Source: Solirubrobacterales bacterium (GTDB taxonomy: Bacteria; Actinomycetota; Thermoleophilia; Solirubrobacterales; 70-9). Taken from it: a stretch of 53,404 nt of DNA. This document shows, piece by piece, positions 1 to 53,404 of this stretch. The stretch covers positions 1 to 53,404 of the forward strand of contig WHSW01000003.1 of the NCBI GenBank assembly GCA_009379895.1. Reading direction: 5' to 3'. The first letter of the stretch is position 1; each line of letters starts with the position of its first letter. A program made the translations under genes and the position numbers. A model generated the notes under the pieces. It was not told the DNA's origin, searched no databases, and saw nothing but the letters and a program-made list of their open reading frames with translations.

Positions 1-367
1 CGGCGGCGGTCCCACCGGCGTTCGGGCTCGCCGCCTTCGAGGGGTCGTTGGTTGCGGAGTCGTCGGTTCCGAGATCGCCGCTCTGGCTGATCGCCACCCC
101 GACGACCACGACGACGGTCGCCACGGCCCCGACCGGCACCAACACCCGCCGCGGCGCGGTCGCCCCGAGCCGCCGTCGCAGGCGCGCCAGCGCACCCCCG
201 CGAGGGCCCGCGCCGCGCGGGCGAGGGCCGGAGCCCCCAAGGCGCGGGCCGAGCCCACGATCGGGCGGGAACCCGTCCCGTGCCCACTCGTCGAGCCGGC
301 GTGCGAAGTCGGGGTTCGGCTCCTGCCGTTCGGCGCGCAGCTCGCGCTCGAGCTCGTCAAGCCTCAT
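1..367 (-). CDS. Putative anti-sigma / single-pass membrane protein (partial)
   Basis: The gene starts at an ATG whose first 11 bases overlap the end of the ECF sigma factor gene and runs off the left edge, so only about 122 residues are visible. The N-terminus is charged (MRLDELERELRAERQEP) and is followed by an Arg/Pro/Gly-rich linker. One hydrophobic stretch (VLVPVGAVATVVVVVGVAI, about residues 84-102) looks like a membrane segment, and a Ser/Thr/Asp-rich outer part follows. A small membrane protein co-transcribed and overlapping with an ECF sigma gene is the usual arrangement of an anti-sigma factor. No zinc-binding HxxxCxxC motif is visible in the part present, so the role rests on position and topology. 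Confidence 0.55.
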   Translation of the reverse strand, partial: MRLDELERELRAERQEPNPDFARRLDEWARDGFPPDRGLGPRLGGSGPRPRGAGPRGGALARLRRRLGATAPRRVLVPVGAVATVVVVVGVAISQSGDLGTDDSATNDPSKAASPNAGGTAA

Positions 368-944
368 CGCGGCGTCCCTCCTGATCGCAGGCCTGCCTCA
401 GCTTCTCGATCGCCCGGTGCAGGCGGGTCCCGGCGTTCGACTGGCTGGTCTGGAGGACCGCCGCGATCTCGGCGTTCGACAGACCGGCGAAGTACTTGAG
501 CGCGATCAGCTCGCGCTCGCGAGGGTCCAGGCCCGCGATCGCGTGGCGCACCACGGAGCGCCGAAGCGCCGCCTCGGCGGCGTCGTCGAGCGCCTCGGCA
601 GCCCCCTCGTCCTCGGGATCGTCGGCGAGCTCGGTCTGGCGCCGGCGGCGGCGCAGCTCGTCGAGCGCGGCGTTGCGGGCGATCCCGAACAGCCAGGCGC
701 GATGTGTGCCGCGGCGCGGGTTGAAGCTCGCGCGCCGGCGATAGGCACGCTCGAAGGCCTGGGCGGTGACGTCCTCGGCCGCCGAACGATCGCGCAGCAG
801 GCCCGCGACGTAGGCGTAGACGTCGTCGCGGCTCGAGCGATAGAGCGCCTCGAACGCGGTCTCGGCCTCTGAGGGCGCTTCGCTGGCGGGGGCGACGAGC
901 GTCTGGTCCACACCGCTGCTACGCGACTTCCTGCGATCCGTCAC
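357..944 (-). CDS. ECF-type RNA polymerase sigma factor
   Basis: This 195-residue protein has the two conserved parts of group 4 sigma factors. Region 2 covers about residues 28-97 and includes DVYAYVAGLLRDRSAAEDV and the helix ending in AWLFGIARNAALDELRRR, which contact core polymerase and the -10 element. Region 4 covers about residues 130-185 (LDPRERELIALKYFAGLSN, then AEIAAVLQTSQSNAGTRLHR), a helix-turn-helix that reads the -35 element. The linker is acidic. The gene overlaps a downstream putative membrane anti-sigma gene by 11 nt, so release from that protein is the likely control. The family is certain; the stimulus and regulon cannot be read from this window. Confidence 0.92.
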   Translation of the reverse strand: MTDRRKSRSSGVDQTLVAPASEAPSEAETAFEALYRSSRDDVYAYVAGLLRDRSAAEDVTAQAFERAYRRRASFNPRRGTHRAWLFGIARNAALDELRRRRRQTELADDPEDEGAAEALDDAAEAALRRSVVRHAIAGLDPRERELIALKYFAGLSNAEIAAVLQTSQSNAGTRLHRAIEKLRQACDQEGRRDEA

Positions 945-987
945 AGGCCCAGTATCGGCTCCCGCCGTCGAGCGAAGGCGCGCGATT

Positions 988-1077
988 GGCGGCGCGGGTC
1001 AGGCCGCGCGTGCGAGCGGCGGCGCGGGTCACCGCGGCGCGCGCCACGGCGGCGCGCGTCAGGCCGCGGCGCGAAGC
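988..1077. repeat. Three tandem copies of a 30-bp GC-rich unit
   Basis: The segment GGCGGCGCG(G/C)GTCA recurs at 988, 1018 and 1048 with an exact period of 30 bp. The copies diverge mainly in their second halves. The third copy overlaps the 3' end of bioA and supplies its TGA stop (1059-1061). The array lies between the start of the sigma factor gene and the end of bioA and carries no gene of its own. Confidence 0.7.
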
Positions 1078-2378
1078 TCGGCCGCCGGGGCGCCCCGCAG
1101 CGAGGTGTGAGCCGCCTCGATCGACTCGGCGACGATCGCGACCAGTCGCCGCAGGTCGGCCTTCGCGATCGCCAGCGGGGGCATGAGCACGATCGTGTCG
1201 CCGAGCGGGCGGACGACGGCGCCACGCTCGCGCGCCTCGAGCGTCACCCGGTGGCCGAGGCGCAGCGCCGGGTCGTGCTCGCCGAGGTCGATCCCGACCA
1301 TGAACCCGCGACCGCGAACCTCGGCGACCTCCGGCAGCTCGGCGACCTCGCCGAGCAGCTCGCCGAGCAGCCGGATCTTCGGCTGCAGGCGCAGCAGGGT
1401 CGCCTCGCGCTCGAACGCCGCGAGGTTGCCGAGCGCGGCCGCGCAGGCCAGGGGGTTGCCGGTGAAGGTATGACCGTGAAAGAAGGTCCGGAACTCCTCG
1501 TGGGCGCCTAGGAAGCCCTCGTGGATCCGCTCGGTGGCGAGCGTCGCCGCCAGTGGCAGGTAGCCGCCGGTGAGGCCCTTGCCGAGGCAGAGGAGGTCGG
1601 GCGCGACCCGTTCCTGCTCGCAGGCGAACATCGTCCCGGTCCGGCCGAAGCCGGTCGCGACCTCGTCGGCGATCAGCAGGACGTCGTGGGCCTCGGTCAG
1701 CTCGCGCGCCCGGCGCAGGAAGCCCGGCGGCTGGACGAGGATCCCGGCCGCGCCCTGGACCAGGGGCTCGACGATCACCGCCGCGATCTCGCCCGCGTGT
1801 GAGTCGAGCAGCCGCGCGAGGCCAGCACTGTCCCCGGGGGCGACCCGGTGGCAGTCGAACAGCAGCGGCCCGTAGGCGCCGTGGAAGAGGTCGATCCCGC
1901 CGACCGACACCGAGCCGATCGTGTCGCCGTGGTAGGCGCCCTCGAGGCAGACGTAGGAGGTGTGGCGGCGATCCGAGCCCTCGCCCTGGTGCCAGTACTG
2001 AAAGGCCATCTTGAGCGCGATCTCGACCGCGGTCGAGCCCGACTCCGAGTAGAAGACGCGCTCCAGGCCGGGCGGCGCGAGCTCCACCAGCCGCGCGGCG
2101 AGCTCGGCGGCGCCGGGGTGCGTGAGCCCGAGCATCGTCGAGTGGGCGACCCGGTCGAGCTGGCCGGCGATCGCCTCGTCGATCAGCGGGTGGCGGTGGC
2201 CGTGGACGTTGCACCACAGCGACGAGACGCCGTCGATGTAGTGCCGCCCCTCGGCGTCGATCAGGTCGGTGCCCTCGGCCCGCTCGATGACCAGCGGCTC
2301 CTCCGCGCCCCAGTCGCGCTGCTGGGTGAACGGGTGCCAGAGATGACGGTGATCGAGCTCTGGGGTGGTCTGAGCCAT
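1059..2378 (-). CDS. bioA: Adenosylmethionine-8-amino-7-oxononanoate aminotransferase BioA
   Basis: BioA is a class III PLP aminotransferase that makes 7,8-diaminopelargonate from KAPA with S-adenosylmethionine as amino donor. The 439-residue protein has the usual family length. It opens with the typical HLWHPFTQ (residues 12-19), then YIDGVSSLWCNVHGHRHP, SESGSTAVEIALKMA (residues 111-125) for cofactor phosphate binding, LLIADEVATGFGRTGTMFA with the cofactor Asp (D238), and LGKGLTGG with the Schiff-base lysine K267. The ATG at 2378 was chosen because the homologous N-terminus begins there; the reading frame stays open far upstream into the PhzF-like gene. bioB, bioF and bioD lie on the same strand 3 kb to the right, separated by other genes. 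Confidence 0.96.
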   Translation of the reverse strand: MAQTTPELDHRHLWHPFTQQRDWGAEEPLVIERAEGTDLIDAEGRHYIDGVSSLWCNVHGHRHPLIDEAIAGQLDRVAHSTMLGLTHPGAAELAARLVELAPPGLERVFYSESGSTAVEIALKMAFQYWHQGEGSDRRHTSYVCLEGAYHGDTIGSVSVGGIDLFHGAYGPLLFDCHRVAPGDSAGLARLLDSHAGEIAAVIVEPLVQGAAGILVQPPGFLRRARELTEAHDVLLIADEVATGFGRTGTMFACEQERVAPDLLCLGKGLTGGYLPLAATLATERIHEGFLGAHEEFRTFFHGHTFTGNPLACAAALGNLAAFEREATLLRLQPKIRLLGELLGEVAELPEVAEVRGRGFMVGIDLGEHDPALRLGHRVTLEARERGAVVRPLGDTIVLMPPLAIAKADLRRLVAIVAESIEAAHTSLRGAPAAELRAAA

Positions 2379-2451
2379 CGCCGAGCCCGACGATAGATGC
2401 GCGACCGGAGGGAAAAGCGGTCCCGAGGAACGGTCCCTCGCGTTCCGCCGC

Positions 2452-3302
2452 TCAGCGCCGGGCGAAGCGGCCCTCCGCGACCGCGGTGACCGCGCCGCCG
2501 ACGTGCACGGCGTCGGCGGCCACGTGCACGCGGAGCAAGGATGGACGCCCGACGAAGCGGCCCTGCGAGATCGCGAAACGCTCGCCCGCCGGGGCCCGGC
2601 CGTGGCGGACGAGATACGCCGCCGCCGGCCCGGCCGCGCTCCCGGTGGCCACGTCCTCGACGGCGCCGGCGTTGTCCCAGGTGCGGCCCTCGCGCGCATT
2701 TGGGTCGAGGACGTAGACGAACTTCGCGCCGACCTCGTCGAGCCTGCGCTCGAGGTCCTCGACCGAGATGCGCGCCCGTTCGAGGCCGCGCGCGACGGGA
2801 AGGAGGAGGTAGGGGAGACCGGTCGAGACGACCTCGGCGGGCAGCGCGGGATCGAGGTCGGCGGGGTCGAGCCCGAGCGCGACCGCGAAGCTCGCCGCCC
2901 GCTCGGCGTCGAGTCGGCGGCCGAAGGTCGGCGGCCCCTGGTCGAGCTCGACCTCGAAGCGGCCCTCATGGCGGTCGCTGCGCAGCGACAGCTCTCGGCC
3001 CGAGAGGTCGATCCGCAGGCGCTCGCGCTGCGCCGCGCCGCGCCCGGGAGGCGGCGGTGCATGACGGCGGCCGCGCCGAGCAGGGGATGCCCGGCGAAGC
3101 TCAGCTCCTCCTCGACCGTGAACACGCGGCCGTGGGCCGATCGCGACTCGACCCTGGACAGAAAGATCGTCTCGAACTGCCTCATCTCTCGGGTGATCGC
3201 GAGCATCGCCCGCTCCGAGAGCCGATCGGCGTCGAGCACGACGACCAGCCCGTTGCCGGTGAACGGCCGATCGGCGAAGACGTCGACGTGCGCGAACGGC
3301 AG
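2452..3302 (-). pseudogene. PhzF-family epimerase/isomerase gene, frameshifted
   Basis: The two halves of a PhzF-like protein lie in different frames. The N-terminal part (LPFAHVDVFADRPFTGNG, then TREMRQFETIFL and EEELSFAGHPLLGAAAVMH) carries the family motif ending in GHP. About base 3040-3055, in a GC run, coding switches to a second frame that supplies the C-terminal half (RLRIDLSGRELSL through DVATGSAAGPAAAYLV and ISQGRFVGRPS). The span is not a multiple of three and one missing base would restore it. The N-terminal frame has no ATG, GTG or TTG; CTG at 3302 is the only nearby choice, although a GTG at 3312 in another frame would give a start if one further base were wrong. PhzF-like proteins isomerise small metabolites, but the substrate cannot be predicted. 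Confidence 0.8.
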
Positions 3303-3418
3303 CCCGGCCCACGCTTCCTCCGAGTCGGCTCGGTCGGTCGGTCGATCAAGTGACGCATCCCCTCGGGCAGGCGGGTCGCTGAGAGCGCATTCTCTTGCCT
3401 GCGCGGCGGCCGATGCTG

Positions 3419-3434
3419 TGTGACCGAAGTCACA
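3419..3434. promoter_or_regulatory. CRP/FNR-family box (TGTGA-N6-TCACA)
   Basis: TGTGACCGAAGTCACA is a perfect inverted repeat with 6-bp arms and a 4-nt centre. It matches the CRP half-sites TGTGA and TCACA with the correct 6-nt spacing. It lies 46 nt upstream of the MarR start and 117 nt upstream of the PhzF-like gene, so it could serve either. Actinobacterial CRP homologues such as GlxR recognise this consensus, which supports but does not prove function. Confidence 0.65.
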
Positions 3435-3444
3435 TTACTTTCGC

Positions 3445-3480
3445 TTGCGCAATAGTTGCGAGGATGCAATCATTGCGCGA
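3445..3480. promoter_or_regulatory. 36-bp imperfect palindrome, probable MarR auto-operator
   Basis: The left arm TTGCGCAATAGTTGC (3445-3459) and right arm GCAATCATTGCGCGA (3466-3480) pair at 12 of 15 positions around a 6-nt centre. The right arm ends at the base before the GTG start of the MarR gene. MarR proteins bind such palindromes as dimers at their own promoters, so autorepression of the regulator-exporter operon is the natural reading. Confidence 0.65.
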
Positions 3481-4002
3481 GTGACTGCCATCGCAACAGA
3501 CCAAGTCGCCGACAACCGCAAGGTGACCCGGGCCGACCGTGAGCTCGCCTACCGGCTCGGCTCGGTGATGCTGAGCTGCATGAGCGCCGACGGTGGCGCG
3601 TCGATCCGAGCGATCGACGAGAGCGGGCTCACGTTCACCCAGATGAAGGTTTTGGTCAGCCTCACCGGGGTCGACGAGCCGCCGACCCTGAAGCCGCTCG
3701 CCGAGTCGCTTGGCCTCTCGCTGGCCTCGGTCAGCCGCGCCGTCGATGGGCTCGTCAAGCGCGAGCTGGTGACCCGCACCGAGGACCACCACGACCGGCG
3801 CCAGCGCCGGCTCGCGCCGACCGAGGCCGGACGCCGCCTCTCCGAGGGGATCATCGCCGCCCGCCTCGAGGGCCTGGGCCAGTTCGCCGCCTCGCTCTTC
3901 GGCGAGCAGCGCGAGCGGCTCGAGTCCGCGCTCGAGCTGCTGCTCGAGCGCGACGACATCCAAGCTGCCTACCGCAAATACAAGAAGGGAACTCGTTCTT
4001 GA
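3481..4002 (+). CDS. MarR-family transcriptional regulator
   Basis: This winged helix-turn-helix protein of about 173 residues contains the MarR core: GLTFTQMKVLVSL, LKPLAESLGLSLASVSRAVD (recognition helices), GLVKRELVTRTEDHHDRRQ (wing with the family DxRxxR-like signature) and LAPTEAGRRL, then a C-terminal dimerisation helix. GTG at 3481 was preferred over an upstream TTG at 3445, because that TTG lies inside the palindrome that looks like the operator; neither start has a clear ribosome-binding site. Its stop overlaps the TTG start of an MFS drug exporter by 4 nt (TTGA), a classic MarR-efflux pair that would be induced by the exported compound. Confidence 0.9.
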   Translation: MTAIATDQVADNRKVTRADRELAYRLGSVMLSCMSADGGASIRAIDESGLTFTQMKVLVSLTGVDEPPTLKPLAESLGLSLASVSRAVDGLVKRELVTRTEDHHDRRQRRLAPTEAGRRLSEGIIAARLEGLGQFAASLFGEQRERLESALELLLERDDIQAAYRKYKKGTRS

Positions 4003-5474
4003 CTCGTTACCGCCACCTGATCACCGACGCGAACGCCAAGTGGTGGACGCTCGGCGCGATGTGCTTCGCGCTGTTCATGATCATGCTCGACAACACGGTG
4101 ATCAACGTCGCCCTGCCCTCGATCCAGCGCGACCTGCACGCCAGCATCGGCGCGCTCGAGTGGGCGATCAACGGCTACACCCTTTCCTTCGGCGTCCTCC
4201 TGGTCACCGGCGGGCGCCTCGGCGACATCTTCGGGCGCCGGCGGATGTTCCTCGCCGGGGTGGCGATCTTCGCGATCACCTCGGCCACCGCCGGGCTCGC
4301 CGCCTCGCCCGAGATGCTGATCGGCAGCCGGGTCCTGCAGGGCTTTGGCGCGGCGCTGATGATGCCCGCGACGCTGTCGATCGTCACCAACGCCTTCTCG
4401 CCGGCCGAGCGCGGTCGCGCGATCGGCACCTGGGCCGGCGTCTCGGCGCTGGCACTGGCGATCGGTCCGCTGCTGGGCGGCTTTTTGGTCGAGCACGTCT
4501 CCTGGCGCGCGATCTTCTTCATCAACCTGCCCGTTGCGGTGATCGCGATCGTGGCGACCCTGTTCGCGGTGCGCGAGTCGCGCGATCGCACGATCGCCCG
4601 CGTGATCGACTTCCCCGGCGTCGCGGTGCTGACCACCGGCCTGACGGCGATCGTCCTCGCCCTGATCGAGGGCAACGCGTGGGGCTGGGGCTCGCCCGCG
4701 ATCGTCGCGCTGCTCGCCGGCGGCGCGCTGCTCCTGGTGGCGTTCGTGGCGGTCGAGCGCCGGGTGCGCGCGCCGATGGTCGAGTTCTCGTTCTTCGGCG
4801 AGCGCAACTTCCTCGGCTCGACGGCCGTCGCCTTCATCATCTCCTTCGCCATGCTCGGCACGTTCTTCTTCATGGCGATCTACATGCAGAACGTGCTCGG
4901 CTACGACGCGCTCGAGGCCGGGGTCAGGTTCCTGCCGACAACGCTGATGATCGTTCTCATCGCCCCCCTCGCCGGGCGGCTCACCGACCGCATCGGCCCC
5001 CTGTGGCCGATCGCCGCCGGAATGTCGATCCTGACCGTGAGCATGTTCATGTTCGCCCAGATCGACGCCGCGACCACCTTCGCGGACCTGCTGATCCCGT
5101 TCATCCTGATGGGGATCGGGATCGCGATGACGATGTCGCCGATGTCGACCGCGGCGATGAACGCCGTCTCGAACCAAAAGGCCGGAGTGGCCTCGGGGAT
5201 CCTGACGATGAGCCGGATGGTCGGCGGCTCGGTCGGGATCGCCGCCTCGGGCGCGATCTTCCAGGCCCAGCTCGGCGGCTTCGACCCCGCCGCGCTCGCC
5301 ACCGGCGGCGCCGGGGCGCGCGGGGACTTCGCCGACGCCCTGGCGACGGCGATGGAGGTATCGGCCGTGGTCGTGCTGCTCGGCGTGATCATCTCCCTGG
5401 CGACGATCCGCGGTCGGGGCAGCCGCGCCCCCGCGGCCCCTCCGCCCGAGGCCGCGGAGCGGGCGCCGGCCTAG
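3999..5474 (+). CDS. MFS transporter, DHA2 (EmrB/QacA-like) family
   Basis: This 491-residue protein has the length and pattern of 14-helix DHA2 drug:H+ antiporters. The first helix carries LDNTVINVALPSI (motif D1), followed by WAINGYTLSFGVLLVTGGRLGD, then motif A (GRLGDIFGRRRMFLAG), RVLQGFGAALMMPATLSI (motif B) and GPLLGGFLVEHVSWRAIFFINLP (motif C). The TTG start overlaps the MarR stop and is preceded by AAGAAGGGA, a good ribosome-binding site about 6 nt upstream. The protein sits in the cytoplasmic membrane and probably exports an amphipathic toxic compound; the substrate is unknown. Confidence 0.94.
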   Translation: MTRYRHLITDANAKWWTLGAMCFALFMIMLDNTVINVALPSIQRDLHASIGALEWAINGYTLSFGVLLVTGGRLGDIFGRRRMFLAGVAIFAITSATAGLAASPEMLIGSRVLQGFGAALMMPATLSIVTNAFSPAERGRAIGTWAGVSALALAIGPLLGGFLVEHVSWRAIFFINLPVAVIAIVATLFAVRESRDRTIARVIDFPGVAVLTTGLTAIVLALIEGNAWGWGSPAIVALLAGGALLLVAFVAVERRVRAPMVEFSFFGERNFLGSTAVAFIISFAMLGTFFFMAIYMQNVLGYDALEAGVRFLPTTLMIVLIAPLAGRLTDRIGPLWPIAAGMSILTVSMFMFAQIDAATTFADLLIPFILMGIGIAMTMSPMSTAAMNAVSNQKAGVASGILTMSRMVGGSVGIAASGAIFQAQLGGFDPAALATGGAGARGDFADALATAMEVSAVVVLLGVIISLATIRGRGSRAPAAPPPEAAERAPA

Positions 5475-5527
5475 CCACCGGGCCTCAGGTGGCGCGTTTG
5501 TGGCGTCCATGCCGCTACGAACGCGCC
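5474..5527. terminator. Hairpins between convergent MFS and bioD genes
   Basis: Two inverted repeats sit in the gap between converging genes. GCCACC/GGTGGC (5474-5479 and 5488-5493) has an 8-nt loop. GGCGCGTT/AACGCGCC (5491-5498 and 5520-5527) is a perfect 8-bp pair with a further GGC/GCC pair inside. No U-tract follows, so a bidirectional, GC-rich terminator is inferred from position and structure only. Confidence 0.5.
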
Positions 5528-5550
5528 AATCGAGGCCGCCGCAGCGGCCG

Positions 5551-6231
5551 CTACAGGCCGTCGACCTCGAGGGCCGGCCAGCTCGCCGGCTCGTCGAGGT
5601 GCAGCGACGGCAATGCGTCGACTCGCACCTCGCCGAGCCCCGCGATCGTCTCGCGGTTCGAGCGCTCGAGCTCGCCGGGCTCGTCGGGCCAAGGGGTGAG
5701 CACGACCGCGGCGACCTCGAGCCCTGCAGCGCGCACCGCCTCCACGGTGAGCAGGGTGTGGTTGATCGTCCCGAGGCCCGCGGAGGCGGCGATCACGATC
5801 GGCAGCGCGAGGTCGCGGGCGAGGTCGCGGATCAGGTAGCCGGCTGCGCGCGAGCCGATGCTGCCCAGCGTCAGCGGTACCAAGAAGCCGCCCACGCCCT
5901 CGACGATCAGGGTGTCGCCCGCCGCGGCCGCGGCCCCGGCCCCGGCCCGCAGCCGCCGCGGGTCAATCGTCTCGCCCGCCAGCTCGGCCGCCAGGTGCGG
6001 CGAGACGGCCGGCCCGTAGCGGTAGGGGGCGATCTCCTCGTCGGGCTGCGAGCTGCCCGCCGCGCGACGCAGCAGCGCGTGGTCGGGCTCGCCGCCCTCG
6101 TCGAGGCCGCTGACCGCGGGCTTGAAGACCGCGACCCGCCGTCCCGAGGCGGCGGCGGTGCGCGCGATCGCCGCGGCGACCACCGTCTTCCCGACCTCGG
6201 TCCCGGTTCCGGTGACGAAGACGCCGCTCAC
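5551..6231 (-). CDS. bioD: Dethiobiotin synthetase BioD
   Basis: BioD closes the ureido ring of dethiobiotin from diaminopelargonate, CO2 and ATP. The 226-residue protein begins with GVFVTGTGTEVGKT, the family P-loop (G8-T16), then VFKPAVSG with the substrate lysine. TLIVEGVGGFLVPL carries the second conserved glycine motif and VIAASAGLGTINHTLLT the region near the substrate. The GTG at 6231 is chosen because the P-loop must lie near the N-terminus; the frame stays open upstream, but that part has no similarity to the family. It follows bioF after 164 bp on the same strand. Confidence 0.94.
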   Translation of the reverse strand: MSGVFVTGTGTEVGKTVVAAAIARTAAASGRRVAVFKPAVSGLDEGGEPDHALLRRAAGSSQPDEEIAPYRYGPAVSPHLAAELAGETIDPRRLRAGAGAAAAAGDTLIVEGVGGFLVPLTLGSIGSRAAGYLIRDLARDLALPIVIAASAGLGTINHTLLTVEAVRAAGLEVAAVVLTPWPDEPGELERSNRETIAGLGEVRVDALPSLHLDEPASWPALEVDGL

Positions 6232-6395
6232 CGCCGGAGGGTGAGCCGGCGAGTGGGTGCCCGCTTCGGGGCGCCGCCCCCGGCGCGCGAGGCCGCTCCG
6301 CCGACGCGGCGCCTTGGGCGAGTTAGGACACCCCAAGTGTCGAAACGCGCCCGACGCGGGAAGCCAATCGCGAGCGAGTACATGCCGCCGACGCC

Positions 6396-7634
6396 TCAGG
6401 CGGCGCGCCGCAGCCCCGCAGGCCCCTCGGGCCGCGCCGCCCGGCTGAGCTCGTCGGGCATTGTCGCACCGCCGCCGATCCCGAGCGAGCGCGCGGCACG
6501 CCCGATCACCAGGGCGCCGGCACGCAGCTCGTCGACGCGGTGGTTGGCCATCGCCGTCAGTCGCAGCCGCGAGCTCCCGGCGGGCACGGTCGGCGGGCGG
6601 ATCGCCTGGGCGAAGACGCCGCCCTCGAGCGCCCGCTCGCAGAGCGCCATCGCCCGGCGCGGGTCGCCGACGATCACCGGCACGATCTGGGTCCTCGAAT
6701 CGCCGACCTCGAGCCCCTCGGCGGCGAGCGCCTCGCGCAGCGTGTCCCCGTTGCGGCGCAGCTGCTCGACCAGGCCCGGGCGCGAGGCGAGCAGCGACAG
6801 CGCCTCGAGCGCGGCGCCCACCGAAGGCGGCGGCGGGGCGGTGGAGAAGATCAACGGTCGCGCCGTGTTGACGAGCAGGTCGATGAGCGGCGCCGAGGCG
6901 CACACGTAGGCCCCGTAGCCGCCGAGCGCCTTGCCGAGCGTGCCGATGATCACGTCGACCTCGCCGCTCAGCCCGGCCGCTGCGACCGACCCGCGCCCCC
7001 CCGGCCCGAGGGCGCCGGTCCCGTGCGCCTCGTCGACCGCGAGCAGGCAGCCATGGCGGCGCGCGAGCTCGACCAGGCCGCTGAGCGGGGCGACGTCGCC
7101 GTCCATCGAGAAGACGCCGTCGGTGACGATCAGCCGCGCCCGCGACCCCGCCTCGCGCAGCCCCCGCTCGAGGTGCTCGAGGTCGCGGTGGCGGTAGACG
7201 AAGGTGTCTGCGCGCGAGAGCCGGCAGCCGTCGACGATGCTGGCGTGGTTGAGCTCGTCGGAGAAGACCACGTCGCCGGCGCCGGCCAGCGCCGCGACGA
7301 TGCCGGTGTTGGCCAGGTAGCCGGAGCCGAACAGAAGCGCCGCCTCGGCGCCCTCGAACTCGGCCAGACGCCCCTCGAGCTTGCGGTGCAGCTCCATCGA
7401 GCCGGAGATCAGCCGCGAGGCGCCGGCGCCAGCGCCATAACGCTCGGCGGCGTCGGCGGCCGCCTGGCGCACCCGCGGGTGGTCGGCGAGCCCGAGGTAG
7501 TTGTTCGAGCAGAGCAGCAGGACCTCGGCGCCGTCGAGACACACCCGCGGGCCCTGCGGTCCCTCGATCAGGCGCCGCCGCCGGTGCAGGCCGGCTCGGC
7601 GAAGCTCGGCGAGCCGCTCTTCGATCCCGCTCAC
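6396..7634 (-). CDS. bioF: 8-amino-7-oxononanoate synthase BioF
   Basis: BioF is an alpha-oxoamine synthase that joins pimeloyl thioester and L-alanine to form KAPA. The protein (412 residues from GTG at 7634) has LLLCSNNYLGLADHP near the N-terminus, GSGYLANTGIV, FSDELNHASIVDGCRLS, the cofactor-binding AVDEAHGTGALGP (D201, H204) and GTLGKALGGYG with the PLP lysine K235. The C-terminus ends RLRLTAMANHRVDEL. An alternative start 28 codons upstream would overlap bioB and adds only low-complexity residues, so the GTG was preferred. It sits between bioB (46 bp upstream) and bioD. Confidence 0.95.
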   Translation of the reverse strand: MSGIEERLAELRRAGLHRRRRLIEGPQGPRVCLDGAEVLLLCSNNYLGLADHPRVRQAAADAAERYGAGAGASRLISGSMELHRKLEGRLAEFEGAEAALLFGSGYLANTGIVAALAGAGDVVFSDELNHASIVDGCRLSRADTFVYRHRDLEHLERGLREAGSRARLIVTDGVFSMDGDVAPLSGLVELARRHGCLLAVDEAHGTGALGPGGRGSVAAAGLSGEVDVIIGTLGKALGGYGAYVCASAPLIDLLVNTARPLIFSTAPPPPSVGAALEALSLLASRPGLVEQLRRNGDTLREALAAEGLEVGDSRTQIVPVIVGDPRRAMALCERALEGGVFAQAIRPPTVPAGSSRLRLTAMANHRVDELRAGALVIGRAARSLGIGGGATMPDELSRAARPEGPAGLRRAA

Positions 7635-7680
7635 GCCATGCCGTCCCGGTGCTCGCGCCGCACCGCCCGCCGCCGGCGGG

Positions 7681-8868
7681 TCAGTCCCCCCAGCCGGCCG
7701 GGGCGCGCTCCGCCTCAACGGCGGCGCGGCTCGGCTCCGCCTCGCTGGGACGTTCGGGGTAGCCCGGCGCGGCTCCCTTGCGCTTGATCACCCGAAGCTG
7801 GGTCGAGGGATCCCAGAAGTTCGCCTCGGCCTGGCGGTCGATCAGCTCGTCGACCGGCGTCTGAGGCGTCTCGCCCTCGAGCCAGCCGGAGCGGTTGTCC
7901 GGGCGCGGGTTGGAGCCGTTGTCGGGCTGGCGGGCGACGTCGAGCCCGAGCTCGGTGAACATCTCGCGGTCCTCGGCGGGCTCGGCGCCGAGCGTGGTCA
8001 GGAAGTTGCCCATCATCACCCCGTTGAGCCCCGCCTTGACCGCCAGCGGCTGGAGGTCGGCGAGGTTCTCGACCCGCCCGCCGCAAAGCCGGAACAGGGC
8101 GTCGGGGAGGATCAGGCGGAAGATCGCGATCCACTTGACCACCTCCCAGGGGTCCATCAGCTCGCGGTCGCCGAACTTCGTCCCGGCCCGCGGGTTGAGC
8201 AGGTTGATCGGCACCGAGGTGGGGTCGACCTCGGCCAGCTCGAAGGCCATCTCGACCCGCTGGCGTGGGCTTTCGCCGAGGTTGAGGATGCCGCCGACGC
8301 AGGTCTCCATGCCCGCCTCGCGGACCGCGTCGATGGTCCGCATCCTGCCCTCGTAGCGGACCGTCGTCGTCACCTCCTCGTAGTAGGAGCGCGCGGTCTC
8401 GACGTTGTGATGCACGCGCTGGATGCCGGCGTCGGCGAGCTCTGCCGCGCGGCCCGCCGAGATGTGGCCGACCGAGGCGCAGCGCTTGAGGTTGGTGTGC
8501 TCGGCGACCAGGCGCGCGCCGGCGAGGATCTTCTCGAAGTCGCGCTTGCCCAACCCCTGGCCCTGGGTGACCATGCAGAACCGGTGCGCGCCGGCCGCCT
8601 CGGCGGCGCGCGCGTGCTCGAGGATCTGCTCGGGCTCCATCATCGCGTGCATCGGCGTGTCGGCCTCGGCGTACCGCGATTGGGCGCAGAAGCCGCAGTC
8701 CTCGGCGCAGCCGCCGGACTTGGCGTTGACCAGCGAGCACATGTCGGTGGAGTTGGCGAAACGCTCGGTGCGCACCGCCCAGGCGCGTTCGACGAGCTCG
8801 GTGATCCGATCGCGATCGGAGATCTCGCCGAGCTCGAGCGCCTCGTCGAAGGTCACCAGGGGTGCCAT
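7681..8868 (-). CDS. bioB: Biotin synthase BioB with C-terminal extension
   Basis: BioB is a radical SAM enzyme that inserts sulfur into dethiobiotin. The CxxxCxxC cluster motif is seen as C54-x3-C58-x2-C61 (GGCAEDCGFCAQS). The other conserved parts are present: FCMVTQGQG, LKRCASVGHISA, RVHHNVETARSYYEE, ETCVGGILNLGE and VPINLLNPRAGTK. The protein is 395 residues, roughly 50-70 longer than usual; the extra C-terminal part after the family's normal end includes DELIDRQAEANFWDPSTQLR and is otherwise Pro/Glu/Arg-rich. The ATG at 8868 is followed by the typical N-terminus. It is first in a bioB-bioF-bioD run. Confidence 0.96.
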   Translation of the reverse strand: MAPLVTFDEALELGEISDRDRITELVERAWAVRTERFANSTDMCSLVNAKSGGCAEDCGFCAQSRYAEADTPMHAMMEPEQILEHARAAEAAGAHRFCMVTQGQGLGKRDFEKILAGARLVAEHTNLKRCASVGHISAGRAAELADAGIQRVHHNVETARSYYEEVTTTVRYEGRMRTIDAVREAGMETCVGGILNLGESPRQRVEMAFELAEVDPTSVPINLLNPRAGTKFGDRELMDPWEVVKWIAIFRLILPDALFRLCGGRVENLADLQPLAVKAGLNGVMMGNFLTTLGAEPAEDREMFTELGLDVARQPDNGSNPRPDNRSGWLEGETPQTPVDELIDRQAEANFWDPSTQLRVIKRKGAAPGYPERPSEAEPSRAAVEAERAPAGWGD

Positions 8869-8887
8869 CGCCGGGAACGCTAGGCAG

Positions 8888-9514
8888 TCAGCCGGACGCC
8901 TCGATCGGGTCGTGGCGCAGCGAGTGCCACAGATACACGCAGGCGAGGGTCCGGTGCGGGCGCCAGGCCGCGCCGATCCGGGTCACGGCGGGCTCGCTCG
9001 GCAGCTCGGGGAGGCCGTACTGCGCCTGCACCGCGCGCCGGATTCCCAGATCTCCCGCGGGCAGGACGTCGGCGCGCTCGAGCCGGTGGATGAGGAAGAT
9101 CTGCGCCGTCCAGGGCCCGAGCCCGCGCACCGCGCTGATCTCGGCGATCACCTCCTCGTCGGAGAGCTCGTCGAGCCGCCCGAGCTCCAGCTCACCGTCG
9201 TCCACGTGGCGGGCGAGGTCGCGCACGTACTCGACCTTGCGCCCCGACAGCCCGGCCTCGCGCAACCGCCCGGGCTCGACCGCGAGCAGCTCGGGCGGCG
9301 AGGGCACGGCGCCCCCGAAGAGCTCGAGGAAGCGGACCCAGATCGCCGCCGCCGCGCCGGTCGAGACCTGCTGGCCGACCACGCCGCGAAGCAGCGTCCC
9401 GAGATCGTCGGCCACGCGGACGCCGCGGCGGTGCTCGAGCGAGAGCTCGCCGAAGCGCTCGATCAGTCGGGCCATCACCGGGTCGGAGGCGGCGAGCTGG
9501 GCGTGGCCGCTCAC
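8888..9514 (-). CDS. HhH-GPD base-excision DNA glycosylase (AlkA/MAG-like)
   Basis: This 208-residue protein belongs to the HhH-GPD superfamily of DNA glycosylases. It contains LLRGVVGQQVSTGAAAAIW, the helix-hairpin-helix region LSGRKVEYVRDLA followed by VRGLGPWTAQIFLI (residues 129-142), and the GPD loop LPAGDLGIRRAV with catalytic aspartate D155. The residue that is lysine in bifunctional glycosylases is not seen in the PWTAQ segment, so a monofunctional alkyl-base glycosylase is likely. No iron-sulfur Cys cluster is present at the C-terminus. It lies 19 bp upstream of bioB on the same strand, with no obvious functional tie. Confidence 0.88.
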   Translation of the reverse strand: MSGHAQLAASDPVMARLIERFGELSLEHRRGVRVADDLGTLLRGVVGQQVSTGAAAAIWVRFLELFGGAVPSPPELLAVEPGRLREAGLSGRKVEYVRDLARHVDDGELELGRLDELSDEEVIAEISAVRGLGPWTAQIFLIHRLERADVLPAGDLGIRRAVQAQYGLPELPSEPAVTRIGAAWRPHRTLACVYLWHSLRHDPIEASG

Positions 9515-9695
9515 CGCTCGACCCTACTGGTCACCGTCGAGCGCCCCGTCCGTCGCGGTTTTGCCGGGGTTCGGCATCGCTATCCTGCGCGCACGCCGGC
9601 GGCCGGGAAACTCCTGGCGCCGCGACTTGCAGGCGGTAAGCGTGTTTCTTGGCGGGGATGCGGAACGGGCCGTCGCGGCGAGGAACGAACTGACA

Positions 9696-11525
9696 GTGCT
9701 CCGACAAGCGCCGACCGGAAGGTCGAACCCGCGCCGGTCGCGCGTCGCGGCAGCCTGCCTGGCGCTCGCGCTGGCGGTCGGGGTGACGATCTCGATCGGG
9801 CTCGCGGGCGGCGCCGCGGGCCCCGAGTCGGCGGGGGCCCAGGGGGCCAAGGGCGGCAAGGGCGCGTTCACCCCGGCGGGGCGTCCGAACATCATCGTCC
9901 TGCTCACCGACGACCAGGAGAAGGCGTCGATGCGGGTGATGAAGACGGTCAACAAGGACCTCAAGCGCGAGGGCGTGACCCTGAAGCGCTTCTACGACAA
10001 CTTCCCGCTCTGCTGCCCGGCGCGCTCGACCCTGCTCACCGGCCAGTACGCCCACAACCACGGGGTGCTCTCCAACGTCCCGCCCGACGGCGGCTACGGC
10101 GTCTTCAACGAGAAGCACGGCGACAACTACCTGCCGATCTGGCTCCAGAACGCCGGCTACACCACCTCCTACATCGGCAAGTACGAGAACGGCTACGCGG
10201 AGCCCGACGAGTACGGGACAACCCCGCGCGAGATCCCCAGGGGGTGGGACGACTGGCGGGTCCTGGCCCCGTCGCGAGCGCAGTACTTCAAGTACCAGCT
10301 GAACCAGAACGGCCGCCTGACGCAGGCCACCCGCAAGCCGCGCGACTACAGCACCGACGTGTTCACCACCAAGGCCAAGCGCTTCATCCGCAAAACCGCC
10401 GACTCGCCCTTTTACCTCGAGCTCGGCTACGCGGCGCCCCACGGCGGCGGTGGCGGCAGCCCGGGGCGCTCCTGCAACCGCGCCGCCGAGCCGGCGCCGC
10501 GCGACCTGGGGACCCTGAAGGGCAAGTTCAAGGGCACGCTGTCCCCGTCGTTCAACGAGGCCGACGTCTCCGACAAGCCGTCGCCGATCGCGAACCTGGC
10601 GCCGCTCACCGAGGGCCAGGTCCGCGACACGCTGCGCAAGCGCCGCTGCGCCTGGGAGTCGCTGCTCGCGGTCGACAGGAGCGTCGGTGAGATCGTCGAC
10701 GAGCTGGCCCGCGACGGGCTGCTCCACAACACCTACATCTTCTACGTCTCCGACAACGGCTACCTGCGCGGCGAGCACCGCATCCGCAACAACAAGCGCT
10801 TCCTCTACGAGGAGTCGGCGCGGGTGCCGATCGTGGTCCGCGGCCCCGGCGTCGCCCACGGGGCGCAGTCCAACGACGTGCTCGTCAACGCCGACCTGAC
10901 CGCGACCTTCCTCGAGATCAGCGGCGCCGCGCCGGGCCTGGTCCAGGACGGCCAGTCGCTGCTGCCCAGTCTCGCCCAGCCGGAGCTCGAGCACGGGCGC
11001 GCGATCCTGCTCGAGGCCTACGCCGGCCAGCCGATCCTCGGCGTGCGCACCGCGCGCTACCTCTACGCCGAGTGGGACACGGGCGAGGGCCCACCCGAGA
11101 AGGAGCTCTACGACACCTACGTCGACCCGTACCAGCTCGACAACCAGGCTTCCAACCCCGCCTACGCCCAGGTCGTGGCCGACCTCGGCCGGGAGCTCGA
11201 CGAGATGATCGATTGCGCCGGGGCGGACTGCCGCGGGCAGCCGACCGGCCAGGTCGCCTTCACGAGCACCGGCACCGGCAAGCGCGGCTGCGCGTTCCCG
11301 CCCGTGTACGCGCGCTTCGACGGGGCGCTCGAGGGGATCGCCTCGGTCGACTTCTTCGTCGACAAGAAGTTCCTCGGCGCCGATCCGGAGCCCCCGTTCG
11401 AGGTCGCCCTTCCCGACGACTTGCTGCGCTCGGCACGACCGGGCAGGGCCGAGGTCCTGCTGCGCGCGAACTTCGCCGACGGGCGCCGCCTGGCGGTGGT
11501 TGGCAAGATCAGGGCGTGCAGGTAG
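9696..11525 (+). CDS. Exported sulfatase family protein
   Basis: The 609-residue protein starts with a signal-peptide-like N-terminus (basic residues, then ACLALALAVGVTISIGLA). The alkaline-phosphatase/sulfatase fold follows: RPNIIVLLTDDQ gives metal ligands, and CCPARSTLLTGQY (C106-R110) is the sulfatase signature in which C106 would be converted to formylglycine. GYTTSYIGKYENGY and FYVSDNGYLRGEHR carry further active-site residues. A C-terminal domain after about residue 500 (AFTSTGTGKRGCAF, then DFFVDKKFLGADPEPPFEV) resembles an Ig-like add-on. The frame extends far upstream; the GTG at 9696 is chosen because it places the signal peptide first, with GTG 9642 as alternative. A second sulfatase follows 4 bp downstream. 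Confidence 0.85.
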   Translation: MLRQAPTGRSNPRRSRVAAACLALALAVGVTISIGLAGGAAGPESAGAQGAKGGKGAFTPAGRPNIIVLLTDDQEKASMRVMKTVNKDLKREGVTLKRFYDNFPLCCPARSTLLTGQYAHNHGVLSNVPPDGGYGVFNEKHGDNYLPIWLQNAGYTTSYIGKYENGYAEPDEYGTTPREIPRGWDDWRVLAPSRAQYFKYQLNQNGRLTQATRKPRDYSTDVFTTKAKRFIRKTADSPFYLELGYAAPHGGGGGSPGRSCNRAAEPAPRDLGTLKGKFKGTLSPSFNEADVSDKPSPIANLAPLTEGQVRDTLRKRRCAWESLLAVDRSVGEIVDELARDGLLHNTYIFYVSDNGYLRGEHRIRNNKRFLYEESARVPIVVRGPGVAHGAQSNDVLVNADLTATFLEISGAAPGLVQDGQSLLPSLAQPELEHGRAILLEAYAGQPILGVRTARYLYAEWDTGEGPPEKELYDTYVDPYQLDNQASNPAYAQVVADLGRELDEMIDCAGADCRGQPTGQVAFTSTGTGKRGCAFPPVYARFDGALEGIASVDFFVDKKFLGADPEPPFEVALPDDLLRSARPGRAEVLLRANFADGRRLAVVGKIRACR

Positions 11526-11529
11526 CCAA

Positions 11530-13149
11530 GTGACGAGCGGGCTCGCGGCGGCCGCCGCGTTTGCGACCGCGCTGCTCGCGGCCGTGGCGATGGCGGGTTG
11601 CGGCGGCGGCGGAAACGAGCCGAACCCGCCCGTCCAGCCCAGTCCCCGCTTCGACGCGCAGCCGAACGTCATCCTCGTGCTCACCGACGACCAGGACCTC
11701 GCCGCCTACAACCGGCGCACGATGCCCGACACCGTCCGGTTGCTCGCCGACCGGGGGACGACCTTCAGCCGCTACGTCGACGCGACGCCGCTCTGCTGTC
11801 CCGCGCGCGCGGCGCTGGTGACCGGCCAGTACGGCCACAACAACGGCGTCCTCAACAACATCCCGGGCTACGAGACGCTGCGAGACAAGGACAACATCGT
11901 CTCGACCTGGCTCGACCGGGCCGGCTATGAGACCGCGTACATCGGCAAGTACATGAACGGCTACGAGCGCGTGGTCGGCGACAACAAGACCCCGGGGCCC
12001 GGCTGGGACCGGTGGTTCGGGATGGTCGGCAAGCACAGCTTCTACGACTTCAAGCTCGCGGTCGGCGGCGAGCGCCGCAAGCGCCACTACGAGGGGCAAT
12101 ACCTGACGGATGTGCTCAACCGGCTGGCGGCCGAGCAGGTCAGCGACCTCTCGCGCGCCGACGACCCGTTCTACCTGCAGTTTTCGCAGCTCGCCCCGCA
12201 CGTCGAGAACGGCGACAGCGGCGGCCCGTGCGGCACGGATGCCGTGCCCGCCAAGCGCGACCTGCACCGCTTCCAGAACGCCACCCTGCCGAACATGCCC
12301 GCGGTCCGCGAGACCGACGTCTCCGACAAGCCCTCGTTCATCCGCAGCCTGCCGAGGATCGGCGCCCACAAGCTGAAGGTGATCCGCGCCCGCTACATCT
12401 GCCGGCTGCAGTCGCTGCGCGCCGTCGACCGGGGGATGAAGATGATCGTCGATGCCCTGCGCGAGGCCGGCGAGCTCGACGACACGGTGATCATCTACAC
12501 CTCCGACAACGGGACCTTCCAGGGCCAGCACGGCCTGCCAGGCGGCAAGGGGCTGCCCTACGAGGAGGCGGCGCGGCTGCCCCTCGTGATGCGGGTGCCA
12601 CCCGCGTTCCGGGGTGGGGGGCGGGCCGTCGCCCGCTCCGACGCGCCGGTCGCGAGCATCGACGTGGTGCCGACGATCGTCGACTGGGCGGGGGCCGAGA
12701 CCTGCCCCGAATCCGGCGACTGCCGGGTCATGGACGGGCGCTCGCTGGTGCCCGTGCTCGAGGGCCGCCGCGACGCGATCGGAAGCGACCGGCCGATCCT
12801 CACCGAGTTCGACGTCGGCAAGGACGAGATCCAGCCGGGCAGGGGGATCGCCTGCGCCTATCGGGGCGTCTACGCGGGCCGCTGGCTCTACGTCAACCAC
12901 AGCTCGGTCCCCGACCCGAGGACCGGCCGGTGCATGGACGCCGACGAGAGCGAGCTCTACGACCTGGTTCGAGACCCCTTCGAGCTCGAGAACGCCGCCT
13001 CGCCGAGCGGCGGAGCGCGCGCCGGTGCCGTGCAGGAGCGCCTCGCCGCGATCACCGAGCGCCTCGCCGACTGCGCCGGGATCGAGGGGCGCGACCCCGA
13101 GCCGGCGAGCGGGCATTACTGCGGCGCAGAGGCCGGCGCGGGTCGGTAG
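11530..13149 (+). CDS. Sulfatase family lipoprotein
   Basis: This 539-residue sulfatase is a tandem paralogue of the preceding gene. The N-terminus is a lipoprotein signal peptide ending in AVAMAGC with the lipid-modified cysteine at C24. PNVILVLTDDQD binds the metal and CCPARAALVTGQY (C89-R93) is the sulfatase signature with C89 as the formylglycine site. GYETAYIGKYMNGY and IIYTSDNGTFQGQHG match the equivalent motifs of its neighbour. The GTG at 11530 starts 4 nt after the first sulfatase stop, so the pair should be one transcript. Targets may be sulfated glycans or aryl sulfates; no formylglycine-generating enzyme is visible in the window. Confidence 0.88.
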   Translation: MTSGLAAAAAFATALLAAVAMAGCGGGGNEPNPPVQPSPRFDAQPNVILVLTDDQDLAAYNRRTMPDTVRLLADRGTTFSRYVDATPLCCPARAALVTGQYGHNNGVLNNIPGYETLRDKDNIVSTWLDRAGYETAYIGKYMNGYERVVGDNKTPGPGWDRWFGMVGKHSFYDFKLAVGGERRKRHYEGQYLTDVLNRLAAEQVSDLSRADDPFYLQFSQLAPHVENGDSGGPCGTDAVPAKRDLHRFQNATLPNMPAVRETDVSDKPSFIRSLPRIGAHKLKVIRARYICRLQSLRAVDRGMKMIVDALREAGELDDTVIIYTSDNGTFQGQHGLPGGKGLPYEEAARLPLVMRVPPAFRGGGRAVARSDAPVASIDVVPTIVDWAGAETCPESGDCRVMDGRSLVPVLEGRRDAIGSDRPILTEFDVGKDEIQPGRGIACAYRGVYAGRWLYVNHSSVPDPRTGRCMDADESELYDLVRDPFELENAASPSGGARAGAVQERLAAITERLADCAGIEGRDPEPASGHYCGAEAGAGR

Positions 13150-13158
13150 CCGGTCGGC

Positions 13159-14013
13159 TCAGCGCCCGCGCCAGCGCGGCGGGCGCTTCTCGGCGAAGGC
13201 GCGGATGCCCTCCCGGAAGTCCTCGGAGGCGAAGCAGGAGCGGCGCAGCTCGATCAGCTCGTCCTCCTGCTCGGCGGTCAGGCGCCGGAAGCGGGCCAGG
13301 GTCTCGATCGCGCGCTTGTTGCCGGTCACCGAGAGCGGGGCGTTGGCGGCGATCTCGCCGGCGAGCTCGAGCGAGGCCTCGGCGACCTCGTCCGCCTCGA
13401 CGACCTCGTTGACGAGCCCGATCGCGGCCGCGCGCTCGGCATCGAGGTTGCGGGCGCTGAGAAAGAGCTCCCGCGTGCGGGCGACGCCGATCACGTCGAT
13501 GAAGCGCTCGAGCCCCGTGTGGCCGTAGATCAGCCCGAGCTTGGCCGGCGGCATGCCGAGCGCCGCTCGCGCCGAGCAGACGCGCAGGTCGCAGCGCACC
13601 GCGAGCTCGAGGCCGCCGCCCAGGCAGTGGCCGTTGATCGCCGCGACGATCGGGTACGGATGCGCGCTGACCGCCTCCATCGCGGCCTGGAAGGGGTGGG
13701 CGACGAGCGCCTCGGCGTCGCGCTCGAAGCTCCCGTCGGGGATCGCGCCGATGTCGTAGCCGGCCGAGAAGGCGCGCCCGGCGCCGGTGATCACCACGCA
13801 GCGGGTCTCGATCCCCTCCGCCAGCTCGGGCAGGATCGCCGCCAGCGCGTCGAGGACCTCGTGGTCGAGCGGGTTGCGCTTCTCGGGGTTGTTGAGCGTC
13901 AGCCGGGCGACCGCCTCGGCCGGGCGGTCCAACACGAGCCTGCCGTCGGCGAGCTCGACCGGTTCACCGCCTCCTCCGCCTCGCGTCCGGGGGCGGCGAG
14001 GTTCGGGGTTCAT
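13159..14013 (-). CDS. Enoyl-CoA hydratase/isomerase family protein
   Basis: This crotonase-fold protein of 284 residues shows VARLTLNNPEKRNPLD (CoA-binding strand), GAGRAFSAGYDIGAI (first oxyanion-hole segment), INGHCLGGGLELAVRCDLRV (second oxyanion-hole segment) and GMPPAKLGLIYGHTGLERF. The C-terminal FASEDFREGIRAFAEKRPP is typical of enoyl-CoA hydratases. The first 16 residues are Pro/Arg/Gly-rich and may be over-called. It ends 9 bp from the convergent sulfatase gene and begins 4 bp after a biotinyl-domain gene, suggesting a two-gene acyl-CoA operon. The exact reaction (hydration, isomerisation or other) is not certain. Confidence 0.9.
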   Translation of the reverse strand: MNPEPRRPRTRGGGGGEPVELADGRLVLDRPAEAVARLTLNNPEKRNPLDHEVLDALAAILPELAEGIETRCVVITGAGRAFSAGYDIGAIPDGSFERDAEALVAHPFQAAMEAVSAHPYPIVAAINGHCLGGGLELAVRCDLRVCSARAALGMPPAKLGLIYGHTGLERFIDVIGVARTRELFLSARNLDAERAAAIGLVNEVVEADEVAEASLELAGEIAANAPLSVTGNKRAIETLARFRRLTAEQEDELIELRRSCFASEDFREGIRAFAEKRPPRWRGR

Positions 14014-14017
14014 CTCG

Positions 14018-14230
14018 TCACTCGAGGACGACCAGCACTTCGCCCTCCTGGACGGACTGCCCCTCCTCGCAGCGGATCTCGGCGACCTTGCCGTCGTCCT
14101 CGGCCTCGACCGGCATCTCCATCTTCATCGACTCGAGGATGACCACGGTGTCGCCGTCGGCAACCTGGTCGCCGACGGCGACCTCGATCTTCCACACGGT
14201 CCCGGTGATGTGCGCTTCGATGTCCGCCAT
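14018..14230 (-). CDS. Free-standing biotinyl/lipoyl attachment domain protein
   Basis: The 70-residue protein is nothing but a biotinyl domain. It has the ESMKMEMP motif with the modified lysine at K36, flanked by the hairpin strands GTVWKIEVAVGDQVADGDTV and the C-terminal EGQSVQEGEVLVVLE. Such small carriers are the BCCP part of acyl-CoA or pyruvate carboxylases. Here no carboxylase subunit is adjacent; only an enoyl-CoA hydratase follows after 4 bp. ATG at 14230 is preferred to a GTG five codons upstream. The nearby biotin genes would supply its cofactor, although they are not in the same operon. Confidence 0.88.
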   Translation of the reverse strand: MADIEAHITGTVWKIEVAVGDQVADGDTVVILESMKMEMPVEAEDDGKVAEIRCEEGQSVQEGEVLVVLE

Positions 14231-14265
14231 CCGCGGGCGGGACAATATCCGGCCCGCCCCGCCCC

Positions 14266-14982
14266 ATGGAGGAGACCCTGCTCGTCATAGTCGCTGCCCG
14301 CAACGAGGCCGACCGGATCGGCGCCACGCTCGACGCACTGGCGGCTGCCCTCCCGGGGGCCGAGCTCTGGGTCGCCGATGACGCGTCGGAGGACCGCACG
14401 TCGGAGGTGGCGCTGACCCACGGCGCGCAGGTCGTGAGCCGCGGACGACCCCACGGCAAGGGCGCCAACATGACCGCGGCGGCCGAGGCGGCGCTCGGCG
14501 GCGTCGGCGGCGCCGGGGCCGACCGGGGCAGCGAGGCGGCGAGCGTGCCGGCCGGGACTGTCCTACTCTGCGACGGCGACCTGGGAGCCTCGGCCGGTGC
14601 CCTGCGAGGGCTCGTGGACGCGGTCGACCGCGGCGAGTGCGATCTCGCGATCGCCGCCTTTCGCGATCGGGTCGGCGGGGGGTTCGGGGTCGCCCTGCGC
14701 TTCGCGCGCTGGGCGATCCGCAGCCGCTGCGGCTACCGGGCCGGGGCGCCGATCTCGGGCCAGCGCGCGATGCGGGTCGAGGTCCTGCGCGCGACGCTGC
14801 CGTTCGCCGCCGGCTACGGGATGGAGGTCGGGATGACGATCGACGCCGTTCGCGCGGGCCACCGGGTGGTCGAGCTCGAGCTCGACCTCGAGCACCGCGC
14901 CACCGGCCGGACCGTGCGCGACTTCCTGCACCGCGCCCGCCAGCTGCGTGACTTCGCGGGGGTCTGGTGGAGCCGCCGGTAG
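14266..14982 (+). CDS. Family 2 glycosyltransferase
   Basis: This 238-residue protein has the GT-A fold of family 2 transferases. LLVIVAARNEADRIGATLDA starts the nucleotide-binding domain, ELWVADDASEDRTSEVA gives the first acidic motif, and VLLCDGDLGAS the DxD-like metal-binding site. The C-terminal half includes GYRAGAPISGQRAMRVEVLR and GYGMEVGMTIDAVRAGHRV, as in glucosyl-3-phosphoglycerate synthase-like proteins. No membrane segment is visible. It is divergent from the biotinyl-domain gene with only 35 bp between starts. Donor and acceptor sugars cannot be told. Confidence 0.85.
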   Translation: MEETLLVIVAARNEADRIGATLDALAAALPGAELWVADDASEDRTSEVALTHGAQVVSRGRPHGKGANMTAAAEAALGGVGGAGADRGSEAASVPAGTVLLCDGDLGASAGALRGLVDAVDRGECDLAIAAFRDRVGGGFGVALRFARWAIRSRCGYRAGAPISGQRAMRVEVLRATLPFAAGYGMEVGMTIDAVRAGHRVVELELDLEHRATGRTVRDFLHRARQLRDFAGVWWSRR

Positions 14983-15307
14983 CGCAACCCGGCCCGGTCT
15001 TCGCCCCGGACGGGTTGAGGCTGGGTAAGGCGGGTGGCCGAGTCGGCCGCGCCGCCGAAAACGCGACACGCTCGCGCCGAATCGCACGCGTTGTCGAGCT
15101 GACCGCCATATATGGGGATAGCGCGACTCGAAGCGGCCTGGCTTCGTCGCGTGTCGTGTTGTCGGCGACGTCGGCGACGTAAGCGCTCGCTGCGCCCCGC
15201 GGCATGCCCCCGTACCCAGCCCAACCGATTCATCCCCCGACCCGGCGTCGGACCGGCGCTCGGCCGCATGCGGCGGGCCCGGGCCGACCAAATAGCGTTG
15301 CGGCGCG
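14983..15307. other. Gap of 325 bp with an imperfect hairpin
   Basis: No convincing gene lies here. An imperfect inverted repeat, GCGACtcGAAGC with GCTTCGTCGC (15121-15148), can form a hairpin with a 6-nt loop. A short duplication GTCGGCGAC occurs just after it. The AT-rich spot CATATATGG near 15106 is the only promoter-like sequence before glpK, with no good -35 partner. Nothing else could be recognised. Confidence 0.5.
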
Positions 15308-16761
15308 ATGATCCTCGCGATCGACCAGGGGACGACCGGCAGCACCTGTCTGGTCTTCGATCGCGAGGGGCGGATCCGCGGCCGCGCCTACAGCGAGTTC
15401 GACCAGATCTTCCCGCGCCCCGGCTGGGTCGAGCACGACCCGAACCAGATCTGGGCGGTGACGCGACGGGTCGCCGCGCACGCGCTCGCCGACGCCAGGG
15501 CCGACCCCGCGAGCCTCGACGCGATCGGGATCACCAACCAGCGCGAGACCATCGTCGCCTGGGACCCCGACGGCGGCGAGCCCGTCCACAACGCGCTCGT
15601 CTGGCAGGACCGGCGCACCGCCGAGCGCTGCGACGAGCTGCGCGCCGCCGGCCACGAGCCGCTCGTGCGCGAGCGCACCGGCCTGGTCCTCGACCCCTAC
15701 TTCTCGGCGACCAAGATCGAGTGGCTCGCGCGCAACGTCGAGGCGGCGCGCGGCGCCGTCTTCGGGACGATCGACTCGTGGCTCGTCTTCAAGCTCACCG
15801 GGCGGCACGCCACCGACGTCACCAACGCGTCGCGGACCATGCTCTTCGACATCCACCGCCGGCGCTGGGACCCCGACCTCTGCGCCCTGCTCGGCGTCGA
15901 CGAGGCGCGGCTGCCCGAGCCGCTGCCCTCGGCGCACGTCTACGGCACGACCGGCGAGTTCGGCGGCGAGGTCCCGGTCGCCGGGATCGCGGGCGACCAG
16001 CAGGCGGCGCTCTTCGGCCAGGCCTGCCGCGAGCCGGCGGGATGGCGAAGAACACCTACGGCACCGGCAGCTTCGTGCTGCTCAACGCCGGCGAGCGGAT
16101 GCCGGAGCCCAGCGAGGGGTTGCTGACGACGATCGCCTGGGGCCTCGAGGACGAGATCGACTACGCGCTCGAGGCAGCGGTGTTCGTCACCGGCGCGGCC
16201 GTGCAGTGGCTGCGGGACGGGCTCGGCCTGGTCGCCGCGGCGGCCGAGACCGAGGGCCTGGCCGCGTCCCTCGACACCAACGACGACGTCTACTTCGTCC
16301 CCGCGCTGACCGGGCTCGGCTCCCCGCACTGGGATCCCTACGCCCGGGGGACGATCGTCGGCATCACCCGCGGCACGACCCGCGCTCACCTCGCCCGCGC
16401 GGCGCTCGAGGCGATCGCCTACCAGACGGTCGACGCGGTGCGCGCGCAGGAGCGCGCCGCCGGCGCCCGGCTCTCGGAGCTGCGCGCCGACGGCGGGGCG
16501 GTCGCCAACCGCTGGCTGATGCAGTTCCAGGCCGACGTGCTCGGCGCCCCCGTGCTCGTCCCCGAGGTGACCGAGACGACCGCCTTCGGCGCCGCCTGCC
16601 TGGCCGGGATCGGCGCGGGCTTCTGGGAGCTCTCCGAGCTCGGCGAGATGTGGCGCGAGGCGGCCCGCTACGAGCCGCGCATGGGGGCCGCGGAGCGCGA
16701 GCGACTGCTCGGGCGCTGGCGCGAGGCGGTTGGTCGCGCGGGTGGCTGGGCCGCCGAGTAA
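15308..16761 (+). pseudogene. glpK: Glycerol kinase GlpK, one-base frameshift
   Basis: Glycerol kinase phosphorylates glycerol to glycerol-3-phosphate. The N-terminal frame has MILAIDQGTTGSTCLVFD (phosphate 1), WVEHDPNQIW, ITNQRETIVAWD, VWQDRRT and GIAGDQQAALFGQAC. At about 16035-16043 (GAGCCGGCGGGATGGCG) the frame breaks. The rest, beginning GMAKNTYGTGSFVLLN and continuing through VPALTGLGSPHWDP, IAYQTVDAV and LRADGGAVANRWLMQFQAD, is in another frame. One added base, for example a third G after CC, gives a normal product of about 485 residues. Motifs are intact on both sides, so a sequencing error is as likely as a true pseudogene. The PlsC-type acyltransferase downstream would use glycerol-3-phosphate derivatives. 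Confidence 0.88.
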
Positions 16762-16817
16762 CCCGCCCGAAGAAGGGGGGTAGTCCAGGCGACCCGGCGC
16801 CCCCGGAGCTCCTCAAG

Positions 16818-17615
16818 ATGGACGAGCTGCGACCGCAGAACTACACCGACCCTCGCCCCGCGGAGCACTTCGCGCCCTTTCACGAGCGGGTCCGGACCCA
16901 CGAGCCCGACTGGGTCTACGACACCGCTCGGCTGATCGTCACTCCGCCGAGCCTGGCGCTCTACCGAGCGTGGCCGATCGCCACCAACAACGTCCCCGCC
17001 GCCGGCCCGGTGATCCTGGCCCCGAACCACTTCTCGAACTGGGACCACTTCTTCGCCGGCATCTACCTGCGCCGGAAGATCTGCTTCATGGCCAAGTCCC
17101 AGCTCTACGCCAACCCGGTCGCCGACTTCGTCTTCTCGCATGGCGGGGCCTTTCCGATCCGTCGCGGCGAGCGCGACGACGAGGCCTTCCGCACCGCCCA
17201 CGCGATCCTCGATCGCGGCGGCTGCGTGCTGATCTACGCCGAGGGGGGGCGCTCCCGAACGCGGGGGCTGGGCGAGCCCCGCCCCGGCGTCGGGCGCCTC
17301 GCGCTCGAGTCGGGCGTGCCGGTCGTCCCGGTCGCGATCCACGGCTCGATCGGGGTGCGAAGCTGGCGGCGGCTGCGCTTTCCCAAGGTGACGATCCAGT
17401 ACGGCGAGCAGCTCAGCTTCGCGCCGGTCGCCGATCCGACCCGCGAGCAGCAGCAACGGGCCGCCGAGCAGGTCTTCGACAGGGTGCGCGCGATGTACGT
17501 GGCGCTCGAGGAGAACGGACGGCGCTCGGTGATCCGCTCGCTGCGCGCCGCCGCGGCCGGCGCCGCGGCTGCCGGCGCGCCGTCGGAAGCGCCGTCGGAG
17601 CGCAGCTACTCGTAG
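16818..17615 (+). CDS. 1-acylglycerol-3-phosphate acyltransferase (PlsC-like)
   Basis: This 265-residue protein has the PlsC acyltransferase motifs. Block I is NHFSNWDHF with the catalytic H71 and D76 (HX4D). Block II is around KICFMAKSQLYANP and GAFPIRRGERDDEAFR, block III is IYAEGGRSRTRG with E142-G143, and block IV is GVPVVPVAIHGS. It probably acylates lysophosphatidate at the membrane surface. The C-terminal tail after residue 240 is Ala-rich. The ATG at 16818 has GGAG about 9 nt upstream; the frame is open further up but lacks family similarity. Its last 10 bases overlap the convergent metallo-hydrolase gene. Placement after glpK fits glycerolipid synthesis. Confidence 0.9.
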   Translation: MDELRPQNYTDPRPAEHFAPFHERVRTHEPDWVYDTARLIVTPPSLALYRAWPIATNNVPAAGPVILAPNHFSNWDHFFAGIYLRRKICFMAKSQLYANPVADFVFSHGGAFPIRRGERDDEAFRTAHAILDRGGCVLIYAEGGRSRTRGLGEPRPGVGRLALESGVPVVPVAIHGSIGVRSWRRLRFPKVTIQYGEQLSFAPVADPTREQQQRAAEQVFDRVRAMYVALEENGRRSVIRSLRAAAAGAAAAGAPSEAPSERSYS

Positions 17616-18511
17616 CGGCGCTCGATCGTCTCCCAGTGCGCGGGATCGTGGCCCGGGAGGATCACCGCCTGCGGGTACTGACTGCGAAACAGCCTCAGCT
17701 CGCGCAACGAGCGGCGCCAGTTGTGGCGGTCGAGCGGGCGAGGCGGCTCGGGCCCCCCGTCGAGCTGGTTCACGGTGTAGATCGCGTCGCCGGCGATCAC
17801 CAGGTCGCGGTCGTGCAGGTGGCAGATCAAGGACTGGTGCCCGGCGCTGTGCCCGGGGGTCGAAGCGAGCCGGACGCTGCCGTCGCCGAACAGGTCGAGG
17901 GTGCGACCGAAGCTCGAGTACGAGCTGACCAGGCTGGAGCCGTAGCTGACGGTGCGGTAGTCGAAGGCGTAGTCGTAGTGGGCCTGGCGGTAGCCGCGCA
18001 GCAGTGGCCGGCTGTCGGTCGTCGCCGCGACCCACTCGCGCTCGTCGAGGACGAAGGTCGCGCCGAGGAACTCCGCCATCGCCGAGCTGTGATCGAAGTG
18101 CAGGTGCGTCATCACCACGAGGCGGATCGAGCGCGGGTCGATCCCGCGGGCGCGCAGCTGGGCCGGCAGGTCGGCACCGGGGTCGAGGCTGGGCCGCCCG
18201 AACCGCGCGATCGTCCTACCGAGGTTCTCGGCCGGCTTCGAGCTCACCGACGGGTGCAGCCCGGTGTCGACGAGGAACGGGCCCGCCGACGGGTGGTGGA
18301 CGAGATAGGCGGGCACGGGGACCGACCAGTACCGCGAGCGTGGCGTGCCGATCCCGAGCATGCGCGCGGTGGCCAGCGTCGTGGCGCCCTCGAAGAAGGC
18401 GGGCGCCGCGTTGAAGCGCCCGCAGAGCAGCGGCTCGACCGCCACGGTGGTGCCCGACTCGCCGCCCGCCAGGGGCGCGGTCAGCCGCCTGGTCTCGGCT
18501 CGGACCTTCAT
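17606..18511 (-). CDS. Metallo-beta-lactamase-fold hydrolase (lactonase-like)
   Basis: The 301-residue protein has the binuclear zinc motif of the superfamily: VVMTHLHFDHSSAMAEFLG supplies HxHxDH, STPGHSAGHQSLICH the next histidine, VIAGDAIYT the bridging aspartate and ILPGHDPAHWE the last histidine. The order and spacing, with AYLVHHPSAGPFLVDTGLHP before them, resemble AiiA/AttM-type N-acyl-homoserine lactonases and related lactonases. No signal peptide is present, so it should act in the cytoplasm. ATG at 18511 begins the family-like region. It converges on and overlaps the PlsC-like gene by 10 bp. The lactonase activity is a guess from fold; other thio- or carboxyl-ester substrates are possible. 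Confidence 0.8.
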   Translation of the reverse strand: MKVRAETRRLTAPLAGGESGTTVAVEPLLCGRFNAAPAFFEGATTLATARMLGIGTPRSRYWSVPVPAYLVHHPSAGPFLVDTGLHPSVSSKPAENLGRTIARFGRPSLDPGADLPAQLRARGIDPRSIRLVVMTHLHFDHSSAMAEFLGATFVLDEREWVAATTDSRPLLRGYRQAHYDYAFDYRTVSYGSSLVSSYSSFGRTLDLFGDGSVRLASTPGHSAGHQSLICHLHDRDLVIAGDAIYTVNQLDGGPEPPRPLDRHNWRRSLRELRLFRSQYPQAVILPGHDPAHWETIERRYE

Positions 18512-18547
18512 CGCGGGCGCAGCGTAGCTACATAGACTGCCGGCTCG

Positions 18548-19399
18548 GTGGCGGAACGAGGGTCGCGAATCTTTCAGCCCGGATTGCTCGCGGGGCAGGT
18601 CTGCGTCGTCTCGGGCGCCGGCACCGGGCTCGGTCGGGCGAGCGCGATCGAGCTGGCGCGGCTGGGCGCGACCGTGGTCGGCTGCGGGCGCCGCGCGGAG
18701 CCGCTCGAGGCGATGCGCAGCGCGGTCGAGGGCGACGGCGGCAGCGCCGAGGCGGTGGCGATGGACATCCGCGACGACGAGGCGGTCGACGCCCTGTTCG
18801 ACGGCGTGCTCGTGCGCCACGGCCGCGTCGACCTGCTGGTCAACAACGCCGGCGGGCAGTTCCTGAGCCCGGCCGAGGCGATCTCGCCGAAGGGCTTTCG
18901 CACGGTGATCGAGCTCAACGTGACCGGCACCTGGCTGATGACCCACGCCGCGGCGACCAAGGCGTTCATCCCCGCCGAGCGCGGCAAGGTGATCAGCGTC
19001 ACCCTCTCGCCCCACAACGGGATGCCCGGGATGGTCCACTCGGGCGCCGCCCGCGCCGCGGTCGAGAACATGACGCGCACGCTCTCGGTCGAGTGGTCGC
19101 GCTTCGGGGTCACCCTCTGCGCGATCGCCGCGGGTCAGTTCGACACCGAGACGATGCGGACCAAGTACCCGCGCGAGGTCGTCGAGGCGGTCCCGGGCAC
19201 CGTGCCGCTCGGGCGGCTCGGCACCGAGGAGGAGATGGCGTGGCTCGTCGCCTACCTGGCCTCGCCGGCGGGCGACTTCTTCTCCGGCAGCGTGATCACG
19301 ATCGACGGCGCCCGCGACAACTGGTTCGGCGCCTGGCCGCCGGGCGCCGACGGCGAGAGCCGCGAGCCACCCGCCGAGGAGCGGCGGCCGCGTGACTGA
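18548..19399 (+). CDS. SDR family oxidoreductase lacking the YxxxK motif
   Basis: This 283-residue Rossmann protein has the cofactor motif VVSGAGTGLGRASA and the NNAGG motif, so it binds NAD(P)H. Where classical members have Ser...YxxxK, it has VTLSPHNGMPGMVHSGAARAAVENMTRTLS, with His-Ser in place of the catalytic Tyr and no lysine four residues later. This pattern occurs in 2,4-dienoyl-CoA reductase/trans-2-enoyl-CoA reductase relatives that act on acyl-CoA esters. The C-terminus VPLGRLGTEEEMAWLVAYLA and GSVITIDGARDNW fits that group. The GTG at 18548 is divergent from the metallo-hydrolase with 36 bp between them. An acyl-CoA role is consistent with dehydrogenases nearby. Confidence 0.87.
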   Translation: MAERGSRIFQPGLLAGQVCVVSGAGTGLGRASAIELARLGATVVGCGRRAEPLEAMRSAVEGDGGSAEAVAMDIRDDEAVDALFDGVLVRHGRVDLLVNNAGGQFLSPAEAISPKGFRTVIELNVTGTWLMTHAAATKAFIPAERGKVISVTLSPHNGMPGMVHSGAARAAVENMTRTLSVEWSRFGVTLCAIAAGQFDTETMRTKYPREVVEAVPGTVPLGRLGTEEEMAWLVAYLASPAGDFFSGSVITIDGARDNWFGAWPPGADGESREPPAEERRPRD

Positions 19400-19461
19400 T
19401 CCCGGGCGCCGGGCGCCACTGAGGGGCAGCGGCGACGGCCGCGCGACGGCCGCGCGGTGGC

Positions 19462-20160
19462 TCAGCCGCCGACCCGCTCCGCGACGAGCTCGCCGAGCCG
19501 CCGGTAGCCGGCGATCGAGGGGTGCGCGCCGTCGGCGGTCAACCGCGCGGGCATGGTGCCCGGCTCGCCGGGGTCCTCGAGCTCGTCGTGAAAGGGGATC
19601 ACCTCCACGCCCTCGTCGGCACCGATTGCCTCGATCCGCTCGTTGAGGCGCGCGATCGGCCGGTCGGCGGCGGGATGGCCACCGTTCCAGGGCAGCAGGG
19701 TGACCAGATGGACGTCGAGGCCGAGCTCCTCGCCCCGGCGCACCATCGAGCGCAGGTCGCGCGCGGCGGCCGTCACCGGGCGGCGCTGGGCGATGTCGTT
19801 GACCCCGCCCTGGACGATCAGCGCGTCGGCGCCCTCGGCGCACTCGGCGAGTCGCGCGGCGATCTGGTCGGTGCGCTCGCCGGAGTCGCCGCAGTTGCGC
19901 AGCTCGAGCCCGGGTTCGGCGCGCTCGGCCCAGTGCTCATACTGGCTGCGCTCGTCGCCGCCGCCGGGAAGCTGGGCGCGAACGGCGGGATCGGGGTCAT
20001 AGCCGGGCGAGCCGGCGGTGATCGAATCGCCGAGCGCGGCGACGAGTGTCGCCCCCGTGCCGGGGCGCTCGGCCGCCGTGGTCGTCGGCTCGCTCTCGGA
20101 GCCGCAGCCGGCCACGGCCAGGCTGAGCAGCAGCGATGCGAAGGCTTGCAGCCGCTTCAG
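19462..20160 (-). CDS. SGNH/GDSL-type hydrolase lipoprotein
   Basis: This protein of about 232 residues has a short lipoprotein signal (LLLSLAVAGC) and the SGNH blocks: LVAALGDSITAGSPGYD (block I, nucleophile Ser), RNCGDSGERTDQIAARL (block II Gly), VIQGG-like LIVQGGVNDIA (block III Asn) and LTADGAHPSIAGYRRLG (block V, Asp and His). It should be an outer-surface esterase or deacetylase. No ATG, GTG or TTG lies near the signal peptide; CTG at 20160 overlaps the stop of the upstream SDR gene as CTGA, which looks like a coupled start that uses a rare codon. A start farther upstream inside the SDR gene is possible but would spoil the signal peptide. Confidence 0.82.
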   Translation of the reverse strand: MKRLQAFASLLLSLAVAGCGSESEPTTTAAERPGTGATLVAALGDSITAGSPGYDPDPAVRAQLPGGGDERSQYEHWAERAEPGLELRNCGDSGERTDQIAARLAECAEGADALIVQGGVNDIAQRRPVTAAARDLRSMVRRGEELGLDVHLVTLLPWNGGHPAADRPIARLNERIEAIGADEGVEVIPFHDELEDPGEPGTMPARLTADGAHPSIAGYRRLGELVAERVGG

Positions 20161-20987
20161 GTGGTCATGCCGCCGAACTGCCCGCCGGTCACGTTCAGGA
20201 CCTGCCCGTGCACGTAGTCGGCGAATCCGGAGCACAGGAAGAGCACCGGGCCGGCGGCCTCGGCGGGCTGCGCCGGGCGGCCCAGGGGGATCACCATCTT
20301 CGCCATCGCGCGCATCTGCTCGGGGATCCCGAGGTCGACCTTCTGGCCGCTCGGCGACTCGATCTGCTCGCCCTTCTCCTTGGCCTGGGTGAGCCGGGTC
20401 TCGACGAAGCCGAAGGCGACGCAGTTGCAGTTGACCTTGAACTGACCCCACTCCTTGGCCAGCGTCTTGGTCATCCCGACGACGCCCGACTTGGCCGCCG
20501 AGTAGTTGACCTGGCCGGCGTTGCCCATCGTGCCCGAGATCGAGGAGACGTTGACGAGCTTGCGGAACACCTCATTGCCCTCGGCCTGCTCGGCCTTGGC
20601 CGCCTCGCGCCAGTGCGGGGCGATCGCGCGGACGACCCGGAAGGGGACGATCGTGTGGATGTCGAGCATCGCCTGGAACTGCTCGTCGGACATCCGGTGC
20701 ACGACGCCGTCCCAGGTGTAGCCGGCGTTGTTGACGACGATGTCGACCGCGCCGAAGGACTCGATCGCCTTCGCGACCAGCTCCTCGGGGGCCCCGGCGT
20801 CGGTCAGGTCGCCCGCGTAGACGGCGGTCTCGCCGTCGATCTCCGATGCGGCCTGCTCGGCGACGTCGCCGTCGATGTCGTTGATCAGCACCCTGGCGCC
20901 CTCGCGGATGAACAGCTCCGCGGTGGCGCGCCCGATCCCGCGCGCCGAGCCGGTGACGATCGCCGCCTTGCCGTCAAGCAGTCCCAT
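20157..20987 (-). CDS. SDR family oxidoreductase (FabG-like)
   Basis: This 276-residue classical SDR contains GKAAIVTGSARGIGRATA (TGxxxGxG cofactor motif), VNNAG, LVNVSSISG with the catalytic Ser, and VNYSAAKSGVVGMTKTLAKE with YxxxK. The C-terminus VHGQVLNVTGGQFGG matches ketoacyl-ACP/CoA reductases. It is probably an NAD(P)-dependent 3-hydroxyacyl dehydrogenase or ketoreductase. ATG at 20987 starts the usual GLLDGKAAIVTG segment; a TTG 11 codons upstream is an alternative. The 3' end overlaps the SGNH esterase gene by 4 nt. An insertion at about residues 195-225 (AKEKGEQIESPSGQKVDLG) is longer than in typical FabG. Confidence 0.92.
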   Translation of the reverse strand: MGLLDGKAAIVTGSARGIGRATAELFIREGARVLINDIDGDVAEQAASEIDGETAVYAGDLTDAGAPEELVAKAIESFGAVDIVVNNAGYTWDGVVHRMSDEQFQAMLDIHTIVPFRVVRAIAPHWREAAKAEQAEGNEVFRKLVNVSSISGTMGNAGQVNYSAAKSGVVGMTKTLAKEWGQFKVNCNCVAFGFVETRLTQAKEKGEQIESPSGQKVDLGIPEQMRAMAKMVIPLGRPAQPAEAAGPVLFLCSGFADYVHGQVLNVTGGQFGGMTT

Positions 20988-21117
20988 GTTCAGTCGTACT
21001 CCCGTGTTCGATTGCGTCAAGCGGTGTAGAGGTCGGGCGGCACTCTATGCGCTCGGCCGTCACGCTTCCGCCACCTTGGTCGCACCCCGGTGCGTCGCGG
21101 TCCGCAACGGTTCGCCG

Positions 21118-22071
21118 ATGGTGTCCGAGTCGCACACTGGACGCGCATACCGCGGCGAACGTGCGGCTCGGGCGCAGGAGGCGCGGATCGCTGCGATCGC
21201 CGAGCGCCAGTACGGCATCGTCACGCGCGACCAGCTCCTGGGAGAAGGCTTCAGTGGCGATTCGATCGACCGCCGGCTCGCCGCCGATCGGTTGCACCCC
21301 GTATATCGCGGGGTCTACGCGGTCGGCCATCGTCTGCTGCCCACGCGCGGTCGCTGGCTGGCCGCCGTCTTCGCGGGTGGGCCCGGCGCCGTCCTCAGCC
21401 ACAGGGCTGCGGCCGCGCTCTGGGATCTGGCCGCGATCCCTGCCATCACCGACGTCACCTGCCGGTCTCATCGCCGGTCCCGGCCGGGGCTTCGCATGCA
21501 CGAGGCCGAGTTGCCCGCAGACGAGATCACGGTCGAGCAGTCGATCCCGGTGACCACCGTCGCGCGCACGGCGTTCGATCTCGCCGCGGTAGATGACCGC
21601 CACCGCCTCGAGCGGACGATCAACGAGGCCGAGCGGCGAGCGCTCGCCAGCCCGACCTCCCTGGCGGTGCTGCTCGACCGCCATCCGGCCAGGCGCGGAT
21701 CGGTGAACCTGCGAGCGATCCTCGCCGCGGGACAGATCGGCCGCGGCGTCGCGGCCAGCGAGCTGGAGCTTCGCTTCGCAAGCTTCCTGGACCAGCGAGG
21801 GTTCCCACGCCCGGAGCACAACGCTCCGGTCGAGGCGGCGGGGCGCCGCTTCGTGGCCGACTGCCTGTGGCGCTCGCAGCGGCTGATCGCCGAGCTCGAC
21901 GGGCACGCGTTCCACGCGGATCGCGAATCGTATGAGGGCGATCGCGCGCGCGACAGGGTCCTCGTCGCGGCGGGTTGGCGCATCGTGCGGGTCACCTGGC
22001 GCCAGCTCCAGAACGAGCCGGACCGGCTCGCCGCGGACCTCCGCGCCGCGCTCGCCCGAGCCACACCGTGA
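21118..22071 (+). CDS. AbiEi-like N-terminal / DUF559-type endonuclease-fold protein
   Basis: This 317-residue protein has two parts. Residues about 20-75 (AERQYGIVTRDQLLGEGFS, then IDRRLAADRLHPVYRGVYAV) form the winged helix seen in AbiEi-type antitoxins. The C-terminal third (RFVADCLWRSQRLIAELDGH, then RDRVLVAAGWRIVRVTWRQL) resembles DUF559/Vsr-like proteins of the PD-(D/E)xK fold, with D and E at the expected acidic sites. Such proteins are common and often multicopy in Actinobacteria, and their role is unknown. No AbiEii toxin gene is adjacent, so a toxin-antitoxin call is not supported. The 5' end overlaps a short repeat also found twice after its stop. ATG 21118 is the best of several possible starts. 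Confidence 0.72.
   Translation: MVSESHTGRAYRGERAARAQEARIAAIAERQYGIVTRDQLLGEGFSGDSIDRRLAADRLHPVYRGVYAVGHRLLPTRGRWLAAVFAGGPGAVLSHRAAAALWDLAAIPAITDVTCRSHRRSRPGLRMHEAELPADEITVEQSIPVTTVARTAFDLAAVDDRHRLERTINEAERRALASPTSLAVLLDRHPARRGSVNLRAILAAGQIGRGVAASELELRFASFLDQRGFPRPEHNAPVEAAGRRFVADCLWRSQRLIAELDGHAFHADRESYEGDRARDRVLVAAGWRIVRVTWRQLQNEPDRLAADLRAALARATP
21147..21170. repeat. Short dispersed repeat, copy 1
   Basis: The segment begins ATACCGCGGCGAACGTGC and is matched by two copies just after the DUF559-type gene (22078 and 22138) in the same orientation. This copy lies within the first codons of that gene, with 931 bp between the start points of copies 1 and 2. Confidence 0.6.
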
Positions 22072-22077
22072 CCGCGG

Positions 22078-22160
22078 ATACCGCGGCTAACGTCCGGCTC
22101 GCCAGGACTCTGGGATCGAGCCGCACCTCGGCCGCGGATACCGCGGCAAACGTGCGTTCG
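22078..22160. repeat. Short dispersed repeat, copies 2 and 3
   Basis: ATACCGCGGC(T/A)AACGT occurs at 22078 and 22138, exactly 60 bp apart. Each is preceded by CCGCGG, so each junction also reads as the palindrome CCGCGGATACCGCGG. Copy 3 is more diverged at its right end. Together with copy 1 they bracket the AbiEi/DUF559-type gene. Confidence 0.65.
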
Positions 22161-22201
22161 GCGGCCGGGCCGCGGTGCGGTGCGGCGGCCGGGCCGCGGT
22201 G
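22160..22201. repeat. Tandem hairpin repeat before ACAD gene end
   Basis: GGCGGCCGGGCCGCGGTG is present twice (22160-22177 and 22184-22201), 24 bp apart. Each unit contains GCGGC-CGG-GCCGC, a 5-bp stem with a 3-nt loop. It sits between two convergent genes and could act as a terminator, but lacks a U-tract. Confidence 0.5.
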
Positions 22202-22206
22202 AGGCG

Positions 22207-23370
22207 TCAGCCAAGGGTCCGCGCGATCACCAGCCGCTGGATCTCGTTCGTGCCCTCGTAGATCTGGGTGATCTTCGCGTCGCGCATCATCCGCTCGACC
22301 GGGTACTCGTTGACGTAGCCGTAGCCGCCGAGCACCTGCACGGCCTCGGTCGTCACCCACATCGCGGTGTCGGAGGCGATCAGCTTCGCCATCGCCGAGT
22401 GCTTGCCCATGTCCGCGTCACCGGAGTCGACCTTCGAGCAGGCGCGGTAGAGCAGCTCGCGCGCCGCCGCCGTGCGCGACTCCATGTCGGCGAGCTTGAA
22501 CTGGATCCCCTGAAAGGCGGCGATCGGTTTGCCGAACTGCCGGCGTTCCCGCGCGTAGGCGGCCGCGTAGTCGGTCGCGCCCTGGGCGATCCCGACCGCC
22601 TGCGCGGCGACGCCCAGCCGCGAGCGGTCGAGCGTCGCCATGGCGACCCCGAAGCCGGCGTTGACCTCGCCGATCAGGTTGGCGGCCGGGACCCGGCAGC
22701 CGTCGAAGATCGGCTGGCCCGTGGGCGAGCCGCGGATCCCCATCTTGTGCTCGAGCTTGCCGACCGAGAAGCCGGGGCGGTCGGCCTCGACGACGAAGGC
22801 CGAGATCCCGGCCGAGTGGCCGGCCTCGGGGTCGGTGACCGCGAAGCAGATGTAGAAGTCGGCGACCCCGAGGTTGGTGATCCAGTTCTTGGTCCCGTCG
22901 ATCACCCACTCGTCTCCCTCGCGCAGCGCGCGGGTGCGCATCCCACCGGGGTCCGAGCCCGCCTCGGGCTCCGAGAGCGCAAACGCCGGGCTCCACTCGC
23001 CCGAGGCGCAGCGGGGCAGCAAGCGCTCCTTGAGCTCGTCCGAGCCGAAGAGCTTGATCGGCAGCGTGCCCAACTCCTGGATCATCAGGATCAGGGCGCT
23101 CGAGGCGCACGCCTTGGCGACCTCCTCGACCGCGATGTTGAGCATCAGCGTGCCGGTCCCGGTGCCGCCGTGCTCGGCGTCGAAGGGCAGGCCCATCAGG
23201 TCGTGGGAGGCGAAGAGCTCGCGGATGTCGCGCGGGTAGGTGGCCGTCTCGTCGATCTCCTGCGCCCTCGGCGCCACCCGCTCGGCGACCATCTTGGCGA
23301 TCGTCTCGCGGAAGTCCTCGAACTCCTGCGGCAGCGAGTAGGGGGCCTGGGGATCGGTGACCGCGGTCAT
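22207..23370 (-). CDS. Acyl-CoA dehydrogenase
   Basis: This 387-residue flavoprotein has the usual length and layout: an N-terminal helical domain, FALSEPEAGSDPGGMRT (FAD and substrate loop), WVIDGTKNWITN (beta domain), RRQFGKPIAAFQGIQFKLADM, then VLGGYGYVNEYPVERMMRDAKI and the active-site QIYEGTNEIQRLVIA with the catalytic Glu. It oxidises a short- to medium-chain acyl-CoA to the enoyl-CoA and passes electrons to ETF. ATG at 23370 was chosen because upstream residues are Arg-rich and untypical; AGAGG lies directly before it. It is divergent from a cupin gene with 68 bp between starts. Confidence 0.95.
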   Translation of the reverse strand: MTAVTDPQAPYSLPQEFEDFRETIAKMVAERVAPRAQEIDETATYPRDIRELFASHDLMGLPFDAEHGGTGTGTLMLNIAVEEVAKACASSALILMIQELGTLPIKLFGSDELKERLLPRCASGEWSPAFALSEPEAGSDPGGMRTRALREGDEWVIDGTKNWITNLGVADFYICFAVTDPEAGHSAGISAFVVEADRPGFSVGKLEHKMGIRGSPTGQPIFDGCRVPAANLIGEVNAGFGVAMATLDRSRLGVAAQAVGIAQGATDYAAAYARERRQFGKPIAAFQGIQFKLADMESRTAAARELLYRACSKVDSGDADMGKHSAMAKLIASDTAMWVTTEAVQVLGGYGYVNEYPVERMMRDAKITQIYEGTNEIQRLVIARTLG

Positions 23371-23438
23371 CCTCTTCAGGCTATCTGCCCGTGGCTCCGC
23401 GGACGCCTCGGTCGGACGCGCGCGCGTACGATCCACGC

Positions 23439-23828
23439 GTGTCGGGAAGCGATCGCGACCGCCCGGGCTGGATTGTCGAGACCGCGCGCCGGGGGTCGTT
23501 CACCACGCGTGACGGATCTGTGGTCCGCGAGCTCGTCGGCCCGCCCAGCGAGACGGCGGTCAACCAGTCGCTCGCCGAGGCGACCGTCGCGCCGGGCTCC
23601 GAGACGATCGCCCACCATCACCGCACGAGCGAGGAGATCTATCACTTCGTCTCCGGCGCCGGGCGCATGCGCCTCGGCGACCAGGAGGCGCAGGTGCGGG
23701 CGGGCGACACGGTCGCGATCGCCCCCGGCACCCCGCACAAGCTCTACAACCCAGGCCCCGAGCCGCTGGTGCTGCTCTGCTCCTGCGCTCCGCCCTACTC
23801 GGACGGCGACACGGTCCCGCTCGAGTAG
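23439..23828 (+). CDS. Small cupin-domain protein
   Basis: The protein of about 129 residues is a single cupin barrel. Motif 1 is HHHRTSEEIYHFVSGAGRMRLG with the metal ligands His-His, Glu and His, and motif 2 is RAGDTVAIAPGTPHKLYNPG with the last His. Proteins of this size often act as sugar or aromatic-acid isomerases, dioxygenases or binding proteins, and the substrate is not predictable here. GTG at 23439 is chosen; a GTG at 23391 would add 16 low-complexity residues. It lies between two convergently placed acyl-CoA dehydrogenase genes and ends 12 bp before the second one. Confidence 0.8.
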   Translation: MSGSDRDRPGWIVETARRGSFTTRDGSVVRELVGPPSETAVNQSLAEATVAPGSETIAHHHRTSEEIYHFVSGAGRMRLGDQEAQVRAGDTVAIAPGTPHKLYNPGPEPLVLLCSCAPPYSDGDTVPLE

Positions 23829-23840
23829 CGGCGCCGACCG

Positions 23841-24622
23841 TCAGAGCCCGAGCCGCTTGCCGAGGATCTCCTTCATGATCTCGTCGGTGCCGCCGCCGAT
23901 CGGCCCGAGGCGCAGGTCGCGCAGGGCGCGCTCGATCCCGTACTCGGTCATGTAGCCGTAGCCGCCGTGGATCTGCAGGCACTCGTCCGCGACCTCGACC
24001 GCGGCGCGCTGCGTGTGCAGCTTGGCCATCGTCACCTCGCGCAGGCCGGCCGCGATCGCGGGGTGGCCCCAGTCGCCGCGGGCGATCGCCTCGCGGCGCT
24101 CGCGCTCCGGGCGCACGAACTCGCGCAGCGCGTGGTAGGTCAGCGCCCGCGAGGTCTCGAGCTTGACCCCGACCTCGGCGAGCTTGTGGCGGATCGCCCC
24201 GAAGCGGCCGATCGGGCGTCCGAAGGCCTCGCGCCCGCGGGCGTAGTCGATCGTCACCGAGAGCAGCCTCCGCATCGCCCCCACCGCGCCGAGCGCCATC
24301 AGCAGCCGCTCCCACTGGAAGTTGGCCATGATCAGATAGAAGCCGCCGTGCTCAGGGCCGAGCAGGTTCTCGTCGGGAACCTCGACCTCGGTGAAGGAGA
24401 GCTCCGCCGTGTCGGAGGAGTGCCAGCCCAGCTTCTCGAGGCTGCGGGCCACCTCGTAGCCGGGCATCTCGCGCTCCAGGATCAGGAACGAGATCCCGTG
24501 GTGGCCGCCGTCGGGCGCCGTCTTCACCGCGCAGACCAGGAAGTCGGCGCGGGCGCCGTTGGTGATGAAGGTCTTCGCCCCGTCGACCACGTAGCCGCGC
24601 GCGACCTTGCGGGCGCGGTACG
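23841..24622 (-). pseudogene. Acyl-CoA dehydrogenase, 3' part only
   Basis: Only the middle and C-terminal parts of an acyl-CoA dehydrogenase are present: YVVDGAKTFITNGARADFLV, FTEVEVPDENLLG, GREAFGRPIGRFGAIRHKLAEV, CLQIHGGYGYMTEYGIER and GPIGGGTDEIMKEILG. The N-terminal 120 or so residues are missing. Reading upstream, the frame is RARKVARGYVVDG, and just before it the DNA changes frame and continues as the start of an ABC binding protein. A stand-alone start at GTG 24590 would give a protein of 249 residues without the N-terminal domain, unlikely to be active. It is either a deletion product or an assembly join. Confidence 0.8.
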
Positions 24623-25126
24623 CAGCGCGGCGACGTCGGAGCCCCCGCCGGGCTCGGTGATCCCGATCGTCCTGCCGGCCAGATCCGAGATCTCTTGGAT
24701 GTCGCTGTCCGCGGGCACCACGATGCTGAAGATGTTCTTCTCGTGGTTGCAGGCGAGCGCCCGCAGGCCGGGGTCGGTCTTGAAGGCGATCACGTCGCTG
24801 GGCGCCCCGGCCCAGCCGAAGTCGGCGTTCCCGGCGATGATCTGCTGGGTGACGAATCCCGAGCCGTCGGTCTCCTGGATGTTGAGCTTCAGGCCCTCAT
24901 CCTCGAAATAGCCCTGGTCCTCGGCGACGAGCAACGGCAGCCAGGCGTTGCCCCGTGGGAACGAGAGCAGCACATCGACCTCCTGCGTCTCCCCGGAGGC
25001 GGAGGTGGAGGCGGAGGCGGAGGCGTCCTCATCGTCGTCCCCGCCGCAAGCGGCCACGATCGACGACAGTGCGGCCACCGCGAGCACCGCCACCAAGAGC
25101 CTGAGCGCCCTCGCTTGCGACTTCAT
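24623..25126 (-). pseudogene. ABC transporter substrate-binding lipoprotein, 5' part only
   Basis: The first 168 or so residues of an NMT1/THI5-like binding protein are present. The signal peptide ends SSIVAACGG with the lipid cysteine C27; then come an acidic/Ser linker, DVLLSFPRGNAWLPLLVAE, EGLKLNIQETDGSG, AGNADFGWAGAPSDVI and DLAGRTIGITEPGGGSD. The normal protein would be about 330 residues. After GGGSDVAALR the frame no longer encodes a binding protein, and the DNA continues as an acyl-CoA dehydrogenase. GGAAGGGA lies upstream of the ATG at 25126. It is the last gene of a minus-strand unit with an MFS transporter and amidohydrolase, 122 bp after the former. Confidence 0.8.
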
Positions 25127-25248
25127 CCTTGTCCCTTCCAGTCGTGAGTCGGGCCGAAGCTAGGCCGGTCCACCCCCCAGGTCAATGGCGCACGGCCTCG
25201 CGACGGGGTTCCCCGCAGAGGTCGAGGGAAAGCCCGACCAGAGCCGCG

Positions 25249-26412
25249 CTAGGCGGGGCTCTGGCGGCGCGCCAGGAGCGCGACGGAACCGGCCGCAAGC
25301 GCGAGCAGCGAGCAGACGATCCAGGCGCTCGAGTAGCCGTCAACGTGAGCGAGCAGCCCGACCAGCAGTGGCCCCACGGTGGCACCCGCGAAGAAGCCAG
25401 ACATCTGGATGCCCATCGCGGGCCCGGTGGCGAGCGGGTTGTGCGTGACGACCGCCAGGGTCAGTGGCGACTGCCAACCCCACCCCAGGCCCCCGGCGAC
25501 GAGCGCTCCGACGACCACGGCGAGATTGCCGCCGAGCGCCATCAGCGCAAAGCCGACGGCGCAGACGAGCATCAGCGCGGCGGCACGGCGAAGCGCATCG
25601 CCCGGATGCCAGTCGCCGAGCACGCCGAATCCCAGGCGACTGACGATCGCGAGCAGCCCGGTGGCCGCCAGCAGGAGGCCGGCCCCCGCGTCGCCGAACC
25701 CGATCGAGACCGCGAAGACGACGAGAAACGAGCGCATGCCGATCCCCGCGGCGCTGATCAGCGCCGCCGCCGTGGCCATCGTGTAGACGGAGGGCAGCGG
25801 TCGCGTCCTGCGCTCGCCACGCTCCGAGCGCGGGACCGAGCGGGGCATCCCGCGTCGCTCGAGCGCCAGCAGGCAGACCAGGCTGAGCGTCGCCGCCGCG
25901 GCGAAGGCCACGCGCCAATCGAGCGGCTCGGCGATCAGCGGCAGCGCCAGGCCGGCGGCGAAGGCGGCCATCTGGGGAGCGGAGGTCAACAGGCCGAAGG
26001 CGACCCCGTGGCGGTGCGCCCCCACCTCGCTGGCCAGCAGCGCCGAGAAGCTCGGCGACCCGATGCCGCTGCCGAGCCCGCCGAGCGCCATGCACGCGAT
26101 CACCGCCGCCCCGCTGTCGGCGAGCGTCGCCAACGCGAGCGAGGTGAGACCGACGATCGTCGCGCCGACGAGGACGCCGCGCCGGATCCCGACCGCGCCC
26201 AGCGCCCTGCCCGTGAGCGGGGAGATGGCCGCGGCGATCGCGAACGAGATCCCGACCGCGGCCCCGAGCTGCGCATCGGTGAACCGGAAGTCCGCCTGCA
26301 TCTCCACCGCCAGGCTCCCGACCAGGTACTGAGGCAACACGCCGGCCAGCAGCAGGCCGGTCGTCCAGCCCGTGATGCCGCGCGCCGTGCCGCGCGCAAC
26401 GTTCGGGCGCAA
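25249..26412 (-). CDS. MFS transporter
   Basis: The 387-residue protein has about 12 hydrophobic segments. It contains GAAVGISFAIAAAISPLTGR with the motif-A-like GRALGAVGIRRGVLVG, MALGGLGSGIGSPSFSALLA, and LLAIVSRLGFGVLGDW, which repeats the motif-A theme in the second half. The pattern is closest to CynX/NimT- or OFA-like importers of small anions, though the substrate is not readable. It starts at TTG 26412, 2 nt after the stop of the amidohydrolase gene, so the two are co-translated. Its position in a catabolic island favours uptake of a substrate or release of a product. No ribosome-binding site is evident for the TTG. Confidence 0.88.
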   Translation of the reverse strand: MRPNVARGTARGITGWTTGLLLAGVLPQYLVGSLAVEMQADFRFTDAQLGAAVGISFAIAAAISPLTGRALGAVGIRRGVLVGATIVGLTSLALATLADSGAAVIACMALGGLGSGIGSPSFSALLASEVGAHRHGVAFGLLTSAPQMAAFAAGLALPLIAEPLDWRVAFAAAATLSLVCLLALERRGMPRSVPRSERGERRTRPLPSVYTMATAAALISAAGIGMRSFLVVFAVSIGFGDAGAGLLLAATGLLAIVSRLGFGVLGDWHPGDALRRAAALMLVCAVGFALMALGGNLAVVVGALVAGGLGWGWQSPLTLAVVTHNPLATGPAMGIQMSGFFAGATVGPLLVGLLAHVDGYSSAWIVCSLLALAAGSVALLARRQSPA

Positions 26413-26414
26413 GG

Positions 26415-27449
26415 TCAGGAGGCGACGGGTGGGTCCTCGACGGCCGAGGCGACCGGCGCCTCGATGCCGAAGAGCTCGGCCGCGTTCCCCCCCAGGATGC
26501 GCTCGGCGATCGCCGGATCGTGATCGTCGAGAAAGCCGGGGCTCGAGATGTCGCCCATGTCGAAGGGCAGGTCGGTGCCGAACAACACGCGCTCGGAGCC
26601 CGCGATCGTGATCAGGAAGTCGAGCGCGCGCCGATCGAAGACGATCGTGTCGAAGAGCAGGTTCTCGATGTAGTCGAGCGGGGGCCCAACCGCCGTGGCT
26701 CGGGTCTCGTCGCGGACCGAGTAGGCATGTTGGAGGCGGCCGATCTGATACGGCAGCGCTCCCCCGCCGTGGACGAGGATCACGCGCAGGCCCGGATGGC
26801 GATCGAAGACGCCGCCGACCAGCAGCCGGCAGGCGGCCGCGAACGTCTCGACGGGATTGCCGATCACGTTTCCGAGGTGGTAGCCCTCGAGCCCGGGAGC
26901 CGGCGCGGTGATCATCGAGAGGTACGGGTGGAGCATGACCGGCATCGCGAGCTCCTCGGCGACGGCGAAGAAGCCGTCGAAGGCGGCGGCGTCGAGCTGG
27001 CGGGTGCCGACGCTCGTGCCGATCTCGACCCCGACCAGGCCGAGCTCCGTACGCGCACGCCGCAGCTCATCGGCGGCGGCGGCCGGGTCGTTCATCGGGA
27101 CGGTCGCCAGCGCTCTCACGCGACCGCCGGAGTCGCCCGCCATCACCGCCGCGGCATCGTTGAGCATCCGGCACACCTCGACGGTCTCGCCGGGGTCGAG
27201 CCAGTAGAGATACAGCGAGGGCGAGATCGAGATCACCGATACGTCGATGCTCCGCTCGTCCATGTACCGCAGGCGGGCGTCGACGTCGCGGAACACCTCG
27301 AACGCCGGATAGCGCAAGCCGTTGTCGTGGACGATGAGCGGATCTCGGTCCGCACGCCGCTCGACCGTGAGCCCGGTGGGCCCCTCGCCCGTACCGATCA
27401 TCTCGATCAGCTCGGGGGGAATGAAGTGGGTGTGGACGTCGATCACCAT
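26415..27449 (-). CDS. Amidohydrolase (ACMSD / amidohydrolase-2 family)
   Basis: This 344-residue TIM-barrel protein has the single-zinc set of the ACMSD family: MVIDVHTHFIPPE with H6 and H8, VMLHPYLSM with H164, VHGGGALPYQIGRLQ with H217 and FGTDLPFDMGD with D283. ACMSD relatives are non-oxidative decarboxylases or hydrolases of small carboxylates. ATG at 27449 begins the conserved HxH strand; a GTG 6 codons upstream is possible. It shares most motifs in line with the amidohydrolase at 48260, which is a paralogue. It heads a minus-strand unit with an MFS transporter and is divergent from hyuA across a 463-bp regulatory gap. Confidence 0.9.
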   Translation of the reverse strand: MVIDVHTHFIPPELIEMIGTGEGPTGLTVERRADRDPLIVHDNGLRYPAFEVFRDVDARLRYMDERSIDVSVISISPSLYLYWLDPGETVEVCRMLNDAAAVMAGDSGGRVRALATVPMNDPAAAADELRRARTELGLVGVEIGTSVGTRQLDAAAFDGFFAVAEELAMPVMLHPYLSMITAPAPGLEGYHLGNVIGNPVETFAAACRLLVGGVFDRHPGLRVILVHGGGALPYQIGRLQHAYSVRDETRATAVGPPLDYIENLLFDTIVFDRRALDFLITIAGSERVLFGTDLPFDMGDISSPGFLDDHDPAIAERILGGNAAELFGIEAPVASAVEDPPVAS

Positions 27450-27657
27450 CGCGGCCCGGTCGCCCAATCGAGGCGACCCGGTCGCGAAACTACCGACCGG
27501 CTCGCGGGGAAATCAAGCGCGGCCGCAAGCGCACGGGGAATCCCCGCCACGTAGACGGAAAACACCCATGGACAGGACGGCGCGGTGCGCCTAGCGTTGC
27601 ACCGGTCCCCGCCCTGTTCGGCCGCAGCACTGCCGGGCACGTCGGGGACGTGTGGTG

Positions 27658-27674
27658 AGGACCCTGTCGGTCCT
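27658..27674. promoter_or_regulatory. Palindrome AGGACC-N5-GGTCCT
   Basis: A perfect 6-bp inverted repeat with a 5-nt centre lies in the control region between units A and B. The spacing suits a dimeric regulator. No regulator gene is directly adjacent; the GntR/FCD regulator at 40.6-41.3 kb is a candidate. Confidence 0.4.
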
Positions 27675-27757
27675 TGACTCCTCTCTCATGGCGCCCTCGG
27701 CGAGTCCTCCGGACGAGCCGAGAGGCGCTGCTTCCCGAGCCGGGCGAGGCGGCCGTG

Positions 27758-27774
27758 CTCGCGAACGTCGCGAG
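27758..27774. promoter_or_regulatory. Palindrome CTCGCGA-ACG-TCGCGAG
   Basis: A perfect 7-bp inverted repeat with a 3-nt centre lies 33 bp upstream of the candidate -35 element of the hyuA promoter. An operator is the simplest reading; chance CG-rich symmetry cannot be excluded. Confidence 0.45.
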
Positions 27775-27807
27775 GGAAAACCCGCTCGGCGATTCGGCAT
27801 GACCCCG

Positions 27808-27836
27808 ATGACAGGACAAAAGGGCGACCACATACT
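27808..27836 (+). promoter_or_regulatory. Candidate sigma-70-type promoter for hyuA operon
   Basis: ATGACA (27808-27813) differs from the -35 consensus by one base. After a 17-nt spacer, CATACT (27831-27836) differs from the -10 consensus by two. Transcription would start near 27843, giving a leader of about 70 nt before the GTG at 27913. Two palindromes lie upstream. Confidence 0.5.
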
Positions 27837-27912
27837 GCACCGGCGTCGTGGCCCGCGGAGCCGAATCGGGCGAGCGCGGCAGTCGAGAAAACCAATCGGA
27901 CGGAGGACGGGC

Positions 27913-30018
27913 GTGCGTCGACTCAAGGTCGCGGTAGACATCGGGGGAACCTTCACGGACCTCGTCGCACACGACGCGCAGAGCGGCGAGCTGCTGACGG
28001 TGAAGACGCCATCGACGCCGCCCTCGTTCATCGACGGCGTGATCAACGCGTTGGAGAAGGCCGGGATCACGCCCGACGAGGTGGCGATCTTCAAGCACGG
28101 GTCGACGATCGCCACCAACGCGATCATCGAGCGACGGGGCGCCAAGACCGGCCTGGTGACGACCAAGGGCTTTCGCGACGTGCTCGGCGCCGGGCGCGCC
28201 AACCGGCCCGACCTCTTCAACTCCAACTGGGATCCCTCCCCCCCGCTCGTCCCGCGCCGCCACGTTCTCGAGGTGCGCGAGCGGGTCGACTACGAGGGCA
28301 ACGTGATCGAGGAGCTCGACGAGGACGACGTGCGAGCCGCCGCTCGCAAGTTCAAGCGGCGCGAGATCGAGTCGGTCGCGGTCGCCTACATCAACTCGTT
28401 CATGCGCCCCGAGCACGAGCGGCGGACGAAGGAGATCCTGCTCGAGGAGCTCGGCGACGGCGCCTTCGTCTGCACCTCGTCCGACATCCTCCCTGAGATC
28501 CGCGAGTTCGAACGCACCTCGACGGTGGCCGCCAACGCGTACCTGATGCCGGTGATCGACAGCTACATCGACAAGCTCGGGGCGGCCTTGCGCGAGTGGG
28601 GCTACGAGGGCGAGCTCTACGTCACCCACTCGGGCGGCGGGGTGGTCACCGCGCGCGCCGCCCGCGGCGTACCGGCGCGTATCTGCCACTCGGGCCCGGC
28701 CGGTGGGGTGATCGGTGGCCTGCTGGTCGGCGGGCTGTCGGGGTTCGACAACGTGATCACCTTCGACATGGGAGGCACCAGCGCCGACCTGGCGCTCGTC
28801 CACGATCGCGAGCCGACCCTGTCTCCGGAGTGGCGGGTCGACTGGAACATCCCGATCCTGTTCCCGGCCATCGACCTGGTCGCGATCGGCGCCGGCGGCG
28901 GAACCATCGCCTGGGTCGACGCCGGCGGCTCGCTGCGCGCCGGGCCGCAGAGCGCCGGCGCGGACCCCGGGCCGGCGTGCTTCGACAAGGGCAACCTGGA
29001 CCCGACGATCACCGATGCCCACCTCTACCTCGGCCGGCTCAACCCGGAGAGCTACCTCGGCGGCGACCTCGAGATCCGACCGGAGCTCGCCGAGGCGGCG
29101 ATCGCGCGGCTGGCCGAGAAGCTCGACCTGTCGGTCGCCAAGACGGCGAGCGGGGTGCTGCGGATCGCGAACGCCAACATGACCAGCGCCACGCACTTGA
29201 TCTCGGTCGAGCGGGGCCACGACCCACGCGACTTCGCGCTCGTCGCCGGCGGCGGCGCCGGGCCCCTGCACGCGGTGGAGATCGCCCGCGAGCTGCGGAT
29301 CCCGCAGGTCGTGGTCCCGCCGACGCCCGGGGTGACCTCGGCGCTGGGGATCCTGCACGTCGACCTCCGGCACGATCTCCTCGCCCCGGTCCTGCAGCAG
29401 ATCAAGCACCTCGACATCGAGGCTCTGCGGCGCACCTTCGACCGGTTGACGGCCGAGGCAACCGGGATCCTCGCCGCGGAGTCGATCCCCGACGAGCGCC
29501 GCTCGATCGAGCTCTCTGTCGATGCCCGCTATTACGGTCAGACCCCGTACATGAACCTGCGTCTCGATCGGGTCCCAACCAACGCCGCCGAGGTCGATTC
29601 CCTGGTCGCCGACTACCGCAGCCGCTACGAGAACGAGTTCGGCTACCAGCTGCCCGAGGACGTGGCGACGGTCGAGATCGTCAACGCGCGGGTGGCGGCG
29701 ATCGGGGTCACCGACGACGTCGAGCTGCCGACCTCCGAGCGCTCGGGCGACACCGAGGCGGCTCGCAAGGGCGCAAGGGCGGTGTACTTCGACGAGACCG
29801 CCGAGTTCACCGACACGCCGATCTACGATCGATCGCGGCTCGCGGCCGGGGCGCGGATCGACGGCCCGGCGGTGATCGAGCAGACGGACACGACGGTCCT
29901 CGTGCCACCCGGCGCTCGGGCGAGCGTCGATCGCTACCTCAACGTCGTCATCGAAGTGAGCGCCGGAGGGGATCCGGCGCCGGCCGGGGTCGCCGTCGGC
30001 GCCGCGAAGGGAGAATGA
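27913..30018 (+). CDS. hyuA: Hydantoinase/oxoprolinase subunit A (HyuA)
   Basis: HyuA is the ATPase-fold subunit of ATP-dependent N-methylhydantoinase, 5-oxoprolinase and acetone carboxylase relatives. The 701-residue protein starts with VAVDIGGTFTDLV (phosphate 1 motif), then KHGSTIATNAIIERRGAKTG, LVTTKGFRD and LGAGRANRPDLFN. The middle has THSGGGV, CHSGPAGGVIGG and ITFDMGGTSADLALV (second nucleotide motif). IGAGGGTIAWVDAGGSLRAG is typical of the hydantoinase A domain. GTG at 27913 has GGAGG 6 nt upstream. hyuB follows 2 nt after the stop. As a pair they would open a cyclic amide or ureide ring with ATP; acetone carboxylase is less likely because no gamma subunit is seen. Confidence 0.92.
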   Translation: MRRLKVAVDIGGTFTDLVAHDAQSGELLTVKTPSTPPSFIDGVINALEKAGITPDEVAIFKHGSTIATNAIIERRGAKTGLVTTKGFRDVLGAGRANRPDLFNSNWDPSPPLVPRRHVLEVRERVDYEGNVIEELDEDDVRAAARKFKRREIESVAVAYINSFMRPEHERRTKEILLEELGDGAFVCTSSDILPEIREFERTSTVAANAYLMPVIDSYIDKLGAALREWGYEGELYVTHSGGGVVTARAARGVPARICHSGPAGGVIGGLLVGGLSGFDNVITFDMGGTSADLALVHDREPTLSPEWRVDWNIPILFPAIDLVAIGAGGGTIAWVDAGGSLRAGPQSAGADPGPACFDKGNLDPTITDAHLYLGRLNPESYLGGDLEIRPELAEAAIARLAEKLDLSVAKTASGVLRIANANMTSATHLISVERGHDPRDFALVAGGGAGPLHAVEIARELRIPQVVVPPTPGVTSALGILHVDLRHDLLAPVLQQIKHLDIEALRRTFDRLTAEATGILAAESIPDERRSIELSVDARYYGQTPYMNLRLDRVPTNAAEVDSLVADYRSRYENEFGYQLPEDVATVEIVNARVAAIGVTDDVELPTSERSGDTEAARKGARAVYFDETAEFTDTPIYDRSRLAAGARIDGPAVIEQTDTTVLVPPGARASVDRYLNVVIEVSAGGDPAPAGVAVGAAKGE

Positions 30019-30020
30019 GA

Positions 30021-31955
30021 ATGCAAGGCGCAACCGCCACGGCCTCGTCGGCCACCTCGGGCGCGGGAGCCCTGCGCAACGACCCGATCACCTTCGAGGT
30101 GCTGCGCAACGCCTTCAAGTCGATCTGCAACGAGGCGAGCGCCCTGATCGAGCGCGTCTCCTATGCCCCGACGATCACCGAGGGCCACGACTACTCGGTC
30201 TCGATCCTGACCCCCGACGGGCGCCTGGTCTCCCACGGCCAGCGCGACCAGGCCCCGCACATGGGGACCTTCGAGTCGTCGGTGCAGAACCTGGTCCGCG
30301 AGGTAGAGGAGTTCGCGCCGAACGAGGCCTACATCTACAACGATCCCTACACGGGGGGCACGCACCAGAACGACGTCAAGATCATCCGGCCGATCTTCTG
30401 GGAGGGCGAGCTGGTCGCCTTCGCGATCGCCCTCTGCCACTGGCCCGACGTCGGCGGGCCGATGTACGGGACGTTCAACCCGCGGGCGACCGAGTGCTAT
30501 GCGGAGGGGCTGCGCATGCCGCCGCTGAAGCTCTATGAGGACGACAGGCCGGTGAAGCCGATCTGGGACCTGATCGCGATGAACATCCGGGTCCCGAAGG
30601 AGCGGGTCGCCGAGATTCACGCGCAGCACCGCGCCGGCGTGCTCGTCGAGGAGCGCCTGCTCGGCTACGTCGAGAAGTTCGGGCTCGAGATGGTCAAGGA
30701 CGGCTTCGAGGACACCATGGACCATTCCGAGCGTCGCTTCCGCGAGTGGGTCGGCCGGCTTCCCGACGGGACCTACGAGTTCGAGGACTGGGGCGACCGC
30801 GACCTGGGCAAGGAGGACGAGCCACCGATTCGCGTGCACTGCACGATGACGATCGACGGCGACCAGGTGACGATGGACTGGACGGGCTGCGACCCGGCGC
30901 CAATCGCGTCCTGGGGCTTCGCCCGTCCAGCCCTCCAGTCCGCGAGCTACGACGGGACCATGCATTGCTTCCCTGAGCTCGCGCCGCTCAACCATGGCGT
31001 CGTCCGCGCGATCGAGATCATCTCCACCAAGGGCACCTGCGTCGACGTGGTCGAGCCGACGCCCGTGACGGGCTACTGCTCGGGCGCCTACGAGAAGGTC
31101 GACGCGGTGACGATGGCGTGCTGGGGCCAGGCCTTGCAACGGGTCGATCCGCATCGCGTGCACGCCGCGACCGTCAACCTGCAGAATTTCTGCACCGGCG
31201 GCACGCACCCGAAGACCGGCGCGAAGTTCGTCTCCTACATGTGGCTCGAGGGCGGTCAGGGGGCCCGCGCCTACGCGGACGGCAACTCGTTCTACATGAT
31301 GATCTTCATCGGCGGCGCCTCCAACCAGCCCAACGAGACGCTCGAGCGCTGGTACCCGATGGTCTACACCAGCACCGAGGCAGTGGTCGACTCGTGCGGC
31401 GACGGTGAGTACCGAGGCGGCTTCGGAATCTGGCGGAGCTTTCGGGCTACCGGCGACACCGAGCTCGTCGTGCTCGGCGATCGCGAGCGCGTCGGGCCGT
31501 TCGGGCTCGCCGGCGGCAGCAACGGGGGGCCGAACATGGTCGTGCTCAACCCGGGCACCGACGCCGAGGAGAACCTCGGGATGTTCACCACCAAGGCGAG
31601 GCTGAGGTCCGGCGACCAGCTCGAGTTCGGCTCGAACGGCGGCGGCGGCTACGGCCGGCCGTGGGAGCGAAGGGTCGAGTCGGTCCTCGAGGACGTCATC
31701 GACGGTCTGCTCTCCCTCGAGAAGGCTCGCGGCACCTACGGCGTCGCGATCGACGAGGTCGACGCCGACGCCCTCGTCTACGAGGTCGACGAGAACGACA
31801 CCCGGTCGCTGCGGGAGGCGCTGGCCAAGGACGACCGCCCCCGCGGCACCGCGCCCTTCGAGGTCCATCCGCTCGGCGAGCAACTGTTCTCCCGGCCGGA
31901 CGGGCTCGGAACGCGCGCGGGCCAGGCGACCGCCTCCGGGAACGGACGGGGCTGA
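30021..31955 (+). CDS. hyuB: Hydantoinase/oxoprolinase subunit B (HyuB)
   Basis: HyuB partners HyuA. The 644-residue protein opens with NDPITFEVLRNAFKSICNEA, the usual start of the family, then SYAPTITEGHDYSVSIL, HGQRDQAPHMGTFESSVQ, IYNDPYTGGTHQNDV and HWPDVGGPMYGTF. Near the middle GDQVTMDWTG and the C-terminal LAGGSNGGPN and QLEFGSNGGGGYGRP are conserved glycine-rich loops. ATG at 30021 has AAGGGAG 7 nt upstream; an ATG at 30015 overlapping the HyuA stop (ATGA) is an alternative. A RidA-like gene starts 1 nt after its stop. Substrate range cannot be read; hydantoins, N-methylhydantoin and oxoproline are known for the family. Confidence 0.92.
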   Translation: MQGATATASSATSGAGALRNDPITFEVLRNAFKSICNEASALIERVSYAPTITEGHDYSVSILTPDGRLVSHGQRDQAPHMGTFESSVQNLVREVEEFAPNEAYIYNDPYTGGTHQNDVKIIRPIFWEGELVAFAIALCHWPDVGGPMYGTFNPRATECYAEGLRMPPLKLYEDDRPVKPIWDLIAMNIRVPKERVAEIHAQHRAGVLVEERLLGYVEKFGLEMVKDGFEDTMDHSERRFREWVGRLPDGTYEFEDWGDRDLGKEDEPPIRVHCTMTIDGDQVTMDWTGCDPAPIASWGFARPALQSASYDGTMHCFPELAPLNHGVVRAIEIISTKGTCVDVVEPTPVTGYCSGAYEKVDAVTMACWGQALQRVDPHRVHAATVNLQNFCTGGTHPKTGAKFVSYMWLEGGQGARAYADGNSFYMMIFIGGASNQPNETLERWYPMVYTSTEAVVDSCGDGEYRGGFGIWRSFRATGDTELVVLGDRERVGPFGLAGGSNGGPNMVVLNPGTDAEENLGMFTTKARLRSGDQLEFGSNGGGGYGRPWERRVESVLEDVIDGLLSLEKARGTYGVAIDEVDADALVYEVDENDTRSLREALAKDDRPRGTAPFEVHPLGEQLFSRPDGLGTRAGQATASGNGRG

Positions 31956-31956
31956 G

Positions 31957-32358
31957 ATGGCCAAGCGGGCGATCAACCCGGCCGGGCTGCCGACTCCGGT
32001 CGGGCCCTATTCGAACGTCGTCTCAGCCGACGCCGGCAGAGTCGTCTTCTGCGCCGGCCAGGTCGCCCTCGACGCCGGCGGCTCGATCGTCGGCGAGGGT
32101 GACATCGTCGCCCAGACGCGGCAGGTGATGGAGAACCTCAAGCTGGCGCTCGAGGCCGCCGGGGCGAGCTTCGCCGACGTGGTCAAGGTCACCAACTACA
32201 TCACCGACGTCGCTCAGTTCTCGAAGATGGCCGCGGTCCGTCAGGAGTACCTGCGCGAGCCGTACCCGGCGAGCACCCTGATCGAGGTCCAGGCGCTCAT
32301 GTTTCCGGAGCTGCTGATCGAGATCGAGGCGGTCGCGGTCGTCACGGCCGGCCGCTGA
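31957..32358 (+). CDS. RidA/YjgF-family protein without the usual Arg
   Basis: This 133-residue protein has the RidA trimer fold: INPAGLPTPVGPYSNVV, VVFCAGQVALDAGG, QTRQVMENLKLALEAAGASF, VVKVTNYITDVAQF and LLIEIEAVAVV. Typical RidA enzymes have PAR(S/T) where an arginine binds the imine/enamine carboxylate. Here the motif reads YPASTLIEV, with serine at that place, so classic 2-aminoacrylate deaminase activity is doubtful. RidA relatives in catabolic operons often deal with enamine or aminoacrylate intermediates, as RutC does in pyrimidine breakdown. It lies 1 nt after hyuB and 21 bp before the BKACE gene. A second RidA-like gene is in unit C. Confidence 0.88.
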   Translation: MAKRAINPAGLPTPVGPYSNVVSADAGRVVFCAGQVALDAGGSIVGEGDIVAQTRQVMENLKLALEAAGASFADVVKVTNYITDVAQFSKMAAVRQEYLREPYPASTLIEVQALMFPELLIEIEAVAVVTAGR

Positions 32359-32379
32359 GGGGGCCGGGCGGCGGCCAGC

Positions 32380-33204
32380 GTGACCGACCGGGTGATCATC
32401 ACCGTCGCGCCCACCGGGCCGCTGACGACGCGCGACGATCACCCCGGGGTCCCCCTGTCGCCGGCCGAGATCGGAGCGGCCGTCGCCGAGGCCGCCGAGG
32501 CCGGGGCCGCCGTGGCCCACGTCCACGCGCGCGACGCGGACGGGCGACCGACGGCCGATCCAGAGGTCTACGCCGCGATCGTGGGCGAGATTCGCGAACG
32601 CTGCGACATCGTCATCCAGGCATCGACCGGGGTCGGGCTCACGGTCCCGTGGGAGGAGCGGCTGCGGATCGTCGAGTCGGACGCCGTGGACGTGACGATG
32701 GCAACGCTCAACCCGGCATCGATGACCTTCGCCGGGGGAACCTTCAGCAACCCCCCGGAGTTCGTCGAGCGCCTGGCGCGGGCGATGCACGAGCGCGAGG
32801 TGCACCCCGAGCTCGAGGTCTACGACCTCGGTCACGTGTCGCTGTGCCTCGAGTTGGTCGCCGACGGCCTGATCCCCGAGCCGCTTCAGTTCAGCTTCGT
32901 GATGGGGGTTCGCGGGGGGATGCCGGGCGACCCGGGGTTGCTGCCGATGCTGCGCTCGATGCTGCCCGAGGGCGCGATCTGGCAGGCGATCGGGATCGGA
33001 AGAGCCCAGCTGCCGCTCTCGTTCGCGGCCCTGGCGCTCGGCGGCAACATCCGGGTCGGGTTCGAGGACAACGTCTACTTCGCGCGCGGCCGCCTGGCGG
33101 ATTCCAACGCTCAGTTCGTTCGCCGCGCGGTCCAGCTCGTGCAGGCCGCCGGTCGCGAGGTCGCGGGGCCCGAGGACGTGCGCACCCGCCTCGACCTCCG
33201 ATGA
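32380..33204 (+). CDS. BKACE / beta-keto acid cleavage enzyme (DUF849)
   Basis: BKACE enzymes condense a beta-keto acid with acetyl-CoA and split it into acetoacetate and a new acyl-CoA, as in Kce of lysine fermentation. The 274-residue protein carries VAHVHARD with zinc ligands H47 and H49, and NIRVGFEDNVY with R225, E229 and D230, which align with the catalytic Arg, metal Glu and Asp of Kce. ITVAPTGPLTT at the N-terminus and YDLGHVSL are also typical. GTG at 32380 starts the family sequence. Its stop overlaps the carbamate kinase start by 4 nt (ATGA). It implies that the pathway passes through a beta-keto acid, but which one is unknown. Confidence 0.9.
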   Translation: MTDRVIITVAPTGPLTTRDDHPGVPLSPAEIGAAVAEAAEAGAAVAHVHARDADGRPTADPEVYAAIVGEIRERCDIVIQASTGVGLTVPWEERLRIVESDAVDVTMATLNPASMTFAGGTFSNPPEFVERLARAMHEREVHPELEVYDLGHVSLCLELVADGLIPEPLQFSFVMGVRGGMPGDPGLLPMLRSMLPEGAIWQAIGIGRAQLPLSFAALALGGNIRVGFEDNVYFARGRLADSNAQFVRRAVQLVQAAGREVAGPEDVRTRLDLR

Positions 33205-34106
33205 CGGCGCCGAGCTCCGCGCCGTCGAACGCCGGAATCAGACGCCTCGTGATCGCCCTCGGCGGAAACGCGTTGGCAACGGCCCAGGACGCCGGCCCGC
33301 GCGCGCAGCAGGCCGCCGTCGAGGTCGCGATGGAGCAGGTCGCAGAGCTCGTCGCGAGCGGCTACGAGATCGCGATCACGCATGGAAACGGGCCCCAGGT
33401 CGGCAACCTGATGCTCAAGAACGAGCTCGCGCGCGATGTCGTCCCGGCGGTGCCGCTGGACTGGTGCGTGGCTCAGACGCAGGCGACGATCGGGTATCTG
33501 ATCGCGACCGCGCTCGAGCGTTCGCTCGCGCGCCGCGGGATCGAGCGGGCGATCGCGGTGCTCGTCACCAGGGTGCTCGTCGACGCCCGCGATCCAGCGT
33601 TCTCGAACCCGAGCAAGCCGATCGGCAACGATCGGCGGCTGGTCGCCTCGCCCGAGCCGCAGCGAGTGCTCGACGAGGCCTCGATCGTCCGCCTGCTCGA
33701 CGACGGAGGGGTCGTGGTCGGCGCCGGCGGGGGCGGCGTGCCGATGGTGCTCGAGCAGGGAGCGCTTCGAGGCGTCGAGGCGGTGATCGACAAGGACCTG
33801 TGCGCCGCCCTGCTGGCGGACCACCTGGCCGCCGACGCGTTGGTGATCGCGACCGACGTCCCCGGGGTCGCGCTGGAGCTCGACTCCGACCGTCCGCGAT
33901 GGCTGGGCCGGATCTCCGCCGACCGGCTCGGCGAGCTACATCGCGCCGGCACCTTCCCGGCGGGCAGCATGGGCCCCAAGGTCGAGGCATGCCTGCGCTT
34001 CGTCCGTGCCGGTGTGGGCCGACGGGCGTCGATCGCCGCCCTGCAGGACCTCGGTGGGGCGGTCGCGGGCGAGCGCGGGACGATCGTCGTCGGTGGCTCG
34101 GGATGA
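33201..34106 (+). CDS. arcC: Carbamate kinase
   Basis: Carbamate kinase transfers phosphate from carbamoyl phosphate to ADP, releasing carbamate. The 301-residue protein has the family length and motifs: VIALGGNAL (G21-A24), THGNGPQVGNLML (residues 60 on), AQTQATIGYL, a KPIGNDRRLV stretch, VVGAGGGGVPMV, VIDKDLCAALLA and GSMGPKVEACLRF. It is closer in context to catabolic kinases of allantoin-type operons than to the arginine deiminase pathway, since no arcA or arcB is near. ATG at 33201 overlaps the upstream stop, and its own stop overlaps fdrA (ATGA). It would make ATP from carbamoyl phosphate produced by the next three gene products. Confidence 0.94.
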   Translation: MTAPSSAPSNAGIRRLVIALGGNALATAQDAGPRAQQAAVEVAMEQVAELVASGYEIAITHGNGPQVGNLMLKNELARDVVPAVPLDWCVAQTQATIGYLIATALERSLARRGIERAIAVLVTRVLVDARDPAFSNPSKPIGNDRRLVASPEPQRVLDEASIVRLLDDGGVVVGAGGGGVPMVLEQGALRGVEAVIDKDLCAALLADHLAADALVIATDVPGVALELDSDRPRWLGRISADRLGELHRAGTFPAGSMGPKVEACLRFVRAGVGRRASIAALQDLGGAVAGERGTIVVGGSG

Positions 34107-35614
34107 TCGAGCGACTCACGGTCCGCAGCGGTGCCTACCGAGACTCCGTCACCCTGATGCTGGCCTCCCAGGACGCCGGCGCGATCGCGGGCGTCGTCCA
34201 CGCCTCCGCGGTGAGCGCGACGCCGCTCAACCTCGAGCTCCTCGAGCTGGCGGGCTTCGGGCCCGGCGAGCTCGAAGCGCTCGAGCCGACCGACCTGGTG
34301 GTAGCGGTGCGGGCCGAGGACGAGTCGGCGGCCGCGGCCGCCCTGGAGGCGATCGAGGTCCGATTCGCGGCCCACGAGACGACCGAGCCCGCGGGACTCC
34401 CGCCGCCGCGCTCGCTGACCGCCGCGGTCCGCCGGCGCCCCGACGCGAGCCTGGCGGTGATCTCGGTGCCCGGCGAGGACGCGGCCCACGAATGCTCGGT
34501 GGCGATCGAGGCCGGGCTGCACGCATTCTGCTTCTCGAGTGGCTTCGACGTCTCGGTGGAGGCGGCGCTAAAGCGGCGCGCGGTCGAGCGCGGGCTGCTG
34601 CTCATGGGTCCGGACTGCGGCACGGCGATCCTCGACGGGATCGGGATCGGCTTCGCCAACGAGGTCCGCCCGGGCCCCGTGGGGATCGTCGGGGCGTCGG
34701 GCACGGGAATCCAGGAGGTCGCGTGCCTGCTCGACATCGCCGGGGTTGGGATCTCGCAGGCGATCGGCGTCGGCGGGCGCGATCTCGGAGCCGAGGTGGG
34801 AGCGACCATGTCCCTGCGGGCGATCGAGCTGCTCGCGGGCGACGGCGCGACCGAGGTGATCGTGGTGATCGCCAAGTCGCCCGAGCCGGGCGCGGCGGGC
34901 TCGGTCGCCGCCGCCGCGGCGGCGACCGGCAAGCCGGCGATCCTCTGCTTTCCGGGGCTGGGCGACCTCGTGCCCGGCGAGGATGTCGAGGTGGTCGCAA
35001 CGCTCGAGGAGGCGGCGCGCCGCGCGGCGATTCGAAGCGGCGCCTCCCTCCACCCGCCGCTCGTCAACGCGCCGGCGACCCGCCCCGGGCTGATCCGGGG
35101 CCTGTTCTCGGGCGGGACCCTGCGCGATGAGGCGTTCGCGCTGCTGGCGTCGGCGCTCGCCGAGGCCGGCGAGGCGCCGCCGCTGGCGCTCGGTCGCGAG
35201 CCGCGGCCCGAGGAGGAGGGGCGCCACCTGCTGATCGACTACGGGTCCGAGGCGCTGACCCGGGGCCGCGCCCACCCGATGATCGATCCGACGCTGCGCG
35301 CCGCGGCGCTCGAGCGTGCCGGCGCGCGAGGCGAGATCTCAGTCTTGATAGTCGACGTCGTGCTCGGACGCGCCGCCCACGACGATCCCGCCGCCGTCCT
35401 GGCGCCGGCGATCTCGCGGATGCTGTCCGCTCGCCCGGGCGAACTGGCGGTCGTGGTCTCGCTGTGCGGCGCCGCGCGCGATCCTCAGGGGCTCGACGAG
35501 CAGGCCGCCCGCCTCGCCGATGCCGGCGCCGTGGTCGTCCGCGGGAACGCCCAAGCGACCCGCCTGGCAATCGCCGCCGCGGCGGGCACCACGGGGGAGC
35601 CGGCTTCGGCGTGA
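34103..35614 (+). CDS. fdrA: FdrA-like protein (oxamate carbamoyltransferase subunit AllF type)
   Basis: FdrA resembles succinyl-CoA synthetase alpha/beta domains. The 503-residue protein has the FdrA hallmark MGPDCGTAILDGIGIGFAN (from residue 168) and VGIVGASGTGIQEVACLLD (from residue 193), plus IGVGGRDLG, VIVVIAKSPEPGAA, LIRGLFSGGTLRDEA and the second CoA-ligase domain around LIVDVVLGRAAHDDPA. In E. coli, FdrA with the DUF1116 and DUF2877 proteins forms the oxamate carbamoyltransferase complex AllFGH. It overlaps the kinase and DUF1116 genes by 4 nt on each side, so subunits should be made in step. The acceptor or donor in this organism need not be oxamate or oxalurate. Confidence 0.93.
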   Translation: MIERLTVRSGAYRDSVTLMLASQDAGAIAGVVHASAVSATPLNLELLELAGFGPGELEALEPTDLVVAVRAEDESAAAAALEAIEVRFAAHETTEPAGLPPPRSLTAAVRRRPDASLAVISVPGEDAAHECSVAIEAGLHAFCFSSGFDVSVEAALKRRAVERGLLLMGPDCGTAILDGIGIGFANEVRPGPVGIVGASGTGIQEVACLLDIAGVGISQAIGVGGRDLGAEVGATMSLRAIELLAGDGATEVIVVIAKSPEPGAAGSVAAAAAATGKPAILCFPGLGDLVPGEDVEVVATLEEAARRAAIRSGASLHPPLVNAPATRPGLIRGLFSGGTLRDEAFALLASALAEAGEAPPLALGREPRPEEEGRHLLIDYGSEALTRGRAHPMIDPTLRAAALERAGARGEISVLIVDVVLGRAAHDDPAAVLAPAISRMLSARPGELAVVVSLCGAARDPQGLDEQAARLADAGAVVVRGNAQATRLAIAAAAGTTGEPASA

Positions 35615-37038
35615 CCGAGGAGCTCGGGACACCCCTGCTGCGCGCCCCGGCGGTCGCCGTCAGCGGCGGCATCGCCGTCCTCGCCGCCGAGCTCGAGGCC
35701 CAGGGCGTGGGCGTCGAGCGGATCGACTGGCGTCCCCCGGCGGCGGCCGCCGCGGACCTCGAGCGTCTGGCGGCGGCCGGCGGGGAGGTCGCCGCCGCCA
35801 ACCGCGAGGCGCTCTCGCGGATGAGCACGGCACGCCCGGTCGTGCTCGGCATCGCCTCCGCCGCCGACGCGATCGGGCTCGAGCGCGGCTGCTTTCTGCA
35901 CGCCGGCCCACCGGTCGCCTGGGAGGCGATGTGCGGGCCGATGCGGGGCGCGATCGCCGGCGCCGCGGTGCTCGAGGGCATCGCCGACGAGCCCGAGCGC
36001 GCCCTGCGCGACGCTGCGGCCGGCCGTTACGAGCTCGCCCCGTGCCACGAGCACCTCGCGGTCGGGCCGATGGCCGGCGTGATCAGCCCGTCGATGCCCG
36101 TCTGGATCGTGGAGAGCTCCGAGCACGGCAACCGCGCCCACTGCACGCTCAACGAGGGTCTCGGCAGGGTGCTCCGCTACGGCGCCTACGACGCCGGGGT
36201 GATCGAGCGGCTGCGATGGATCGAGCGCTCGCTGGCACCGATCCTCGCCGAGGCCCTGGCGCGGCTCTCCGAGCCGCTCGACCTGCGCGCGATCGGTGCC
36301 CAGGCCGTGGAGATGGGGGATGAGCTGCACAACCGCAATCGCGCCGGGACCTCGTTGCTGCTGCGCGCCCTCGCTCCGGCGCTCGTCGCCAGCGAGCGCC
36401 CCTCCGGCGATCTCTCCGCGGCGGTCCGCTTCATCGCCTCCAACGACCACTTCTTCCTCAACCTCTCGATGGCGATGGCGAAGGCGACCGCCGACGCGGC
36501 GGCCGGGATCGAGGGCTCGAGCGTGGTCACCGCGATGGCGCGCAACGGGACCGACTTCGGGATCCGCCTGAGCGGAACGGGCGAGACATGGTTCACGGGC
36601 CCCGCCGGCCGAGTCGAGGGGCTCTACTTCCCGGGCTACGGCGACGCGGACGCCAATCCCGACCTCGGCGACAGTGCGATCACCGAGACGGTGGGCCTCG
36701 GCGGCTTCGCGATGGGCGCCGCGCCGGCGATCGTCCGCTTCGTCGGCGGAGACAGCGAGCTCGCGCTGGCCACCACCCGATCGATGTACGACATCGCCTG
36801 CGGCGAGAGCGAGGCCTTTCGCGTGCCGGCGCTCGGCTTTCGCGGGACCCCGCTCGGAATCGACGCCCGCGAGGTCGTCCATACCGGCCTGCTGCCGCAG
36901 ATCAACACCGGCATCGCCCATCGCGAGCCCGGCGTCGGGCAGATCGGCGCCGGGCTCGTGACCCCCCCGATGGAGGCGTTCGCGGCGGCGGTCGGCGCCC
37001 TCGCGGGGCGCGGGCCGGCTCGTGGGGAGGCCGCGTGA
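35611..37038 (+). CDS. DUF1116 protein (AllG/YlbE-like carbamoyltransferase subunit)
   Basis: This 475-residue protein matches the DUF1116 family, the AllG subunit of the oxamate carbamoyltransferase complex in E. coli. Recognisable parts are PVAWEAMCGPMRGAIAGA, HEHLAVGPMAGVISPSMPV, NEGLGRVLRYGAY, MGDELHNRNRAGTSLLLR, FIASNDHFFLNLSMAMAKA and VVTAMARNGTDFGIRLSG. The C-terminus has FRGTPLGIDAREVVHTGLLP and QINTGIAHREPGVGQIGAG. No signal peptide or membrane helix is present. It starts at GTG 35611 inside the fdrA stop and ends overlapping the DUF2877 start; both overlaps are GTGA. The function is inferred from this three-gene set beside carbamate kinase. Confidence 0.93.
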   Translation: MTEELGTPLLRAPAVAVSGGIAVLAAELEAQGVGVERIDWRPPAAAAADLERLAAAGGEVAAANREALSRMSTARPVVLGIASAADAIGLERGCFLHAGPPVAWEAMCGPMRGAIAGAAVLEGIADEPERALRDAAAGRYELAPCHEHLAVGPMAGVISPSMPVWIVESSEHGNRAHCTLNEGLGRVLRYGAYDAGVIERLRWIERSLAPILAEALARLSEPLDLRAIGAQAVEMGDELHNRNRAGTSLLLRALAPALVASERPSGDLSAAVRFIASNDHFFLNLSMAMAKATADAAAGIEGSSVVTAMARNGTDFGIRLSGTGETWFTGPAGRVEGLYFPGYGDADANPDLGDSAITETVGLGGFAMGAAPAIVRFVGGDSELALATTRSMYDIACGESEAFRVPALGFRGTPLGIDAREVVHTGLLPQINTGIAHREPGVGQIGAGLVTPPMEAFAAAVGALAGRGPARGEAA

Positions 37039-37667
37039 CCGGGCTCGTGCCGCGGCGCGCGATCGGCGAACCGCCGGCCGCGGCGGTCGCCAGCCACGGC
37101 GAGGCGATCCTGACCCGGGTCGGGGTCGAGCCATCGGTCGACGCCGAGGCCCTTGCTATCGGGATCCTCGCCGACGTCGACGGTCCCTTTCACGATCGGC
37201 TGCGGGCCGGGCTTGGGATGCTGCTCCGCGCCGTGGCCGAGCGCCGCGCGCAGCTCGGCACCGCCGCGGCCTGTCGCCTGATCGGCCTCGGCCCCGGAGC
37301 GACCCCACTCGGCGACGACTACCTCGCCGCCTGCGCCCTGGCCGTCGCCCGGCTGGGCGGCGCAGCGGGATTCGCGCGCCCCGAGCGCGACGCCTGGCTG
37401 CGGTCGCTGCTCCCGCAACGCCTCGGCAAGGCGACCACGCCCGTCTCGGCTCATCTGATCGCGGACGCCGTCCGCGGCTTCGCGCCGCCGCCGGCGCACG
37501 CGCTATTCGAGCTGGATGCCAACGAGATCAGGCTGGAGACCGCGATCGAACGGCTGGCGGGCATCGGAGCCACCAGCGGCCACGGGTGGGCTGCCGCGAT
37601 CGGCGCGACGGCGCTTCTGCTCGCGGTTGACCATGACAAACGAGCGAGAGGAGAAGCACTCAGATGA
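37035..37667 (+). CDS. DUF2877 protein (AllH/YlbF-like carbamoyltransferase subunit)
   Basis: The 210-residue protein has the DUF2877 signature RLIGLGPGATPLGDDYLAACA in its middle. KATTPVSAHLIADAVRGFAPPP and the C-terminal ATSGHGWAAAIGATALL are also typical. It is somewhat shorter than E. coli YlbF/AllH; the N-terminal domain is reduced. GTG at 37035 overlaps the DUF1116 stop and has GGGGAGG 4 nt upstream; the ATGA at its end overlaps the cyclase start. It would be the third subunit of the proposed carbamoyltransferase. How the subunits share catalysis is not known well enough to assign residues here. Confidence 0.9.
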   Translation: MTGLVPRRAIGEPPAAAVASHGEAILTRVGVEPSVDAEALAIGILADVDGPFHDRLRAGLGMLLRAVAERRAQLGTAAACRLIGLGPGATPLGDDYLAACALAVARLGGAAGFARPERDAWLRSLLPQRLGKATTPVSAHLIADAVRGFAPPPAHALFELDANEIRLETAIERLAGIGATSGHGWAAAIGATALLLAVDHDKRARGEALR

Positions 37668-38452
37668 GAGTCATCGACCTGTCCCAGGACTTCTCGGTCC
37701 ACACCCCGGCGTTCGCCGGCTACGACGGCCCGGACATCAAGTGGATCAAGCGCCTGGCCTTCGACAAGGCCGGCGGCCAGGAGATCACCAGCACCCTGCA
37801 CGTCGGGACCCATCTCGATGCGCCCGCCCACTTCCTCTCGGGCGGCAAGTTCATCGGCGACCTGCCGCTCGACCATCTCGTCGGCCCGGCCTGCGTCGTC
37901 GACCTCGAGCGGATGGGCATCGGCGACTACGGGATCTACGGCCCCGAGCAGTTCGAGACCTGGGAGCGCGAGACCGGGATCCGGATCGAGCGCGGCGACA
38001 TCCTCATCGTCCACACCGGCTATCACCGACACTACCCCGAGAACTGGGCGGATCTCGACGCCGTCGACGAGACCCGTTACTTCATCCGCCATCCCGGGCC
38101 GACGCGCGAGTTCGCCGAGTGGGTCCTCGACCGGGGCGTGCGCTGGCTGGCAGTCGACGTGGGCACCGCCGACCACCCGATGAACACGGTGATCAGGCGC
38201 ATGCGCGCCGACGAGGCCGAGCTCGCCGAGCAGGCGCTCGGCCGCTCGCTGGACGACGTCTTCCCGCGTCCCGACTACCAGATCATGCACACGCTGTTGT
38301 TCCCGCATGACGTGGTCCACATCGAGAACCTGGGCGGGGCGATCGACGAGGTACTCGACCGGAGGATCTCATTCGGGTGCTTTCCGTGGCGCTTTCAGGG
38401 CGGGGAGGCCGCCTTCTGCCGGGCGGTCGCGTTCCCGGACCTGGATCCGTGA
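37664..38452 (+). CDS. Cyclase-family metal hydrolase (KynB/isatin hydrolase-like)
   Basis: The 262-residue protein belongs to the 'cyclase' family of Zn/Mn hydrolases that includes kynurenine formamidase and isatin hydrolase. The signature HVGTHLDAPAHF supplies H46, H50, D52 and H56. ILIVHTGYHRHYPENW, WLAVDVGTADHP and HDVVHIENLGGAID are further family parts. These enzymes hydrolyse N-formyl groups or open cyclic amides without ATP. Translation is coupled to DUF2877 by an ATGA overlap, so it belongs to the carbamoyltransferase set. It may open a lactam or imide intermediate; the natural substrate is not readable. Confidence 0.92.
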   Translation: MRVIDLSQDFSVHTPAFAGYDGPDIKWIKRLAFDKAGGQEITSTLHVGTHLDAPAHFLSGGKFIGDLPLDHLVGPACVVDLERMGIGDYGIYGPEQFETWERETGIRIERGDILIVHTGYHRHYPENWADLDAVDETRYFIRHPGPTREFAEWVLDRGVRWLAVDVGTADHPMNTVIRRMRADEAELAEQALGRSLDDVFPRPDYQIMHTLLFPHDVVHIENLGGAIDEVLDRRISFGCFPWRFQGGEAAFCRAVAFPDLDP

Positions 38453-38504
38453 GCCGGGTGAGCGAAGTCGTTCGCATACGTCAGTCGACGAGAACGGAGA
38501 ACCG

Positions 38505-39998
38505 ATGAGCGCAGCACCGCAAGCCGACGCAGGCATCCTCGTGCGCGGCGGTCAGATACTCGAGGCGGGCGGCTCGAGCCGCCGAGCCGACGTCCTGGTC
38601 CGCGACGGGGTGATCGCCGAGGTCGGCGATCTCGAGCGGGACGGAACGCCCGAGATCGACGCCGGCGGCGACTACGTCGTACCCGGGCTGATCAACTCGC
38701 ACTATCACTCGGCCGAGAACTTCAACCCCGGCCTGTACGAGAACCTGCCGCTCGACCTGTGGTTCCTGCACTCCCACCAGGTCACCCGCGCCGAGCCGCC
38801 GAGCGCCGAGACGATCTACGCCCGGACCATGCTCGGCGCGATGCAGATGCTGCGCACCGGCACGACCAGCGTCGTCGACTTCGTCTTCGAGGCGCCCGAG
38901 ATCACGGTCGAGACGCTGGAGCCGATCGTGCGCGCGTACCGCGACGCCGGGCTGCGGGCGACGATCCTGCTCGGCGTCGCCGACAAGCCGTTCGCCGACT
39001 CGCTGCCTCTCGAGCCCGGCGAGCGGGCCGCCTGGACGGATGAGGCCGAGGCGCCGTCGCTGGAGCGGATCATGGACACCGGTCGCGCCGCGATCGAGCG
39101 CTGGCACGATCCCGACGGCCTGATCGCGATCGGCTTCGGGCCATCCGCGCCCCAGCGCTGCACCGAGGCGCTCTTCGAGCGGACGCTCGAGCTCTCGCGT
39201 GCGCGCGGGCTGGCCTGGCAGACGCACGTGCTCGAGACCAGGACGCAGGCGCTGACCGCGCGCAAGTGGCACCGCGGAAGCTCGTTCGTGGAGGTGCTCG
39301 ATGAGCGAGGCATGCTCGGCGACCACGCGTCCCTGGTGCACATGGTGTGGCTCAGCGACGCCGACATAGAGACCATGGCGCGCACCCGGACCACCGCGGT
39401 GCATTGCCCGTTCAGCAACATGCGCCTGGGCGACGGGATCGCGCGCCTGCCCGCGCTGCGGCGGGCAGGCGTGCGAGTCGGGCTCGGCACCGACGGGCGT
39501 GGCTGCGACGAGACCCTGGACATGCTCGAGCTCGCCCGGGTGACGACGCTACTGCACAAGGTCCGGGGCGAGCACCACGCCCTCTGGCCGACCGCCGACG
39601 ACGCGCTCTCGATGCTGACCGGGGAGGCGAGCATCTGCACCGGGCGGGGGGAGCGCCTCGGGCGCATCGAGCCGGGCGCCCACGGCGATCTGCTCGTCGT
39701 CCGCGGCGACGGCATCACCTTCACGCCCGTCCACGACCCGGTGCGCCAGCTGCTCTACGGAGGCTCGGCCGCCGACCTGCGCCACGTCATCGTCGGGGGC
39801 CAGGTCACCGTCGCCGACGGGCGCCTGAGGACCGTCGACGAGCGGGAGATGCTCGCCCTCGCCCGCGAGCGGGCCGCCGCCGAGATGCCCCACCTGCGCG
39901 GCCGCGACGGGGCCCCGGAGCTCGAGCGGGTGGTCGAGGACGTCTACCAGCGCGCCGAGGCCGCACCGCTCGAGGTGAACGCGTACATACCGGGGTAG
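38505..39998 (+). CDS. Amidohydrolase, TRZ/ATZ-like (SsnA/deaminase group)
   Basis: This 497-residue protein has the mononuclear metal centre of deaminases and chlorohydrolases in the amidohydrolase superfamily: GLINSHYHSAENF (H66, H68), WQTHVLETRTQ (H241, E244), ASLVHMVWLS (H279) and GLGTDGRGCDETLDML (D330). The set H, H, H, E, H, D is complete, so it should be active. AVHCPFSNMRLGDGIARL lies between. Relatives remove amino, chloro or alkylamino groups from purines, triazines and similar rings. ATG at 38505 has GGAG 5 nt upstream. A truncated MFS gene begins at its TAG. In this cluster it may deaminate the imported heterocycle. Confidence 0.92.
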   Translation: MSAAPQADAGILVRGGQILEAGGSSRRADVLVRDGVIAEVGDLERDGTPEIDAGGDYVVPGLINSHYHSAENFNPGLYENLPLDLWFLHSHQVTRAEPPSAETIYARTMLGAMQMLRTGTTSVVDFVFEAPEITVETLEPIVRAYRDAGLRATILLGVADKPFADSLPLEPGERAAWTDEAEAPSLERIMDTGRAAIERWHDPDGLIAIGFGPSAPQRCTEALFERTLELSRARGLAWQTHVLETRTQALTARKWHRGSSFVEVLDERGMLGDHASLVHMVWLSDADIETMARTRTTAVHCPFSNMRLGDGIARLPALRRAGVRVGLGTDGRGCDETLDMLELARVTTLLHKVRGEHHALWPTADDALSMLTGEASICTGRGERLGRIEPGAHGDLLVVRGDGITFTPVHDPVRQLLYGGSAADLRHVIVGGQVTVADGRLRTVDEREMLALARERAAAEMPHLRGRDGAPELERVVEDVYQRAEAAPLEVNAYIPG

Positions 39999-40390
39999 TG
40001 CGCCGCCTCGGCAGCCCCGCGGGCAGCGCCCGGATCCTGATCGCGATCCTCGCCGCCGCCTTCAACCTACGGATCGGGATCGTCGCGATCGGGCCGGTGA
40101 TCGACGAGGTGCGCGCCGACACGTCGATGTCGAGCGGCGTGGCCGGCGTGCTGACCACGATCCCGTTCCTGTGCATGGGCACCTTCGCGTTCCTGGGCCC
40201 GCCCCTGGCGCAGCGGGTGGGCGCGGCGCGCGTCGTGATCGGCGCCCTGGCGCTGATCGCCGTCGGGTCGGCCGCCCGCTCGGCGGTCGCCGAGGCATGG
40301 GCGGTGCTCGCGGCCACGCTTCCGATCGGGCTCGGGATCGCCCTGATCGGGGGTCACCCTGCCGGGGGTGGTCAAGGAGCGATGCGCTGG
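39998..40390 (+). pseudogene. MFS transporter remnant (CynX/NimT-like), truncated
   Basis: The first 130 or so residues of an MFS transporter are present: AAFNLRIGIVAIGPVIDEVR, GVAGVLTTIPFLCMGTFAFL and LPIGLGIALIG. At 40351-40355 (ATCGGGGGTC) one extra G shifts the frame; without it the sequence goes on as VTLPGVVKER, the normal family continuation. Even in that frame the likeness stops at about 40388, and a stop follows shortly. The uncorrected frame ends at 40458. The remaining two thirds of the transporter are absent, so this is a remnant. GTG at 39998 overlaps the amidohydrolase stop by one base (TAGTG). Confidence 0.8.
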
Positions 40391-40615
40391 TGCAATCTGA
40401 ACCTCAACCGGGTCCGCCGCCCGCTGATCGGGTTCGACGCGGCGGCGCCGGACTGACTGACGACCATTCGCCCCTGCTGGGCGCCGACCCCGGCTCAGCG
40501 GGCTCGCTCAGTCGTGGCCCTCGCTGGCCCCGGGAGGTGCGTCTTGGCCTCCGAATGCGCCGGGGATGCCGAGCCGCCCGCCGCGATACCGCACTTCGCC
40601 TCGGCGTGATCCGCC
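40391..40615. other. Junction between the MFS remnant and GntR gene
   Basis: This 225-bp stretch follows the broken MFS gene and precedes the 3' end of the GntR gene. No domain or inverted repeat of note could be recognised on either strand, and no insertion-sequence ends are visible. It marks where the transporter sequence has been lost. Confidence 0.45.
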
Positions 40616-41326
40616 TCATCCCCGCGAGGCATCCCCCCCGGGAGGGGTGATTGTGCTGCCCTCGGCGGTGTTCGAGAGCAGGGTCTCGGTCCGGCGCAGG
40701 TGCTCCGCGAGAAGCGAGACCGCCACCGTCGGGTCTCCCTCCCTGACGGCCGCCAGGATCGCGGCGTGCTCGGCCGCGAACGCCTCCGGGGTGCTGCGCA
40801 TCTCGGGCGAGAGGCGCAGGTAGCGCTCGGCGCCGGTCCAGAGCTGCCTGATTACGTGCATTGTCCACGCCGAGTGCGCGGGCTCGTAGAGGATGAAGTG
40901 GAACCTCCGGTGCTGTTCGTGCGCCTGGCGATCGCGGGCGTCGGCCAGGAGGCGGGTCATCCCGTACAGGATCCGCTCTGCTTCGTCGAGCAGGGTCACT
41001 GTGAAGTAGGGGAACGCCCGCCGCAGGGCGTACGTCTCGATCACGAGCCTCGTTTCGTAGATGTCGCGCATGTCGTTGACGCTGATCGGCGTGACCGTCG
41101 CGCCCCGGTTCACCGCGATCTCCACGAGGCGCTCCGACTCGAGGCGGCGAAGCGCCTCTCGGACCGGGATCGGGCTGACGCCGTTCTCCTGCGCCAACCT
41201 GGAAACGAGCAGGCGCGAGCCCGCCTCGTATTCGCCGGAGAGGATCGCCTCGCGGACCGCGCGCTGAACGCGGTCGACGAGGCTCAGCTCCGTCCCGGGT
41301 GAGTTGTTGCCTTGTCGATTCGCCAT
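40616..41326 (-). CDS. GntR-family regulator, FadR/FCD subgroup
   Basis: The 236-residue protein has an N-terminal winged helix (VDRVQRAVREAILSGEYEAG, RLAQENGVSPIPVREALRRL, LVEIAVNRGATVTPIS) and a C-terminal FCD ligand domain with DMRDIYETRLVIETYALRRA, HEQHRRFHFILYEPA and EHAAILAAVREGD, whose His and Asp residues usually bind a metal and a carboxylate ligand. ATG at 41326 is preferred to one 9 codons upstream because GGGAGG lies 10 nt before it. The gene is divergent from the TSUP pair and ABC operon and is the only regulator in the island. It likely represses these genes until a pathway acid is present. Confidence 0.92.
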   Translation of the reverse strand: MANRQGNNSPGTELSLVDRVQRAVREAILSGEYEAGSRLLVSRLAQENGVSPIPVREALRRLESERLVEIAVNRGATVTPISVNDMRDIYETRLVIETYALRRAFPYFTVTLLDEAERILYGMTRLLADARDRQAHEQHRRFHFILYEPAHSAWTMHVIRQLWTGAERYLRLSPEMRSTPEAFAAEHAAILAAVREGDPTVAVSLLAEHLRRTETLLSNTAEGSTITPPGGDASRG

Positions 41327-41402
41327 CCGCGCTGGCCTCCCTCGCAGCGACATGAGACGCTTCGGTCGCGACCATAAAGGGGGTCTCGGTCGGCTACAAG
41401 CA

Positions 41403-41418
41403 ACCTATAATATATCTT
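41403..41418. promoter_or_regulatory. AT-rich promoter/operator of TSUP and gntR genes
   Basis: TATAAT (41406-41411), a perfect -10 consensus on the plus strand, lies 47 bp before the TSUP start. The 16-bp stretch has hardly any G or C, unlike its surroundings. No good -35 is seen 16-18 bp upstream (GTCTCG). The 8-mer TATAATAT recurs inverted in the ABC operon promoter at 42395-42402, which may be a shared GntR site or only -10 similarity. Confidence 0.55.
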
Positions 41419-41457
41419 GTTGTGCGTCCTACACCCAGGAGTGCCGAGAGCGGATCG

Positions 41458-41814
41458 ATGAGCAGCGCGCGAGGCGCGGTCATCGGTCTCACCGGGGGCT
41501 TGTTCTCGGGGCTGCTGGGCATCGGTGGTGGCACCGTGATGGTGCCGCTGCTCGTGCTGTGGGCGGGGTGCGAGCAGCGCGTCGCGCATGCGATGAGCCT
41601 GGTCGCGATCATTCCGATCAGCGCCGCGGCCGTGCTCGTCTACGGCGGCGCGGGGGAGGTCGATCCGGCCGCCGCGGTCGCGCTCAGCCTCGGCGCGGTC
41701 TTTGGGGCGCGACTCGGCGCCAGCCTGCTGACCCGCGCTCCGGAGCGTGTGCTGAAGGCCGCGTTCGGCGTCTTCATGCTGGTCGCCGCAGCGCTGATCG
41801 CGGTGGACGCTTAG
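41458..41814 (+). CDS. Half-size TSUP (TauE/SafE) permease, subunit 1
   Basis: The protein is 118 residues, about half the usual TSUP length of roughly 250. It holds one copy of the family repeat: GLTGGLFSGLLGIGGGTVMV followed by PLLVLW, AHAMSLVAIIPISAAAVLVY and GAVFGARLGASLL, with about four membrane segments. A second half-size TSUP gene starts 4 bp downstream, and no single base change would fuse them simply, because the first ends cleanly at a hydrophobic C-terminus. The two should assemble as a heterodimer. TSUP carriers move sulfite, sulfonates or organic acids; the cargo here is unknown. Confidence 0.85.
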   Translation: MSSARGAVIGLTGGLFSGLLGIGGGTVMVPLLVLWAGCEQRVAHAMSLVAIIPISAAAVLVYGGAGEVDPAAAVALSLGAVFGARLGASLLTRAPERVLKAAFGVFMLVAAALIAVDA

Positions 41815-41818
41815 CGCG

Positions 41819-42268
41819 ATGGATCTCTTCACCTTCCCTCTCATGCTCGCCGCCTTCGGTGTGCTCGTCGGGGTCGCGTCGGGCCTGATCGGGGTTGGTG
41901 GCGGCATCTTCCTGGTCCCCTACTTGGTAGTCCTTGCCGGCCTCTCGCAGCACAGCGCCCAGGCAACATCGCTGCTCGTCGTCCTGCCAACCGCCGCGGT
42001 GGCCTCCTGGTCCCTCGTCCGCCGCGGGGTCACGGATGTTCGCACGCCGTTACGGATCGGCGCCGTCGGGGTGGCGGGCAGCGTCGTTGGAACCCTGTTG
42101 GCGTTGGTGCTCCCCGGCCAGGCGCTGCGGATCATCTTCGCAGTCCTGATGTGCATCGTCGGGATCCGCCTGCTGCGCGACGCGGTCCGGCGGCGGGCCG
42201 TCGCGGAGCCCGAGCGGGGAGGCGAGCTCGACGAGGCGCCGGCCGTGGCGCCGGGGCCACGGGCGTGA
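41819..42268 (+). CDS. Half-size TSUP (TauE/SafE) permease, subunit 2
   Basis: This 149-residue protein carries the second repeat: VGVASGLIGVGGGIFLVPYL, SAQATSLLVVLPTAAVASW, GAVGVAGSVVGTLLALVL and IIFAVLMCIVGIRLLRDAV, about four membrane segments, followed by a hydrophilic tail of 25 residues. The SGL(L/I)G(I/V)GGG motif is shared with the upstream half, as expected for the two homologous halves of TSUP transporters. ATG at 41819 is 4 bp after the partner's TAG. Together they probably export or import a small organic anion linked to the pathway. Confidence 0.85.
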   Translation: MDLFTFPLMLAAFGVLVGVASGLIGVGGGIFLVPYLVVLAGLSQHSAQATSLLVVLPTAAVASWSLVRRGVTDVRTPLRIGAVGVAGSVVGTLLALVLPGQALRIIFAVLMCIVGIRLLRDAVRRRAVAEPERGGELDEAPAVAPGPRA

Positions 42269-42373
42269 GTGCCCCGCTCGCGACGCGCTGCGGCCGCCGG
42301 CGCGGGTCGGTTGGCGTGGCCGCGGCGCAACCCGGTCGGCGCGGTGCCCGGCTCGAGTTGATCGAGGGACCAC

Positions 42374-42401
42374 TTGACGGCGACGCCCGGATAGATATTA
42401 T
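42374..42401 (+). promoter_or_regulatory. Promoter of the ABC transporter operon
   Basis: TTGACG (42374-42379) and TATTAT (42396-42401) are separated by 16 nt and each differs from consensus by one base. The -10 lies in an AT-rich island, ATAGATATTATATTGTG, notable in this GC-rich DNA. The binding protein ATG is 42 nt downstream of the -10. AAGGAGG precedes the ATG at a good distance. This is the clearest promoter in the window. Confidence 0.7.
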
Positions 42402-42442
42402 ATTGTGACTCGGCATTACGGAGGCGACGGGAAGGAGGCAGC

Positions 42443-43492
42443 ATGAGTGGTCGTGACCGTGGGGCCCTGGCCCGCCGGTTGGTGTTCATGCTGGTTGCGG
42501 CGCTGGCCGTCGGGCTGGCGGCGGGGTGCGGGGGCTCGGACGACGAGTCCTCCGGGGAGGGCTCCTCCAGCGAGAGCCTGACGCCGATCTCGTTCTCGCT
42601 CGACTTCCTGATCGACGGACGCTACGCCCCCTGGTTCGTCGCCAAGGAGAAGGGCTTCTACGAGGACGCAGGGCTCGACGTGACGATCAACCCGAGCCAG
42701 GGGGCACAGGAGGCGGTCCAGGCGCTCGCCGCGGGGCGCGCCGATGCCGCCTTTACCGACATGGGGCAGCTGATGGTCGCGAAGGCCCAGCAGGATGCGC
42801 CGGGGAAGCTCGTCGCGGTCATCTATGCGAACCCTCCCTACGCGCTGTTCTCGGCGAAAGAGGATGACTATACGACGCCGGACTCGCTGATCGGGAAGAA
42901 GATCGGCACCAACGCGGGCAGTCCGATGAAGGCGATCTGGAACATCCTGATGACGCGCACGGGCATCGCCCCGAGCGACTTCGAGTGGGTCAACCTGGAC
43001 CCGGCGACCAAGCCGCAACTGCTCGCCGCCGGTCAGGTCGACGCGATCGACAACTACCTGCCGAGCGAGCCTCTGCTGCAGCAGGCGCTTGCCCCGGAGG
43101 GCGTCAACGCGATCCGCTACTCCGATCTCGGCCTTGAGATCTACTCGAACGGGATCTCGTTCACGGAGGACTACCTGAACGAGAACCCAGATGTCGTCGC
43201 TGCGTTCGTCAAAGCGAGCCTGCAGGGGTTCGAGTACGCATTCGAGCACCCCGACGAGGCGGCCGAGATCATGACCGAGGTCGATCCCACGCTCGACCCG
43301 GAGGTCGTCAAGCAGCAGGTCGCCGTCCTCGAGGAGCTGATCAACGGCCCCGGGGCCCGCCGCAACGGCCTCGGCTTCATGGATCCGGCGATCGTCGAGG
43401 AGACGGCCGAGGTGACGAAGGACACCTACGGGCTCTCGAAGGTGCCCGACGCGGCCGCCGCCTTCACCAACGACTACCTGCCGGGCAGCTGA
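42443..43492 (+). CDS. ABC transporter substrate-binding lipoprotein (NMT1/THI5-like)
   Basis: The 349-residue protein has a lipoprotein signal ending GLAAGCGG (C29) and an acidic Ser linker. The body is the NMT1/THI5-like fold: FSLDFLIDGRYAPWFVAKEK, GFYEDAGLDVTINPSQGAQE, LAAGRADAAFTDMGQLM and IGKKIGTNAGSPMKAIWNIL. Family members bind pyrimidine precursors, sulfonates, nitrate or aromatic acids. It is the first gene of unit C and is followed by a cognate ATPase and permease. The normal length and good start (AAGGAGG upstream) make it the main binding protein of this transporter. A heterocyclic or ureide ligand would fit the enzymes downstream. Confidence 0.93.
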   Translation: MSGRDRGALARRLVFMLVAALAVGLAAGCGGSDDESSGEGSSSESLTPISFSLDFLIDGRYAPWFVAKEKGFYEDAGLDVTINPSQGAQEAVQALAAGRADAAFTDMGQLMVAKAQQDAPGKLVAVIYANPPYALFSAKEDDYTTPDSLIGKKIGTNAGSPMKAIWNILMTRTGIAPSDFEWVNLDPATKPQLLAAGQVDAIDNYLPSEPLLQQALAPEGVNAIRYSDLGLEIYSNGISFTEDYLNENPDVVAAFVKASLQGFEYAFEHPDEAAEIMTEVDPTLDPEVVKQQVAVLEELINGPGARRNGLGFMDPAIVEETAEVTKDTYGLSKVPDAAAAFTNDYLPGS

Positions 43493-43498
43493 GCGCGA

Positions 43499-44335
43499 AT
43501 GTCGACGATCGGGGCGAGGGATGTTCAGCTCGCCACAGCTGACCGCACCACCAGCGACGGTTTCGCGGGGTCCTCGGCGATGGTCCGGCTCGAGCGCGTT
43601 GACAAGACCTACGAGAGTCGCCGGGGAGCGGTGCAGGCGGCGCGCGACATCAGCCTCGAGGTCGCCGATCGAGAGCTCGTCTCGATCGTTGGCCCGTCCG
43701 GAGGGGGAAAGACGACTATCCTGAAGCTGGTCGCGGGGCTCCTGCGCCCCACGGCGGGCACGATCTGGGTCGACGGCAACCGAGTCGAGGCCGACCCGCC
43801 GCAGGGGATCGGCATGGTGTTCCAGGCGCCGGTGCTCTTGCCGTGGCGTTCGGCGCTCGAGAACGTGACGCTGCCGGCGCGGATCCTACGGCTGGATATG
43901 GGGGCCGCGCGGCGGCGGGCTCGGGAGCTGCTCGAGCAGGTCGGGCTCACTGGATTCAACGATCGGCGCGTCTACGAGCTCTCGGGCGGCATGCAGCAGC
44001 GGATCTCGCTCTGCCGCGCCCTGCTCCACCGCCCTCGCCTGCTGCTCATGGACGAGCCCTTCGGGGCGGTCGACGAGCTGACGCGGGAGAGTCTCAACGA
44101 TCAGCTGCTCGCGCTCTGGCAGGCCGACGCCAAGACGGTCGTCTTTGTGACCCACTCGATCGAGGAGGCGGTCTACCTCTCCGACCGGGTGGTGGTGCTC
44201 TCGCCCCGGCCGTCGACGATCCTGGGCATCGAGACGATCGACCTGCCCCGCCCGCGCGACGGCAGCCTGCGCCTCGAGCCAGAGTTCGCCGCGCACGTGC
44301 GCTCGATCCGCGCGTCCCTGGGGTTGGCGGCATGA
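43499..44335 (+). CDS. ABC transporter ATP-binding protein (SsuB/TauB type)
   Basis: The 278-residue ATPase has GPSGGGKTT (Walker A, K71), MVFQAPVLLPW (Q-loop), LSGGMQQR (signature, 161-168), LLLMDEPFGAVD (Walker B and D-loop) and FVTHSIEEAVYLS (switch His). The subgroup drives uptake of nitrate, sulfonates, taurine or pyrimidine precursors with NMT1-like binding proteins. The first 27 residues before MVRLERVDKTY are not conserved, so a start at ATG 43580 is possible; neither has a strong ribosome-binding site. Its TGA overlaps the permease ATG by 4 nt. Confidence 0.94.
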   Translation: MSTIGARDVQLATADRTTSDGFAGSSAMVRLERVDKTYESRRGAVQAARDISLEVADRELVSIVGPSGGGKTTILKLVAGLLRPTAGTIWVDGNRVEADPPQGIGMVFQAPVLLPWRSALENVTLPARILRLDMGAARRRARELLEQVGLTGFNDRRVYELSGGMQQRISLCRALLHRPRLLLMDEPFGAVDELTRESLNDQLLALWQADAKTVVFVTHSIEEAVYLSDRVVVLSPRPSTILGIETIDLPRPRDGSLRLEPEFAAHVRSIRASLGLAA

Positions 44336-45168
44336 GAGGGGCGGAGACGGCGATCGACGCCCCGCCCCCCCCCGGCGCCCGGATCGAACGCCGCCGCCGG
44401 ATCGGCTGGTCGGAGGTCAGCCTCGTGCTGCTGCCGGTCCTCGCCCTGGTCGCGATCCTGGCCGTCTGGCAGCTGGCGGTGGTGGCACTCGACGTTGAGC
44501 CGATCATCCTCCCGCGCCCGACCGAGGTCGCCCAGTCGCTCGCCGACAACGCGAGCGTGCTGTCGAGCGCCACCTGGGTGACGCTGGGGGAGACACTGGC
44601 CGGGTTCGGCGCCGCGATCGCGATCGGGATCCCGCTCGCGGTCGTGATGATGTACTCGCGCGGCCTGCGCCTGACGCTCTATCCGTTGCTGGTCGTCGCG
44701 CAGTCGATCCCCAAGGTCGCGATCGCGCCGATCGTGCTGATCTGGCTCGGTTACGGCTTCGAGCCGAAGGTGGTGATCGCCTTCCTGGTCGCGTTCTTCC
44801 CGGTCCTGATCGGCAGCGCCACCGGCCTGCGCGTGATCGAGCCCGACCTCGTGCACCTGACGCGCTCGCTGCGAGCCTCCGAATGGCAGACGTTCTGGCT
44901 GGTGCGCCTGCCGAGCGCGCTTCCGCACATCTTCTCGGGGCTCAAGGTCGCGGTGACCCTGGCGGTGATCGGCGCCGTGATCGGGGAGTTCGTGGGTGCG
45001 ACCAACGGCCTCGGCTATCTGGTTCTGCACTCGGCCTCGCAGTCGAACACGGAGCTCACCTGGGCCGCCCTCGTTTGCCTCGGCGTGGTCGGCGTGGGGC
45101 TGTTCGGGCTGGTCGCGCTCGCCGAGCGTCTGCTGGTTCCCTGGGCCGATCGGGAGCCTGCCGAATGA
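44332..45168 (+). CDS. ABC transporter permease (SsuC/TauC type)
   Basis: This 278-residue membrane protein has about six helices and the BPD_transp_1 domain. The N-terminal helix is followed by EPIILPRPTEVAQSLADN, typical of this group. The EAA-like loop FWLVRLPSALPHIFSGLKVA contacts the ATPase, and AVIGAVIGEFVGATNGLGYL follows. Only one permease gene is present, so a homodimer is expected. It overlaps the ATPase gene and the RidA-like gene by 4 nt each. Confidence 0.94.
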   Translation: MRGAETAIDAPPPPGARIERRRRIGWSEVSLVLLPVLALVAILAVWQLAVVALDVEPIILPRPTEVAQSLADNASVLSSATWVTLGETLAGFGAAIAIGIPLAVVMMYSRGLRLTLYPLLVVAQSIPKVAIAPIVLIWLGYGFEPKVVIAFLVAFFPVLIGSATGLRVIEPDLVHLTRSLRASEWQTFWLVRLPSALPHIFSGLKVAVTLAVIGAVIGEFVGATNGLGYLVLHSASQSNTELTWAALVCLGVVGVGLFGLVALAERLLVPWADREPAE

Positions 45169-45569
45169 ACGGCATCACGGAGGTCCGCTCGGACGCGCTC
45201 AGCCCGCCGCGGGGGAGCTTCTCGCAGGCGATCAAGGTCCCCGCCGGGGCCGAGCTACTCTTCGTCAGCGGGCTCACGGCTCGCGATCGCGAGGGCGCGA
45301 CCATGGGCATCGGCGACATCGCCCTGCAGACGGAGACCATCCTCAAGAACCTCCGGCGCCTGCTCGCCGATGCCGGTAGCAGCCTTGCCGAGGTGGTCAA
45401 GCTGACGCTTTTCGTCTGCGACCTCGAGCGCTCGCCGGAGGTCTACGCGGTCCGGGCACACTACTTCGAGAAGCCGTATCCGGCCTCGAGCATGGTCGGC
45501 ATCACCCGGCTGGTTTCGCCGGATCAGCTGATCGAGATCGAGGCGATCGCGGTGGTCTCGGGCTCATGA
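45165..45569 (+). CDS. RidA/YjgF-family protein without the usual Arg (second copy)
   Basis: This 134-residue RidA-fold protein has FSQAIKVPAGAELLFVSGLT, TETILKNLRRLLADAGSSL, VVKLTLFVCDLERS and LIEIEAIAVVSG. At the place of the substrate-binding arginine of RidA (PARS) it has YPASSMVGI, with serine, as in the copy at 31957. The two copies differ enough not to be a recent duplication. Its ATG lies in the permease stop and its own stop overlaps the next amidohydrolase (both ATGA). A role in clearing or tautomerising an unstable enamine or imine intermediate is plausible but unproven. Confidence 0.88.
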   Translation: MNGITEVRSDALSPPRGSFSQAIKVPAGAELLFVSGLTARDREGATMGIGDIALQTETILKNLRRLLADAGSSLAEVVKLTLFVCDLERSPEVYAVRAHYFEKPYPASSMVGITRLVSPDQLIEIEAIAVVSGS

Positions 45570-46831
45570 GCGCCACGGCCCCTAGCCGCTACGCGCTGAC
45601 CGGACGGGTGCTCGACGGAACCGGCGACCCCCCGATCGAGGACGGGGTGCTGCTGGTCGAAGGCCAGCGGATCGCCGCCGTCGGGCCGCGCGAGGACTTC
45701 CCCGAGCTTGAGGGGGAGGTGATCGACTGCGCCGGCGGTGCGATCCTGCCCGGCCTCGTCAACAGCCACCTCCACCTGGCGCTCGACGGAGATGACACCC
45801 CTTACCCTGCGAAGCTCCCCCGCCTCGCGCAGATGCGCGACCGGGAGCTGATCCCGCTCTACCTCGAGCAGGCCCGGATCAATCTCGAGGCAGGGATCAC
45901 CACCGTGCGCGACCTCCATCCGGGCCCGGGCGGGACCACTGAGGGGATGCTCGTCGCGCAGGAGCTGCTGCGCCGCGGCGAGGTCGCCGGCAGCCGGGTG
46001 CATCTCGCGCTGCGGCCGCTGGTCATGGCCGGCGGCCACGGCACGCAGTGGCTAAGCCGGGTGGCGAGCGGGCCGGAGGACGTCCGCCGCGCGGCCCGCG
46101 AGAACGTTGCAGAGGGCTCGCAGTTCCTGAAGCTGATGACCGCCCACTCGTGGGGACCGCTGCCCGGCCGCCCGGAGTCGTGGCGCCGCTACTTCACGGT
46201 TGCGGAGCTCGCGGCCGCGGTCGACGCCGCCCACCGGGCCGGGATCCCGGTCGCCGCCCACTCGCACGGCGTCGACTCGATCGGCGACAACCTCGAGGCG
46301 GGGGTCGACAGCATCGAGCACGGCTCCGGGCTGACCGAGGAGCTCGTCACCAGGATGGTCGACCAGGGGACCTTCCTGGTGCCCACGCTCGCCTCGTATG
46401 CGAGTTTCATCGCGGTCGGCCCCGAGCGCGGCGCCCCGGCCGGGCGGGTGGAGGAGGCGCGCTACGTCCACGAGCGCCAGCGGTCCGGGATGCGGCTCGC
46501 GATCGAGGCCGGGGTCAAGATCGCCGCGGGCACCGACGCCGGCTTCCAGTACCTGCGCCACGGTGCCACGCTGGTGCGCGAGCTCGAGCTCTACGTCGAG
46601 CTCGGCATGACGCCGCTCGACGCGATCGGGGCCGCGACCCTGCGCGGGGCGGAGATCCTGCAGGTAGCCGATCGGCTAGGCAGCCTCGAGGCGGGCAAGA
46701 TCGCCGACGTGATCGTCGTCGACGGCGATCCGCTCGCCGACGTGGGCGCGCTGCGCGCCGTCAAGGTGGTGATCAGGGAGGGCAGGATCATCCTGCCGCC
46801 CGATCGCGGGGTGCGGGAGGTGGCTCGGTGA
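45566..46831 (+). CDS. Amidohydrolase (imidazolonepropionase/prolidase-like)
   Basis: The 421-residue protein has the superfamily metal motifs: ILPGLVNSHLHLALDG (H68, H70), SQFLKLMTAHSWGPL with a lysine that may be carboxylated, PVAAHSHGVDSI and DSIEHGSGL with the two further histidines, and KIAAGTDAGFQYL with the catalytic Asp. ITTVRDLHPG and GATLVRELELYVELGMTP are typical of the imidazolonepropionase/Xaa-Pro dipeptidase-like branch. It probably hydrolyses a cyclic amide or N-acyl compound. Start and stop overlap the neighbours by 4 nt, placing it firmly in the ABC operon. Confidence 0.92.
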   Translation: MSATAPSRYALTGRVLDGTGDPPIEDGVLLVEGQRIAAVGPREDFPELEGEVIDCAGGAILPGLVNSHLHLALDGDDTPYPAKLPRLAQMRDRELIPLYLEQARINLEAGITTVRDLHPGPGGTTEGMLVAQELLRRGEVAGSRVHLALRPLVMAGGHGTQWLSRVASGPEDVRRAARENVAEGSQFLKLMTAHSWGPLPGRPESWRRYFTVAELAAAVDAAHRAGIPVAAHSHGVDSIGDNLEAGVDSIEHGSGLTEELVTRMVDQGTFLVPTLASYASFIAVGPERGAPAGRVEEARYVHERQRSGMRLAIEAGVKIAAGTDAGFQYLRHGATLVRELELYVELGMTPLDAIGAATLRGAEILQVADRLGSLEAGKIADVIVVDGDPLADVGALRAVKVVIREGRIILPPDRGVREVAR

Positions 46832-48252
46832 GCTGGGACCTGGTGATCGCAAACGGCGAGGTGGTGATCCCCGAGCTTGGGATCGTAGAGGCCGATGTCG
46901 CGATCGAGGGCGATCGGGTCGCCGCCCTCGGCAAGGGCCTCGGCGCCGCGGGGGAGACGATCGACGCGACCGGGCAGGTGGTGCTGCCAGGGGTGGTCGA
47001 TCCCCATGTCCACCTCGGCCTTGAGAACCCCTTCGCCGACGATGCGTCGACCGAGACCGCCTCCGGGCTGGCCTCCGGGATCACCACGATCGGGATCTTC
47101 CTGCGCAGCCTCGAGGACCCGTACGCCCCGCAGCTGCCGGGAATCCGCGAGGAGTACGAGGCGAACGCGTTCACCGACTGCTTCTTTCACCTGCAGATCT
47201 TCAACGAGGCCCAGCTCGCGGAGCTTGCGGCCGACGCGGAGCTCGGCACGACTTCGTTCAAGTTCTACATGCACGGCCTGCCCGGGGTGGTGCCGAGCGT
47301 CGACGACGGCTTCCTGCTCGCCGGCTTCCGCGCCATCGCCGAGCTGGGCGACGGCGCGATCGCCTGCGTGCACGCCGAGAACGACAGCATTGTGCTGCGC
47401 GCCACGGCCGCGCTCGAGCGGGAGCGCCCCGATGGCACGCTGGCGGACTGGGCCGACTCCCACCCCGATGAGGCCGAGGCCGAGGCGATCCACCGGGCCG
47501 CCTACCTGGCTCGGCTGGCCGGTTGCCGCCTCTACGTCGTCCACCTCTCGACCAGGCTGGGGCTCGAGGAGGCGCGCGCTGCGCGGGAGGCCGGGGGCAG
47601 GGTGTACTTCGAGACGACCAGCCCGCTGCTCTCGATCGCGAAAGACGACCCGATCGGCCTGCTGGGGAAGATGTCACCGCCGTTGCGCTCGCAGGCGGAT
47701 CTCGACGCGCTCTGGGAGGGGGTGCTCGACGGTCAGATCGACACGGTCGGCACCGACAACACGTCGCGTTCCCGCGCCGCGAAGCAGGTCGATGCCGGCC
47801 TGCACGGGTCGCGCACCGGGTATCCGGCGCTTGCCACGCATCTTCCGACCCTGATCGAGGAGGGCTACCACCGCCGCTCCGTGCCGCTGACGACGATCGC
47901 GCGGATCGCCTGCATGGGTCCGGCGAGCGTGTACGGGGCCTACCCGCGCAAGGGGACGATCACGGTCGGCGGCGACGCCGACCTCGCGGTGATCGATCTG
48001 CACCAAGAGCACACCGTGCGCCCGGAGGAGCTGCACTCCTTCTCGGACTTCTCGATCTTCGAGGGTCGATCCATGCGGGGATGGCCGACGGCGGTGATCA
48101 AGGCTGGGCAGGTGGCGGTGCGCGACGGCGAGATCCTCGCCGAGCCCGGGAGCGGCCGCTACATCCGCCGCGACCCAAGCCGCCGAACGGGACAGGGCGT
48201 CGCTGTCCGTTGCGGCGGCTCGCGTCCAATTCGACGAGCGCCCGCATGCTGA
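46828..48252 (+). CDS. Dihydroorotase/hydantoinase-family amidohydrolase
   Basis: The 474-residue protein has the complete binuclear centre of hydantoinases, dihydropyrimidinases and allantoinases: VVDPHVHLGLENPF (H60, H62), TTSFKFYMHG with the carboxylated lysine K145, CVHAEN (H182), LYVVHLSTRLG (H239) and VGTDNTSRS (D310). It should hydrolyse a cyclic ureide such as a hydantoin or dihydropyrimidine without ATP. GTG at 46828 overlaps the previous stop. The last 30 residues (after about residue 440) are Arg-rich and untypical. With HyuAB in unit B, the island has two unrelated ring-opening systems. Confidence 0.92.
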   Translation: MSWDLVIANGEVVIPELGIVEADVAIEGDRVAALGKGLGAAGETIDATGQVVLPGVVDPHVHLGLENPFADDASTETASGLASGITTIGIFLRSLEDPYAPQLPGIREEYEANAFTDCFFHLQIFNEAQLAELAADAELGTTSFKFYMHGLPGVVPSVDDGFLLAGFRAIAELGDGAIACVHAENDSIVLRATAALERERPDGTLADWADSHPDEAEAEAIHRAAYLARLAGCRLYVVHLSTRLGLEEARAAREAGGRVYFETTSPLLSIAKDDPIGLLGKMSPPLRSQADLDALWEGVLDGQIDTVGTDNTSRSRAAKQVDAGLHGSRTGYPALATHLPTLIEEGYHRRSVPLTTIARIACMGPASVYGAYPRKGTITVGGDADLAVIDLHQEHTVRPEELHSFSDFSIFEGRSMRGWPTAVIKAGQVAVRDGEILAEPGSGRYIRRDPSRRTGQGVAVRCGGSRPIRRAPAC

Positions 48253-48259
48253 GGCCGCG

Positions 48260-49300
48260 ATGACGGTGGTCGACGTCCACACCCACATGATCCCCCCGAG
48301 CCTGGTTGAGACGATCGCCGGCGGGGACGGCCCGGACGGGATCGGCGTCGAGGAGCAGGGTGGGATCCCGCAGCTGGTCTACGCGGACGGTCGTCGCTAC
48401 CCGGTCCGCCCGATCTTCGGCGACGTCGCGGCGAAGCTCGAGCAGATGGACGGCGACGGGATCGACGTCTCCGTCGTTTCGCTGCCGTCGACCCACCTGC
48501 CGTACTGGCTCGACCCGAAGGAGACGGCGAGGCTCTGCCGCGTCATCAACGACGGCATGTCCGCGCTGAGCGCCGCGGCACCGGGGCGGATCTACGGAAT
48601 GGCGTCGGTACCGATGAACGAACCGCGAGCGGCCGCTGAGGAGCTGCGGCGCGCCCGCCGGGAGCTCGGTCTCGCCGGGCTCGCAATCGGCACCAGCGTC
48701 GAGGAGATCGGCTTGGACGCCGAGGAGCTCGACCCGATCTGGCGTACCGCCGTCGAGCTGGGTACGCCGATCTTCCTGCACCCCTACAGGTCGATGACGA
48801 AGGAGCCGCCGGCCGAGTTGGCGGACTTCCACCTCTCGAACGTGATCGGGAACCCGCTCGAGACGTTCGTCGCGGCCAGCCGCCTGATCCTCGCCGGAGC
48901 GCTCGACCGCCACCCCGAGCTCACGTTCCAGCTGGCCCATGGCGGGGGCTCGCTGCCCTATCAGCTCGGGCGCCTCGACCACGCCTACCACGCGGTCGCC
49001 GGCGCCGGCGCCGCGGCGGCGAAGCGACCGCTGGCTTACCTCGACCATTTTCTCTTCGACACCGTGATCTTCGAGCCGCGCGCGCTCGAGTACCTGATCT
49101 CGCTGGTCGGCGCGGAGCGGGTGGTCTTCGGAACGGACCGGCCGTTCGAGATGGCCGACCTCTCGGGGACGGCGATCGCGAAGACTGCGAGCCGGTGCGA
49201 CGCAGAGCGGATTCTCGGGGCGAACGCGCTCGAGGCGTTAGGGATCGAGCCGGCGGTCGCGAGCGAGCGGGTGCCGGATCGGCAGCGGTCGGGACTTTGA
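48260..49300 (+). CDS. Amidohydrolase (ACMSD / amidohydrolase-2 family), second copy
   Basis: This 346-residue protein is a paralogue of the amidohydrolase at 26415. It has MTVVDVHTHMIPP (H7, H9), IFLHPYRSM, LAHGGGSLPYQLGRLDHAY and FGTDRPFEMADL, the single-zinc set of ACMSD. Shared segments such as YWLDPxET, VPMNxPxAAAxELRRAR and NVIGNPxETF run along the full length. It may decarboxylate or hydrolyse the acid left after ring opening. ATG at 48260 lies 7 bp after the previous stop. Two copies in separate units suggest either two related steps or two related substrates. Confidence 0.9.
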   Translation: MTVVDVHTHMIPPSLVETIAGGDGPDGIGVEEQGGIPQLVYADGRRYPVRPIFGDVAAKLEQMDGDGIDVSVVSLPSTHLPYWLDPKETARLCRVINDGMSALSAAAPGRIYGMASVPMNEPRAAAEELRRARRELGLAGLAIGTSVEEIGLDAEELDPIWRTAVELGTPIFLHPYRSMTKEPPAELADFHLSNVIGNPLETFVAASRLILAGALDRHPELTFQLAHGGGSLPYQLGRLDHAYHAVAGAGAAAAKRPLAYLDHFLFDTVIFEPRALEYLISLVGAERVVFGTDRPFEMADLSGTAIAKTASRCDAERILGANALEALGIEPAVASERVPDRQRSGL

Positions 49301-49320
49301 GTCAAGACAAGGAGGCAAGG

Positions 49321-50426
49321 ATGCGTATGGCGCGGAGCGCAGGCGGACGCGGGCGGAAGCGCAAGGTGCGCCGAGCCCCACTGGGGCGCCTGGGGGCGGG
49401 AGTGGCCGCCGCGGCGCTGCTGGCGGTCGGCGTCGCCGCGTGCGGAGGCGACGACGAGTCCGAGGACGTCTCGGGCGGTGAGCGCCAGGAGGTGACCATG
49501 GTGATCCCGCTGCCGGAGTCGATCTCGTTCGTCGGCCTCTCGGTCGCGCAGGAGCGCTTCTATCCCGAGGAGGGCCTCGAGGTCGATACCCCCCCCCCGT
49601 GGACGGCTGCGGCGCGGTGCCGCAGGTCCTGCTCTCCGGCCAGGAGAAGTACGCGCTGCTGTGCACCGACTCGGTGATGGTCGCCAACGGTCAGGGCAAC
49701 CCGATGCGCCAGATCGCGCTGCTGCGGCGAAACGCCTTCACGATCGCGGCGCCGATCGACTCCGACGTCCGTACCGTCGCGGATCTGAAGGGCGGGTCGC
49801 TGGGCATCACGGAGGGCTCCGGGGGCGAGATCGGCCTGGTCCAAATCGCGCTCGAGAACGCGGGCCTCGACCCGCGCATCAAAGGCAACGAAGACGTCGA
49901 CATTAAGGTCGTCGGAGCCGGCGGTCCGGGGGCTTACAACGCGCTGCAGAGCGGTGATATCGACGCCTACGCCGCGGCGCTGAACGACCTCGCAGTGATG
50001 CAGCCGCTGGGCCTCGAGTCGCGGTCGATCATCCCGGAGGAGCTGCAGCAGCTCCCGAGCAGCGGCCTGACCCTGATGGAGGACACGCTTGCCGACGAGC
50101 GGGACCGCGAGGTCACAATCAAGCTGGCGCGCGGCTGGGTGAAGGGCAACGAGTTCGCCGTCGAGCATCCCCAGGAGGCGCTCGCGATCGTCTGCGAGCG
50201 GGCGCCCGAGCAGTGCAAAGACATGGACGTCGCCCGCGCCTACATGAAGAGCGTCCTGCAGACAATCGCCACGGTCGACGGCCTGGAGCCCGGCGAGCAG
50301 GCCCCGATCGAGGGCTATGAGACGGTCGAGGACGCGCTGCTCGCCTCGGGCGACCTCGAGAGCGAGGTCGACCTGGAGACGATCTTCACCAACGACTACC
50401 TGCGCGAGATCGATGCGGGGGGCTAG
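49321..50426 (+). pseudogene. ABC substrate-binding lipoprotein, frameshift at a C10 tract
   Basis: The N-terminal frame has a lipoprotein signal ending LLAVGVAACGG (C41), then an acidic linker and VIPLPESISFVGLSVAQERF. At 49589-49598 a run of ten C shifts the frame. The rest, VDGCGAVPQVLLSGQEKYAL, then GQGNPMRQIALLRRNAF, VADLKGGSLGITEGSGGEIG and AGGPGAYNALQSGDIDAYAA, is in another frame. Eight or eleven C would restore a protein of about 367 residues. AAGGAGG precedes the ATG. Both halves look intact, so a sequencing error or slipped-strand variation is more likely than decay. It has no ATPase or permease of its own and may share those at 43499-45168. Confidence 0.85.
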
Positions 50427-51168
50427 CGGCTCCTCTCCCGGGCGGGCCCTGCTCACCTGGTTGGGGCACGGGTCGTTCCGCCTCGACAGCACCGAGGGCG
50501 TGCGCATCTACGTCGACCCCTGGCTGGCCGGAAACCCGAGCTGTCCTGAGGGCGAGCACGATCCCGAGCGCGCGGACGTGATCGTGATCACCCACGGGCA
50601 CGTCGACCATGTCGAGGACGCGATCGCGGTCTGGGAGAAGCACCGGCCGACGGTGATCGCCCAGCTCGAGGTCCGCCATTGGCTGGAGCGCCAGGGCGTC
50701 GAGCCGGACATGTCGCTCGCCCCGAACAAGGGAGGGACGGTCACCGCTTCGGGCGTCGGGTTCACCTACACCGACGCGCGGCACTCCTCGAGCACGCCGG
50801 ACGGTGCCTATGCGGGGGAGGCCTGCGGGGTGGTGGTCGAGCTCGAGCACGGAGCGACCATCTACTTCGCCGGCGACACCTGCGTGTTCGGCGACATGAC
50901 CCTGATCGGGCGCCTGTACGAGCCGGACCTGGCGGTGCTGCCAATCGGAGGGCACTTCACGATGGATCCGACGCAGGCGGCGCTGGCGCTGGAGCTGCTC
51001 GGTGTCGGGCGCTGCGTCCCGTGCCACTACGGGACGTTCCCGTTTCTGACCGGCCGCCCCGAGCAGCTGAGCGCCCTCGCCCGCGGGGTCGAGGTGCACG
51101 CCCTGCGGCCGGGGGAAACGCTGGAGGTCGCAGGCGGCGAGTGGATGCCGGAGGAGGAAGAGAAGTGA
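50413..51168 (+). CDS. Metallo-beta-lactamase-fold hydrolase (UPF0173-like)
   Basis: The 251-residue protein belongs to the UPF0173/UlaG-like branch: LLTWLGHGSFRLDS at the N-terminus, IYVDPWLAGNP, VIVITHGHVDHVEDAI (HxHxDH), DARHSSS, IYFAGDTCVFGDM with the bridging Asp, VLPIGGHFTMDPTQAALALE and VPCHYGTFPFL with the last His. UlaG of this branch opens a lactone (ascorbate-6-phosphate). ATG at 50413 lies within the last codons of the binding protein (14-nt overlap); the stop overlaps the next gene by 4 nt. It may open a lactone or lactam, or cleave a phosphoester; no closer call is justified. Confidence 0.87.
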   Translation: MRGASGSSPGRALLTWLGHGSFRLDSTEGVRIYVDPWLAGNPSCPEGEHDPERADVIVITHGHVDHVEDAIAVWEKHRPTVIAQLEVRHWLERQGVEPDMSLAPNKGGTVTASGVGFTYTDARHSSSTPDGAYAGEACGVVVELEHGATIYFAGDTCVFGDMTLIGRLYEPDLAVLPIGGHFTMDPTQAALALELLGVGRCVPCHYGTFPFLTGRPEQLSALARGVEVHALRPGETLEVAGGEWMPEEEEK

Positions 51169-52409
51169 CCGTGCTGATCCGCGGCGCGTACCTGCGCGGT
51201 CGGGAAGGCAGCTGGGACCTGGCGATCGAGGGCGAGCGGATCGCCGCTCTCGACCGCAGCCTCGAGGTCTCGGCCGAGCGCGAGATCGACGGCGCGGGCT
51301 GCCTGCTCGTGCCCGGGCTCGTCAACGGTCATATGCATTTCGACAAGTGCATGCTCGGTGACGTCATGCGCCCGAACGAGTCGCAGACGCTGCAGGAGGC
51401 GATCTACATCACCTGGGACCACAAGCGCGAGTACACGCCGGCCGAGATCGCCGATCGAGCCGCGCCGGTGGTCGACCGGGGAATCGTCCACGGGACGACC
51501 GCGGTGCGCGCCTTCGCCGACGTCGACCCGATCGGCGGCACGGTCCCGGTCGAGGGCCTGCTCGAGCTCAAGGCGCGCTTCGAGGGCGAGACGCACTTCG
51601 AGGTGGTCGCCTTCCCGCAGGAGGCGATCGTGCGCGAGCCCGGCACCGCGGTCCTGATGGAGGAGTGCATGCGGCTCGGCGCCGACGTGGTCGGCGGGCT
51701 GCCCTGGTACGAGCGCACCGACGGCGCGATGCGCGACCACGTGGACTTCTGCTTCGAGCTCGCCGAGCGCACCGGCAAGGACATCCACATGCTCGTCGAC
51801 GACACCGACGACGCCTACTCCCGGAGCCTCGAGTACCTCGCCGTGCGGGCGATCGAGGAGGGCTATCAGGGGCGGGTGTCGGCGAGCCACTGCGGCGCCC
51901 TCGCCGCCTACGACCACAGCCACGCCGAGAAGGTGATCGGGCTCGTCAGGGAGGCCGAGATCACGGTCTTCTCCAACGCGCAGATCAGCCTCGTCATGGA
52001 CGGCCGCAACGACCGCGGGCTGATCCGTCGCGGGACAACCCGGGTCAAGGAGCTGCTCGCGGCCGGGGTCAACGTGGCCTCCGCGCAGGACGACGTCAAC
52101 GACCCGTACTACCCGTTCGGCAGGCCCGATCAGCTCGAGGTCGGCCAGTACATGGCGCACGTCGCCCAGCTCACCTACCCGAGCGAGCTCGAGACGGTCT
52201 TCGACATGGTCTCTGCCAACGCCGCGCGGGCGCTGCGTCTCGACGGCTACGGGATCGAGCCGGGCGCCCTTGCCGATCTGGTCCTGATCGAGGCGCCGAC
52301 CGTGCGCGACGCGCTGCGCCTGCTGCCCCCGCGCCGGGCGGTGTTCCATCGCGGTCGCCTGGTCGCCGAGAGCCGGGCCGAGAGCGTCCGCCACCGGGCG
52401 GGCGGCTGA
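51165..52409 (+). CDS. Cytosine deaminase (CodA)-like amidohydrolase with altered active site
   Basis: The 414-residue protein lines up with CodA along its length: LVNGHMHFDKCMLGD (H56, H58, K61), RVSASHCGALAAY (H242), RRGTTRVKELLAAGVNV and AQDDVNDPYYPFGRPD (D309). The segment that in CodA reads VHCDEIDD, with metal ligand His214 and proton-shuttle Glu217, appears to read MLVDDTDD here, giving L210 and D213; H208 two residues earlier might substitute. The reaction may therefore differ from cytosine deamination. GTG at 51165 overlaps the previous stop. It probably acts on an N-heterocycle or cyclic guanidine related to creatinine, cytosine or triazines. Confidence 0.88.
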   Translation: MTVLIRGAYLRGREGSWDLAIEGERIAALDRSLEVSAEREIDGAGCLLVPGLVNGHMHFDKCMLGDVMRPNESQTLQEAIYITWDHKREYTPAEIADRAAPVVDRGIVHGTTAVRAFADVDPIGGTVPVEGLLELKARFEGETHFEVVAFPQEAIVREPGTAVLMEECMRLGADVVGGLPWYERTDGAMRDHVDFCFELAERTGKDIHMLVDDTDDAYSRSLEYLAVRAIEEGYQGRVSASHCGALAAYDHSHAEKVIGLVREAEITVFSNAQISLVMDGRNDRGLIRRGTTRVKELLAAGVNVASAQDDVNDPYYPFGRPDQLEVGQYMAHVAQLTYPSELETVFDMVSANAARALRLDGYGIEPGALADLVLIEAPTVRDALRLLPPRRAVFHRGRLVAESRAESVRHRAGG

Positions 52410-52421
52410 TCGGAGGGATCG

Positions 52422-53404
52422 ATGGCGGCCGCCGCCGCGACCGCGGTCGAGCTCTACGAGACCCAGGTCGCGTTCCTCGACCGGGTCGTCGCCGGGGGTG
52501 AGCACGGATCCGACCGCGGCGAGGTGATCCGCGCCCTACTGCTCGAGCACGTCAATCAGCGGCTCGCGGGGGCGAGCTCCTACGTCGGCGGCACGGCCGA
52601 GCCGGAGGTGCTCGCATCGGCGTTCCCCGAGTACGGCGACAAGCGCCTGGAGGTTGTCCTCGAGCCGGTCACCGGCAAGGCGGTGCCGGTCCACCGCGGC
52701 GAGGTGCTGCGCATCGAGCAGCTGGTCGGAGGCACGTGCGTCGATTTCAACGCCTTCAACCTGCGCGACCACAAGGAATTCCTCGACTGTGGCTTCACGC
52801 GCAGCTTTCAATCGTTCGACCCACGCCGCGGGGAGTTCATCTGGTCCAACTCGCCGCGAGGTCGGCCGATGTTCGCGATCCTCGAGATCGCCGACACCTG
52901 CGAGCTCGACATCGTCGGGCATCGCTGCAACCGCGTCTTCCAGGAGCTCGGCTGGGGGATGACGACTCACGCGAACTGCCAGGACACGCTCGCCGAATGC
53001 ATCCGCGAGTACGGGCTCACGCCCGACGACGTGCACGACTCCTTCAACCTCTGGATGGCGACCACGATCGACGACACCGGACGGCGCCAGTTCAAGTGGA
53101 ACCCGGCCCAGCGCGGCGATCGCGTCGACCTGTTGGCGATCTTCGACGTCCTCGCGGCATCGGTGATCTGCGGGCTGGGCGACCTGGTCGGGATCAACAA
53201 CTTCGGCTTCGAGCCGGTCAAGGTCGAGGTCTTCGAACGCTCGCCGGCGACCGTCGCGTTGACGGATCGCATCGAGGGGCGCTGGGGCCGGATGGAGAGC
53301 CAGGATTCCGAGGTCGACCTGGCCTCGATCCCGGTGCTCGCGTCGCGTCCGCTCGAGCGCGACCCCGACTATCGGCCGCGATTTCGCCCGGCGCCACAGC
53401 TGTT
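52422..53404 (+). CDS. DUF1989 (urea carboxylase-associated) family protein, partial
   Basis: The gene starts at ATG 52422 with GGAGG 5 nt upstream and runs open to the window end, so the C-terminus is missing after 327 residues. The DUF1989 core is clear: PVHRGEVLRIEQLVGGTCVD, FNAFNLRDHKEFLD, GRPMFAILEIADTCELDIVG, TTHANCQDTLAECIREYGL, DSFNLWMATTIDD and RGDRVDLLAIFDVLAASVI, with conserved His, Cys and Asp residues that may bind a metal. Related proteins occur beside urea carboxylase and guanidine-type genes. An N-terminal extension of about 85 residues precedes the core. Its presence at the end of unit C supports breakdown of an N-rich compound. Confidence 0.9.
   Translation, partial: MAAAAATAVELYETQVAFLDRVVAGGEHGSDRGEVIRALLLEHVNQRLAGASSYVGGTAEPEVLASAFPEYGDKRLEVVLEPVTGKAVPVHRGEVLRIEQLVGGTCVDFNAFNLRDHKEFLDCGFTRSFQSFDPRRGEFIWSNSPRGRPMFAILEIADTCELDIVGHRCNRVFQELGWGMTTHANCQDTLAECIREYGLTPDDVHDSFNLWMATTIDDTGRRQFKWNPAQRGDRVDLLAIFDVLAASVICGLGDLVGINNFGFEPVKVEVFERSPATVALTDRIEGRWGRMESQDSEVDLASIPVLASRPLERDPDYRPRFRPAPQL

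Follow-up and report, generated by a model that had tools for sequence, protein, structure and literature searches.

The window, as the whole analysed stretch of 53,404 nucleotides is called here, carries on its plus strand a set of genes running from HyuA to a TRZ/ATZ-type deaminase (27913-39998), as confirmed by Pfam scans and translations. The first two genes encode HyuA, the ATP-binding subunit of a member of the ATP-dependent lactamase/hydantoinase family (27913-30018; PF05378, PF01968 and PF19278, all above cut-off), and HyuB, the metal-site subunit (30021-31955; PF02538, 446 bits). They are followed by a RidA-family enamine/imine deaminase (31957-32358; PF01042), which scored 102 bits with TIGR00004 (cut-off 106) and 80 bits with RutC (cut-off 169), and by a BKACE beta-keto acid cleavage enzyme (32380-33204; PF05853, 319 bits), whose match to Lys_ferment_KCE (292 bits) is below the cut-off of 382. 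An AllK-like carbamate kinase (CK, 33201-34106; TIGR00746, 295 bits, below the equivalog cut-off of 358) adjoins AllF/FdrA (34103-35614; PF00549 and PF02629; PRK06091, 403 bits, cut-off 433), which has a solved relative in FdrA 3dmy. The two other transcarbamylase subunits are AllG (DUF1116, 35611-37038; PF06545, 316 bits) and a short form of AllH (DUF2877, 37035-37667; PF11392, 55 bits), both above cut-off.

Next to AllH lies a PF04199 'cyclase' of the isatin hydrolase/kynurenine formamidase superfamily (37664-38452; 128 bits), a candidate ring-opener with an intact HxGTHxDxPxH motif. The following TRZ/ATZ-type amidohydrolase (38541-39998, start uncertain; PF01979, 161 bits) is likely a heterocycle deaminase, and its nearest models, all below cut-off, are N-ethylammeline chlorohydrolase, 5'-deoxyadenosine deaminase and 8-oxoguanine deaminase. 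Next on the plus strand is a truncated MFS transporter (39998-40456; weak partial match to PF07690); full-length MFS genes stand after the deaminase in the related genome G401 and after BKACE in G396. A GntR/FCD protein on the minus strand (40616-41326; PF00392, PF07729) is the probable regulator of the operon, and a dihydropyrimidinase/allantoinase-like protein (46828-48252) is a second ring-opener candidate. The contig continues slightly beyond the window, to 57,843, and a xanthine-dehydrogenase-like Mo subunit starts at 55,993.

The junctions between these genes are tight, with gaps of 2 bp between HyuA and HyuB, 1 bp between HyuB and RidA, 21 bp between RidA and BKACE and 88 bp between the cyclase and the deaminase, and with a 4-bp overlap at each of the BKACE-CK, CK-AllF, AllF-AllG, AllG-AllH and AllH-cyclase boundaries. 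Thus, the genes form one operon, of which at least the part from HyuA through the cyclase is a single transcript. The arrangement is not due to chance, because the gene order recurs in G401, a genome from the window's family in which most of the proteins share 56-87% identity with those of the window (gene calls at the high-GC loci of G421, G401, G013 and G028 were made with the codon usage of the window). The original prediction had placed HyuAB, FdrA/DUF1116/DUF2877 and carbamate kinase in one operon, and the Pfam matches and overlaps bear this out. It did not mention RidA, BKACE and the PF04199 cyclase as operon members, nor the deaminase and the ring-opener candidate at 46828-48252.

The best solved relatives of the window HyuA are the N-methylhydantoinase 7hk5 and the caprolactamase CapA 6yra, a match at the superfamily level. 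Its ATP motifs DIGGTFTD, DMGGT and GADPGP are intact, and the Asp-His-Asp-His tetrad of the CapB metal site seems to be retained in HyuB (HDYS, THQND, CHWPD; residues according to PMC8453981). With equivalog models, the pair scored 541 bits for CapA, the top named family model, and 238 bits for CapB (both with a cut-off of 1000). Since no equivalog model was matched at its cut-off, the assignment stays above the N-methylhydantoinase or caprolactamase level, and the ring opened by this HyuAB cannot be named from sequence. The window's genome has four HyuB genes. A HyuB tree separated the AllFGH-linked HyuAB into two kinds, clade I and clade II. The sequences of the window, G401 and G421 make up clade II, to which G135:C52 is sister. 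The window HyuB is ~28% identical to clade I HyuB and stands apart from it in the tree, which ruled out membership of the window HyuAB in clade I.

Proof came in 2024 that E. coli AllFGH is an oxamic transcarbamylase, which converts oxalurate and Pi to oxamate and carbamoyl phosphate and whose genes share an operon with a carbamate kinase gene (PMC11326118). This proof gives a firm family basis to the carbamoyl-phosphate half of the original prediction. AllF, AllG and AllH occur together in the window operon (34103-37667), with an AllH of 210 aa that is less than full length compared with 289 aa in G421 and 271 aa in E. coli (PMC11326118); the space for AllH in G401 is likewise short. The window CK scored 263 bits with PRK12352 (cut-off 266) and shares 52-64% identity with the CKs that adjoin AllF in G421 and G401. 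In an AllG tree, the window protein grouped (support 99/100) with those of G401, G421, G032, G157, G135, G013 and G028, and in this group AllFGH adjoins clade-I HyuAB (G032, G157, G135) or a cyclase (G032, G421, G013, G028). Beside AllH, the cyclase is ~80% identical to that of the window in G013, G028, G032, G401 and G421. Among 16 AllG loci of relatives from named genomes, HyuAB was found near none, as the nearest of these relatives are only 45-55% identical.

Across the phylum, AllG was found in 49 of 396 genomes. Of 30 AllG genomes, 14 have a HyuB on the AllG contig at a distance of no more than 15 kb, against 0.68 expected if HyuB were placed at random, and none of 200,000 simulations gave as many as 14. 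The count is a lower bound due to the fragmented assemblies; in G421, one of the 14, the HyuB belongs to a different type and lies on the opposite strand. Clade-I HyuB, represented by 17 sequences in the tree, was present in 24 of the 396 genomes and is accompanied by AllG in 23 of them (Fisher P = 1.2e-22), and within the window's family clade-II HyuB, found in 4 of 37 genomes, is present in all three genomes having this AllG (Fisher P = 5e-4; small numbers). These P values are indicative only, because related genomes are not independent events. HyuAB, AllFGH and CK are a recurrent genomic unit beyond chance. The window AllG groups with AllG linked to clade-I HyuAB or to the cyclase and its HyuAB is from another subfamily, so an ATP-dependent ring-opener has joined AllFGH twice. 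Because related genomes show two origins of the pairing, it probably represents a genuine pathway of nitrogen scavenging that has not been described before, although the two halves may still be separate modules in the window's genome.

The clade-I operons have the order NCS2 xanthine/uracil permease, CK, AllH, AllF, AllG, molybdenum hydroxylase (FAD, 2Fe-2S and Mo subunits), CoxG, an AtzE/GatA-like amidase, HyuA, HyuB and CaiB-type CoA-transferase (G308, G024, G086, G009, G226, G118 and others). Some of them add a carboxyltransferase or a cytosine-deaminase-like gene, and in G032, G157 and G135 an AMP-forming acyl-CoA ligase replaces the CoA-transferase. The permease has its top score with the xanthine permease model. 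The molybdenum hydroxylases are labelled aerobic CO dehydrogenase (group 5) by an NCBIfam model; for the neighbouring CoxL, a CO dehydrogenase reading was rejected, as the form-I motif is absent and PYRGAGR stands where its cysteine motif would be. Several AllFGH clusters come with PucR-type regulators (PF07905 in a Kiruna actinobacterial MAG; the same gene cluster in G009, G062 and G085). A scan of ten proteins, eight of them from freshwater actinobacterial AllFG loci, revealed XdhC, PucR and a nitrilase-family protein and no barbiturase that could serve as ring-opener and would have pinned down the substrate.

Ureidomalonate is the one-carbon homologue of oxalurate. In the simplest route suggested by the clade-I gene content, the molybdenum hydroxylase would convert uracil or a similar base to barbiturate, HyuAB would open this to ureidomalonate at the expense of ATP, and AllFGH would release malonamate and carbamoyl phosphate. 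CK would then regain ATP, and the amidase would cleave malonamate to malonate and NH3, followed by formation of malonyl-CoA. We tentatively consider that a near energy-neutral and undescribed nucleobase pathway, made up of permease, (cytosine) deaminase, molybdenum hydroxylase, HyuAB, AllFGH, CK, amidase and CoA-transferase or ligase, could be spread through the phylum, the window being a variant in which HyuAB has been exchanged, a cyclase is present and RidA and BKACE form the carbon branch.

RidA and BKACE are constant partners of clade-II HyuAB in the close relatives examined (G401, G396, G421). In G396, the genes HyuA-HyuB-RidA-BKACE-MFS lie directly downstream of a molybdenum hydroxylase, and CK, AllFGH and the cyclase are all absent from this locus. 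In G421, the genes are split between two contigs, the first with HyuAB-VOC-SDR-aldolase-like-OCD-RidA-BKACE, the second with CK-AllFGH-cyclase-CaiB-carboxyltransferase. A more distant HyuAB of G135 (48/54% identity) adjoins BKACE, and the AllFGH of that genome is paired with another HyuAB, while G013 and G028 have AllFGH-cyclase without clade-II HyuAB. The window and G401 share a CK-AllFGH-cyclase-deaminase cassette placed between BKACE and MFS. With a HyuAB of the other subfamily and each half found without the other, the window appears to be two modules fused together, with AllFGH having exchanged its HyuAB partner. In HyuB, RidA and BKACE, G396 and G401 resemble each other slightly more than either resembles the window, which hints that G396 lost the CK-AllFGH-cyclase-deaminase cassette.

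The original prediction had also argued from the absence of an N-carbamoyl amidohydrolase. Pfam scans of the 20-53 kb part of the window agree with that absence; the argument fails for the genome (88% complete), which encodes an M20 carbamoylase-family protein (C571; TIGR01879, 266 bits, cut-off 204) together with five isochorismatase-family and six nitrilase-family genes, none of them inside the operon. The cyclase is moreover a second possible ring-opener within the operon; it may be an alternative to HyuAB and could feed AllFGH alone.

The best-studied member of the HyuAB family converts one ATP to ADP per ring (PMC8453981); AllFGH together with CK would give one ATP back. Carbamoyl transfer equilibria strongly favour carbamoylation (PMC4016543), and for this reason an acylurea, oxalurate for example, is the most favourable starting point for phosphorolysis. 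On chemical grounds, the N-carbamoyl amine formed from a simple hydantoin would be a poor carbamoyl donor to phosphate. Rings of the barbiturate or parabanate type, which would open to an acylurea, would fit better, as possibly would uracil, giving a ureidoacrylate on which RidA could follow. This weakens the hydantoin-like ring of the original prediction.

We consider it about 50% probable that the operon serves the catabolism of a nucleobase-derived cyclic ureide through HyuAB and/or the cyclase, AllFGH and CK. In this scheme, the deaminase would prepare the heterocycle, whose ring would then be opened by HyuAB (with ATP spent) and/or the PF04199 cyclase. From the N-carbamoyl product, most probably an acylurea, AllFGH would move the carbamoyl group onto phosphate, and carbamate kinase would convert the carbamoyl phosphate to ATP, CO2 and NH3, so that the ATP balance of a ring opened by HyuAB would be close to zero. 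RidA and BKACE would handle the leftover carbon skeleton, from an enamine/imine to a keto acid and on to beta-keto acid cleavage. The odds that HyuAB and AllFGH of the window act in series are about even. The pairing of HyuAB with AllFGH and CK put forward originally is supported by the linkage counts and by the proven function of E. coli AllFGH, and is weakened by the clade-II position of the window HyuAB, which occurs without AllFGH in G396 and on a separate contig in G421. The unassigned substrate of clade-II HyuAB and the short AllH also count against the scheme.

Either HyuAB and AllFGH were joined through acting in series, or they are two modules sharing one promoter. The second possibility, which we regard as a serious though doubtful one, would have HyuAB-RidA-BKACE-MFS acting on a non-ureide lactam and CK-AllFGH-cyclase-deaminase on an oxalurate-like ureide opened by the cyclase, with no metabolite in common. 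It agrees with the separate occurrence of the halves (the HyuAB module in G396, separate contigs in G421, AllFGH-cyclase in G013 and G028) and with the ~80% identity of the cyclase wherever it stands beside AllH. However, the BKACE-CK overlap of 4 bp in both the window genome and G401 indicates translational coupling across the two halves, and all family genomes with this AllG have clade-II HyuAB, a presence/absence pattern that favours linkage in small numbers. G032 also has the cyclase and clade-I HyuAB in one AllFGH operon, and hence the cyclase is not a simple replacement of HyuAB.

A purine-derived substrate is unlikely. AllFGH would then act as in E. coli (oxalurate to oxamate and carbamoyl phosphate; PMC11326118) on parabanate- or allantoin-like rings opened by HyuAB or the cyclase, in keeping with the PucR-type (purine catabolism) regulators of related AllFGH clusters, the top score of the clade-I permease with the xanthine permease model and the ability of HyuAB family members to open hydantoins. 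On the other hand, genes for uricase and for allantoate and ureidoglycolate breakdown were not seen in the annotated parts, RidA and BKACE would have no role in an oxamate branch, and the CoA-transferase and carboxyltransferase at the end of the clade-I operons suit malonate. Even less probable is that HyuAB stands here by accident and does a housekeeping job unconnected with the operon, as a 5-oxoprolinase or a general ATP-dependent lactamase. The HyuAB superfamily is large, with four HyuB genes in this genome, and CapA is the top named model, though below its cut-off; against this stand the conserved operon of G401, the BKACE/RidA neighbours of clade-II HyuAB in G401, G396 and G421 (BKACE in G135) and the N-methylhydantoinase as best solved relative.

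If the catabolism of a nucleobase-derived cyclic ureide is correct, bacteria would open stabilised nucleobase rings with ATP and regain ATP from the carbamoyl leaving group, and AllFGH, proven only in allantoin breakdown of E. coli, would gain a second role. It would also explain why molybdenum hydroxylases labelled as aerobic CO dehydrogenase (group 5) are sited in nucleobase operons. The operon is best described as a variant built of known parts, in which the original observation is confirmed and its interpretation partly supported. In agreement with the claim of novelty, a literature search, mainly of openly available papers, found no described pathway with the HyuAB-AllFGH pairing.

Like the window, the E. 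coli AllFGH-AllK system (PMC11326118, PMC9843812) combines three transcarbamylase subunits in one operon with a carbamate kinase (in the window an AllK-like candidate), with the same logic of ATP formation from carbamoyl phosphate. However, its ureide comes from allantoin via ATP-independent hydrolases, its operon is without HyuAB, RidA, BKACE and cyclase, and the AllH of the window is shorter. The N-methylhydantoinase/caprolactamase (CapAB) family has the HyuA and HyuB domains, the ATP motifs and apparently the metal tetrad in common with the window proteins, which score below its equivalog cut-offs, and the known N-methylhydantoin routes continue with N-carbamoylsarcosine amidohydrolase (e.g. 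PMC4417704) and not with phosphorolysis. The comammox allFGHK genes beside triuret/biuret genes and the allFGHK of ammonia-oxidising archaea (PMC12625717) represent a ureide catabolic cluster outside enterobacteria, and that paper does not report HyuAB or contain the word hydantoin. As in the proposed route, the Rubrobacter UGTCase with carbamate kinase (Barba 2013, PMC4016543) follows ring opening by carbamoyl phosphorolysis and CK, in purine breakdown. It relies on an ATP-independent allantoinase and an ATCase-like transcarbamylase unrelated to AllFGH, and thus gains ATP where the route proposed here would break even.

The window carries a further cluster resembling ureide or nucleobase genes (42482-53402), besides the operon at 27913-39998. 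This cluster includes genes for an NMT1 ABC transporter and an additional RidA. At 46828-48252 it encodes a dihydropyrimidinase/allantoinase-like protein, at 51165-52409 one that resembles cytosine deaminase, and at 52422-53402 a DUF1989 protein; a xanthine-dehydrogenase-like molybdenum subunit lies shortly beyond the window end.

Several genes of the window appear split or shortened. The MFS gene closing the operon (39998-40456) is truncated to 152 aa, whereas full-length MFS genes occupy the matching place in two related genomes, G401 (same family and gene order) and G396. A TauE/SafE transporter appears as two neighbouring half-size ORFs (41458-42268); of these, the first aligns with the C-terminal and the second with the N-terminal half of the family profile. 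At 23841-25126, the gene for an acyl-CoA dehydrogenase that is missing the N-terminal domain overlaps one for an NMT1-type binding protein that breaks off mid-domain, an arrangement that looks like a deletion or an assembly junction near 24,550. AllH of the operon (37035-37667) has an N-terminus approximately 60-80 residues shorter than those of AllH from E. coli and from the related genome G421. Since AllH of G401 (locus L060) has a comparably short form, the sequences suggest a lineage-specific truncation.

In the clade-I operons, which carry the other HyuAB subfamily, the large subunit of the molybdenum hydroxylase (for example L076:8525-10966 from genome G308) reaches 1458 bits, above the cut-off of 950, with the model 'aerobic CO dehydrogenase group 5' of NCBIfam. 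However, PYRGAGR replaces the form-I cysteine motif and the genomic setting is a nucleobase/ureide operon, and the proteins of this group are probably mislabelled as CO dehydrogenases.

On contig C87 of G421 (loci L058/L072), where gene names were assigned by sequence resemblance, the genes for carbamate kinase, AllFGH and the PF04199 cyclase adjoin those for a putative CaiB-type CoA-transferase and a carboxyltransferase-like protein, with amidase-like, AMP-ligase-like, asparaginase-like and cytosine-deaminase-like proteins as additional predicted neighbours. This locus would represent a variant of the clade-I pathway that relies on the cyclase and lacks HyuAB.
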